Of a DNA stretch of 64,000 bases, positions 1 to 64,000 are shown in pieces. Under the pieces are notes generated by a model. That model was not told where the DNA came from. It saw nothing but the letters and a program-made list of their open reading frames with translations, and did no database searches. Each line of letters begins with the position of its first letter. Position 1 is the stretch's first letter. The stretch is from Sclerodactyla briareus (Eukaryota; Echinodermata; Holothuroidea; Dendrochirotida; Sclerodactylidae): NCBI GenBank assembly GCA_026419785.1, contig JAODTK010005562.1, positions 124,001 through 188,000 of the forward strand, written 5' to 3'. A program made the position numbers and the translations under genes.

Positions 1-1672
1 TCACGGGAGGCGGCACACTTGGGTCTCCGTCACTGACAAACATAATATGGAGTAGTTGACGAAATGCGACCACGTCAACATAACACTCACGGCGCAACAC
101 TTGCGGGAGGTTACGACCAAGCGGCAGGACTGCTTTCGAGTGGGCTCCAAACTCCAAGGAGTGGGAGCTGCTACAAATTTGGGCACATCACGTTTTCCAG
201 TGTTCGGGCGCCCCAACCGTCGACAATGTTTGCGTCGAGCGACAACACCAAACTTCCAACTTTTTGCTCGAGGACTCGCCAACCGGGCGCATGGCGACAG
301 ACGGCCTTTCGTTCCCATGGCAGACATGTTCGGGGTACGCCTTCCCACCACTCCTCTCATCCATCCGAACGTCTAGCACACGCTCAAGCAGTCGTCAGCT
401 GTAATGATACTGGTTGCCCCCATACTGGCCGAACCAACCTGGTTTCCGTTGCTACTGGCCTCTGGTGCACTCACTATCAAAAATGCCCACGGAGCTTGGC
501 GTACGCACTCCAACGCGGAGCAAAATCAAGCATCCGAACCTACACTTAACTGCCTGGAAGCTCTCGGGCTGAAAGGCACAGAACAAGGGGCGGTCCTGAG
601 AGGATAGCCCGAAAGTATGCAACAAACGCCGGGGTAAATCCACAATCCGGACTTACGATACAGAATCGCAGTACAAACAATGGGCCCCGGACACTCTTGC
701 AGTCACCAGGAAGCTACCCTAGTGAAAGGGTTTCGTCATTCATGACGGCTATCTTCGAGGGAGGGAAAATCGAACATCGACCATCCGGAACTGTCGTTCC
801 GCATAGCAGCCATCCACAAGGGTTTCGCAGATGGATCCAGGGATAGGGAACAACCCTGTTTGTTATTTCAAAACTTCTGCGGAGGCTTGGGATTTCTCCC
901 ACTCAAGACCCACCGACAAGGTCCTTGGCCCCCTTCTGGTCACTTGACGAGGTCCTGACAGCATTGGCTCAGCCTCCTTACGAACCGCTCCACCGACGAG
1001 GAAACCTTGAAACACCTTCACTAGGAAAACTTTATTCCTGGGGCCGCCGCTTTCAGCGAGACGAGCAGCGGCCCTACACGCTTGACTGTTGACCAGATTT
1101 TACCAGGTTCGATATGGATGGGATGCGACTTTTGCCAGATCAGATGCCTGGATAAGAACCAAGTCGGAAAGTTTACACCGCAGGAGATTTTTTTCTACGG
1201 CTATTGGAGCGATTCACGATCCATGAGGAACCGAAAGTGTGGCCGGTCAGGCATACGTATATATAGGGAAAAAAACAAAAAATACTAGATCGTCTCAACA
1301 AAATTTTCAGTCCTGCCCAGGGCGCCGTACTTCCCGGCGTCAAAGGATACCCTCGCCGATGGCTCAGGTCCACGACACCAAGCACACCGAGGTTTCGACC
1401 ACTGTGCGAGCCCATGACATCCGAGGGGTCTAGCCTCGTCCAGGGCGTGGTACCAAGGGGTCCCGATGGAGGCGATTCTAAAGGCGGAAGCCAGGGAAAA
1501 CCACCAAACTTTGTCTGCATGCTACCTACGCAACACACGTCAGCGATGGGGACTTAGCCAGGGCGGTGCTGACCCTCCGGACCGGCTGTGGGCCCTCCGC
1601 CGAAGTGCTGTTGACCAGTCGGGGAATGTGTGTAAGTAGTGAGAGGTGAGGAGAGGGAGAGAAGTAAGACTA

Positions 1673-1723
1673 CCCAAAACTTACCTGGTTTTCGGGTCTA
1701 CGACCGACGACAACCTCTCATAC
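1673..1723 (+). repeat. Left arm of 51-bp perfect inverted repeat (DIRS internal complementary region)
   Basis: This 51-bp stretch is the exact reverse complement of 1901-1951, with a 177-bp spacer. Its position just after the recombinase region fits the internal complementary region of DIRS elements, which mirrors the outer end of the right terminal repeat. Confidence 0.8.
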
Positions 1724-1900
1724 GGGTCCCCTCCTCCTCCCCACTCCAGTTCACTGCGCACGAAAATGCGGAACATGGGAAAATGGGGACTGCTCAGCCA
1801 CTAATTCTGGAGATAGAGAGGACGATGGGTGGCCAGATTGAGAGAGGTAGAATTCGCCAGAATGGAACTAATAGGCTAAATAGAGGGGGGCATTGTGTAA

Positions 1901-1951
1901 GTATGAGAGGTTGTCGTCGGTCGTAGACCCGAAAACCAGGTAAGTTTTGGG
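1901..1951 (-). repeat. Right arm of 51-bp perfect inverted repeat (end of right terminal repeat)
   Basis: Exact reverse complement of 1673-1723. It probably marks the right end of the DIRS-like fossil, because the ~310-bp dispersed repeat begins soon after. A TGTGTAAGTA motif occurs both just left of the left arm (about 1628) and just inside the right arm (about 1895), so related sequence continues around the arms. Confidence 0.75.
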
Positions 1952-1959
1952 ATAACGCT

Positions 1960-2345
1960 ACCCCACCTGGATGGATGAAGCTCATATTTGGTATGTGTGT
2001 TCATGTACTCTTGTTTTGGGATCAGTCAGAGGTCATCTGAGGTCACTAGAAGTCAAAGGCTGAAAACCTTGTAAACACGATAAGTCCAGCATGGTTGGTC
2101 TGATCGGGTTGAAATTTGGTGTGTAGCTTTCTGATGGGGAGTACATGGACCCTATTGTTTTTGGTTCGGGTTGGAGTGAATTTTGAATTGTGGAAAGTTG
2201 ATATTTTGTCCAATTTTGGCTTGTAAACACAATAACTCGACCCCTCCTGGACGGATGAAGCTCATACTTAGTATGTGTGTTTCCCATGATGAGTACATTA
2301 ACCCTGTTGTTTTGGAGTCAGAGGTCATCTGAGTACAGGAACCCT
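1960..2345 (+). repeat. Dispersed ~310-bp repeat family (family 1), copy
   Basis: Carries the recurring blocks of the commonest repeat in the window: 'cttgtaaacac(g/a)ataa', 'tgaagctcatactt(a/g)gtatgtg', 'atgatgagtacat', 'ccctattgttttgg' and 'aggtcatctgag'. Both halves of the unit are present, the second half including 'ttgaaatttggtgtgtagctt'. No coding capacity is visible; it behaves like a non-autonomous or satellite-type repeat. Confidence 0.75.
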
Positions 2346-3334
2346 ATAGTTGGTTGGGAAATTTGTCCGACGTTATGTTGCCCATAATGAAACTGGTACA
2401 ATCTCCCATTTGTTTGTGTGTGCGGCTAAGGGTTGTCAGAAAAATCAAGGAATCACTAAGCCTTTTAGCTTTTTGGTTTCTTCCAAAAAATTGGGCAGAA
2501 GAATTCAAAAATGTGGAATCTGATGCATAAATTTTGATGGGGGGGTAAACCCAGAATGAGGATTTACCGGGAAAACTTCTTTTGAGTAAATCTGGGGAAT
2601 AAAAATAAGATGTTATGTGGGTGACTAAATGAACAATATTCACATAAGATTTCCGATGAGATTTTGAATAAATGGATTGCCCTCTTATCATTGTTTTGAA
2701 AGGAACGTGTTGACAACATCACAACTATTGATCAGTGTATGACATTTACTACATAATTGATTTTCCAAAGTGACACTGACAGGTACCTACAGATCCTCTT
2801 CTGAGCACCGGCTATTAGTCACTGTACTCAGGTCCTTGTTGTAGTCTTTGTGAGTTTCAAGTCGGCTTTGAATTATCTTGATCCTTCCAGTAATTGTCAA
2901 ATCTCCTTTTGATAACTGAAGACTGGTAGAGGAATATCACTGGAAATATTCATGCAATGTTATTACATGCTCAACCCAAGCTATGCGCAGTACTTTGGTA
3001 ATGGTTTTCAGGTTATCTGTCCCACATGTGTGATGATTCACATTCTCCATTACTGTGAACATAACGCGAGGGACGGGAAATAAATGTGTGATATATTGTT
3101 TTTTCATATATGGCTAATATGTCTGGTGAGTACAAGGTACATGATTCTGCTGATGAATCCTGCTGGTGAATATCGACAGAGAACTACTTCTGAGAATCAG
3201 TGAAGGTCCTACTTTGCTCCTATTTTTCTGATCAAAATCCTATTTCCCTCCTACTTTTCGAAAATTTCCTACCTACTTTTTCTCCTACTTTTTTTCTTGG
3301 AGCCTGTTGCATGCCTGAATATATGCATTGTATA
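2346..3334. other. Non-coding stretch, no recognised feature except a pyrimidine-rich minisatellite
   Basis: I see no exon, RNA gene or recognisable transposon here. At 3207-3298 a degenerate TCCTACTTTT-like motif recurs several times. The rest is unremarkable AT-rich sequence, probably a CMAS intron. Confidence 0.5.
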
Positions 3335-3500
3335 TATGTGTATGTGACGCCTGGCTTGTTAGGTCAACGCCTGGCTTGGATGGAGCTCATACTTGGTATA
3401 TGGATTCCTAATACTGAGCACATGACCTCTATCATTTTGAGTCAGGTCAAAGGTCATTCATGGTCAAAGTCATAAAATCTTGTTAACTAAGTCAGAACTC
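3335..3500 (+). repeat. Family 1 repeat copy with DR1-like motif
   Basis: Begins with a TG-rich edge and 'gacgcctggcttg', then 'gagctcatacttggtata' and 'gtcaggtcaaaggtcat'. At 3444-3456 it holds AGGTCAAAGGTCA, a perfect direct repeat of AGGTCA with 1-bp spacing. Confidence 0.75.
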
Positions 3501-3683
3501 AAGGACATCATGAAGTCAGCATCTTAGAAGACCCTGACAACTTTCATTAGCCGGTCAGTACCTCACAGACACGGTGTTGACCAGGGCGGCCCCATGGCCT
3601 CTAAAGCAAACTCAGCCTCAACCTACCCAGTGTGATGGCATGAACCCACACCAGTGACCCTATGCTAGGCTGGTGTGGGGGGA

Positions 3684-3993
3684 GTTGGATCCAATATGGG
3701 GCAAGTTGAATATCTGAGATAGATTCCCCAACACAGCACTGATTTGTAATCTCTGAACTATGAATACTTACCCCATACGGAACAACTCGGAACCAGCCCC
3801 ACTTTCAAGGCATCTGAAGGTGTCAAACCAACCACAGGCTTTGGGTCTTTTGGTTCCTTGATCTATGTGACACCACCTGAGAAGATGAGGAGGGCGATGG
3901 GGTGCCCAACTTGGGTTGTGTCACTGCTAGGTATCTTTGCATTGGGGTGGTGTAGTATCCAAATATGGGGTAAGGATTCATAGCTCACAGATT
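3684..3993. repeat. Foldback sequence with three related arms
   Basis: Three ~40-bp segments share a core around TATGGGG(C/T)AAG. The arms at 3684-3725 and 3953-3993 are direct copies; the one at 3749-3786 is inverted. Either pair can fold into a hairpin. It resembles a decayed miniature inverted-repeat element, but I see no target-site duplication. Confidence 0.5.
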
Positions 3994-4340
3994 CACAAAA
4001 TAGATAGCTATGAAATCCTGAATGGTCAGGCACTGCAGTACTTATGCAGTTTGATTAGACCTTACTCTGCTGCCTGTTCACTTCGATCTTCAAGCAAGGG
4101 CCTTCTAGTGACAATGAATGGAAGCTTGTCATACTATGGCGGCCGTTCATTTTCTGTAGCAGCTCTTGAACTCTGGAACAAACTCTGTTGGAAAAAAATC
4201 ATCGCCAAATGTCAGCACTTTTGAGAGAAGACTGAAAGCCCATCTGTTCTTGATAGCATTTTCCAATTGACTCAGCACCACTGAGGCATTGTGTTACACT
4301 TGGGATATATACTAGTCTTTTAATTGATTGATTGATTGAT
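3994..4340 (+). mobile_element. CR1/L2-clade LINE, 3' end fragment
   Basis: The open frame here encodes the C-terminal end of a CR1/L2-type reverse transcriptase protein: LQYLCSLIRPY, then SLRSSSKGLLV, then a YGGRSFSVAALELWN stretch. This tail is diagnostic for CR1/L2 LINEs. It ends in a TTGA/TGATT simple-repeat tail at about 4321-4340, marking the element's 3' terminus. The copy is strongly 5'-truncated and has a frame break after the last motif. It lies upstream of a CMAS exon. Confidence 0.8.
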
Positions 4341-4650
4341 AGCTCAGCCCCGCACTGGATGGATTCAAGCTCATAATTGATTGTGGGCTCTCTGTAATGA
4401 GTACAGGAGCTCCGTGGTTGTGGGGTTAGGTCAAAGGTCATCTACATTTAAGGCCAAGAGGAGTTCTGGCACGGTCACAAAATCTGTTATAAACATGACA
4501 GACCAGGAGATTGGTCCGTTGAAGTTGAAATTTGGTCTGCAGCTTTCTTTATATGGGAGTACATGTACGTGGACCCTTATTGATTTTGGTGTTGATTCAG
4601 AATAATTCTGGGAAAGATTGTAGTCAGCCTACTAGTCTCATCCTAGTGAA
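4341..4650 (+). repeat. Family 1 repeat copy with DR1-like motif
   Basis: Both halves of the family 1 unit follow directly on the LINE tail. AGGTCAAAGGTCA lies at 4428-4440. The second half has 'gttgaaatttggtctgcagctt' in slightly changed form and an 'acccttattgattttggtgttgat' type end. Confidence 0.7.
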
Positions 4651-4716
4651 ATTTGATCCTGTCTGTTTGTCTACTGGTGTTTGTTTAAGAGAATGTTACA
4701 TGTACTTTATTTGCAG

Positions 4717-4854
4717 ATCAACCAACGGTGCCACTAAATCTGGACCCGAAGAACAGACCTCGTCGCAAGACTGGGATGGTGAACTCATAGAAAATGGAGC
4801 ATTTTACTTTGCCACCAGAGAAACTCCTGCTGAGCGTTTGTTCCAGGGAGGGAA
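4717..4854 (+). CDS. CMAS: CMAS exon a: end of the cytidylyltransferase domain
   Basis: This exon encodes part of N-acylneuraminate cytidylyltransferase, which activates sialic acid with CTP to make CMP-sialic acid for glycan sialylation (nuclear in vertebrates). It starts after a pyrimidine-rich tract and TTTGCAG and ends at a GTAAGT donor (4855). The first part reads PLNLDPKNRPRR, the second part QDWDGELIENGAFYFA and then QGGK, matching the vertebrate protein in order. The two parts lie in different frames: one base seems missing after 4766, inside the RPRR-QDWDGEL junction. The exon ends with two bases of a Lys codon, completed by the first base of the next exon. The preceding exons (with the N-terminal RGGSKG nucleotide-binding motif) are not in the window. 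Confidence 0.9.
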
Positions 4855-5149
4855 GTAAGTACTTCAAATCTAATAGCGGGGGGAAGAGGGAAAGAAAATG
4901 TATCTATCTCCAGGTGTTGAGATTCTCCAGTATGGCTGTGTATTTTCTAGCCAACCTCAGCCATTTGGCTTGGTGAGCTGTTGTGGTCTTGACTGTCGGT
5001 CTGTCGTCTGTCTGTCTGTCTGGCTGGATGGCGGCGGATGGGCTGGTGGTCATCAATCAATGACTTACTTCTCATCCTTTGAAGGACAGTATGACACTCC
5101 GTGTACATTGATGGACTAATAGGAGGATGTTGAAAGGGTTTAAAAAAAT

Positions 5150-5307
5150 TAGATCAAATGTCCTCTAGAGGTCAAGTTCGGCCATTCTGTGAAAATACCA
5201 AAAAATTCTCCTACAATTTGAATCAAAGGATCATGGAAGTTGGCCAGTATATTGAGACCGATGCCTCTACACTTACAAAGTGTTGATGGATTTTAGGTCA
5301 AAGGTCA
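5150..5307 (+). repeat. Dispersed repeat family 2 copy with DR1-like motif
   Basis: A second recurring block, marked by 'gaggtcaagttcggccattctg' style sequence, followed by a stretch rich in 'ttctcctac' and another 'aggtcaaaggtcatct'. AGGTCAAAGGTCA lies at 5295-5307. Related copies sit near 5460, 6190, 8430, 21560 and 21775. Confidence 0.55.
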
Positions 5308-5479
5308 TCTAGGAGCATTTTGACCAAAATGATCATTTTGAGAGTGAATATGAACAGATTGATTTTCCTTCCACTGATTGATTTGGATTGAATGATAGTA
5401 GTCAGTATTAATACTGTTAGTATAGTTATTAATATTATATATGGGATGTTCAGAAATTTGAGATCAAAGGTCACTCACT

Positions 5480-6140
5480 CACTTATGGGAGCACATGCCA
5501 GGAAGGCATCTTGCCACATCCATCCGCTGCTGCCGATTGCCCGGCCTCCTACGGGCAAGCGACATACCAGACCTGGCCCGACCTATCCCTCCAACTTCTG
5601 GGTTACACTGGAAGCTGCAACCATTACAGTGAGATACGTGGGTATCCCGACGGTCTGCCCCCAACTCACTGATGAATTTCGTTCACACAGGACATGGTGG
5701 GCAGGGTCGTCGTTCGGGTAGGCCATATGCCCAATGAAGCGTAGTTGGCAATCGCGAATCAGCAAGCTCATTTTCACCGAGAACCTGGCATTAGGTACAT
5801 GATCTTGCCAGCGGTAACAAGGATGTGGCAAAATTAGGTAGTCAAAAAGGGATCCAATCACTGTCTCAGCCTAACATTGAGCGTTCAAGTGTCTTTAGAA
5901 TATAGCAAGACTGGAAACCCAAAACCCAGAGCTTGGTTCTTTCGCTCAGATATTGTGACCGCCAAACACCACTTTCCAGTGACTTCATGACTCCATATAC
6001 CAGTCTGAGGCATCTACTGACCTCGAGCTCACATGAAGCAGTCACTAATGACACTGCCGAGGTCATCACGTGACTTGGTGACTTCCACGTTCTTGCCCAA
6101 CACCCAGACAGACCCAGTGGCACTGTCCAAGATTCCACCG
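5480..6140 (-). mobile_element. LINE, C-terminal coding fragment, decayed
   Basis: Reading the minus strand gives the end of a non-LTR retrotransposon ORF2 in several frames: KSLESGVWRSQYLS (about 6030-5950), LLIRDCQLRFIGHMAYPNDD (about 5770-5700), and an SWGQ-type end near 5650. The RLRxxGHxxR-like sequence after the reverse transcriptase domain is typical of LINE C-termini. Several frame breaks and stops show an old, dead copy. It lies in the CMAS intron, opposite to the gene. Clade is uncertain. Confidence 0.7.
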
Positions 6141-6174
6141 AAAGACTGGATCTTGGTGAGTAGTATCATTGCCA

Positions 6175-6320
6175 ATGATACATTGGGGATTCAGGAATTT
6201 GAAGTCGAAGTCATGTAGGGGTCAATTCGGCCATTGTGCTTGAAACAGTCGAGCAGCTTCTACTCTCGAGAAACTAGAACTATTATATATGAAGTGGTCA
6301 GTATTCATTCCATGTGTGTC
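6175..6320 (+). repeat. Dispersed repeat family 2 copy
   Basis: Contains 'ttcaggaatttgaagtcgaagtca' and 'ggggtcaattcggccattgtg' style blocks, followed by 'agcagcttctactctcg'. The same series of blocks occurs at 8425-8520. Confidence 0.6.
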
Positions 6321-7414
<1,094 letters not shown>

Positions 7415-8672
7415 GTAAGTATTTGAACATTGTGTTAGTCTGCTTGTTTATAGTGGTGGACAGTTAATTGGTGACTAGATTCACAGCAATTGCAGTTGAA
7501 AGTGGTTTGAAATGAAGATATTTGCATTCTTCTCTGATTGCATCTGCAATGTGGAGAAGGCTTTGGAATCGTCTTCCTAATAAGTACTGGCCTGGACCCT
7601 CCAAAAACATTCAAAGTTGGCACTAATGAGGTCCAGACACAAACGCAATTAACCAAGTCAGGGCCCAAAGTTTACTCCATTTTTCACTTGCCCAAATGTA
7701 AGAATTTTGGATGAACAGCAGCCTGATTCTTTGGTAAATTACATATGCATCTAGTGTTAATTAAGGGCAATTGATGAAATAAAAGTACTTGCCCCGAACA
7801 AAAGTCCACTTAGGGTAGGGCAAGTGTTGGGCAAATAAAATCTTGTTAAAAATTCCAAAAAATCCCTAGTTAATGAGGTAGAAGTGATTATTTTGTATGT
7901 TATACATGAAATATAGGATGTCCTTGTTTGGATGTCCTTGGTTTGTAGATAATTTCTGGCTTCAAAAATAAGATGCTGTAATTTTAAAATTGCTGCCACA
8001 AAGTTACCCATTAGCCATTCACCAATGTTCACCATTTATTCTTCACAAAATATAAAAAGTTGTTTCACCTTAATTTTACCACCAACGGTAATATTGCATC
8101 CCCACATCACAATATCTGTCCATATTTGTGATGAATCCTGCCGGATTTTGCAATTGAACCGAGCTAAACTTGGTATCGTCAGCCTAATGTTTGTTTAGTT
8201 CATGATTGTGTAATGCTTTCCCACCTTGGAAACAGGATAGGAGAAATGTGATATTCAGAAGGTCTATGGTATATATATTCATGTAAATATATAATGTTAG
8301 TTAGTTCCCGTATACTACAATTCCAGCCATTTTGCTTGATTGGTAAAGCTGCTTCTGCTCATATAGACTAGATTGCAAGATAATTAAAGTGTTCAGTATC
8401 ATCTTTGTCTAATGGTAAATATAGGATGTTCAGGAATTTGAGGTCGAAGGTCTCCTGGGGGTAAAGTTTGGCCATTTCGTTTGAATGTCCAGATAGCTTC
8501 TACTCCTACTGAAAGAGTGAAAATGTTGAAAGAATGAGTAAATGCATATTGTAGACCAGTGGTAGTAGGTTCTGCAAGGAGGTATAGAACCGGAGCCTCT
8601 TCTTCCTGCAAAGAGAAGATTGGTCCCTGAAAAGCAAGAAAGGATAACATCTCTCTGTCTCTCTCTTTGAAG
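7415..8672. other. CMAS intron, 1.26 kb
   Basis: Mostly AT-rich sequence with no recognised element except the family 2 repeat near 8425-8520. A CT-rich run just before 8672 forms the polypyrimidine tract of the next acceptor. Confidence 0.6.
8425..8520 (+). repeat. Dispersed repeat family 2 copy
   Basis: Blocks 'ggatgttcaggaatttgagg', 'gtaaagtttggccatttcg' and 'agcttctactcctact' repeat those near 6190 and 5460 in the same order. Confidence 0.65.
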
Positions 8673-8758
8673 GTGAAGAATTCCGCTCCTTCAACTACAG
8701 TGACACGATTGGCATACAGCAGCTACAGAAGAGGGGAGTGGAAGTCAAATCATAGCAG
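8673..8758 (+). CDS. CMAS: CMAS exon c: HAD-like domain
   Basis: Acceptor CTCTTTGAAG at 8672, donor GT at 8759. With the last base of exon b it completes a Gly codon, then reads EEFRSFNYSDTIGIQQLQKR and GVEVKS. This matches the human segment with SYDVKDAIGISLLKKSG and GIEVRLI. As assembled an in-frame TAG lies at 8753-8755, two codons before the donor. The next exon joins in the same phase without further adjustment. About one or two residues are missing against the family at this border, so a small local sequence error is plausible. Confidence 0.85.
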
Positions 8759-10144
8759 GTAATTGAAACCTGGCAGGATAAAAAACATCACTTAGGGGAT
8801 AAATACGAGGGTGCCGAGGTCTTTTGTTGCATTTAAGACCAATGATGACGTCATCGTGGAGGTTGAAACCCCGAGCCGAGATTCCAGATAATCATGAATT
8901 CTCCCAATTTTCTTCATGCAAAATAGAGAGGGTTCGAATGGCATTTCAAACATGGTCTTGAATGAACTTTTTGACCAATCAGAATGCAGGAAACCAATAA
9001 AGGTGTTTATGAATGATAAACTGTTTGCTGCTGTCATGGACTTCACTGCTATGCGCTGCTATTCTTTTATTTGAGATTCTATATTGTTTCTGATAGGAAA
9101 GTACTGTGTGAATGCAAATACATTAAGCCAGTGCATTCATTGTAGTAAGGTGATTCACAAATAGTACATACTTATATAATCAAGATAATCAATCTACAAA
9201 ATGGAACAAATATGTGAAATGAGGAAATTCTATGCAGAAGTACTACATTCCATATTCATGTGGACAGCTACCGCACATACCCTGTTGCCATACTGGCAAT
9301 CCTTTGGAACAGAAGGGCCCATGGGCCATTGCTAATTTCCATCCTTCACTATGGGGCTGTGTAGTATAGCGGTATTCACAATAAGCCATGTTTACTGAAT
9401 GCCCCTCCTGGATTTATTTGCTCTTGGTCATAGTAAATGGCTGAAAAAGGATGACGCATGTACTGTCCCGTTGGAAGCTACACTAATCAGTGTGTAGAAC
9501 AGGGAAAGATTGGGACATGGATAAAAAAAATTGCGTCCTGCGACCGGCGTGCCAATCAACACATTCATTGAATTACACAGAAATAATTCCTTCTTCGATC
9601 TGTGTATGTTTCCACTACATTCTGTGATACGCATGTGTTTTTTCCATGTTCTGCAATCCCCGCGCCCAGTATACACAACTTTAGTTACTTGCACTCTGTT
9701 ACTCACAGTACCATTGTAGGCAGAGTGCACACTGGTACTGGCTAACATTATTGGCAAAGTCTAACTGCTCAGATATTAAAATGTGCATTCTCATTAAAAT
9801 GCCACAGATTTATTATTGTTGCCCCAAATAATAACTCCACTTGTGAAATATTCTTCTGCTGATAATGGAATGGTCCAAATTACTCAATAAAATTATATAT
9901 TTAACCTGAAGTTGATTGTTTCATACAAGCTGGAGGCTTAATAACAATGTTGGTCCCACTTAATAGGATCAAATCTGACAGAGAATAACAATACGATGTT
10001 TATCTGTACTGAGGTTTTTTTAAATCAAATTACCTAGAAATCAGAGTAGTCATGATGTTGTGTGTGTGTCTGCCCATAATTTACACCAACATTTTTATTT
10101 CCTTCGGAGAGTTTGTGTGGTGACTGATGAAAGATATCACTGAT

Positions 10145-10910
10145 TACGCATGGCACTGAGTGTGTGTATGTGATGCTGGGCTTGTAAATACAATAACTCA
10201 ACCCACCTGTACAACTTTTTTTGCCCCTCTGAAGAGATGATCAATGAACTTCGGATCAGTTCATCACTTTGAGAACAAACCCAACTAGTGATTATTACTG
10301 CAACATCTTCGGGACAAAGTTGGGGAAATTGCCAAAAATTGATATTTTAGCCAATTTCAGCTTGATAACACAATGATACCCGCCTGTTTAGATGAAGTCA
10401 ATACCTGATATGGGGCTACCCCATAATAAATTTTCCTATTGTGTTAGGGTCAGATCAAGAGGGCAAAGGTCAACAAGGGTCAAATTCCAGAATTTGTCTG
10501 ATCAAATTGAAATTTGGTCTATAGCATTTTATGAGTAGTAACCCCATTCCTTGAGGGATGTTGAAGAACCTATGTAGTCCTGCATGCTGTATGTGTATGC
10601 GTGTGAACATCTGTGATGCCTGGCTTGTAACACAATAACTCAACTCCCACCGGAAGAAGCTCATACTTGATATGTGTGTTCACTATAATGAGTACATAAG
10701 CCCTCTTCCTCTTTTTGGGAGGTTAGGTCAAAAAAATGCAATCATCGTAAACATGGTAAGTCCTGAACGTTTGGTTCGATCCGATCAGGTTGAAATCGGT
10801 GTGTAGCTTTTGTATGGGGAGTGAGAACCCTTTTGTTTTGAGTGTTGATCTAGGGTAATTTTTTGAGAAAATGACAAAATTGATAAGTTTCCCCCCCCCC
10901 CCCCCCCCAA
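10145..10910 (+). repeat. Family 1 repeat, about two and a half tandem units
   Basis: The unit start 'cttgtaa(a/-)cacaataactcaac' appears at about 10180, 10361 (changed) and 10622, each followed by the 'gaagctcatacttg' and 'gagtacat' blocks. TG-rich edges with 'tgatgcctggcttgtaa' precede two of the units. The last unit ends in an 18-base C run near 10891-10909. Confidence 0.75.
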
Positions 10911-11950
10911 CAGTTGTTTCTTGGTTATCGAAGCGCTCCTAGACCCTAAGTGAACCGGTATCTCAGCTGACTTTTTCGGGAAGTGCATTTGAACAATGTC
11001 TTGGCAATAATTGACTTTTATGAGACTGTACTTGAGGACCCCTGGGTACCCTCGGCCAGGTAACAGTAAGTGACATATTATCTCTCATTACTAACTCATT
11101 ATTCTCAATTTTGATTTATCTGCTGATAATTTCACTGTTTTGAACAGATGACTGCGGTGGGCACATCATTAAAGGTACTTTATCGCTCATCAACAGCAAT
11201 TAGGCCGTTGAGCCACTGTTTCTTCCCCATGATGCTTTGTTTGCGTTCATTTCAATTGCATTGTCATTGTCAAATGTTTCAATCTACTGCAAAATGTACT
11301 CATACTCCCATACACTACCTTTGTGTTATTGAGACCCTGTTATGTATGATCCTCAACTTGATATTTTATCTCAATAGTCTTTTAAATCCCATATTCTGAA
11401 GTTCAGTGAATATAAAACTAACAATGTTGTTTCACTACAGGCCCAGCAGTTGGGATGATGATAACTATCTTTAGCGAATAAATCTCTTTTTAATCAGAAA
11501 CATGTAGTAACAAAGCACTTAATAGATGTCAAAACCTGCACTAATCTGTATATTTTTAACATTGCTTATGTCAGCTCAATCTAGTAAAGCTCTAAACTGC
11601 AATACATTGACTGCTAGCTTGAAACCAGCTATTGGAAGCCTCAGGGCTTTTCTGCTGTGCTATAGGACGAGGCATGTCTCCTGGAATATTCCACGTTACC
11701 TAGGTGTAAAGCAGGGACCTTGTGAGGTGGCTTGTTAAAAGTAGTGTGTGCCATCTGTGATAGCCCTATTGGGAAGTCCCCAGCTGGACATGATGAACTG
11801 ACAAACTGAAATGTATGTCCGGAGTAAACAAGCAAGAAGTGAATACTGTATAGTACGGGTGTGACAGTCAACTATGATCAGGGATAATGTTTATGGAGGG
11901 CTTCGATCATGTCTTTGATGTGGAAAAATGTTGTATAAGCGATCCAGTAT

Positions 11951-12010
11951 TATTTTACTATTATCATTATTATTATTATTATTATTGTTGTTGTTATTAT
12001 TATCATTGTC
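11951..12010. repeat. (ATT)n microsatellite with GTT interruptions
   Basis: Runs of ATT/TTA with a short GTT block, about 60 bp. Confidence 0.9.
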
Positions 12011-13259
12011 AATTCCAGATATATGCTAGCTGGTACTCCGGGTGGGACTGACTGCATCTCTGTTAATTTTTACAGTTTACCTCAATTGGCATTGCAAGTC
12101 TCCTATACACCCAATGTATGTGTGATTTTTTTTTTTTAGAGACAAACAATCTATACAATTTCTAACTCAGTAAAGGTCTGTGGAAGTGTAATCTTACATT
12201 TTTGAAAATGCGACAGATTTCTTTGGAACCGAATGTAGATGAAAAGAGTATTCCTCATAGACCCAAATCACATCTCATTGTACAGTTTATTGCCTTCTAT
12301 AAAATCACCTCCGGTTTCTTCACCAAACTGTTATTTTCACATTCATGACTCATCCTATATCCACACCTATAGAACCCTAGCCTAATGCGCCAAGTGATGT
12401 GTCACAATTGCCGACGCACCAACGCCACATTGGTTGGGTCTGTAGATGATGCTGATCGATCTAGCATATATCAAATATGTGTATGGGGACTTTCAATTAC
12501 GGGTCGCAAAGGACTAGGATTTGGTATTAGCATTTAACAGATACAGCCCCTACTACTCAGTGACCAATTTCAAACTCATAAGGACTGATTATTGACCATG
12601 TCTACTAAAGGAGTATAAGTTCAATTCAATTTATTGATCAACTATATACAGTGTTATAATTTATGAAACAAAGCATACAAGTGAAAGGAAGTGGACCAAA
12701 AAACCCTTGTTGGCTTATTTAAGTAGTCCACTCCCCAGAGAATAATATAATGAATATTATAAACACCAACAGTGGTCAAAATAGAGGATGAGTTATACCC
12801 CCACCCTTCGGGTCTAGAGAAGACACCTATCAATTCAGACAATATCAATTATATGTCACAGGTCAGTCAGTGGTCAGGTGGTCGGGTCAAATCAATGGCA
12901 CGTAAGTGCCCACTTCCAGCAACCATGGTACTTGAGAAACCATATTAGAAGATGTGGCCATGGCCCTGAACGGTTCCGGGTAATTTTGCATCCAATGACT
13001 TAAGCCGTTTACATTATGTTCGAGCCAATATAGGCCTATTTTCATGATTTACCACAAAACTTAAACTCGTGGATATTCCACATTGTCTTTCCGACGCAGG
13101 AGTGATCCACAATTCAGCGCCACCAGATGCTGTCAAATTGGATTCTTAAGATATTGCATTTGTCTCAGGTCAGGGGTATCCCCAACTCCATCCACCAAAA
13201 ACCAATGATGTTGACTGAGGTTCACTTTTGGGAAAATTGGGAAATTTATATTTTACCAA

Positions 13260-13800
13260 TTTGGGCTTGGTTACAACCTGCCAACCTGACTCACCTTGTA
13301 ATGAAGCTCATATTGGTATGTTTGCTCATATTTAGTAGTGTGGTCCCATAAGAGTAGCATGATTTTCATTGTTTTGGGGTCAGGTTCAAGGTCATCTCAG
13401 GTCACTAGAGGTAAAGTCCGAAATACTTGTAAACATGGATTGGTCCAAATTCCTGGTCTGATCAAGCTTGAATTTTTTTGTTTATAGCTTCATTTCGAGG
13501 AGTGCTCAATCGCTGTTGTTTTTGTGTGTTGACTGTTATTGTTTCAAGCACGAGGTCAGAGGTAGAAGTTTGTGACTCCTTATAAACACATAGATTCAGA
13601 AGGATTGGTCCATTCAAGTTGGAACTCGGTGTGTGGCTTCCTCGTAAAAGTACAAATACTTGGGGGTCAGTTATAATAACCTTATTGATCTTATAAACAA
13701 TGTAAGTTAGACAATATAAAGTCCCAACAAATTTTAACATAGATTTGGGTCACTGGAGGTCATTCAGTGTGTCAAATTTGCCTAAGGTTATGCATATTGT
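13260..13800 (+). repeat. Family 1 repeat, degenerate units
   Basis: Blocks 'gggcttgg', 'taatgaagctcatattggta', 'ttgttttggggtcaggttca' and 'aggtcatctcaggtcacta' mark the first half. 'tggtctgatcaagcttgaat' and a second 'ggtgtgtggcttcctcg' mark two later half units. Confidence 0.65.
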
Positions 13801-14989
13801 AGGTTTGATGGTTTTCCATGAAACTTATTGAGTGCGGTCCACTGTTGGTTCTGAAATTAGGCAAAAATTAGAAAATTGGAAAAAATTAGAAAAGGGGTAA
13901 CTTGGAATCAACCGTGATGTGGTCTAATTCACAAAATTAGCAAGGGTCAGTCCACATTTCCACAAAACTGAATACTATTTGGTAGACATGGTCAACAATC
14001 TGTCCTAATGAATTTGAGCGTGGTCAGTGTTACTTAATCTAGTAGTGCACTATTAAGGGGCGCTGGCCAACAGATATAATGCTTTTTTTTGCTGCTATTT
14101 TTTGCTAACTATGAATTTGCTCTCTTTCAACCTTCAAAATCAGGTTGTGGGACCAGTACTGAAGGCAAAATGAAACAACCACTGTTCGAGAAAAAAAGCA
14201 AGACTAGCGGTTCATGAACTCACTTGTCTTCATATCTTAGCGAGGGAAGGAAAGCAGATAGTGGACATAGATGGCATTCTGTATGATCCCAAATTGGTTA
14301 CTTTAGTAGTCTCTCAGAATAAAATCTTGAAACCTCTCTCGTTTCTTTGCTATGATAAGATGTCTTTGCTACAATTTGATATGAAATTTGCTGTTTAGAT
14401 TATATATAGTAGTTTCTTTCATTAACTATATCTGCACAACTCATCAATCGTGGGAGAGACAGAGGGTCATACTGTTTGGCACTGAACAAAGGTTAAATAT
14501 AAGTGATGGTTTGGCCATTTTGTCGGTCTTGTACTTGATAACCGCTTGACCAGAGATATATTATTCTCACTTCTATTATTTGGAATCGAATAAACTGAAT
14601 TCTTATATAGATATAGAAACCTTCTAATTACCGATCTTTGTAAGCGTTCGCCAGGTTTTGATTCAAATTGAACACCAAAGAGTTACTCCAGTTTAGGCTT
14701 GACCAATTGTACAAACTTATTAATGTTCTAAGCCACTGCTATATTCAGCATTCATTTCACCCTCATCTCAACGTGCATGAGTATCAACAGCAGGACGCAG
14801 CCATAGCTAACTTGGGGTGGTTTGAAACATTATGCTGTCAAAACTGCATATAAAATGAATTCCACAATTGGAACCATGTATCCGCTCAATGCAGTTATCT
14901 GGGAACTATAGCTCCTTCAAACGTGAAACAAAAAGTTACCTGCAGGCTCTTTTCTAGGCTTTTGAACATTTTTTTTTTTAATGACTTCT

Positions 14990-15243
14990 TAATGTGTCGT
15001 TTGATTGTTGGTATAAAGAGTCACCCTGTTTGTTTTCATTGCGAGTGCAGGTGACTACATGTTTCGATTGTATTGTTCTGTTTTGCTTTGCTCGAAAATC
15101 CCTCCAGAAATAATTTTCCAGATGTTGAGGGCTTCCCTCATAAAAGGCAACAATATATGTCTTTGTTCATGTGTTTGTTTCATTCTTGTTACCTGTTATT
15201 CTGTTGTCTTTTATGATTAAATACCAACAAACAAACAAACATA
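14990..15243 (+). mobile_element. Probable LINE 3' UTR with (AAAC)n tail
   Basis: A T-rich segment ends in 'gagggcttccctcataaaag', a further T-rich stretch, 'gattaaata' and then CAAACAAACAAAC at about 15229-15241. This order of a GGGCTTCC-type hairpin, T-rich run and simple-repeat tail is typical of CR1/jockey-like LINE 3' ends. No coding part is recognisable. Confidence 0.4.
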
Positions 15244-15669
15244 AAAAATGGGTAAATCATGTCCAAGACTCACTGCAAATATCCTGAAACAACCCCAGAA
15301 CACCGTAGTCCACTGCATCACAGCGGAACAGTGAAGCGATAAACAAGACCTCGCTCAGTACAGCCACCTAGGGAAAGAAATATTCATGAGGTTCACTTGT
15401 TGAATTTGAGCAACTATAATCATTACAAATTCATAAAGAGCAAAAAGGTTTGTTGGTCATTTAGGTTTGTTATTCATAAAGGCATCAGTTATGCCATTTC
15501 AACCTTTTTTGTTATGAATATTGAACCCTTTGTCGCATCATACGTAAGAAACTTTTGGGCCGATTAGGAGTTTGTTGAACCTCTGTCTCCATGAATTATG
15601 CACCTTCCATTATGAAAAACAAACTTCCCATTACCTGACAAAGCGCGGAATCTATGCAGTCAGAACAAG

Positions 15670-16690
15670 CATGTGTGTGATAGGTAGGTGATGCCTGCCT
15701 TGTAACAGGACAAACAACTGACGGTGACCCCACCTGGAGGAAGAAAGTTAATACTTGGATATGGGTTCCACCATACTGAGTTCATGATCCCTACTGGTTT
15801 TGGGGTAAGGTTAAAGTTAATCTGAGGTCAAAGTCTGAAAATCTTCTCATCAGGATTTGTCCAGAATGCCTGAGTCTAATCAGGTTGAATTTGGTATACA
15901 GCTTCCTCAAAGGAAGTACAAGAACCCTGTTGATTTTCGGGTAGACCAGAGTCATGCAGTTTGCATGAAAAATGCAAATTGTGAAAAATTTGATATTTAG
16001 GTCTAATTTTACTTGTTTACAAAATAAACGTTATCCCACCTTTATGGATTGGATGAACTCATACTTTGGTACGTGGGTTCCCCAATCATAATGATCCTAT
16101 TGTTTTTGGGGTCATGTCCCAAGGTGAATAAGGTCCAGGGATAGGCCAAATTCTAGAATCTTTTGACACGATAGTCGAGAATGCCTAGTTCGACCAGGTT
16201 GAAATTCAATATAAAGCTCTTTTATGGGGGGGAGTATAGAAACCTACTGTTTTCGCTGTAGACTAGGGGTCAGTATTGCAGGAGAAACTGAAAATTGTGA
16301 CGAATTGATATTTTGCTCAATTTTACTTATTGACTTGACAACTCGACCCACATGAATGGAGGAAGCTCATCTTGGTATGTGGGTCCCCTTTTTTTGTGTC
16401 AGTCTAGGTCAATAGAGGTCAGAGTCTGCAAACCTTTCAACAGGGTCCAGAAGTCCAAAATGCCTGAACCGGATCCGGTTGACATGTAGTACGGCAGCAG
16501 CATTAATGCGCAATTACAAGAAAACCCTGTTGTTTCTGGTGTTAACTGGGGCCATTTTGGAGGGAATGGGGATTTTGTGAAAAATTGATATTGGGTTTAT
16601 TCTTGTTAACAAGACCTCACCTGGACGGATAAGTTTCTACTTGATAATGTAGGTTCCCTATGATGAGTACTGCATGAATAATCATTATAC
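15670..16690 (+). repeat. Family 1 repeat, tandem array of three units plus part
   Basis: Unit starts lie at about 15696, 16011, 16323 and 16601, giving periods of about 315, 312 and 278 bp. This is the clearest place to see the unit length. Each unit has the 'gaagctcatacttgg'-like block, a 'tttggggt' block, a 'gttgaaatt'-like block and ends 'gaaaattg.gatattt'. Confidence 0.8.
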
Positions 16691-17854
16691 ATTTGTAAGA
16701 TGTGAAGTTGGACAAAACTTGGCTTGAGCAAGTCAGATCATTCAAGTAATCACTAGCCTTTTTTGGCTGTATTTTAGTTGTCCTGTTTTTCTGTAATTGA
16801 ACCTTTCTTCCCATCATAAATATGGAAACGCTTCTGTTGTCATCATTAATATGAACCTTAACGGATTTTCCCAACCCCCCCTTTTTTTTTATGATCCTCC
16901 TCATTATGGATAACAATTTTTTTTTCTCTAAAAATTGCACTCATTATGATAACGAACCTCAGGATTATGACCCTTATGAAAAGCAAATGCTTATAAATTT
17001 TTAGCAGATCCACTGTTTGCTGTGCATTGTATTCTAACTTACTGCCGCCCTGAATACAAATATTCAAGCCCATCCACTGCCTTGAAAAAACCAATTGGGT
17101 GTTCAATCACTAGTACTGTCTGCATGCTTTCTTAAGCATTATCGCCTTATAACCCCAGCAAACAATGAACAGTGTCGTTTGCTCTGGTAAAGTTCACACA
17201 ACCTCTGATGTGGCAGCAGATTGCTTTGTAACTTGCAGAGATGGAAAGAGCCTATTTGTTCATTACTCTACATTTGGGATCTCAAATTCATCCCATTCTC
17301 CTTGTTTTATATTTAGATATGCAGTATTATGTCCATACAGCTGGCGAATGAATGAACCCTTCTGTTTGCAAGCATTATAGGAGAGTGAAATCTGTTTGAC
17401 GACAGGACTATTCCTTGACATTCATATTGATATATACCAATTGGTACTGAATTGCAGTGAGGCAGTTTCTTGTGTACATGAGGAAGACCTGTCGCTTGTT
17501 CACCAGTTGTTTACTAATGACTATGCCCCTTTTAATACTCAGCCTCATTTAACTTTCATTTTCATTGTTTCATGGCATGGCTGCTGACCCTGCATCTGTC
17601 TGGCTTTTCGCGATCCTAACAAAAAAATTAATGGGGCAGAGGTAGACCTGGGTGGACTATTTCATGTCCCGATCTCTGGTGCCTTAGGTGAGTATTCCAC
17701 CTGTTTTCCTGGAGTCTTTACAAGTCTGTCTGTTCACCGCCACAATTCAGTATTGCCCATATCTTATCCAAGAACCTTATTATTCCAGGTGCCTTAATTT
17801 ACCCCAAACCACACCGGCCACAATATATAACAATCGATTTCCATTCCTAAACAG
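16691..17854. other. CMAS intron sequence without recognised feature
   Basis: No coding or repeat signal that I can name. Short open frames at 17165-17587 have no family resemblance. A GTGAGT at 17688 could act as a decoy donor, but the sequence before it matches no CMAS residues. Confidence 0.5.
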
Positions 17855-17986
17855 GAGTGCCACTTCGATTCTGGAAATCATGCCATCGTGGGAGTGGACA
17901 TCACTCTAGGGTGTGATGACAAGTTGGTACAGCTTGATGCTTGGAGGAAGGAGAGGAACCTAGAGTGGACACAGGTGCATTCATGG
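17855..17986 (+). CDS. CMAS: CMAS exon d: HAD-like domain, DKL...WRKE segment
   Basis: Acceptor CCTAAACAG at 17854; donor GTTAGT at 17987. The exon reads ECHFDSGNHAIVGVDI, then LGCDDKLVQLDAWRKERNLE and WTQ, corresponding to the human DKLAVVDEWRKEMGLCW segment. The last codons lie in another frame: one G seems missing at 17977-17978, after which the sequence gives VAFMG, equivalent to human VAYLG. The exon then ends with the first base of the Gly codon that exon e completes. Start in phase 0 fits exon c. Confidence 0.88.
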
Positions 17987-18544
17987 GTTAGTAAGCTGAG
18001 TATGAATTTCTATGGGAGACCAGCTCCAGACCCCCAGGTTTGTAACCAAATTAAAGCCTGAGTGGTAAATTTCCAGTGCTATTAGACAAGGCACGGCTTC
18101 TTGATGGAATGGGGAACGTGTGCCATTACTACTTTGTCATTACATTACACATGGTGACTTTCTTGCATCCTTCGCACCATTTCTGCTATTGCAGCTACTT
18201 GGCTACTTTCCACACGCTTATGCTTGCATGAAACTACATTGCTGTAATCCACTTGATTTGAGTTAAACAAAAAACCGAATAAGGCTCATCAGGAACTCTA
18301 ACTGTAATTGTTCAGATGACACAAAGTGATCACTTGCCTTCTCTCTCACCTATTGCTCATATGATATTGAGGCGGGGTGTAACCATTTCCACCCACTCTC
18401 CGGGACTGCTATTTTATGTCCTGCTCCGAGGTGAGGATCTTTGAACTCTGGGATCCGACCACTTTCTGGGAAACATGGGAGGAGCAGAACACGAGACTTT
18501 ATTGCAACTATACTGGAATAACCCCAGCACCAATTAACCAATCA

Positions 18545-18690
18545 CTGTAATTCAGTGGCTGAAGTTCAAGACCTGGCCCCTCGTAACTGCAATAAGTCCA
18601 CCTAGGGAAAAAAATTCTGGTGACGCTGGAATTTGAACCCGAATGTTTGCTTCCAAGATGTCACTTAGAAAAAGTGTGGTCACAGAATTG
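18545..18690 (-). mobile_element. Possible tRNA-derived SINE fragment
   Basis: On the minus strand GGTTCAAATTC (18629-18639) resembles an RNA polymerase III B box. A following 'cctaggtggac' stretch also occurs near 15360 in similar form ('cacctagggaaagaaat' on the plus strand). No convincing A box is visible, so this is tentative. Confidence 0.25.
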
Positions 18691-18694
18691 ACAC

Positions 18695-19832
18695 GCTTTT
18701 AGTGATGTGTCGATGTGATGGTGGGCGTGCACCAAGTCGTGCTGAGCCCCTTGCTGTTCTTGGTTTTCGAATCTTTGTCGAATGAGTTTAGAACTGGTTG
18801 CCCTTGTATTCTGTATCAGATGATCTTGTTTTGATTGCCTGAAAGTATGGAGGAGTTAGTCAAGAAATTTGGGATTTGAGAGGATAGCATCGAGTGTAAA
18901 GGGCCTTAATGAAAGTGAATATGAAGAAGACAAAAGTTATGGTCAGTAGTTGTGATAGTGTCCCTGCTATTAGCTCCGAAATTGGCCCTGCTTCGTTTGT
19001 AGAAACGAGTTGGAAGTAATTCTATTTTATTGGCAGTTCCTGCAGTCAGTGGGTTCACAAGAGGTGCAGCGTTGTTGGAGGTATTTGCGTTCTTTTTAAT
19101 TATCAATTGTATATACTGTAAGAGGGGCAAGTAATTACATGTAGAGTCTCTCCTGAATCGGCGCCAGAGTCTGGTTTTTTATTGGTGGCAAGCCCAGGAG
19201 TTACAGGTGTGGAAGTTTTGGTATTTAGCATATGATTGTGCAGGGGGAGGTGTGGGGGAAGTTGCTGTGACTAGATTAGGATTGGGCTGGAGCAAACTTA
19301 TCAGAGAACTGTTACCACTGCTCACCTCCATGTATTATTTGCATATGAAGGGGAGAGTCTTTGAGGCTTGTGTTAGAGTGTAGTTATATATGGTAGTGAG
19401 ATTGGGCAGTAAAGAAGAGATTGATAGAGGAGAAATGATATGAGGATGGTCTGATGGATTTGTGGAGTGACTGTAAAGGATTAGAAAATCTTCAATTGAG
19501 TTGAGAGATCGTTGGGTATGAGTAAATATTTTGTGAATGTGCCGAAGTCACAAACTTAGATGGTTTGGTTATGTTGAAAGGATCGAGGTGCTAAAACGGG
19601 TCGAGGTATGAGAGGTCACGGTAATGCGTAGTCGTAGGAGAGGTAGGCCTCGGAAAACTTGCGATAAAAGGGTTTGTAGTGACATCGCTGTCAAAGGTAT
19701 AAACCTTGCCCTAGCCCAGGGATAGATTGGAGTGGAACGGGAGTTTGCCATCAGAGTGCTCCGCTAATCCCTGCTAAACATGGACTTCGGACGTATAAAA
19801 ATGGTTTGATACGATGATGATGATGATGATAA
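18695..19832 (+). mobile_element. LINE fragment, C-terminal half, with (GAT)n tail
   Basis: Decayed ORF2 sequence: LSPLLFLVF near 18750 (reverse transcriptase motif following GSV), SMEELV near 18850, and MKKTKVM-like residues near 18920. A GRPRKT-like region lies near 19640. The end at 19800-19832 is a GAT microsatellite tail. It is the same family as the copy at 25690-27390 (shared SMEELV, shared layout and ending). Many stops and frame breaks. Confidence 0.75.
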
Positions 19833-20103
19833 CAAAAACTACAATTGGAAAAGAAATCTGTCGAAATGATGTGTTAGGTCAAAATTTGTAATTTTGTGGA
19901 ATAGGTCCCTGGGATGAAACATCTACATTTGTTGCAACTGGCCAGCTTTAAAAATTTGCAGACTCGTCACAATGTGTTGCCAAGAATAGAATGATTTGCA
20001 TGCTGTAATTTTGAAGCGATAGCATCCATTTCAGTATCATTGGACCTTTAACTGCAGTGCCTAAATCTCAGAGACAATCAGTTCAGTCAGTTTATCTTTG
20101 CAG

Positions 20104-20371
20104 GTAACGACATTCCTGACATGAGCTCCATCAAACTCGCTGGGATAGGGGGCGCTCCAGGGGACGCTCACCACGACATCCTGACAATTGCCAACTTTGT
20201 CTGCAAGAAACCGGCGGGCAGGGGAGCTGTGAGAGAGGTTCTGTGGACCATGTCATTATCGTTATGGAGGAAAGCCAAAGTCAGCGATCGCACAGGAGGA
20301 AGCTGCCAAGAAACCTATCTTCTAGTCCTGAAATCCTCCTGGGAGCGACGTTCTGTGGATATGACGCCTGA
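20104..20371 (+). CDS. CMAS: CMAS last exon: C-terminal end of HAD-like domain
   Basis: Acceptor TCTTTGCAG at 20103. With the last base of exon d it reads GNDIPDMSSIKLAGIGGAP, then FVCKKPAGRGAVREV. This matches the human GNEVSDEECLKRVGLSGAP and GGRGAIREF segments. After about 20240 the frame moves by one missing base; the continuing frame reads VDHVIIVMEESQ, like human HICLLMEKV. It then runs to a TGA at 20369-20371, some 20-25 residues beyond the human end. That extension has no match that I know and could be a local artefact. An internal ATG at 20121 is not the gene start. Confidence 0.9.
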
Positions 20372-20379
20372 AAATTCGT

Positions 20380-21340
20380 TTTTGTCACCTGCTGGTATCT
20401 GTTCTGAAGTCCCCAACTATTACTCTGAGTGGAGAAGGAGCCAGTTTGCCACTATGATCTCTGCCGAATGTGGACTCCTGTTACTGGAGGTCACTGCAAA
20501 CCAAGGTAATACTGTGCAGTGTGATGCAGGTCAGTGGAGGGATTGGGTAAAAATCTGAAAGAAAGCTATGGGCACTGCTAGTTTTACCAGCAGTTAAATG
20601 TTGTGGCCTCAGGCAATATTCTAACCCAACCAGAATGTTTATTTCTGTCAAAACAATACTTTTTTTTACACAGAGGGTTAAGGAAATGTGAGAGATATTT
20701 TTGCAATAGGGACGGAAGGTGCATAAAACAACCACAAGAGTTGTGCCAAGGATGAAATCCAATGCTTCCTTTCCTAATATGGCCTCATACTTGAGGGACT
20801 TAAAAGTGGTGCTGGTGTGGGGGGGAATAATGAGGAACGACAGTATAAGACAAATATTCTTTTGTCACACCGCTGGTAACCTACTCCTGAAATCCCAATT
20901 TTCACTCTTGAGTGGAGAAGGAGCCAGTTTTCTGACATGGTCCTACTGCCAAAATTGTGGGACTCCGTTATGGAGGTCACTGCAAAAAACCAATGTGATA
21001 ATTGTGCATTGTGCTGCAGGTCAGCTGATGATTGGGTAAAATGTCTAAAAGAAAGCCTTGGGCCACACGAATTTACCAGCCAGGTAGAGATTGTGCCTGA
21101 AGCAATATCTAAACCACCCAAAGAATGTTCTATTTCTGTCTCAACATTACTTTATCCACACAGAGCTATAAAAATGTTAATAAAAAAAACAGATAATGTT
21201 TTTTTTGAAATGGGAGACTGAATGTTGCATAAAACAACCAAGACAGTTTTCCAGGATGGAACCCAATGCCTCGTTTCTTATGGCTCATACTAGAGGGGAC
21301 ATCAAAGTGTGCTAGTGTGGGGAAGGAGGGGGTGCTACAG
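20380..21340 (+). repeat. Diverged tandem duplication, two units of about 480 bp
   Basis: Unit 1 is about 20380-20865, unit 2 about 20866-21340. Shared landmarks occur in order: 'tttgtcac.c.gctggta', 'gagtggagaaggagccagtt', 'ggaggtcactgcaaa', 'ggtcag', 'gattgggtaaaa', 'cacacagag', 'gcataaaacaacca' and 'gggacatcaaagtg' or similar. The duplication begins a few bases after the apparent CMAS stop, so unit 1 may be the 3' UTR. Confidence 0.8.
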
Positions 21341-21539
21341 TAGACCATTCACACTGATACAATGTGGCATCAGGAATTTTGTCCCCACTGTTTTATCCAC
21401 ATTTTCTGTTAACTATATATACCATAATTTTTATGCTTTATTCATTGCAATTATGCCGTCCCTGTCTGTCGGTCGTTTTATCTATGATGTTACTCATTGT
21501 ACACTTTCGAATCGATCATGATACCCCTGGTCACAGGAT

Positions 21540-21870
21540 CCCCAAGAGAAAGGTCGTCTTGGGGTGCAAAAAATTTAGGTCAATTACCGCCATTTTGTGG
21601 AAACACGCGGAATGCTAATCCTACAGTTGCAGATTGGCATATCAGAAAGTTTGCCAGGATGTCCAGGATTGATGCTCCTCGATATTTGAAGTTGTCTCAG
21701 GTGCATTTTGTAAGAAACTGGACATTTTGAGAGCAATTTTGGCCAATGGTAGACCCCCTTGGGTGTTCCGTAATTTGAGGTCAAAGATCATCTTGGGTTA
21801 AATTTCGGCCATTTTATTTGGATGGTCAAGCACTTTTCCTCCTGCAAAATAAATTGGATGGCCACATTTT
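21540..21870 (+). repeat. Dispersed repeat family 2, two copies
   Basis: Two successive copies: about 21540-21605 ('aggtcaattaccgccatttt') and about 21765-21855 ('taatttgaggtcaaagatca', 'aatttcggccattttatttg', 'ttttcctcctgcaaaata'). Confidence 0.55.
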
Positions 21871-22189
21871 TAGCATTTTTAGCAGGATGAGGTTTAATGT
21901 TCCCATTAAACCTACCACCTAGGCCACAATTTTATTGTTCAATATTCTATTGTTCTATCTATTCGAGTTGGTCTGTCAGATTTTGTTTTAATTATTTCTA
22001 CAGGGAATCGATGTTTGATTCCTTGCCGAAGGCGGACGTGATCTACGTAGTCACGCATCACATGTGTTTCAGTGTGTGATGCTTATTGGAACACCCTAGT
22101 ATACCAAGGTTTTTTATACTGGGGTGGTGTTAGGTGAATGACCCATGCTGAGTAGGAAGTCACCATTGTTTTTGGTGCTGATCTCAATG

Positions 22190-22800
22190 ATATCTATCAG
22201 TGGGCAGAGCTTAGAAAAAAAAGAGTCGTCCTAAAATGCTGTTTTGCTCCACTACCGTTCAGTGTGAGTTTCGAGAGGTCAAGTGATGTGTAGGGTCTGC
22301 CTCGTGCAGCTCATGAATATTCATAGTGGTAGGGCCTGAACGTAATGTTCCTTATTTTTGGCTTGTGACGCGATGAGTGGGAGACCCAAGGTCCGATTGA
22401 TCTCATACTTGGTTGGCAGATTATCCATTATGAGTAGCAGGTCCCTATTGTATCACAGCACATGAAGACGTCACTTGTGAATTGTGCACTATTTAGGAAT
22501 ATTCCACATCATTATTGTTTGTGATAACTATCTCATTATTTTTCATTAGTGGCGGGGCTTGGAAGACATTCTGAAAATTTCTAATATCTCCGCAACGGTA
22601 TTTCTGAATTTGCTCAAACCTGCTCCAGTGTGATTGGAAATAGTTCATGTGTATGTGTAAAGTACAACTTGATGCAGCTCCATGATATTCATGGGGCAGG
22701 ACCTGAATGTAAGTCACGTTTTAATGGCTTGTGAACTCAATAAGTGAAAGATGCAAGGTCCGATTGATCTCATATTTGGAAGGTTCCAACTGTTTTCTCA
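22190..22800 (+). repeat. Tandem ~330-bp repeat, two units
   Basis: Each unit has 'agtggg/cggggctt(a/g)ga', a middle with 'gtgat' and 'atgtgta', 'gcagctc.atgaatattcat', 'ggcaggacctgaa', then 'aaggtccgattgatctcata'. The latter occurs at about 22390 and 22755. A third unit lies beyond the LINE at 23430-23630. The end of each unit looks related to family 1 ('tgatctcatacttgg'). Confidence 0.65.
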
Positions 22801-22929
22801 ACCTTAATTGTAGATTTGCTACTTTCACTGCGTAGAAATTGGTGAGAGATCCGTCCTTATTTATTTATTTTCTCATAGATTTTGTCCATGACAGTTTCGT
22901 TGGGCTTTTAAACTTCACTAACTGTACTC

Positions 22930-23430
22930 TGTTCTGAGGGTTGCCCCGTGATCTCTTAATGAAGTTACAACGTGTCCAGAATTGCATTGCTAGACTGGTA
23001 ACTGGAAAATCTGAGCAATCCAACGCTGGACAGGCAAATACAGCGTCCTGTTTGAGCAGGGAGGATAAATGTTTTTACTAATTCTTCTCATTGCGTTTCA
23101 CAACCTTCACCACAGGAACCCCGTCATATCAGGAATCTTCTACATCCTCACCCACCCCCCACAGGGCACTCTGTAGTGCTGATTAAACAGGCTCTTGGGG
23201 TTCCTTATCCTGAACAAAATCCTATGTTTATCATACTTTTCTCTGAACTGCCGATATATCACTGGAATGCTCTACCCCTTTATAACAATGTTGCCTTGTC
23301 TGTTACAAGTTTAAATCACAGAAGAAAAATACATATCCGATTTGACCAGGTTTTTTTCTGACTGTGAAGTGCTAGACTATGCTCATTGGGGTGCATTGAG
23401 CGCTATATGAATGCAGGATATTATTACCAT
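22930..23430 (+). mobile_element. CR1/L2-clade LINE, 3' end fragment
   Basis: The residues LMKLQRVQNCIARLVTGKSE at about 22958-23018 are the diagnostic late reverse-transcriptase-downstream motif of CR1/L2 elements. Residues around 23250 (HWNALPL) correspond to the LWNALP motif. The element ends with 'gagcgctatatgaatgcagg' and an ATT-rich tail near 23430. It lies inside the tandem repeat array, so it inserted after that array formed. Confidence 0.75.
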
Positions 23431-23640
23431 TATTTGTGAGCCTGATCTCATAATATTCATGAGTGGTAGATCATCGAGAATTTGTCACAATCTCAATATT
23501 TCCATAACTGTACGTATGACTCTCTCGAAATTTGCTTTAGTGGTATTAGCAAGAGGTCCTCAGGTGATGTGTGGGGTACAACTTGTGATGCGCTAACTGA
23601 TATTCAACGGGACAGGGTCATCTGTAAACAAGAACTCGCT
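23431..23640 (+). repeat. Third unit of the ~330-bp tandem repeat
   Basis: Shares 'gcctgatctcata', 'attcatgagtggtaga', 'tctcaatatttccataactg' and 'aggtgatgtgtggggtacaa' with the units at 22190-22800. Confidence 0.55.
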
Positions 23641-24110
23641 CTCCAAAGAGCTACCGTGCTTCATATGTTACATGCTGTGGATGTGACATCTGAAAACCAA
23701 GTCATGGGCGTAGTATTGACTCCCCATAAATAAGAGTATACAGCAGTAAGGCTAGCCAGATTTATGAATATCATGAACCATGCAACCTAAATGCCACCAC
23801 AGAAGCTAACGAAGAAGCAATAAAAATCAAACAACATTGTACAGTGACGATAATTTACAATCTTCCATCACCGGCATCGTCATCCTTACAGGATTTTGGC
23901 CGCATTGCTATGGTGAACTTGGAAACTGCAGTGTCGCCTGTATAAGAAATGATTATTCAACTGGAAATGGGGGATTCCACAAACAAAGTGCTACAATCAA
24001 CTATGGCAACAATTCAGTCACTGCTATGAAATCACATCTTTTGATAAACACTTTTTCTGCAAGTTAATAACAAAGCACATAGCTTTCTTGTTTGATTATT
24101 GACTGAACGT
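23641..24110. other. No recognised feature
   Basis: Non-coding by eye on both strands. Confidence 0.4.
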
Positions 24111-24570
24111 TGAGATGTAGTGATGTGTATGTTGTGACACCTGGTTCGGCCAACACGTGTGACTCAACCCATCTGATGAAGCTCATACTTGGTATGTGTG
24201 TCCCCCATGATGATACATGATCCCATTGTTTGGGTTAAAAATTTATTTTGGTGGCTCCAACACCTGCTAACTGAATTCCATCTGGAAAGATGAAACTTGT
24301 ACTTTGTTATGTGTGTGCTTCACATAATGTCTTAATGATCCCTATAGTCTGCTATCAATCCATCGATCTATGACTTTGGGATCATGTGAAGGCTATTTCT
24401 GGTGCCAGGTCTGAACTTTTGTGAACATGACAAGTCCAGACTGCTTTGTTCCCTAATCAAGCTGAAGTTTCATGTGTTAGCTCTCTCATAGAAATAACAA
24501 GAACCCTAATATTTTTGTGAGTTTTGATCTGGGGTCATGTTTTTTGAGCCTGATATCAAAGGTGTGATAA
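24111..24570 (+). repeat. Family 1 repeat copy, two partial units
   Basis: TG-rich edge with 'gtgacacctggtt' followed by 'gaagctcatacttggtatgt', 'catgatgatacatgatccc', a second 'gaaacttgtactttgttatg', and the second half with 'gaacatgacaagtccaga'. Confidence 0.7.
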
Positions 24571-25189
24571 TTTGGAAATCCTTGAAAATACAGTTGAGCC
24601 AGGAATATTTGTGTACTATCAGTGCGTGGACCATCTAGTGGAAAGTACGAAACATTCCTGTCAGTCCTAATGTGGGGTAAATAAAATTACATTCGTATCG
24701 GAACCAAATCCCATACTGTACTCAAGACTTGATACCTGTAATCTCATTTCCTCTGTCACAGACCCATGCTCAATTTGTTGCAATTGTACCCTATTACCTG
24801 TATACCCATACTCACCACATTGCACAGGTACCCAGATCCGGACTCTACTACAACACTGGTTTGGTAGCTTTTCTGTTTGATTATTTCTTGAATGTTTTCA
24901 GCTCACTAAGGTGTTAGGCCTTCCTGGTTTTATTACCGGTAAATGTTTTCAGTGCATTAACCTCCTGGATGGTATTTAATAGTCATTCCTTAGGTAGTTT
25001 CAATGACGCTCGTTGAACATATGATAATCACGTTTCTGCATCTATTATGGTGAACGTATATTGATGTTATTCCTTGCTATGTTCATTAACTTTTTCACTT
25101 GTTCCGCGTTAGATTAGCCTTTCAGCTCACCGAGTTTTTACGCTTCATTATATATGTAAAAGTTTATAAATTAATATTTCAATATACGG
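24571..25189. other. No recognised feature
   Basis: AT-rich non-coding sequence up to the left edge of the duplicated block. Confidence 0.4.
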
Positions 25190-25689
25190 AATTTGAGAAC
25201 GGGTTCTGTGTCATTACTATAAGAAGGGAGTCTAAGTCAGTACGCTCTCACTGAGTGCATGGGAAAGCCTACCAGTGCCATGAGGCGTTGACGATCAATC
25301 GGAGCTACCAGACAATTAGTCAACGATTGATAAGCCATTGCGTGTCTTGGACAAAATGGGTGAGAAAGCAACGCGAACCCTTGCATTACGCCACGATTAA
25401 AACCCGTCTCAGTATAATTCGAAGACGATCTACGATAGTATATTCGTCATGATGATATGTCATGTAAAATGATTCGACATAAGTCTCCTTCCCGCCAGAT
25501 GCACAGAAGATGATATAATGTCACTTTAAAGTTTTGTTGAATTACAACAAAAAAAAGCAAAATACTAAGACAAATCAGGATGTTCTTGTAGGGGTGGGCA
25601 TGTTAGAGGTGATAACGGTTTGCATTAGATCTTGATGACAGCGGCAGAGAAAGAAGGTTGGAAGGCTTGGACTATAGCCGGTACTGAAT

Positions 25690-27390
25690 GAGGATTTGAG
25701 TGGGACGATGATAGCCTCTGTCACGCAGCCCATCCAGGGACCAGCAGTGAAGATAGAGAATAGCTGGGTTGAACAGGCTGTAGCTCGCATTAAGTGTGGC
25801 AAGGCCATCAGTGTGGCGGAAGAGATGCTGAAGGCCTCAGGTGATATAGGCGTCAACCGTATCACCAACCGAATAAATACACATAGTGCGGTAGGGCAAA
25901 GTCCCATGAATGGGCTTTATCATAAACTGTTACAAGGGTAAAGGTTGACGCTTGCTAAAGATGTATCTACAGAGGTTGGAAACTGATGGGTCATGCCTAC
26001 AGAGAGAGTGCTTGACGTGATAAACTGATTAGAGTCAGGGTACATATAGATGAAGCAGTGTGGTTTTATGCCAGGCGGGTCGAGGTACTATGACGCTATT
26101 TTTTTTTAGTCAGGCAGTTAACGAGAAGTACAGATGTAAGAACAAGAAGTTGTATTTGCGTTCATTGACTTGGAAAAAGCATTTGAAGGGTCCCACGGCA
26201 GGTGATTTGGTGGGCAATGCGTAGATAGGTGTTGAGGAATGCTTGTCTCAGTTTTTTAGGTTCTCTGTATGAGAATGCTTAGAAGCGTGTTAGTGTTAAC
26301 AGTTCTTACAAGTGACAATTTGTGTGAAGGCTGGCGTTACACAAAGGCTCGATTTGAGCCTTGGTCATCATGGTTTTGAAGCTTTGTCCAGTGAATTTGG
26401 AGTTGGTTGCCATGGGAATTCTTGGTACGCAGAGATCTGTGCTGATCAGCTGAGAGTATGGAAGAGTTAGTTTTGAAATTGAGAGAAGGAAGGATGCCCG
26501 CATAGAGAGTAAAGGACTGAAGGTTAACATGATAGAAGACTTAAGAGTATGGTCAGCATACTGACGGTTGCCCCAGTCTAGCTCTGGCAATTGGCCCTGT
26601 TCTATTTGTGGTAAGGGTGTTGGCAGTAATTCTCTATCTACTGCAAAACATTGCAAACGCTGGGTGCCTAAAGAGGGGCAGGGGGGTTGTGACAGTTTGA
26701 ATGCTTGTGTTTAGATGTTTTTTTAAGTGTATAAGTGTACAGGTGGAGTAGGTAGAGTAGTTAGAGATTTAGGAGCCGCAGAGTCATTGGATAGGTGAGG
26801 ATCCCTGGAGTCGTGGATATGTTTTGGTATTTGAGGTGATATGCGTAATGCTGCAGGTGGAGCAGTGTTCAGTTTCAGTGGCATAATTAGAAGTGGTAGA
26901 ATGCCAGTCTAGAGTGTTTCTCTCGTCATCTGAAAGGAGGATTTTCGAGGCTTGTGTTGGGAGTGCATGCTCTTGGCAGTGAGACAGGGGCAGTAAACAC
27001 AGGGAAAGAATCGATAAGGCATGGGACAGAAATGATATGAGAATGATCAGATGAATATCGGCGTGACCTCGAAGGATAGGAGCCTTTCTGATGAGCTGAG
27101 AGATCGTTGGGTCATGCTAAAATTAGCGAGTATGTCCAGAGTCGTAGATTGAGGTGGTTTGGCCATGTCGGAAGAATGCAGGATGATAACGGGGTAAAGA
27201 AGCTAGGAGTTACGGTGGACGGCCGGCGTGACAGAGGTAGGCCGGAAGACCTGGGATGAGGTTATTGTAGTGATCTTGCAGCAGTGGGTAAGACGTGCTC
27301 TTGCACAGAATAGGTAGGTGGAAGCGGGCTTCCGTCGGAGACCTCCGTCTAAACCATGCTAGCCTGGGGACATTAATTGACGATAAAACT
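25690..27390 (+). mobile_element. LINE, ORF2 fragment, decayed
   Basis: Conserved pieces in order: VKIENSWVEQAV (25750); AFIDLEKAFEG (about 26158-26190), the reverse transcriptase motif with catalytic Asp; SMEELV (26458); RRLRWFGHVGRMQ (about 27147-27185); GRRDRGRP (about 27220-27245); and a closing 'ccatgctagcctggg'. The order of motifs shows a non-LTR element with reverse transcriptase and C-terminal region. Many frame breaks and stops; no intact ORF. Same family as 18695-19832. A stretched image lies at 36250-38390. Confidence 0.8.
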
Positions 27391-27637
27391 GTCTATTGAA
27401 GTGTTGAATGTAAACCGTCACACCAGAGCTACGTCAATGGAGTTGGCCGCTGCCGCCAAAGAAAAAATATAAGGACGCGGCGGGAAACTACACGAGCGTG
27501 AGCTAACGCAGTGAGAGCGTTGCGTGGTCTCCAAGGTCTCCGGAGACGGCGTCCCCGCTACGTAAATTTCGGACAACTTTTCGTAGCGCTGCCGCCGTCC
27601 AAGTAGGCGCTAGTGTTGACACTTTGTGCCGTAGAAG
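27391..27637. other. GC-richer non-coding spacer
   Basis: Contains several CG dinucleotides and short inverted motifs (for example CTCCGGAGAC near 27537). No gene recognised. Confidence 0.4.
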
Positions 27638-28235
27638 TATAGTAGTAGTAGTAGTAGGTTTAGTCGGCTATCCGACATGCTCACTGATCAACATCCGCCA
27701 CGTATCACGATCTTGAGCAAGGTTTATTGCTTCCTGAAAACTGTTGAGTCCTGAATTGCCGTTTGATTTTTCCGAGCAAGTAGGTCAAAGGTCTACCAAA
27801 TGGCTTAGTACGGTTAGTATGTTCTCAATGTTCTTTCAGAGCGATATTCGCTGGAGACGTCTTCTTGGAGTCTTTCGCGACCGTGACTGAAAAAAATCTC
27901 AAACGTCTATGTGCTATCGGAGACCAAGGATTTGGTTGGTGAAGCACATCATAGAGTCAGCGTTTGGTATCCAGTTGTTATTGGTCCTTCTGATGTTGAA
28001 AACATGACGGAGTGTATTCTTTGGGAAAGTGTCAATTTTTGTGATCAAGATTTTCGTGTACCCCACAGTTCGCAGGTATACAGAAAAATACTCTGTATGA
28101 GGCATCGAACATCCGGAGTTTGATGCTTGTTGACTTACTAGTCTGCTTTTGAAAATTGTTGACAAAGTGTTGAAAGCGTTGTTGGTATACCAATTATTCT
28201 GTGTTAATGTCTTCTTCGGTTCCCAAAAAAAACTT
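27638..28235 (-). mobile_element. LINE C-terminal fragment with (TAC)n tail
   Basis: On the minus strand: KLRMFDASY and a CELWG-like stretch (about 28125-28060), then KIDTFPKNTLRHVFNIRRTN (about 28045-27985), and finally LAQDRDTWRMLISEHVG (about 27720-27672). The last is the typical end of a LINE ORF2. The (TAC)n run at 27638-27656 is the 3' tail. Frame breaks separate the motifs. It lies head-to-head in orientation with the LINE at 25690-27390, so these are two separate insertions. Its stretched image is near 38715-39580. Confidence 0.75.
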
Positions 28236-31140
28236 CCTACATTTTCACATTTCTTCCAACTTTCATTGGCCGTAGTACTGACGATATATAACAAACTACA
28301 TTGACGTAGCACAGTCGCAGCGAGCATGCACTCTGTTGACGTAGCGACAACTCCAATGCAATGCGACGGGAAATCCGCCTCCTAGATTGTTCACGGAAAA
28401 TACGGAGAACCACTGACATTCAGACATGGATGTGTTCAGATGTATTCATTCACTTCTTCCGCAAAGGAATGTTATCTGAATAACAAATTATGATGAGCAT
28501 TGAACCTGTGGATGAGGGAGAAAGAATAGGAGGGACCAAGGAGCTGCTGGGTGCGTCTTTGGCTACTGCGGAAGGAAAAGAGACTTCTGTATGGACATTA
28601 TGACGTCTGCTGGTTGAACTTAGAATGAAGGACCAACAGTCATTTTTAGCTCAAAACAAGCTATGCTGGTTGAGCTTTTGTGATCCGCCATTCATTATTC
28701 TATCTTATTCCGTGTGTTACAATGACTTTTGGGTTTCCCCACAATTGCCCTTCTGAGGCTGCCAATTGATCAATCTTTGCTTGATGTTGACCAAATGACA
28801 TGATGATTCATTGACCCACTAGGACATTCTGACAAACTTGTGAAGGGCAAGGTCAAAGGGCATTAAAGCATCACAATTGGGCCATTTGTACCAATTACCA
28901 AAATTAATCTTTACAAAAAGCATTATTAGAGTGTCTTGAAACTCAGTCCTAAATGTTCATTGGGTTTAGCTGCTCCTTTCAGATTGTACAACAGATTTTC
29001 GATGGTGGAACGTCATATCATGCCCATGAGAGTTGAAAAACCGTAACATCTGGTGAATGAAAAAGAAATATCATAGGGCTCTAACAGTCATACTTTGATT
29101 GAATGTGAGACCCGAACTGGGAAACAAAACAACAATGTCATTGACCGTGGAAACTTGACTTGTGAAAGTCAAAGGTCAATCAAAGGTTTAAAGAGGATAA
29201 GGGGCATTCGTTTAATCTACAAATGCATTTTCTGCCTATGAAGAGGATTGGGGACTGTTCTCAAAATGCTTCTAATGTTTTCTCATAGTGCTTCTCATGA
29301 CAGTTCACAAAAATTACCATGTCATGTAATCTGAGGGAAGATTTCCATGGAAAAGTTGACATATTCCCAAGATCCTTTTCATTTCTCCCATTAATTCCCA
29401 ATTCGGAGATTGACCTCGCAATATAGCTGCGAGTGAGATCGGACCTCGCAATTGCTGTACTGTATGCCGCGTTCTCGGACATCGGATATACCGTATATAC
29501 GTAGATAGAGCGGACAAAAAAACCGGGAGGTTCGTTATTGCGTACATAACCTTTGAAAGACTTACGGGTGTATTCACATTACCAAAGTCACCACTTCGAG
29601 AGAAAAAGCACCATACTGTACATGCAATACCAACGTACGTACACGGCCGGCGCGAGAGATTCGCGCAGCCAGTCACTCGAAAATGACACTGATTTGTATT
29701 TCTCGTTCAGGAATAATCATGGAATACTCCTAAATAGTGAGATGTTGTAGTACAGAGATACATTATTAGAGATAATTCAGAAGTTTCATGGCAGATCGGG
29801 AGCAATAAATTCTGAAACCAAGGTTTTGAGCAATTGCAGCGAAGGTTGAAGGCCGACAGAAGTTCTAATTCGTAGCGTTTGAACGTGTAAAAGCTCTATA
29901 TTAATACGTTAAGTGCTAGGCATAAGTATTACGATTACTACAGCACAAGTCGTAGCCTAGCTACGATAATGTTAAAATCTGCAAGCTGAAAAAACATTTG
30001 AAAATCATCAGATAATGAAAACAGGCATGTAATGGGTTGATACCAAACATGTTTCCCCAACAAGATCGAATCATGTTATTGGCAAGGTGTCTTCAGATAT
30101 TCACTTTACTGAACTAGGCTAAGTGTGGTCCTTTCCTAATCATGGCAAGTTAGGCCTAAGTAGCTAGGCTACTGCTGGCTTACCTTGTGGGAATTAATAG
30201 AGTCATTGGAAAGTACCATTTTTATTTTCTCAGTAATTCACACAAAATTACAATTTTGCCTGGAAAGAACATTCACTATGGCCCAGGAAAGAAAAATGGT
30301 TTGCCGTTGAAGGATTTGCCCTTTCGGCGACAGTCACGTAGCTATGGGATGCGAAGCAGGATCGTTGGCATGGGGTAGCGTTATCCCCGTGGGCATGTAG
30401 CCATGTACCCACTGTTTACAGCGTAACTTGTGTAGCAGTAGTATGCAATGCCTTATCTCCATTGGAGAGTCAGGGAGACAAACTGGGCATAAGAAGGAGG
30501 CTTGAGATTGTTTAGGGTGGGTCAGGGATTAGGAGTTGGGTGAAAAGTACGTAGGTTTAGATGTCGTAAAAAAAGATTTGTGATTGACATCTGCAATTGG
30601 AGGACTCTACTCCTAAGTCAATCCTATGACAACTGTGTAACACTAATTTAATACATCAAAGTACACAGAGTACACATTACAGTATGCAAATAATGTCGTT
30701 TTTGTTTCGCGTGAACTGACAAACTTTCTTTTAGCAGGATGTCTCTGAAACGGTTTGAGGCCAATTTTGAAGAAATTTTGTTTTTAGTATCAGGTTGGGT
30801 GCGACAACCCTGACTAGTTTTGGCGCAAACTCACTATAAAGGAGGGTTGGTAATTGGCCATCATTTTTAATATTCATTGTTTTTAAGCTCAGGTAGCAAG
30901 ATAACAAGATGAACCGGTAACTTGCTATGGAGACTTGGTTTGGCAAGGTGTGATTGAAGTGAGGTCGATGAACTGATTAGATTTACGCGTAAAAAAATTG
31001 ACTCGTAAGCTGTAATTTGAATAATTTATGTTATTTATTCAGGTTTGTACAGATTTTCAGCAAACTGACAAGTGAGTATGGTCTAAATACAGTCTTGAAA
31101 TTATTTTTAAACAGAGAATTAAGGATCAACACTGGAGTCC
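28236..31140. other. Non-coding stretch, no recognised gene
   Basis: AT-rich. A short hairpin (CTCGCA, 7-base loop, TGCGAG) lies near 29414-29432. Open frames of 60-120 residues on both strands lack family resemblance. Confidence 0.45.
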
Positions 31141-31935
31141 TTCAAGTGTTTACTTTGAGTACTTTATGCACAAATCATTGAAGTTCCGGTTGGATTTTAA
31201 TGAAAAACCTGGTGGGTATGTGTTACCTTCAGTTCCAAATTGTTCATCATGGATTCGGGGTCAATGGAGGTAATTCAAATTACTCTCTACTTCGAATAAT
31301 TATGAATAATGCTCTAAAGTTTGCCCGCTTCCATGTAAAACTTTGTAGGTATGACGTATCCTTACCTTCAACATTTTTGAATGAGACTGGAGTTATTCAG
31401 TTAGTTATTTTGCATAGGTCATTCCAAATTTCAAGTTTGTTAGATTTAATTTCTAGGAAGCTTGATGCGTATGGTCTACCTTCAGTTCCATTTTTTTTAC
31501 ATTGACTCGAGTCAATGGGGGGTTATTACTGTGCATATAATTTGTCCATTCATGTATGTTCCAGTTGGTAAGATTCCCATGAAATGTGTGGTCAACCATT
31601 GTCCTGACTATATATTTGAACTGAGGAACATGGGTCAATGAAAGTTAATATTGTCTATTTGCAATAAGTCAGACATTTCAGTCGATTTTAACACAAAACC
31701 ATGTACTCCTTCGGTAGACATGGTCATCCAGTTCAGTGAATTTGAATTGTTAACTGGTATTAAGCTTGTTGTTTTTCTATTAAATGCTAATATAAAATCT
31801 GGGAGCAAGAACATTGGAGGCAATGCCTTGTTAATTGTGTGATGTGACTAAAAGAAAAACCATTTAATCGTGAACAGGCGAGACACCGGGGGTGATCGCC
31901 TTGTTACACCTTTGAAAAACATCTTTCTGGAACAA
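31140..31935 (+). repeat. Dispersed repeat family 3 (copy 1)
   Basis: Internally repetitive: a block with 'ggtatgt.ttaccttcagttcc' recurs at about 31212, 31350 and 31466. Another block, 'gattcggggtcaatggaggt', recurs as 'actcgagtcaatggggggtt'. It ends 'gggggtgatcgccttgttacacc'. A second copy lies at 62770-63190. Confidence 0.65.
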
Positions 31936-33015
31936 GTGAAAGGTTTCAAAAAATAAACAGAATGTCTAAATTTTCCGAAATAGCGGGAGGGAACGATCAA
32001 TTATGTCATTTATTTTACTTTGGCCTAAGTTATTAAGTGCATTGGACGGCTTTTTAAGTTGGGCTAAATGAGAAAACGGTAAAGTTAAACTACAGTATTC
32101 AGTAACAGTTTAATCCTCAATGACCGACTGTGTGCTTTCAGTGGGTTGGTTATTATTAAAACACACTTCCACATAAACAGACATGGTACATTGGGAGTAT
32201 TCAGTCTTCTGTTGAGACAGTAGTGAAAAGGACTCAGGCACAAGGCGGCATATGGCCCAAAATATTTTCTTTGGGTTTGTATGCCTTGAGTTCAACCTAC
32301 TGCTTTCTACAAGTTTTACCCAACAACCGTTTCAGCCAAGTTCCCATTCAGCTAACTCGGATCCATGGATTGTTCGGCAACCACGGCTGGATGTTTGGCC
32401 CCGCCTGCCTTAAACTATCAACCAACATACTCCTAATATTCATTCAATGATACCGGGCGCTTATGCCAATACTGTGTGACCGGTTCTAACCATAGAAACG
32501 CTTCGAAGATTCTCCGAACAACCAGCCACCTAATAAGAGCCAGCAGGGTATTTGAGGTCCAAGGAAATTGTCACAGGCTTTAAAAGACTTATATAACATT
32601 TTTTTTCTAGAAATCAGGTGTGTTGAGTCGGAGGTGCTGTGAAATAACAATTCATTGACCACATCACGGATAGGTCAAAAAGAACAAAGAACAAACACAT
32701 TCACATGAAAGGTTCCCGTCCGTTCATAATGCTCCTTGTTGCATCATTTGAAGTGAAATATTATGAGAATTTATTGAGGTTGAGCTACGAGCCCCATTGG
32801 TGTCTGTTTAAATTTACTCAGAATTACCTCCTTGAAATGGGTGACGAGTTACTCAATAGAGTAGGTTCAAGAATTACCAAACAAGACCCTAACTACAGGA
32901 TGACTTTGGAGTCGGAAATAACTCGCGGAACCATACGCCACGCAGCCCCTTGTGACAACTTATCCCACTCTCCAGTTACTGGCCTTCAGAGTTGCATTAA
33001 TACGAGCGACTTCTC
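31936..33015. other. No recognised feature
   Basis: No gene or named repeat seen; a 107-residue open frame at 32705-33028 has no family resemblance. Confidence 0.4.
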
Positions 33016-33030
33016 TTATTATTATTAATA

Positions 33031-33061
<31 letters not shown>

Positions 33062-33082
33062 CATAATAATTAATAATAACGT
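33016..33082. repeat. (ATA)n/(AAT)n microsatellite
   Basis: About 65 bp of ATT and AAT repeats. A shortened, altered image lies near 45710-45770. Confidence 0.9.
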
Positions 33083-33179
33083 AAAATAACACGAGGGACA
33101 TACAATAGATTCTGGCTAATCGAGCGTAAACGACCTACCGGGTGGGTCGATGATGGAATGGGTGATTTTATTTCTGATA

Positions 33180-34450
33180 TATCAGGACCGTTGCAGTTTA
33201 CATTCTGGGCTTTGAAAGCTAAAAGCAACAGTTTTTAAATTTCAATTTTCACCTTCAACAGGAAGCAGTGTATATATACAAAAATGAGGGCTAATATTGG
33301 TAACGAGTGAAATATGCGCCGCTGTGTGTTGGATATGCTGGAAGCGTGGAATTTGAACCTGGCAGGCATCCTCAAGAGAGAAATTGCGTAGTCCACTTGG
33401 ACGAACCAGTAAGCCTGGACGATTGACTCAGTAGCATAGGTCTGGTCAAGACTTGCTACAACAGCCAATGTTACGTAGATGATAATTAACAGATGCAAAT
33501 GGTTGATATATGGCGTTCATATGTAACGTGAGAATCGCCGTGAACACCAAGATCTTCAACAGAAACTGAATAATTCACCAGCCATTTCCACAATGTTGTA
33601 TTTGTCGGAATTTAGCTGGATGGGCACTATCTAGAGGAATTCTAGACATTACTTTCGTTTTTTTTTTTCCCTCGTCAAGCTTGAGTTTGTTGTTGCGCAT
33701 GAATATTCTAGGCTTCTCACTGCCACTGGTCCAGTTTGTTTCTGTGATACCCCCACCATTCTCACTCTGATTGGTGCGGGTCGGAGCTAATGTATCATTG
33801 TGTGTCGCCTGCATATTCTGATTGATGAGGACACCCATTGCACGGAAATATACGCAGGAGACTTCATATACATTGTACACAGAGGTAATCTCTAGACCGA
33901 TCCCTGGGGTGCTCCAAACTGTAGATGCGTTTTAATTGAGATGGGCGTCACCTATATAACCACACGGGGTTCTAATTTCTAAATATGAAGGAATCAATTC
34001 AACGCAGTACCGCGCGTCCAGCAGCGGATGTTTCTACCTACGATGTAACTATATGTGTTCTATAGTGTCAATGCGGCGGACATCCAGCAGCACGTACAAC
34101 ATAACCACTTGACGTCTATCTAAAGCATTTTGAATTTCATCTTCAATGAACGTAAGTTACCATATTCTATACGCTGATTGGGTTTGGAATCAATCAGTGA
34201 GTTTATGGTCAGATGTTCATTCAGCTGTTTTCCAACCGCCCTTTCCACCAACCCCTTCGCGAGAAGGGCAAATTGAAATAAGCGGCGGTTCGTTCGCCAC
34301 AAACTGGGTCCTTTATAGAAATGTTTTTCAATACGGGGGGTAATTGAGCCGGTTTGCGACAAGGTGGCACATACCCGACTCATATTATATAAGTCATTAA
34401 CGTAGTTATTTATCCTGTCATGCTTGCACGACATGATTTTGTCGTACAAT
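33180..34450 (-). mobile_element. CR1/L2-clade LINE, reverse transcriptase fragment
   Basis: Minus-strand motifs in order: LLAKGLVERAVGKQLNEHLT (about 34325-34265), the fingers region; a THLQFGAPQGS-like motif (about 33935-33905); an NQYADDT-like catalytic motif (about 33815); NNKLKLDEGK (about 33695); VNYHLRNIG (about 33490); then IQHTAA, SPHFCIYTLLPVEG and KTVAF (about 33325-33200). This is the classic CR1/L2 series. Several stops and frame breaks; about 1.3 kb retained, 5' part lost. Stretched image at about 45900-47530. Confidence 0.8.
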
Positions 34451-35254
34451 CCTAAGCGCTGTAACCGTGTTAACGTCTTTCCGAAGAGCCTGGCTGCTTT
34501 TGCGCAAATTTCGCAGGTTGAGAGATCCGAGAGAGTCCATTGCTAAATTCAAAGCGAATGCGATAGCCGCCTCAAGGGGAACTGCGTTGGTCCTGGTGAT
34601 AGATGTCACAGGGGTAGGTATAGTTGTTTGTCCGTTTGTATGGGTAATTGAGCCCATATGCAGCCACAAACGTCTGTAATACTACAGTTGGCCTGCCATC
34701 GCCTTCATTCGTTCATTTGCATACGTTAAATGATTTCGTCAATATTTTGTTTATGTCTCTCAAAATAATACTGTAGCCAATATGTCTTTCCTTCCTTCCT
34801 CCCTCTGTATTTTTCTATTCGGTATAGCCCAGTATTAAAGTGCCTGTAATGTCCCATCTCCGCGTCCGTCAGTCTGTCAGGAATGATGCGATTGCTTTCC
34901 GCGAATTCGTTTCTACGGCGGTTCCCCATTCATTGGTGCATGTATGTGACACTTACTTCATTAGGTTTTTTGGATCAACCATTGTAGATGCCGCACCGAA
35001 ACCATTTCATATGATCAGTTTTCCCTTGAGATCATGGCCATTGAATCCATTTAGTGCAGTTGTTTATCTCAGCTCTGGGACCCAACCGACGTTTCTTTTC
35101 AACACTGTCATAGGTTGAATCCTGTTCTCTGGGGACGAAGCAGTCTAGACACTCACTCCCCTCCCCCATCACTATCCAACATTTGTCCAAGTTTGCATGG
35201 TAGCATACAGCGTAGTCTTCTGCATGGATCCGCAAGAGTACTGGCTTAAGAGGC
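34451..35254. other. Non-coding, inner end of block A
   Basis: No gene seen. From 34688 on the sequence matches 55798 onward imperfectly. Confidence 0.5.
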
Positions 35255-35265
35255 GGGGGGGGGGG
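35255..35265 (+). repeat. G-tract, copy 1 (11 G)
   Basis: The same site has 19 G at 48563-48581 and 37 G at 56381-56417, in the same flanking context ('gtaagag' before, 'cccccaa' type sequence after). Confidence 0.8.
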
Positions 35266-35619
35266 CTTCAACACCCCCCAAGCCAAATATTTCAGCAAAA
35301 TTAGGGCAGTGCGCGATAGTTTTTTTCGGACACCGACTAAATATTAACATTAATTTTTTCGGGCAAATCACTACAGCCCCCCTATATATGCATCGTGCTC
35401 CTACGCCCATGAAGAGTAACCCCCTGTTACTGCGATGCTTGGGGAAAATCCGGTTGCCGGTAATTAATAGTCTTGTGACAATCGGTCGACTGATGATCAT
35501 ATCATGGCCACATCCTAATTTTCAACTCGCTCATATACTGTTAATCACTGAGTCATCGGGAACCCCCTAGAACTGACTCGGCAACGAAGATTTTATGTCG
35601 AATATACAGCCTACATTCG

Positions 35620-38600
35620 CCCGGAATTTTAAGAAAGTGTGTTTTCAGTTGGTCCCAAGTTAAACCTGAAGAAAGGGAGTTTTGCCCCGTAGTCCCCCAA
35701 GTCGAGTATCCAGTGCAACATGGGAAAAGCCCTAGCCAAGTTGCAAGGAAAGCGTGGCCCGATCATCCCCTGAAGCTACCCGACAATTAGGCCAACTATT
35801 GATAAAGCCATTTGCTGGTCCCTTGGACAACTGGTGAAGAACGCAACCGTCGACCCTTTTGGCCATTAACCGGCCCAAACGAAAACCCGTCTTCAAAGTA
35901 AGATTGCCCCGAAGAAACCGATACGATAGTAATAATCCGTCAATGAGAAAATATGGTTCCTTTTTTTTACAAGTTGATTTTGCCGAATTAAGTTCCCCTT
36001 TCCTCCCGTTCCCGGCCAAGTTCCACAGAAAATGATAAATGTTTCCCCACTTTTAAATGTTTTTTTGAATTTAACAAAGAAAAACAAAAGCAAAATTTAC
36101 TAAGACAAATCATGATGTTGTAGGGGGTTTTTGGGGCATGTTAGAGGTTGATTAACGGTGCATTAGCTCTTGAATACACCGCAGAAAAAGAGGGCTTTGA
36201 AAAAGAGGCTTTGGACTTATAGCCGGTTTAATGAAGAGGATTTTTTTTTGAGTGGGAACGATATAGTCCTCTGTCCCCCGCCCTGCAGAAAACGCCCATC
36301 CAGGACTACTGTTGAAGATAGAGAATAGCTGGGTTGAACAGGCCCCCTGTAAACTCACAATGAAAGTTGTGGCAGGCCCATTCAGTGGTGGCTTGTCATA
36401 TGATGCCCTGAGGCCCCTCCCAAAGGGTGGGAATATAGGCCCCGGCAACCGTAAATCACCACCCTTAACTACAATAAATGAGGTTAGGGCAAATGGTTTT
36501 TCCCCCATTGAACCTGGGGGCTTTCTCAATCAACTGTTAACAAGGGTAAAGGTTGACCTTTGTGTAAAAAGTTATCTAACAGAGGTTGGAAAACTGATGG
36601 GTCATTCCCTACAGAAGAGAAGAGCTTGTTAAACTGATTATAGCCCCCGGGGTAAACAATATAAAATTTGACATGCAAGTTTGGCGCTTTCAAAGCCAGG
36701 GTTTCGAGTACTATTGTGAAAAAACCTAAAATTTTTTTTTTTTTAGCCAGGCAAAGCTTTGTTTTTCAAAAGAAGTATATGTAAAGAAACAAGAAAGTTG
36801 TAATTGTTTTGCCCCCTTCTTGAACTTGGAAAACCTGCTTTTTTGACAGTCCCCACGGCGGGGGGTTATTTTTTGGTGGGCAAATTCTAGATTGGGTTGA
36901 GGAATGGCTTTTCCTCAGTTTTGAGGTCCCCCCCTCCCTCCTGGTAATGATAATGCCTAGAAAGCCTGTGTTTAGTGTTTAACAGTGTTTCTACGGTGGT
37001 AACCAATTTTTTTTTTGCTTTGTGAAAGTGCCCTGGCGTACAACAAAGGCCCTCGATTCCCTGAGCCCTGTTGGTTTGTTCATCATGTTTTTTTTTTGAA
37101 AGCTTTGGGTCCTCAGTGGGAATTTAAATTGGTTTCCCCATGGGAGATTTTTTCCCCCCCCTGTACTCAGATTGATCCTTTTGTTTTTGGCTGATCGCTG
37201 GAGAAGTAATGGAAAGGAAGTTTTTTGTTTTTTTTTTTTTGTTTGAAATTTGAGAGATGGAAGGATGGCAAACTAGATAGTTAAAAGGAACTTTTGAAAA
37301 TTTTAACATGAAAGAAAGACTAAAGTTTTATGGTCAGCAGTTAACTGACGGGTTGGCCCCCAGTCCGTTTTTATCTTTCTTGGCAATTGGCCCTGTTTTT
37401 TTTTTCCTATTGGTAGTAAAGGGGTGTTGGCCATAATTTCCCTCCTATCTACTGGCAAACATTGCACAAAACGGCCTGGGGTGCCTAAGAAGGTGGCAGT
37501 GTTGTTTTGTTTTAGTGACAGTTTGGAATGCCTTTTTTTTTAGATTTAAGTGGTAATAAAGTGTAACAGGTTTGGGAGTTTTAGTTAGAGTTAGTAGAGA
37601 AATTTACGAGCAGCCCCAGAAGTTCCAATGGTTGCACATAGGTTGAAGGAAATAACCCTGAGGTCAGTGGATATGTTTTTTTTTGTTTGGTTCTTTTTAG
37701 GTGATAGCCCTTAAATGCCCCGCAAGTGGAGCAAAGTGGTTTCAGTGTTTTCATGGCCTTATTATAAACTTCGAAAGTGGGTTTTAGAAAATGCTCAGTC
37801 CCTAGAGGTGTTTCGCGTCGTCAAAATAATGGGAAGGATTTTTTTCCGAGGCTTGTTCATGATGTCCCCATGCTTCTTTATGGCAGTGAAAAGACCCTGA
37901 GCATTAAAAAAAACAGAAGACTCGATTAAGAGGACAGAAATGAATATGGAATATTCAGAGTGAATATTTTTCGCCTTGAAACCCTCTCCGAAGTAAATAG
38001 GCAGTGCCCTTTGATGAGCTGAGAAGATCCGTTTTTTGGGCTTTTGCTAAATTTTTAGCGAGTAATTGTTCCCTGGAAGTCCCGTTAAGATTTGAGGTGG
38101 TTTTGGACATTTGTTCCCGAAAGATTGCAAGGATGATTAACTGGGGTTAAAAGAAGCTCAGGGAAGATTAAATGTGACTTGGCCCGGCCGGGGCACAGAG
38201 GTAAAGTCCCCGGAAAAAGACCTTGGGGATGAACGGTTTTATTTCGTATTGGAATCTTTTTTGCATCAGTTTTTTTTTGGTAAAGAGGACCCGTGGCCCT
38301 CTTGCCATCAATAAGATGGGTGAAGTTGGAAAAAAAGCGGCCTTGCCCGTCGGAGACCCCTCCGTCCTACCATGCTAGCCTGGAAATTAATTGGAACGAT
38401 AAAACTGGTCCCCCCCTAATTAAGTTTTGTTGAAGTCCCCCGTCCACCCCAAGAAGAAGAAAGAAAAGCCTACGCCCAATGGAGTTTTTTTTTTTTGCCG
38501 CCTGCGCCAAGAAAAAACATATAGGAAACGCCGGCCGGGGACTACACGGACTTGGCGCCCCCTTAAGAAGTTGGAGAAGCGTGGGCGGGTCCTCCAAGGT

Positions 38601-41600
38601 CTCCGAGACCGCGGTCCCCGCTACGAAACGTTCAATTTCGGACAAATTTTTTTCGTACCGCCGACGCCCCGCCCAATTTGAAACGCAGTTGTTTTGACAG
38701 CTTTTTGGTTTGCCGTTAGCAGTAGGTCAGTAGTGAGTAGTATTAGGGTTTTTGTTTTAGTCCCCCCTCCGTCCCTTACCTTTCCGAACCATTGCTTTCA
38801 GTGATCATTCTCCCGCCACGGTAAAATCACGAAATCTTGCCGCAAGTTTTTTATTTCTTTCCCTGAAAACTTTGTTGAAATGTCCCCCCTTGAAATTTGC
38901 CGGAATTTTATTTTTCCCTAATCAAGGGTAGTCCACAGGTCCTCTCAACTGGGCTTAGTTAACTGGGGGTTAATATGTCCCCCCCTTCAAATTGCCCTTT
39001 TTTCTCTCAGAAAAAAGCGATCTTTCCGCTGGGAGCCTCCTTTTCTTGGAGTCCTCCCGGACCTTTGAACTTTGAATCTCAAACGTTCTAATGTGCTTCC
39101 TAGTACGGGAGACGCCCAAAAAGGAAATTTTGGTTTTGATCCACAAGCAATAGAGTTCCATCGTTTTTTTGGTATCCCCAGTTTTTTTTTTTTTTGTTTT
39201 TTTTTATTGGCCTGCCTGCTGTTTTTTGAAAGAAACATGGGCGAGTTGAGTCCCTTCTTTTGGAAGTTGCAATTTTTTTGTGATCAAGAAGTCCTTTCCC
39301 GTTGGTTTCCCCACAGTTTTTTTTTTTTCGCAGTTTTTTTTGTTTTTATCGAAAATACTCTGTATTAGGGCTCGGAAAAAATCCGGAGTGTTTTTGAAAT
39401 AAACTGCCCCTTGTAACTTACTCGTCGCTCTTGAAAAATTTGGTGGGTTGATTAGAGTGGTTTTTTTAAAAAGGGCCCCGGTTTGTTGGGTATACCATTA
39501 CATTAATTCCTGTTTTTTTTTTAAAAATGGCCCCCTTTTTCCTTTTTCGTTCCCAAAAAAAACTTCCTACTTTCACATTTCTTCCCAACTTTTTTTCAAT
39601 TTGCCCGTGTCTGGGAACGAAATATACTAACAAACTCCATTTTGGACCCGTAGCAACCAGTCCAGCGGAGCAACAATGCAACTCCCCCCTGTTTGACCGT
39701 AGCGGGAACAACCCCAATGAATGGGCGAAACCGGAAAAAATCCCGCCCCTTATATTGTTTTTGCACGGAATACGTAATAAAACCCACTGACATTCAGCCA
39801 TGGATTTGTTCAGAGGTAATTCATTTTCACCTTCTCCCGTCGAAGTTGATGTTTATTGCCTGAATTAACCCAATTTCCCCTGGAATTAGGCAAATTGAAC
39901 CTGCTGGTATTGAAAAAGGGGGAGAAAGAATTAGGAAGGTCGGAAAACCCCAAATGAAAGCCGCTTGGTGGCGGTCCTTTTTTTTGACTTACAAATGCGG
40001 AAGGAACTTCTTTAAATTGACATTTAATGACCCGTTCCCCCCCCTGCTGGTTTTGAACTTAGAATGAAAGGCCAACATCCACTTTTTTTTTTTAGCTCAA
40101 ACACCTATGCTTTTGGTTTGAACTTTTTTTGTTAATCCCGCCCCGTTCAATTCTTATCTACTTATTCCCTGTTGTGTAATAAATTGGACTTTTTTGGTTT
40201 CCCCCCACTTGCCCCCTTTAGGCTGCCCCAATTGATCAATCTTTTGATTGATGTGACCCAAGAATAACATGATGAATCATTTGACCCACCTTAGGTAACA
40301 TATTTCTTAAAAACCCTTGTGGAAATGTCCAAAGGTCCAAAGGTTCATTTAAGCCAAATCACTGTGGGCCCCTTTTTTGTAAAAACACATTAAAACAAAA
40401 TGTATCTCTTCCCTCTACCCAACAAGCTTAAAGATTTGGTTCCCCCCCCCCCCCCCTTGAAACTCCGTCCATAATGGTTTTTTCATTGGTTAGCGCCCCT
40501 TCCCCTTCAGATGTAAAACACAGATTTTTTCGATGGAAACGTCACCCCCCCCATATTCAAAAAACTTCATGGCCCATTAGAGTTGGAAACAGTAACATCG
40601 TGAAAAGAAAATTATCATAGGCCCCCCCCCGCCCTAACAGTCCCCATACCCTTTTGAATGAAGTGTGGAACCCCTAACTTTGGAAACATGTTTTCAATGG
40701 ACCCCTTGGACCAAACTGTTTACCCTTTGTGAAAGTCCCCAAGGCAAAGGTTATTAAAGCGGACAATAAGGGGCTATTTTCGTTTTACAATCTACAAAAT
40801 GCCCTTTTTTTTCCCTTCTCCTGGCTATGCAGCGGACTTGGACCCCCCTGGTTCTCAAATGGCATTTCTAATGTTTTTTTTCCCTCCAAATAGTTGCTAT
40901 CCCTTCAGGACAATTGTTTTTCCCACAAAATTTTTCCATGTCATGTTATTTTGAAGAGTAATTTCCATTGGAAAAGTTGAAACAATTTTCCCTGAAAAAT
41001 CCTTTTTTTTCATTTCTCCCATACTTCACTCGGAGATTCTTACCTCGCCAATCTTAGCTTGCGAGTTGAAAGGATCTACCCCCCTCGCAAACCTCTACTT
41101 GTACTGGTATGCCGCGGGTTCTTTTCGGAACCTCGTTAAATATACCGTAAAATAACCAAGGTTAAGAGCGGAACAAAAACCGAGGAGGAAATTCTTTATT
41201 TAGCCGGTTCACATAACCTTTTTGACAGCCAAAAAGTTTACGTGTTTGTACATTCACATTAACCAAAGTCCCCTGTTTTCCGAGAACGGCAAAAAAAACT
41301 CCATACTTTGTAAAAACACATGCAACCGCGAAACGTAAGACGTAACACGGCCCCCCGGAGCGAGCGGATTTCGCGGCCCGTTCCCCCCCCCCCACTCGAA
41401 AATTTGACAACCACTTTGGATAATTTTCTCGTTCCACGGCAATAATCATGGGGAATACTCCCTATAGTGGAATTTTGTTAGTACAGAATATTATTATTAG
41501 AGATAATTCAGAATTTCATCATGCCAGATCGGGGAGCAATAATTCGTGGAACCAAGGTTTTTTTTTTGGAGCAATTTTTTTTGGCAAAGTCGAATGTTTA

Positions 41601-44600
41601 AGGCCTAAAGGTTTTTTTTGTTTTTCGTACTTTCGTTTTTCGTCGCGTTTTGAACGTGGAAGACCCGATATATACCTGTTGTTTTTTTTTTTATTTGTTC
41701 CTAGGCCCTAAGTAAATTACGAATTACTTCCAAAGCAACAAGGTTCCGGTTAAGCCCTATCTTGTACGAATATGGTTTTTTTAAAAATCCTTGCCCGATT
41801 CGGCAAACAATTTGAAAAATCAGCCAGATATATTGAAACAGCAAAAGAGTTAAAAGTGGGTTTGATTACAAACCATGTTTTTTCAACCAAAAGATTGCTC
41901 GAAATCATGTTTATTTGCCCAAAGGGTGGTCTGCAAAGATATTCCACTTTTTTTTTTCTATCTAGGCCTCAAGTGGGGGGGGTGGGGTTCCCCTTTTTTG
42001 CATAATCAATAGCAAAAGTTTTAGGCCTAAAATAAGGCTTAAGCCTACCTGCTGGCTACCTTTGTTTTGGGGAATTAATAGGGCCCATTGGAAAAAATTA
42101 CCATTCTTTAAGTTTCCTCCCTCATTAATTTCACACAAAAAATACAATTTTTTTTGCCTGGAAAAGGAACATTTACCATGTATGGCCCCCAGAAAAACTG
42201 TTTTTGCCCGGTTTTTGAAAAAAGGAATTTTTTTCCCGGCCCTTGCGGCGACATTGCACAACTTAAGCTTGGGGATGGAAAGCAGACAGTAACAAAAAAA
42301 AAATGGCCATGTGGGTAGTCGGGGTTAATTCAAATCCCCTTGGCAAAAATGTTTTAAAAAACCCACTTTTTTTTTTGTTTTCCAGTCCCACCTTTTGTTG
42401 GGTACAGTATTTTTTTTTTTTTTTTTTTTTTGCAAATTGCACTCCAGTTGGAGAGGCCCCCAGGGAAAGAAACAAACTTGGGCTAGAAGGAGGCTGTTGA
42501 AATTGGTATTAGGGTTGGGGTGGTTCCCAGGGAAAGTAAGGCAAAAGTTTGGGGTGAAAAGGTTTACGGTTAAAGGTTTGTTAGAATTTTGTTCGGCGAA
42601 ACAACAAAATTTTTAATGAAAACCCCCCCCTGCAAAATTGGAATTGACCCTCTTTTACTCCTAGCTCACTCCCCGAACAACTTTGGGTCACACTTAATTT
42701 TAATAGCTCTCCAAGTAAACACATGAGGTAACACATTACATTATGCCAAAATAATGGGTTTCGTTGTTTTTTTTTGTGTTTTCCGCCCCCCTGAAAACTG
42801 ACAAACTTTCTTTTTTTTAGCAGAGTTCCCCTCTGAAACGGTTGAAAGCCCCCACTTTTTGTTTTGGAACGCAATTTTGTGTTATCATTCCAAAGGGGTT
42901 TGGGTGGACACAACCTGAACTTTAGTTTTTTTCCTTTGGCCCGCAAAAACAAACCGCACTATACAGGAAGGGTTAATTGGCCCCCCCTATTTTTTTTATA
43001 ATAATTCCTTGTTTTTTTTTTTTTTTTAAGCGTGTTTACAAAGAATAACAGAAAAAACCGTAAACGGCTATGGGAAGAAACTTGGTTGGGCCATTGGGTG
43101 AAAAAAGTTGGAGGGTCGAAATGAACTGATTTATATTTAACGCGTAAAACATGCTAAGTAAGCCTTGCTAATTTTTGCTCATAATTTTTTATGTTTTTAA
43201 TTTTTTAATTTTTCCAGTTTTGTAAGAGTTTTCCTTCAACTTTTAACGTGAAGTAATGGTCTAAAATCCAGTCCCCCCCTTGACAACTTATTTAACGAAA
43301 AATGTAGCCAGGAATTTTCAATGGAGTCAATTCAATGTTGTTTTTAACTTTCTTGAGTTTTAACTCCAAAAAGCATGAAAGTGTTTCGGTTTTTTTTTGG
43401 TTGGAAATTTTTCATGAAACCTGGTGGGGTAATGTTTTACTCAGTTTTTTTTTTTCCAAAATTTTTTTCAATCATGGGATTTCCGGGTCACTTGGAGGTA
43501 ATTCCACATACTCTCCTCTCTAATCTTCGATATTTTTATGCAATAATTCCTAAAGTTTGCCCGAATTCCCCCCATGAACTTTTTTGGAGGGGTTTAGGAC
43601 TTTTTTATCCTTACCTACCTTTCCCAACATTGTTTGAAATGAGACCCTGGGAAGTGTTTTATTCAGTTTTTTTTAGTCCCCCTATTTTTGCAAATAGTTT
43701 TTTCCATTTTCCCAAATTTTTTCAAAGTTTTTTACATTTCTAAATGAGCTTTGATGCGTTTTATGGTCCCCCTCCTTTTTTCATTTCCCCATTGTTTTTT
43801 TTTTTTTCCATTGAACTCGAGTCCCCACTTGGGGGTATTCATTTTGGCCAAACTATAAAATTTGGCTTCAATTCCATAAATGTTTTTTTTTTTTCAAGTT
43901 GGTAAGATTCCCAAGAAATTGTGTCCCCACTAAGTGGCATCCCCACCTGAAACATATATATTTGAAATGAAGAAAATGGGTCATGAAAGTTTTTTTTTGA
44001 AATTATTGTTTCTATTTGCCATAAGTCAACATTTTCAATGTCATATTTTTCCCCCAACAAAAACCGTGTACTCCTTTCGGTTTTAGACATGTTCCATCCA
44101 TTTTTGTGTCATGTTGGAATTTTTTGGAAAAATTTGTTCACTGGGTTTAGTAAAGCCTTTTTTTTGTTTGCCTATAAAATTCTTAATAATAAAATTCTGG
44201 GGAGCACGACCCTGGATAATTGCCTTGTCACATTGGGTTGTGCATTGGTGAACCTAAACAGAAAAACCATTTGATCTGCAACCAGTGGGGACAACTTGGT
44301 GATCCGCCGTTGTTAAAAACCCCTTGGAAACCATCTTTTCTGAAACAGTTGAAAAGTTGTTCTTTAACCAATAAAACAGAATGGCCCTAAATATCCCCGA
44401 ATTACGCGGGAGGAACCCCCCCCCGTATCAAATATGTTTCATTTTTTTTACTCCATTAATTTCAAAAACCTTTGGGGGAAAAATTTTAAAACACAAAAAA
44501 CTAACAAAATTTTTTTTAAACCTACAGTATTCCAGTTAAACAGTTTTTTTAAAAGCCCCGCAATGGAAAACCGCCCCCTGTGGGTGTGAGTTTTTTTTTT

Positions 44601-47600
44601 TTTTTTTTTTTCCGTGGTTAAACACAACTTCCACAATAACAGACATTGTTTTTTACTGGGGAGTCTTCATTCTGTTTTAGACAGTAAAAATAGGCCTCAG
44701 GCCCAAGGGCCAATACTGGCCCAAAAACTAAATTTTTCTTTTGTGGGTTTTTAAAATGCCCCCTTTGAGTTTCCAAACCTACTTGCCCTTTCTACAAAGT
44801 TTTTAGCCACAAACCGTTCCCACCCACTTAACCCCCCCATTCCCCAACTAAACCTGTATTCCTGGATGTTTTTTCGGCCAACCAACGGCCTTGGATGGTT
44901 TTTTTACCGCCCCCCCCCCTGCCTTAAAAAAAATACCACATACTTCCCTAATTCCCATTCCCCATGATGAACCGCGCTTACTGCCAATATACGGGGTTGA
45001 ACCTTGTTTTTTTCCTAAAAACCATAGAAACGCTCCGAAAATTTTCTCCGATACAAACGCCCCACCCAATAAGAAAGGCCCAACGTGGGTATTTGAGCCC
45101 CAAGAAAAAATTGTTCCAGCCAAGGGCTTTTTTAAAAAGACTGTATTCGTTATTAAATTTTTTTTTTTTTCTATAAACTCAAGGTGTGGTGTATGAAGTC
45201 CTGAGGTGCTGGAAACAATAACCATCATTTGAAAACCACAATTCAATGCTAGTTCCCCCACGAAAATAACGAATTCAAAACAGCATCCAAAACAAAATGA
45301 AGTTTCCCGTAAAACGTCAAATGCCCTTTCCTTGGGTTTTTTGATCATTCTGAAAGGGGAAACTATTTATATGAGAAAATTTTAAATTTGAAAGTTTGGA
45401 GCTACAAAGCACCAATTGGTGCTCTTTTTTTTTTTCAAATTTTCCTCAAATCCTCCCTGGAAAAAATGGGTTTTTTGAGACCGGTTTTTTTTTTTACCTT
45501 CAATAGAGTAGAGTGTTTTTTTCCAAGAATTAACCAAAACAAAACCCAAACTAAAAGATGGCTTTGGGAAGCCGTGAGAAACTTGAAAAACTCCGCTGTA
45601 ACTCAATAGACGCACCTCAGCCCCTTGTGAAAACAAATTTATCCCCCACTCTCCAGTAAAACAAACGCCTTCCAAGTTTGCATGTAATTACGGAGCGGGC
45701 CCTCTCTAAATTATTTATATATAATAATAAACTATCTCATAATTATAATAAATAATAATAAATAACATAAAAAGACCACGAGGGACAGACAATAAGATTT
45801 TTCTGGCCTAATCCCTGAGCGTAACGACCTACCGTGTGGGGTGTGTGGGTTCGAATGTAAGGGTGGAATTTTTTTAAATTTTTTCTGATATCTTCCAGGA
45901 GCATGTTTTTGGCGTTTTTACAGGTCTGCTGTGGCTTTTGAAAAGCTAAAAAGTCACAGTTTAAATTCAATTTTTCCCCTTCCAGAAAGCCCCATTTAGA
46001 TCATCCAAATGGGGGTGGGGGGGGGGGGCCCCTAATATGGGTTTACTAGTTGAATAATAAATAATAATGCTCGCACTTTTGGTTTTTTTAAGTTTATTAT
46101 TTTATTGTTTAAGCTGGTTGGTTAATTTTTTGACCTGCAAATGCATTCCCGTTTAAAAACAGAGAAGAATTGTGCAATTAGTCCCAGCCTTGGGAAACGA
46201 AACAGAAGCAGACCGAGTGACTCATTACAGAGCCCCTGGGTCAAAAACTTTCCTACAACCAGCCAATGTTACCGTAAAGATGAATAATCTCAGAATTTGG
46301 GCAAAATGGTTTTTTAATCTGTGGCCCCGGTTTTTTTCAAATAATTTAAAGTGGAGAAATCGAAGTGAACACCAAGATCTTCAACAGAAAACTGAATAAT
46401 TCAAGGCAGTAAAACCCACCCAATGTTTGAATTTCCGGGAATTTTTTTTCGCTGGAGGTTGGCAAACATAATCTAGAGGAATATAATACTTTGCTTCGTT
46501 TTTTCCCTCGTCCCAACTTATTTTTTTTTGTTGTTGGCGCGTGAAATATGCTTAAGCTTCCTCAATGCACAACTGTTTTCCCAGTTTTTGTTTTTTATTT
46601 TCCTGATAACCCCCACCATATCACTATGATGGTGCGGGTCGAGCTAAATTATATTTGTTGTGTCGCCCCTGCCAATATGAGTGATAGGAACACCATGGCC
46701 TAAGGCAATTTACCGCAAAGGGCCTGTTTCATATACCCATTGTAAACATAGGGGTTTATCTCCTAGTAAACCCGAATCCCTGGGGTGCTCCAAACTGTAG
46801 ATGCGTTTTAATTGAAGAATGGGGCGTCCCACCTAATTAGAAAACAACCACGGGTTTTTTTTTTCGATGGTTTTTTCCTAAAATAATTGAAGGAGACTTC
46901 ATTCACTCATACCGCCGTAAAAAGCGCGGATGTGTTTCTTAAACCTAACGAAAGTGTTATAATTAACTGTTTCGATAGTGGTCAAATGCTGTGCGCGGAA
47001 CAAAGTCCAGCCACAAACGTTACAAACATAACCAACTTTGACGTCTAAATCTACAACCATGTTTTGAATGTGCCCCATCTTTTTCAATGAAAGTCGAGTG
47101 GGGGACCAGAAATCTAGTACCGCTGGGATTTGGGTTTTTGGAATCAATCATGGAGTTTTAATGGGTTCCAGATGTCAATTCAGCTTTGTTTTTTGTTTTC
47201 CACCGGCCCCCCCCCTTTTGTTCCCAAACCCTTCCCCGAGAGGAAAGGGAACTTGTAAATAATGCGGTAGTTCCGCTCACACTGGGTGTTCCGCTTTAAT
47301 AGAATGTAATTTTTTTTTTTTTTTTTCAATACGGGGTAATTTGAGCCATGTTTAAAGCAAGTTTGGCCAAACCTACCCGGAAAAAGAAACGTCAAAATAT
47401 TAAAATGAAGCATTAAAACGATGTTTAGTTTATCCTGCCCCCCATGCTTGCCGCACTGAATTTTTGTCTAACAATCGCGGAAAGGCGCTTTGTAAAACCG
47501 TTACTTCTTTTTCCGAAGAGGCCCTGGCCTGCTTTTGCGCAGTTTTTTCGCAAGTTTTTTTTTTTGAGGAGAGTTCCCTAAAACATAGTCTTGCCTAATT

Positions 47601-50600
47601 TCAACAATCGAAAATGCCGAAATCGCCGCCTCAAGGCTGGAATCTGACTATGGCTGGTGATAGAAAATGTCACGGGGTAGGTTTGTAATGTTTTTGGTTG
47701 TCCGTTTGGTAATGGGTAATAAGGGGGCCCCATATGGCAGCCACAATACTTTGTAAACTACATTTTTTTTGCTGCCCAAATCGCCGTTCATGGCGTTTTT
47801 TTTTTTCCAGTTTTGTTTTTTTTTTTTTTTTTGTGCAGCTTACATGAAATATTTTCTAATATAATTCCACCTTTTGAAAATGTCCCCCCCTTCCCCCCCT
47901 CTCAAAATAAATTACTGTAAAGCCCAATATGGTAAACTTTACCTTTCCCTCCGCTCCCCCCTCTTGTTATTTTGTTTTCCTCTATTCGTGTTAGCCGCCT
48001 ATGCCCCCCCAAGTTAAATTAAAGTTGACCTTAACGGTTGCCCCAGCTCCCCCCCGCCGTCCGTCCCCAGTCTGTCAGGAAAATGGAAGCGGCGGATTTT
48101 GGGGTTTTCCCCCGGCGAATCGTTTTTTTTTCTACGGAGCGTGGGGGGGGGTCACATTTCTTTTGGTTTCATGTTAGTTGAAACTTTACTTCATTAGGTT
48201 TTTTTTTGGATCACCATGTAGGATGCCCGGCCAACAGAAAACTGCAAATCTGAATTTTCTGTTTGTCCCCCCCTTTGGAGATAAATGGCATTTGAAATTC
48301 CTTTTAGTGCAAGTTGTTTTTAAATCTCAAAGCTCTGGACACCTTAACCCCGGACTTTTTTCCTTTTTCACTGCATAGTTGATCCCCCGTTTTTTTCCCC
48401 TGGGGACCCCGAAAGCCATTTTCCTAAGAACAAACTCACCTCCCCCCCCTAATCCGCAAACAAGTTGTTTCCCAAGTTTTTTTGGCCAATGGTAAAGGCA
48501 TACATCGGAGTCCCCTGCTTGGCAGGGATTTCCCAAAGTTAAACATGGGCGTAAGAGGGGCTGGGGGGGGGGGGGGGGGGGTTGGGCAAACCCCCCCCCC
48601 CAGCCCAAATATTTTCAGCAAAAAAATTCGGGGGGAAGTTGGGGGCGCGTTGATAGTTTTTTCCGGCAAAACACCGACTTAAATATAAACAGTAAAAAAT
48701 ATTTTTTTTTTTTTCGGGGCACAATCACCTACAAGCCCCCCCCTATGATATAATCGGGCCTCCCCCTAAACGGCCCATGAAGAGTCAAAACCCCCCTGTT
48801 TACTTGAACCTGGCACAGATGCCTTTGGGGAAAATCCGGTTGCCGGTAATTAATAGTCCCTTTTGGTGGGAAAATTCGGTTTTGACCTTGAATTGATCAT
48901 ACATCATGGCCCCAAACATCCCCCTAATTTTTTCAACTCGGCCCTATATAACTGTTTCAAACTTTCCAATCCGGGAAAAACCGCCTAGAAAACCGGAGAA
49001 CCGGCAAACGAAAGATTTTTTAAAAAACGGTCGAATTAATAAACAGGCCCTACATCGCTATAACACGGTTTTTTTTTTTGTTAACCCCATTTTTTTTCTC
49101 ATTATAGAATATCATCCAGAACCCTATATTTTGCATGGTGCAAATTAGTTTTTATTGATGGCAATTTTCAATATCTAAACCTTGGTCTTATTTTATACAA
49201 CCTCCACATGGAAGATCATTTGGAGGCAAAAATGATCCTGGATTAATACCTGGTGGGGGTAAAGGAAACATTATAAATGGAACATCGGTTTTTGTAGCCG
49301 CTTAGGTAAATTTTTTTCTATCGGCAGTTCCAGTGTGGGGCTGGGTTGGTTGTCTTGGGCCAGTCTTGCTCCGTCCAGATTTCGTTTTGTTTTTTTTTCA
49401 TATTTCCTGAATGAAGTTTTTTGACCCAACATTTTTTGAGGAATTAATTCAGACCCTGCCCCGTTTTTTTTTTTTTTTTCCGTATCTTTTCATATATTTT
49501 TTTGGTTACGACCAAGGGAACGCGGTTCCCCTTTAACAGTGTTTTTTTTGAAAAAGGGGCTCGAGGCGAGGCCCCGGCCCTCGGCCCTCGAGGGCCCCGT
49601 TTTTTTTTGTTTTTTGTTTTTTTTTGGCGGTCCCGCCCCTCGGGCCCCCCGGCGGCCTGCGGGCCCTCGGACGGGGGGGGGAGGTCCCCCCCCCGCCCTC
49701 GGGATTTTGGCCCGAGGCCCCTGGACATTTTTTTTTGGGCTATTTAAAAATAAAGAACAAATGAAAATTTTAATGTCACGAATTGAAATGCTTTGTCAAA
49801 GGATTTTTTTTGTTTTGGGAATTTCGGCTGGAACCAAAATTTTTGAAAAACTAACGTACAATATGGCCCAATACTGTGTGTAATCACCCAAAAGAACTTC
49901 CCCGAATAAAATGGTTAATGGCGGCTTGCGCTCGGTCAGGCCCGCGCCGTGCAATTCCCCAGTTTGGCATGGTTAGAAGTCGCCTCGGCTGCGCCCCTAG
50001 GGAGCCTTTGCCCCTGGGTCAATCGAACATCTTACTGGTAATCTGATGCAACTTGGCACTGCAAAAGTTGTGCACATAAATACGCCACTAAAAATGTAAA
50101 ATAGCTTTTGGGGGGTTGTACAAAGCAAGCGAAATCCTGCATTGCGCGCCCCCACGTGTGAAACCACGCACTCACTGAAAAATCGCACCCTATAATGGTC
50201 CCGTAGTTGAGGAAGTTTAGCAAATGAATTTCCCCCCCCCCTAGTCTCCATTGCATAAAACCGCCGGACAAGCCTGACTCAACTAAATCGAAGAAGGTGG
50301 GTCGGTTTCTGCAGAATTGCGTGACATGTTTGTTTTTTAATTAAATTCAATATACATTTTATATATGTTTTAATCCTGTAGTTGGTGGTAAACATGGAAA
50401 AGTCCCCACACAAACAATTTTTAAATTTGAATTCATTTTCCTTCATGCAAAATTAAAACCCCACATATATGGTAAGGGGGATTATTGGGTCCCTGTTCTC
50501 CCCTTCGCCAGCCCCGGCTTGGCAGCCGTCAGCCCGCCCCGGACGAAGATATTTTTTTCCTTTTTTTAGCGCGCTGAAATAACTTCTCCCGAGTTCCGCC

Positions 50601-53600
50601 CCCCACTACACGAGGGCCCGGGCATATCCCTGAAATTTTTACGTTTAACTTTCTTTAATCGCTGATTTTTTGCCGGGTGTTTTTTGGCACATGGTGGAAC
50701 CGTTTTTCGGGACTAACCTCTCGTGGTTAGAGCCCTCAATGGAAAAAAAAAACCCCCAAACGCGAAATGGTTCAGTCATTAAATCGAGTGAGATCGACAT
50801 TGTCTCTGGTCCCTCCCCCGGCCCAACGCTGATTGCCTCAATAATTTTATATGCTTTTTTTTTGCTGGTTTACCCCCGCCCAGCCCCGATTTGTTAAGTT
50901 CAGGTTCCGAACTTTAGTCCCCCAAAGAAATCAATGCAAGTCCCATGGAACAGTTTGTTTGGGGTGTTGTGTGGGGTGTGGTTGTGTGTTGTGTTATTGT
51001 TTGGGTAATGGTGTGGTGTGGGTTGGTTGACGCCCCCCCTGGAATTTTGTTTTGTAACACGAATTAACTCGAACCTCCACCTTATTGGGATCCAGCTCAT
51101 ACTTTTGTAAATGGGGGGTGCCCCCCAAAATAATGGGAGTAAATAACCCTATTGTTTTTTTTTTTTTTTTTTCCGGGATCCCGCAAAAGTTCATCTGAAG
51201 GTTCCAACAAAAACTCAGGGCCAGTTCCCAAGGTTATCCACTAAAAGGCCTCTTGGGCCCTCTTCCCTTGGTTTTTGTGTGGTTTTGTTTTTTGGTTTTT
51301 TTTTAGTTTGGGAGTCCACTTTTAATGAAAAATGTGGATTATATCGAAGTTGAAAGTTTAATTTGCCCTTCCCTACCCCCAAAGGGAATTTTTTTACGAA
51401 GGTAACTTTTAAATAATTTAAAAATGAAAATCATATGTGTCCGTAACACACATTTTGAATTTGGATGGGTGCAGGTCCCGCTGCTGAAATTAAATCCACA
51501 AGCCTTACTTTGGAAAACCAGAGGTTGGCAGGCCAGAAACCAATCAGTACTCTCTTTTTTCTCCAACCAGATCTTGGAAAAATACTACTTGATGTTTTTT
51601 TTTTCCAAAAATGCAGTGCAGTTCCTCAAGCAATCGCATTTTTTTTTCTAGAATCTGTCAACCCAAAAAGTCACGATTTAAAATGTTCCCAAATGAGTGC
51701 CCCCCTCAATTGCAACTAAGAGGGAGCATCTAGAACCTACACAGCCTGCCAGGGCACCCCTGCTAATCGACCTGGGACCCACCTGCCTAAGGACCTTCAC
51801 GTGTTTGGTGGGGAAACATGTACCCTGGTTACTCCATCATGGGGAACAACACAATCAATTTAATAAGCCCTTTCACCTTTTTGGTAGAATCAAATGCTAA
51901 TCCGTTACAAATTTTTTTTGCTGTTATGGCATAAAAATGGTCCAATGTTAATTACGAGCAGTGGAAAAAAAAACTTTTTGTCCACCCGGCCCGTGGGCAA
52001 TTCATGCCAAACCCTCTTCAGGACAATTTACGTAAAAACACTGGTCCCCCTGTTTTTTCCCCCACAACTTTCAAAATCCGGTTGGTCCTATCGGGCCCTG
52101 TAATACCCAATAGTTAAAAATTTACCTAAATGTCCCAGTTTTTTCATCAGTTTGTCCCCCATTATTTTAAATTAATATAATAATGTTATTTCCTCAAATA
52201 AATTCAGTAAACATTTAAGATTACTACCTTGCCAAAATTGGTTTTCCAGTTTTTTTAAGTAACCTAAAAAGTTTTTTTTTTTATTGTGCTTTTTCTTCCA
52301 ACAAAAGACACGAGAAGTGCCCAATTTCCCGGCCATCGGGAAGGTCCCCCCCCTTGGGGCCCCAATGGGGGGGCCACTCCGCTCCAGTTGGTTCAACTTT
52401 TCAGACCAGGCCAAACCCCCATGATCCCTAATTGAAAATCCCTGTTGGCTTACGCCATAAAGCACAAAAACGAAGTCCCTTCTCGTTTTTTCAATAGATT
52501 GAAACACCAGAAGGTTTCCCCCACTATGGGGTCCCATTATTTCCCAAATGAAGGTTAAAAGGAAAGTTCGAAGGAAGTTCAAAGGTGGTTTTCACCAAAA
52601 ATTGTTAAAAAGAACCCTGCACAAACGAACACAATTTTTTTTCCATTAATGCCCACCCCCCCCCCCCCCCTAAACAAAATGTTCATCAGGAATATCTATA
52701 ATGAAAGTGAACAATAAAATTTCCCACCTTATTAAAACTACTTTTTTTTTTATTATGCTGCTTTTTCTCTCCAACCCACATACAACGAGAGCCATTTTTC
52801 GGCCACTGGGAGGTTCCCCCTTCTCGGACCAAGTCCCCCGCACTCACGCTTTAGTTTTTTTTTTTTTTTTTTTCAACGTGTTTTGAAAAACCTCACTTGC
52901 CCCCCCCCCCCATCCTCCCCCCCATACCCTAGGCCCAACCCCCCCCCCATTACCCCCCCCTAATGGAAAAACCCTCTGGCTACGGCCACTTTGGATGGAC
53001 GAGTCCTCGTCGTCCCACGAAAGAATTTGGGGGGACCCTGAATTAAACAGGTCATTTCAGGGTTTCAAATGAAGTCCAAAAAGCCTCTCAGGAAACTCAC
53101 ACCCCCCTCTAATTCCAGACCTCGCACGCACCCCCATGGCCCCACTTAAAATCCTCCTTTTACAGAGGAACAACCTAGAATTGCGTGTTGAATCGTAAAA
53201 GTGGTTTGTTTCTTAGTAACGATCCCGTGAATTTGAATTACTTTAGTTTGTTTTGCAGAAGCACCGGGGTCCCTGGTCCTCCCCCACAAAAAACCTGGGA
53301 AACCCCCCTAAGGTCAAATGTTGGTTCAAATATCAATCCACTAAAATGACGTTTTCACCGAGAACGAAAAAACGAAACATTCCATTGCGAACGCTCCCGC
53401 AATTTGAACTGTCCCCTTGTGGGGGGGGGGGGGGGGGGGGCCCCTATTGTTTTTTTTTAGCGCTTTTAAATGGGACCTTGACCCTGAACAACCTAAAACA
53501 AGAAAACGAAAATTTTCATCCCTCACTATAAACTTTGCAAAACCGACTAACATATAAAGAAACGTTGGAAAACAAACTTGCTATTCCTTTTACATAATCC

Positions 53601-55798
53601 GTTGGCTTGATAAGCCGGTTTCTTTTTGACTTTGCCAATGGTCCGTGACCTTTGAATTGCAACCAGAAAAGCCCAATTAGGGTTTCCATCCTCTTCCACC
53701 GAGGGCCCCGCCTACGTGGCCCCTATTTCGAAACACGATACCCTGCTTGCGTTCTTCAAATATTGGGTTTGTGGAACGCAGGGGGTTGGCGGCCCAACCC
53801 AATCAACACACGCCACAACCCAACAACACACACACATACATACAAACCACAGACACATCTAAACGCCAACAAAATTACAACAAACAACAAAAGCCACGGT
53901 TTGCAAAATGACTACAAAAGATTTTTCTTTGGCCCTTCGGCAGACGAATCCCGTATGGTTAATTTGGACTGTTCCGCGGAAGAATGTACGCAAAATATAA
54001 TCTCTGGTTTTTTGGGTTAGGAAATTTTAAAACCTAAACTCATATTTGTTTTTTTTTTTAAGTGGAATGGCCAATTTAATAAATTTTAGGAAACCGTTTT
54101 TTTTGAATTCCCACTGGGGGGGGGGGGGGAATGATCACATAGGCCCAAGCCCCCCAAATCAAAAAATATTAGGGGGATGTTTTAATGATTGTAAATCCTT
54201 CCATGAAACACCCCTCTTTTAATCTCCTTCCCCATTTTGCCCGGGTGACCTACGTCCCAACTCAATAATCTGATAATAGGTCCCCCCACTGAAGGACCAT
54301 TTTTTGCTGAATGTTTCATGGTTTGTATCCGCACAGCAACTCCGTTCCGGGAACGTCAAACTGGAACGTTCATTTGAACTTCAACGTCAAGATTAACATT
54401 GAATGAATTGAACAATAGGAAACCTCCACCCTCCACATTCCCATGGCTTAGTTCATACAAGGTCCAAGAATAAATTGTTTTCGTTTGAACGTTTTTGAAA
54501 TTGATAACTAAACAGTAAACGTTCAGAACGAGGGTTTCCAACTCAGATAGAAAGACTTTTTTCACTGAAAGTTTTGTTTATGGAACGAATACTTCCAGGC
54601 CTTGTTCTTTTGTCAACGTTTTTTTTGGGTAAAAGAATGTTTTGCCTGGGGTTGGGCTGAACGTTTTTGCGACTGAAACGTCCGTCCACCTGTGGTGAAC
54701 ATAAAACTCCCCAGGTGAAGCGACGCCGTTTTTTTTTTTCGAGACACCGTTTTAAATCCTACGTTTTTTTTACGTTTTCCCCACTGGAAACTAGAATTGA
54801 CCATTCGATTTGCCGGACTGGGGTAAAGGCCCCTACCCGAAATATGGTTTCCCCGCCCCCTTTTTTTGCCCGAGTATTTAGTTTAGTCATTTACGTCATT
54901 TTTAACAAACAATTCCCACTCTTGTTTTCCCATATTGCCTAAGCCTTTGCAATCCTAGAGTGAAAACTAAGGCTTAATTTTTGATAATTAACATAATATT
55001 CCCAAACTCACAGTGGCCATTGCCTAATTTCATTGCTGAATCCACATAGGCGCCCCAAAGAATAGAAAACCCCCAATCATTGTTTTGAGAAAGTATGGAT
55101 TATAGGCCACCAAAATAGTATCCATTTTGCATTTCCCCGGTTTAATGACCGAAAAAGAAAAGGGAATCTGTTTTTTTACTTGAACTATCATTTTTGTTTG
55201 ACGGCCACAAGTACGACGAGTTAAAGGTGGTGTTTTGTTTTTAATTTGTAAAAAGTTTTTAATTTATTCCTCTATTTTTGCCCCTGCCTTTAAATAATAT
55301 GATGCGATTATTTTTCGGTTGAAATTTTTTTTTTTGGGAAAGGCTCCTTTTGGTTGCAAGCTTAGAGGTTTGGGAAAATATTTTTAGGCAAGTAAAATCA
55401 ATTACGCATAGTTTTGCCCGTTTCCTTTTTTTCACTGCATTTCAAGAACATCCACTTATTCCGCTCAGTCCCCTTTTGCCAAGACAGGCGTGCCATGGTG
55501 GGTTAATAGTCCCCCCGCATGCATGAGAACGTCCGACAAATGATGAAGGGAATTTTGGCAATTTGCCCTTGACAGCTATTTTCCCGAACAATTGCAAGCC
55601 CAGTTTTGTCAGTACCAACTAATTGTTTAACTTTAATACTTTTTTTTTAATTGAACGACTTTCCCCCTGGGAGACATTTTGACAAACATTCCCTGGCATA
55701 AAAATTCGTTTCCACCTGGTCTAGGAAAACCCTAGTCCCCCGTCCCCGAGTCCCACTCGAAACCCCCCGAGCTTCCGCCGACCGAACTTCCTTCAAAA
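35620..55798 (+). other. Error-stretched duplicate of blocks A and B (probable raw long-read gap fill)
   Basis: This 20.2-kb block is colinear with A (25190-35620) followed by B (56755-61996), about 15.7 kb in all, but about 29% longer. Extra bases are scattered every few positions and are mainly T and C runs, with far fewer A or G runs. Anchors in the B part: 49510 with 57105, 50940 with 58215, 52320 with 59275, 53820 with 60420, 54117 with 60676, 55487 with 61742. Both outer borders switch abruptly to cleaner sequence. The LINE and repeat images inside are not independent insertions. None of its open frames should be taken as genes. Best explained as one uncorrected, single-strand long read placed in a gap between overlapping contigs. 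Confidence 0.92.
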
Positions 55799-56377
55799 GT
55801 TGGTCGCCATCGCCTTCATGCGTTCAGTTTGCAGACGTGTAAATGATTATCGTAATATTATTCTTTGTATGTCTCTCAAAATAAATTACTGGAGCCCAAT
55901 ATGTCTTTCCTCCTCGTATTTTCCTATTCGGTTATAGCCCAAGTATTAATAGTGACCTGTAAGGTGCCCATCTCCGCGTCCGTCAGTCTGTCAGGAATGA
56001 TGCGATTGCTTTCCGCGAATCGTTTCTACGGAGCGTGGTCATTCATTTGGTGGGCATTTATGTGATCTTCTTCATCTAGGGTTTTTTGGATCACCATGAG
56101 GATGCAGCACAGAAAAACATTTGCATAGATCAGTTGTCCGTGAGATAATGGCCATTGAATCCATTTAGTGCAAGTTGTTATCTCAGCTTCTTGGACACCT
56201 AACCGACTTTCTTTCACTGGCATTAGTTGAGTCTGTTTCTGGGGAGAAGCAGTCTAGGAAACAAACTCACCTCCCCCGCTATCCAAACAATTGTTGTCCA
56301 AGGTTTTGCATGGTAGGCATACAGCGGAGTCTGCTGCAGGGTCCGCAGAAGAGTAACAGGTGCGTAAGCCCGTAAGA

Positions 56378-56380
<3 letters not shown>

Positions 56381-56417
<37 letters not shown>
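56381..56417 (+). repeat. G-tract, 37 G
   Basis: Uninterrupted run of 37 G. The matching tracts at 35255-35265 and 48563-48581 are 11 and 19 G, so the true length is unknown. Confidence 0.9.
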
Positions 56418-56754
56418 CTTGCAACCCCCCAAGGCCAATATTTCAGCAAAAAATTAGGGCAGTGGCTGATAGTTTTTCGGACAACCGAATAAAATATTAA
56501 CAGTTTATTTTTCGGGCAAATCATCTACAGCCCCTAGATATAAGCGGGCTCTACGCCAATGAAGGAGTAAACCTACCCTGTTAGGATGCTTGGGGAAAAT
56601 CCGGTTGCCGGTAATTAATAGTCTTGTGAATATCGTCGACTTGTGAATATCATGCCACATACCTAATTTTTCAAATCCGCTATAGACTGTTAAATCAATC
56701 TCGGGGAAACCCCCTATAGGGGACGGGACCGGCAACGAAGATTTATGTCGAATA

Positions 56755-57125
56755 TACAGCCTAAATCGCTATACACGGTTACCCATTCATCCAATATAGA
56801 AATCATCCAGAACTTCATATTTGCAGGGCATTAGTTATTGATGCTGCATACAGATCTACTTGCTATTTAACACCTACAATGGGAAGATCTTGGAGCATAT
56901 ACTGATATACCTGTGTAGGAGACATTAGATGACAATCGGAGGTTGTAGACGCGCTAGTTTTCATCCACGTCAGTGTGGGGCTGGGGGTGTCTGGACATTC
57001 TGCCGTTCAATTTAGTTTTCAGATTCTGATAGTTTACCACATTTTAGGGAATTAATTCATAACCCGTCTATTTGTAATCGTATGCAGATATTTTTGTAAA
57101 CGACCAGGGACCGGTCTTGACAAGT
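56755..57125. other. No recognised feature
   Basis: Non-coding AT-rich sequence. Confidence 0.4.
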
Positions 57126-57245
57126 GTTGGAGGGGCTCGAGGCCGGCCTCGGCCTCGAGGCCAGTTTTTGGCGGTCCGGCCCTCGTCCCTCGCGGCTGGC
57201 GCCTCGGAGCTCCGGCCTCGAGTTTTGGGCCGCGGCCGGACAATA
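57126..57245. repeat. GC-rich block of nested CTCGAG palindromes
   Basis: CTCGAG occurs repeatedly with GGCCGGCC and GGCCTCGAGG, giving overlapping self-complementary segments within 120 bp, in otherwise AT-rich DNA. Stretched image at 49557-49730. Open frames across it are a by-product of base composition. Confidence 0.7.
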
Positions 57246-58210
57246 TTTTTTTGCATTTAAAATAAAGAAACAATGAAAATTTTTCTGTCCCGAAAATGAT
57301 GCTTCAGGATTTGTTTGAATTTCGCGACAATTTGAACTATACGTATATCCATACTCGGTATCACCCAAAACTGCCGATAAATGTACTGGCGCTGCTCTCG
57401 GCCCGCCTTGCAATTCCCCAGTGGCAGTGTTAGAGTCTCCGGCTGCCTAGCGAGCTTGACGGGTCATCGACATCTTACTTCCTGAATGGCCTTGCACTGC
57501 AAAGTGCACATATATACGCATATGTCAGCTTTGTGGTACAAGCAGTGGAATCCTGAACATGGCGCGGCCCACGTGAACACTCCCTCACTATCGCCCCTAG
57601 AGTCGTAGTAGAGTAGCGAGATGAAATTCTAGTCTCCATGCTAAAACTGCGCATAGCCTTGACCAATAAAATAGAAGAATTGGGGTTGGTGGTTTTTTTT
57701 TTTTCCCACGGGTTTTTTTTTTTTTCTGCATATCGTGAATGTGTTTTATAATTCAATATAAATTTATATATGTAGATCTGTAGTGTGTACATGGAACGTT
57801 CAACCACAATTATTATGATTCCTTATGCATTATATACCACATATATGGTATTATATTAGGGTCTGTCTTCGCCAGCGCTGCAGCCGCCGACGGAATATTT
57901 TTCTTGTTAGCGCGATAACTCTCCCGAGTCGCCACACTATCACATGAGGGGCGGGGCATATCCGGATTTTGACGTTACTTCTTTATCGCTGATTGCGTGT
58001 TTGGAAGCATGGTGATCGTTTTAGGACTAACTCTCGTGTTAGCCTCATGGGGACCCCACCCGAACTCAGTCATTATCGAATGAGATCGACATTGTCTCTC
58101 CCGGCACACGCTGATTGCTCAAATATTTGGATAATGCGTTGCTGGTTTACCCGCAAGGCGAGGGGAGTAGTTCATGGTCGACTTTAGTCAAAGGAATCTA
58201 GAGTCATTGG
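57246..58210. other. No recognised feature
   Basis: No coding, RNA or named repeat signal; contains two T-runs near 57693-57725 that look like sequence-quality artefacts. Confidence 0.4.
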
Positions 58211-58212
58211 AC

Positions 58213-58420
58213 AGTGGTTGCGGGGGGTGTGTGTGTGTGTGTGGTGTGGGTGTGTAGGTGTATGTGTGGTGTGTTGGTGACGCCTGGATGTTACACGATA
58301 ACTCGACTCCAACCTTAGGATCAAGCTCATTACTTGGTATGTGGTGTCCCCATTAATGAGTAATGATCCCTATTGGTTTCGGTCAGGTTAAAGGTCATCT
58401 TGAGGTCAACAACTGCAGGG
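58213..58420 (+). repeat. (GT)n microsatellite leading into a family 1 repeat
   Basis: GT-rich run 58220-58275 followed directly by 'gacgcctgg', 'cacgataactcgactcc', 'aagctcattacttggtatg' and 'taaaggtcatcttgaggtca'. It shows the usual left edge of family 1. Confidence 0.8.
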
Positions 58421-59190
58421 CAGTAAAGGTATCACTAGCCTCTTGGCCTCTCTGGTTTGGTTTTGTTGTTAGGTTTGAGTCACTGTATGATTTGGATTGA
58501 TATCGAGAATGTAGTGCCTTAGCCAAGAAGAGGGATTTTACTGAATGAACTGTTATAGATTAAAAAAAATATATGTGTCGACATACACACCATGATTGTG
58601 TGATGGCAGGTCATCTGCTGATTTAAATCCACAGCTACTTGGAAGCCAGAGGGTGCAGCCAGAATCAAAGTACTCTGCTTTCTCCACAGATGGCTGGAAT
58701 ACGTGAGTTTCAACTCAGTGCAGTGTCCTCAGCATCTAATTTTCTAGAATCCTGTCAAACAAAATCACGATAAAAATGTTCACAAATGAGCCTCAAATTG
58801 CACAGAGAGCATCCAGAAAACCACAGCTCCAGGGCCCTAAAGGCGAGGCCCTGGACCCACGACCGAAAGGGATCGTGTGGGAAAACCTGTATGTTACTCA
58901 TCAGTGAGAACACACATATCAAGTATAAGCTTTGGGTAGAAATCTGGCTACTCCGTACCATGTGAGTATGCATAAAAAGGTCAAATGTATACGCGCAGTG
59001 AAAATTTCTTGGTCCACCAAGGAGGGCATTAAGGAAAACTTCAGGGAAATTTAGTAAAAACAATGTCTGTCACAAAACTGCATGCGTGTTTTGTCGCCTG
59101 TAGACATAGTAATTATCCTATGTCAGTTCATCAGTGTCATTAATTAAATAATATAATATGTTATTTCTCAAAATAAATTACAGTAAAATT
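58421..59190. other. No recognised feature
   Basis: Non-coding by eye. Confidence 0.4.
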
Positions 59191-59229
59191 TAAGATTACT
59201 ATTGCAAAATTGTACGTTAGTATAAACTT

Positions 59230-60140
59230 TTTTTTATTGGGCTCTCTCAACAAAATTAACGAGAAATGCCATTCCCGGCCATCTGGGAGGTCTGGGAGGC
59301 CAAGGTGGCACTCCGCTCAGTTGGTCAACTTCCAGACCATGGCACCGCAATGATCCCCTAATGGAAAATCTGTTGCTACGCCATGAAGACGAGTCTCGTC
59401 GTTCAAAGATTGACCCAGAAGGTCCTAGGTCATTAATGTCAAATGAGGGTAAAAAGGAAGTTGGAAGGAGTCAAGTTTTTCACCAGAGATTAGATGCACA
59501 AACGAACACAATTTTCATTATGCCAACCCCGAAACTGTTTCATCATGGAAAGAGATATAAATAAGTGGACAATACAATTGTCCACTAGTAACTTAACTTT
59601 GTATTATGCTTTCTTCTCCAACAAAATACACGATAAGGTGCCATTATCCGGCCATCTTGGAGGTCTCCTCGAAAGACCAAGGTCGCGACTCCGCTTAGTT
59701 GTTCACCGTGTTGAAAACAACCTCACTTGCCCCCCCCCACTTCCAGACCTAGGCAACCCCCATGACCCCCTAGGGAGAAAACCCTGCTAACGCCACTGAT
59801 GACGAGTCTCGTCTCGTCGTCACGAAGAATTGACCCTGACGTCCAAGGTCCCATTAGGTCAAATGAAGTCAAAAGCTCGAAGGAAACTCACCCCCCTCTA
59901 TTCCAGACTCGGCACCCCCATGGCCTACTGAAAATCTCCTTTTTACAGAGGACAAAACCAGAACTTGCGTGTGATATGTAGTGTTCTAAGTACTCCAGTG
60001 AATTTGACTTATTAGTTGTTTGCAAGAAGACGGGTCTGGTCGTCACAAAAACTGACCCCGAAGGTCAAATGTTTGTCCAAAGCTCACCTCCTAAATGAAG
60101 TTCACCTAGACGAACGAAACTTCCATGGCGGACGTCGCAT
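59230..60140 (+). repeat. Three degenerate tandem units with a GACGAGTCTCGTC hairpin motif
   Basis: Units at about 59230-59560, 59590-59890 and 59890-60140. Shared landmarks: 'ccggccatct.ggaggtct', 'gaccaaggt', 'actccgct.agttg', 'aatggaaaatc', 'gacgagtctcgtc' (59388-59400 and 59801-59813; altered near 60029), 'attgaccc.ga.gtcc' and 'gtcaaatg'. Stretched image at 52290-53400. Confidence 0.7.
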
Positions 60141-60417
60141 TGAAATGTCTTGGGCCCTATGTTGAGCTTATTACCTTGCCCTGACACCTAAAACAATACG
60201 ATTCTCCTCCTCTATCGCAACCACCTACATAATAAGAACTTGAAATACTTGCATTCATTACCTATCGTGCTGATAAGCTTCTTAGACTTAGCCATGTCGG
60301 ACCTTGAATTGGCAACCCAGAAGCAATAGGGTTCATCCCCACATGACAACTACGTGCCTATTTCTAACACGATAATGCTTTGCGTTCTTCCGATAGTGGG
60401 TTATGCCCAGGGGTGCC
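60141..60417. other. Spacer, possibly part of a minus-strand repeat unit
   Basis: No gene. Read on the minus strand, sequence after the CA run shows 'ggcacccctgggcat', loosely like the left edge of family 1. Confidence 0.35.
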
Positions 60418-60508
60418 ACCCCCACACACGCACACACAACCAACACACACACACACACACACAACATACATACACGCACGCCACATATACGCACACAAAT
60501 AACACCAA
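60418..60508. repeat. (CA)n microsatellite
   Basis: About 90 bp of CA-rich repeats with CAT and CG interruptions; opposite in orientation to the GT run at 58220. Confidence 0.9.
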
Positions 60509-60839
60509 ATTGCCGGTGCAATGACTACAAAGATTCCTTTTGCCTTCGCAACGAATCAAGTATGGTATTTGGACTTCCGGGATGGTACCAAACATTAATC
60601 CTGTTTGGTAGAATTTACTACTACTACTCATATGTTTAAGTGAATGGGCATTAAGACTGGTACCGTTTGATCAATGGGGGGGGGGGGGGGAATGATCACA
60701 GTAGTCCGATTCCCCCAACAAGCACATTTGGGGGTGTATGATGTATCCATGGACCCCCTCTTAATCCTTTCATTTTCGTGGAAGACTACGTCCACCATAA
60801 TCTGATAATAGGCATCTGAATGGACCATTTGCTTAATGT

Positions 60840-61260
60840 TCATTGGTTGTAGACGCACAAGCACCTCCTTTCCGGGAACGCCCAAACTGGAACGTTCATT
60901 GAACTCAAAGTCAAGATTAACATTTGATGAATGACATAGGAACGTCACCTCACATTCCAGGGCTATGTTCATACAAGGTCAAGAATCCCTTGTTCGTTGA
61001 ACTTTTGAAATGATAACTACGTAACGTTCAAGAACTAGGTTCACTCAAGATAGAAAACGTTCACTGAAGTTATTATGACCGATCCTTCAGCGTTCTTGTC
61101 AACGTTGTATACTGTTGCTGGAGGTTGGCTGAACGTGCGACTGAACGTCGTCCACCTGTGAACATAAACCCAAGGTGAGCGAAACCGTTTTCGAGCCAAC
61201 GTTTATCTACGTTTACGTTCACTGAACGTAGATTGAACATTCGATGCCGGACTGGGTAGG
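60840..61260. repeat. Cluster of ACGTTC/GAACGT motifs
   Basis: At least ten occurrences of AACGTTC, ACGTTC, GAACGT or close variants in about 400 bp (for example near 60891, 61022, 61056, 61091, 61131, 61142, 61214). Both orientations occur, so many can pair. No coding signal. Confidence 0.65.
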
Positions 61261-62180
61261 GTAGGACTACCAGATATGGGTCGGCTGCGAGTATTAGTCA
61301 TTAGTCATTGACAACAATTCACTCTTGTCCATATTGCCTAAGCTTCGATCCTAGAGTGAACTAAGCTTAATTTGAATAATACCAATAATATCCCAAAACT
61401 ACAGTGCATTGTTATCATGCTATCACATAGGGCAGATAGAAACCCCCATCTTTGAGAAAGAAAGTAGGGATTATAGGCACCAGGTATTATTGCATGTCGT
61501 TACTGACCGAAGAAAGGGATATGTTAATTGAACATCAATGTGACGGCCACAATACGGACGAGTAGGTGTGTAGTAAGTTAATTATCTGCCCTATTTGCCT
61601 GTTATAATAATTATTCAGATTCAGGTGATTTGAAAGGCTCCTTTGTGGCAGCTAGAGGTTGGAATTTAGCAAGGAATCAATACGCAAGTTGCGTTCTTGT
61701 CACTGCACTTCAAAGAACATCACTATCCCTACAGTCTTGGCAGCAGGCGTGCATGGTGTATAGTCTCATGCATGAGGTCGATGATGAGGATGCAATTTGC
61801 TGACAGCTTTCCGACAATTGCAAGCCCAGTGTGTCAGTCAAACTATTGGGTAAACTATGACTACTTTTTATTATTGAAACGAATTCGGGGAGGACATTGA
61901 CAAACAATTCCTGCAGTATTCTTCCACCCTGGTCTAGGACCGAAGTCCCAGTCCGAAGTCATCGAAGCCGAGCTCGCGGACGAATTCCTTAAAAGTGGCG
62001 CCACCTATGCATAGAATTCACTGTGGAGCCCCACCAAACACAAAAACGTTATCATAACATGTTGAAGCGAGTTTCTAAACTCTCAATAAACGTTAATTGT
62101 GTGGTGTTATGTTATCAGGACATTTCTATGGCGATTTCCTTCGACGCGGAGCATGTTTTCAACGCATAATAATGTTATAA
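61261..62180. other. Non-coding; right border of the duplicated locus at about 61996
   Basis: No recognised gene or named repeat. After 61996 there is no counterpart in the stretched copy. Confidence 0.5.
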
Positions 62181-62187
62181 TATTGTA

Positions 62188-62400
62188 TTGACAGGGGCGT
62201 ACCCAGCCCTGGAGCCCGTGTGAGCGAAGTTATGAACATTTCCTCAAACTTCAAGCGCGCATACCCGCAATCCAAGCGAATTAAGCGCGGAACCATAGGT
62301 TGGCGCGTCGCGTACGAAGAAAAAGTACCTCTTAGATAATCGGACATGACAAGCAGACGCTTCCCAGTGCCAGGCCTTGCCAATGACACAGATAATTTCC
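62188..62400. other. Possible end of a DNA transposon (hAT-like start)
   Basis: ACAGGGGCGTACCCAGCC at about 62191 resembles the CAGGGGCG(T/G)A(C/G)CCAG terminus often seen at hAT-derived elements. I see no matching inverted end or 8-bp target duplication, so this is weak. Confidence 0.25.
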
Positions 62401-62439
62401 TATGACTCGTCGTTACAGGACGTGCAATTATTCATAATT

Positions 62440-62760
62440 TATAATAATTTCTTTCTTTTTTCTTTCTCCATATAATTCTTTCAGTTTTCTTATTCTCTTC
62501 CATGTTTCATTTTGTTTTTTCTATTCCTCTTTCTTTACCCGGAATTCCCTCCTCCGTTGTCTCCTCTGACCATTGACCCCCCCCCCCCCCATCCTCTTTC
62601 TTCGTTTCCACTTTCCCCCTCTCATTATAGGTATTTCTCGCTCTTCTCCGTTCCCCGTGTTACTTCACTCTCGCCCCCGCTCTCCCCCACCGTTCCGGTC
62701 CTCTCCGTGATCCCCTCTTCCTCCTTCTGTCTTTCTAATTTTCATAATGTTGCGAAATTT
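62440..62760 (+). repeat. Polypyrimidine tract, ~300 bp
   Basis: Almost entirely C and T with few purines, including a C run near 62577-62590. The proline/serine-rich open frame across it results from composition. Confidence 0.8.
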
Positions 62761-62769
62761 CAAAGTTTG

Positions 62770-63190
62770 TTCAAATTTCATACAAAAACTTGGTGAATAT
62801 GAGGTCATCTTCAGTCACGAGAACTTTCAACAAAGATTCGGGGTTCGTGGGTGGATTCATAATACCAGGTGGGGGTAGGTCCCCTTTAGTTCCGAAATTC
62901 AAACATGGATTTAGGGTGCACGGGAGGTTCATCCACGTATCTAATTCGTATAATTTACGCGTAATTCAAAAGTTTGTTTCGATGTTCACGAAGCTGGCTG
63001 GGTATGCCCGCGGTATGGTCCAATTCCATGCAATAAGTTCGGACATATTTATAGAAATTATAGTCACATTTCCCCAAAACTTGGTACTCCTTGGTAGACT
63101 ATTAGACTAGTATAGACATGTGTCAAAATGATCAAATCATTATGAATTTGAGGGAGTGGGGGGGGGCGATCGCCTTGTGTAACGTTTTAA
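62770..63190 (+). repeat. Dispersed repeat family 3 (copy 2)
   Basis: Shares 'acttggtgaatatgagg'-type and 'tagttccgaaattca' blocks, 'gcccg', and the closing 'gggcgatcgccttgtgtaac' with 31140-31935. The closing motif is the best conserved part. Confidence 0.6.
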
Positions 63191-64000
63191 CCAGTGGCAT
63201 ATAGGAACGGAATTTTGAGTGGGGTGATACCCCTCCCTTTGCAAAATGTTGCTTTCCTGTTGTGACCTTAGATTGCAGTTTGGGTTTGTTGTAAATATAG
63301 CCACTCCAAGACACTCACTTCATTTCCAGAAATAATTAGGCATTTTTCACGTTCTTAGATGCGACTGCACTCAGACTTGTGATGCTTTCTGGCCCCAAAA
63401 AGTTTTACCGAGCTTCTAACCTTATTATAACAGACCGTCAACATAGGCATACGGCCATTCCAATTAAGGGGGCAGGATATATTTGCCCGATTTTTGTAGT
63501 GGTAGTGGGTCACCGGAAGACTGATTTTTGGAAGTTTTTCGCCGGCATTTCATCGAAAATGCGGGGCCATTCAGCGAATATTCGGCCATTTGTTTTAAAT
63601 TTGCTCTTTCGCTGCCCAATTGTCTCACGAACTTTGGTCATTTTCCCGAACGAAATTTTCATCTCAGAAAAAATGTGCGCCAGTTGCCCCCCGCTGTACC
63701 ATGCCTGCTCGTACGCCTATATGACCACCAAGTCCGATGCGATTTGCGGCAGGCTCTGAATCTTGTGATTTCTTTTACTGATGCACGAGGGCGGGTAAAA
63801 GTAGTGGCATACCCACGAAGGGGGGGGGGGGCGGGGGTCGAAGAACCCCTGACCCAAGTGCCCAAATGAGTATGCCCAATAGGGGGGTGAGGCCACCCAA
63901 TTATAAGGGCGCACTTCCCATGGGTTCACGACCATCATCCCCCCCCCCAATCCAAACCCGCTCTGTGCGCGCCTGCGTGAGTGCCCTTCGTGTGGAGTGG
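63191..64000. other. No recognised gene; G-run at 63820-63831
   Basis: A 126-residue open frame (63379-63759) has no family resemblance, biased composition and no splice or initiation support. The G-rich region around 63820 is simple sequence. Confidence 0.45.

Follow-up and report, generated by a model that had tools for sequence, protein, structure and literature searches.

The window analysed here is a stretch of 64,000 bases of Sclerodactyla briareus DNA, written in A, C, G and T only and without any N. Its left flank (1962–24975) has ordinary base statistics (CpG o/e 0.40, TG/CA 1.31), falls into the 'clean' state of a three-state segmentation and is taken as accurate contig. An uncertain edge follows (24976–25186, the Viterbi edge being 24976); by the change point, the noisy part may start at ~24782 to 27105. 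Then come three segments, all in forward orientation and delimited by self-BLAST and alignments. Segment A (25187–35620) is the left part of a locus and itself of about raw-read quality, with ~11% error where it is measurable. The block (35621–55797; 35620–55768 in the segmentation) reproduces A plus B with heavy noise and spends 20.2 kb on a locus of ~15.7 kb. Segment B (55798–61996) is the right part of that locus and, where measurable, again of about raw-read quality. The end of A (34686–35620) overlaps the start of B (55798–56769, with a run of 37 G at 56381–56417), the two being ~22% apart. The remainder (61997–64000) lies past the reach of the block and is present in one copy only; from 62000 to 64000 it has a CpG o/e of 0.90 and a TG/CA of 1.02.

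The other contents of the window are modest. It is devoid of long ORFs, which, like the depletion of CpG in the left flank, suggests eukaryotic DNA; no tRNA was found in it, no Rfam family reached gathering scores, and the 20 ORFs scanned of the 38 listed yielded no Pfam family at the cut-off. A GC- and CpG-rich stretch (1–1961) carries at its edge a perfect 51-base inverted repeat (1673–1723 and 1901–1951); of its four ORFs of at least 100 aa, three were scanned, with no Pfam match. An interspersed repeat family occurs at 1974, 2254, 10653 and 24175, with diverged copies near 4338, 13324, 15721, 16027, 16337 and 58262; a 29-base pattern of this family finds four sites at up to three mismatches, where chance predicts none. 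A 22-base repeat-family pattern also matched one viral contig, L001, of which a 416-aa frame spans the match. This we regard as chance, since BLAST at 1e-5 aligns no part of L001 with the window. The tandem pair 20371–20822 / 20852–21322 is 75% identical and probably a real old duplication, because its substitution pattern is ordinary (transitions to transversions 21:29). Another repeat pair, 18714–19776 / 26323–27361, is 66% identical and has a strong GC skew of 0.38–0.39. Finally, 62747–62976 resembles 31078–31323 with a score of 84 against a shuffle maximum of 47.5 and is perhaps another repeat. Weaker similarities, just above the shuffle maximum, link 62385–62456 with 59103–59168 (42 vs 38) and 62895–63060 with 13729–13888 (51 vs 50).

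Self-BLAST of the window revealed how the three segments are related. On the same strand and with E = 0.0, 25258–35620 matches 35719–49058, 55873–62003 matches 47899–55809, and 34686–35620 matches 55798–56769, the latter at 79.7% identity. Edge alignments place the block edges within a few bases: homology begins at 25187 in A against 35622 in the block, the block end at 55797 falls at ~61996 of B, and the overlap of A with B spans ~0.93 kb (34686–35620 vs 55798–56769). The block (~20.18 kb) is a collinear, stretched copy of 25187–35620 followed by 56770–61996. The original prediction had seen A and B recur in order inside the block with about 29% extra length and had put their overlap at about 0.93 kb. 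All this was borne out; the length ratio of block to locus is 20,178/15,661 = 1.288 (block taken as 35620–55797) and the insertions extend through all bins. Its estimate that the true locus is about 15.7 kb shorter gives the size of one copy correctly, but not the surplus. The 36,810 letters from 25187 to 61996 exceed 15,661 by ~21.1 kb, because, besides the stretching of the block, the 0.93-kb overlap appears once in A and again in B.

The copies also disagree about the joins. Through 34686, A and the block continue, and B begins there; past 35620, B and the block share their continuation, while A passes over into the block's beginning. Two of three copies thus read straight through each edge of the overlap, which contradicts the joins at both. 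At 25187 and at 61996, a single copy serves as witness. Most likely, these ~37 kb are one ~15.7-kb locus written more than once, a false and non-biological duplication.

The block differs from A and B mainly by what it adds. Inserted, deleted and mismatched bases per reference base amount to 0.335, 0.049 and 0.071 against A, and to 0.332, 0.047 and 0.066 against B; the A figures, like the A event counts below, include columns from ~100 bases by which the alignment overshoots the true start, running into the end of A. Insertions outnumber both deletions and substitutions (0.33 vs 0.05 vs 0.07), and inserted bases exceed deleted ones by ~7 to 1. They occur throughout: each of the 33 half-kb bins has 0.23–0.44 of them per reference base, and the first bin includes ~100 bases of the over-extension. 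Typically, an insertion repeats its neighbour: this holds for 80% of 1,488 events against A and 80% of 872 against B, as compared with 40% and 42% of the opposite (deletion) events and with 54% and 41% of the indel events between A and B. T or C make up 2,212 of 3,531 inserted letters in the A comparison and 1,307 of 2,084 in the B comparison. The block is also set apart by its runs: those of at least five number 13–33 per kb (19 full bins, 36001–54001), against 3–10 in A (10 bins, 25001–34001), 2–11 in B (6 bins, 56001–61001) and 2–10 in the left flank (23 bins, 2001–24001), and the same-as-previous-base ratio is above 1.4 in every one of the 19 full block bins.

Raw PacBio reads are described as having ~8% insertions, a total error of ~13% and over-represented homopolymer 6-mers, with A/C and G/T exchanges slightly elevated; in Nanopore reads transitions are elevated, insertions and deletions about equal and the total error similar to that of PacBio (PMC7671305). 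The substitution bias that we rely on comes from this one source, which itself grades it as slight. A contrary view holds that PacBio errors are random, free of homopolymer bias and ~15 times richer in indels than in substitutions (PMC4719071).

The mismatches between the copies are biased. Transitions to transversions are 181:568 for A/block, 94:321 for B/block and 7:38 for A/B, in all three pairs below the 1:2 of chance, and G/T plus A/C exchanges account for 409 of 749, 210 of 415 and 32 of 45 mismatches. The PacBio mark is present in all three pairs, the Nanopore mark in none. As a control, nine repeat pairs of the window gave 141:172, with 90 G/T plus A/C exchanges among 313; these pairs share copies, hence are not independent, and were aligned with a gap-opening score different from that of the block alignments. 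One of them (15671/58262, 4:16) has a copy inside B, and without it the control reads 137:156. Left out of the total were 20371/20852, already mentioned, 18714/26323 (71:87) and 59208/59576, which lies inside B (11:15); G/T plus A/C exchanges amount to 15 of 50 in the first and 42 of 158 in the second.

On balance, we take the block for an unusually poor read and its differences for sequencing errors of the PacBio kind rather than mutations. Its total error is far above the ~13% published for PacBio. Of course, the direct orientation and the order A, A plus B, B are also those of a real tandem duplication with a decayed middle copy. Such an origin is hardly conceivable. Decay would not lengthen a copy by a third through bases that mostly repeat their neighbours and are spread evenly over 15.7 kb, nor would it leave transitions fewer than chance, which is not how the repeat pairs of the window have diverged. 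The evolutionary change between copies that marks a segmental duplication is not what we see; the differences are of the read-error type. The earlier claim of an uncorrected long read in the block and of a false duplication is upheld by the excess of insertions, their repetition of neighbours and the bias towards transversions. By the latter two features, a pasted raw read can be distinguished from a real duplication on sequence alone. That the raw reads were made by Nanopore instead of PacBio is very improbable: the similar total error rates of the two platforms and the nearly balanced indels between A and B would suit it, but transversions of the PacBio type dominate, the block has the ~7 to 1 surplus of insertions, and Nanopore reads are described as rich in transitions and balanced in insertions and deletions (PMC7671305).

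The original prediction regarded A and B as two accurate contigs. Their two versions of the overlap (911/947 bases), however, lie 208 edits apart (~22%). One difference event comprises 26 bases, and the distance without it is ~182; it fits the G run, 37 G in B and ~11 in A, which likely reflects a read error in A, B or both. From the distances to the block over the overlap, 430 for A and 431 for B, the A/B errors split into 104 and 104, ~11% each; the block's own share (326 edits) is set aside, as its segment was cut too late, and only the 208 and the 104/104 are used. The block can also act as arbiter. At 15 of the 45 A/B mismatches both alignments agree on one block letter that equals A's or B's, and it sides with B nine times and with A six times; where A has T and B has G, it votes six to one for B, where A has C and B has A, three to three. 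The A/B indel events are nearly balanced (68 and 51). At the 169 A/B indel bases, the block has the extra base at 107, a gap at 42 and another base at 20, which looks as if A and B tended to lose bases, as typical PacBio reads do not, although over-calling in the block inflates this figure. A three-way MAFFT vote was dropped, because its first ~120 columns were poorly aligned, the block segment having been cut too late; in this unused vote A was odd in 95 mismatches, 26 insertions and 30 deletions, B in 58, 11 and 5, and the block in 165, 217 and 36.

Outside the overlap, the match to the block is the available measure. For A it is 0.865–0.890 inside vs 0.909 in the overlap, for B 0.883, 0.883 and 0.912 inside vs 0.888 in the overlap. 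By these rates the interior of A is no cleaner than the overlap, and the same applies to B in two of three parts, although varying errors of the block could mask a difference. Our conclusion is that A and B, too, are raw reads; within the overlap this follows from the 208 edits and from the same mismatch bias, elsewhere we infer it. Accurate contigs A and B that truly overlap by 0.93 kb, with the block alone being raw, are accordingly quite improbable. It is true that noise is much stronger in the block than in A or B and that its run length is matched by neither, but the number of edits already contradicts this reading in the overlap, and 32 of the 45 mismatches there are of the sequencing-error type. 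An artefact, as had been proposed, is the right kind of explanation; the flanks were misjudged, A and B being noisy as well.

How far the noise extends is less sharply defined. On the left, the best change point is 24927, with a 2-log-unit span of 24782–27105, and the three-state segmentation puts its edges at 24976, 35620 and 55769. No overlap above 60 shuffles links the tail of the clean flank to the start of A or to that of the block. On the right, the sequence past 61996 has no match to the block end (score 27.0 vs a shuffle maximum of 34.5); it is unlike the clean left flank in CpG o/e (0.90 vs 0.40), hence the fill has no visible right edge. CpG statistics do not suffice to prove A and B raw and are taken as a hint only. 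The segmentation also called 1–1961 'noisy', despite the perfect inverted repeat there, and simulated errors of 11–24% raise the CpG o/e of the clean flank to 0.50–0.60. The 0.79 of A exceeds this range; its rise therefore is partly real composition.

In our view the window probably contains one ~15.7-kb locus in the form of three untrimmed, end-to-end reads of the PacBio type, with a gap closer as the most likely cause. A would be its left part and B its right part, while the block would cover it completely in a single read of very poor quality. A long-read gap closer would have bridged a gap between two contigs and, since noise hid the overlaps, retained left extension, spanning read and right extension, joining these reads or read pieces untrimmed. 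The start of the block lies near the possible noisy start of A (24782–27105), as would follow from a shared cut at a contig end; this is a weak argument, the interval being wide.

Alternatively, a long-read assembler could have failed in its layout and strung the same three raw reads together, or they could be unpolished contig ends, with no gap closer at work. This is unlikely. In its favour, the order and overlaps of A, block and B are those of three reads, contig boundaries have been reported to carry homotype false duplications about as long as a read (PMC8081667), and no clean right edge is visible. The objection, a weak one, is that the proximity of the block start to the noisy start of A becomes a coincidence, unless both were trimmed at one contig end. 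The gap-closer explanation has its own difficulties. The block's insertion rate is ~4 times the published PacBio mean (PMC7671305), so the block must be an exceptionally bad read. The indels between A and B do not display the PacBio insertion excess, and the 749 mismatches beside 1,852 indel events (A/block) are far from the ~15-fold excess of indels expected by PMC4719071. The window has no N, whereas published overfilled gaps stay unclosed (PMC3504050, PMC9635638). Nor is a right edge of the fill seen after 61996.

The structure is an ordinary assembly error of low biological interest. If the explanation is true, one locus has become up to three noisy copies, and the failure could recur at other gaps of the assembly. 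Gene models, repeats and duplications called within ~25–62 kb are unreliable, perhaps also those at other gap sites. Joining 35500 to 56800 restores the order; the letters on both sides stay unreliable.

Known systems offer partial parallels. With a raw PacBio CLR read (PMC7671305) the block shares the insertion excess and the long runs, and all three pairs share the A/C and G/T bias; the block's fourfold insertion rate and the nearly balanced A/B indels differ. In homotype false duplications one locus likewise appears twice, about one read long, due to boundary overlaps or sequencing errors (PMC8081667). The published boundary cases, however, are about as long as a corrected read and have a gap between the copies, whereas here the copies abut directly and carry ~11% error and far more.

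A further parallel is a gap 'overfilled' by PBJelly. With this program, reads extend from contig ends into the gap, and a gap counts as overfilled if no overlap can be identified between the extensions of its two sides although their sum exceeds the predicted gap (PMC3504050). With corrected Nanopore reads, PBJelly left 28,377 overfilled gaps and a longer assembly, with 2.3% vs 2.1% duplicated BUSCO genes (PMC9635638). For simulated reads, the DENTIST paper gives mean identities of ~89–95% for PBJelly fills and ~88% for LR_Gapcloser fills (PMC8848313). The present case has, in addition, a spanning copy as third element between the presumed extensions, and no N is left. One gap holding a left extension, a whole spanning read and a right extension without N may, we tentatively suggest, be a failure mode not yet described, as judged from the parts consulted of the literature on gap closers and false duplications. 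As to the flanking contigs, the left one looks ordinary and the right side is seen in one copy only. What the two cases have in common is that flank extensions are kept without a recognised overlap and the assembly is inflated (PMC3504050, PMC9635638): A and B, presumably such extensions, overlap by 0.93 kb and yet stand apart.
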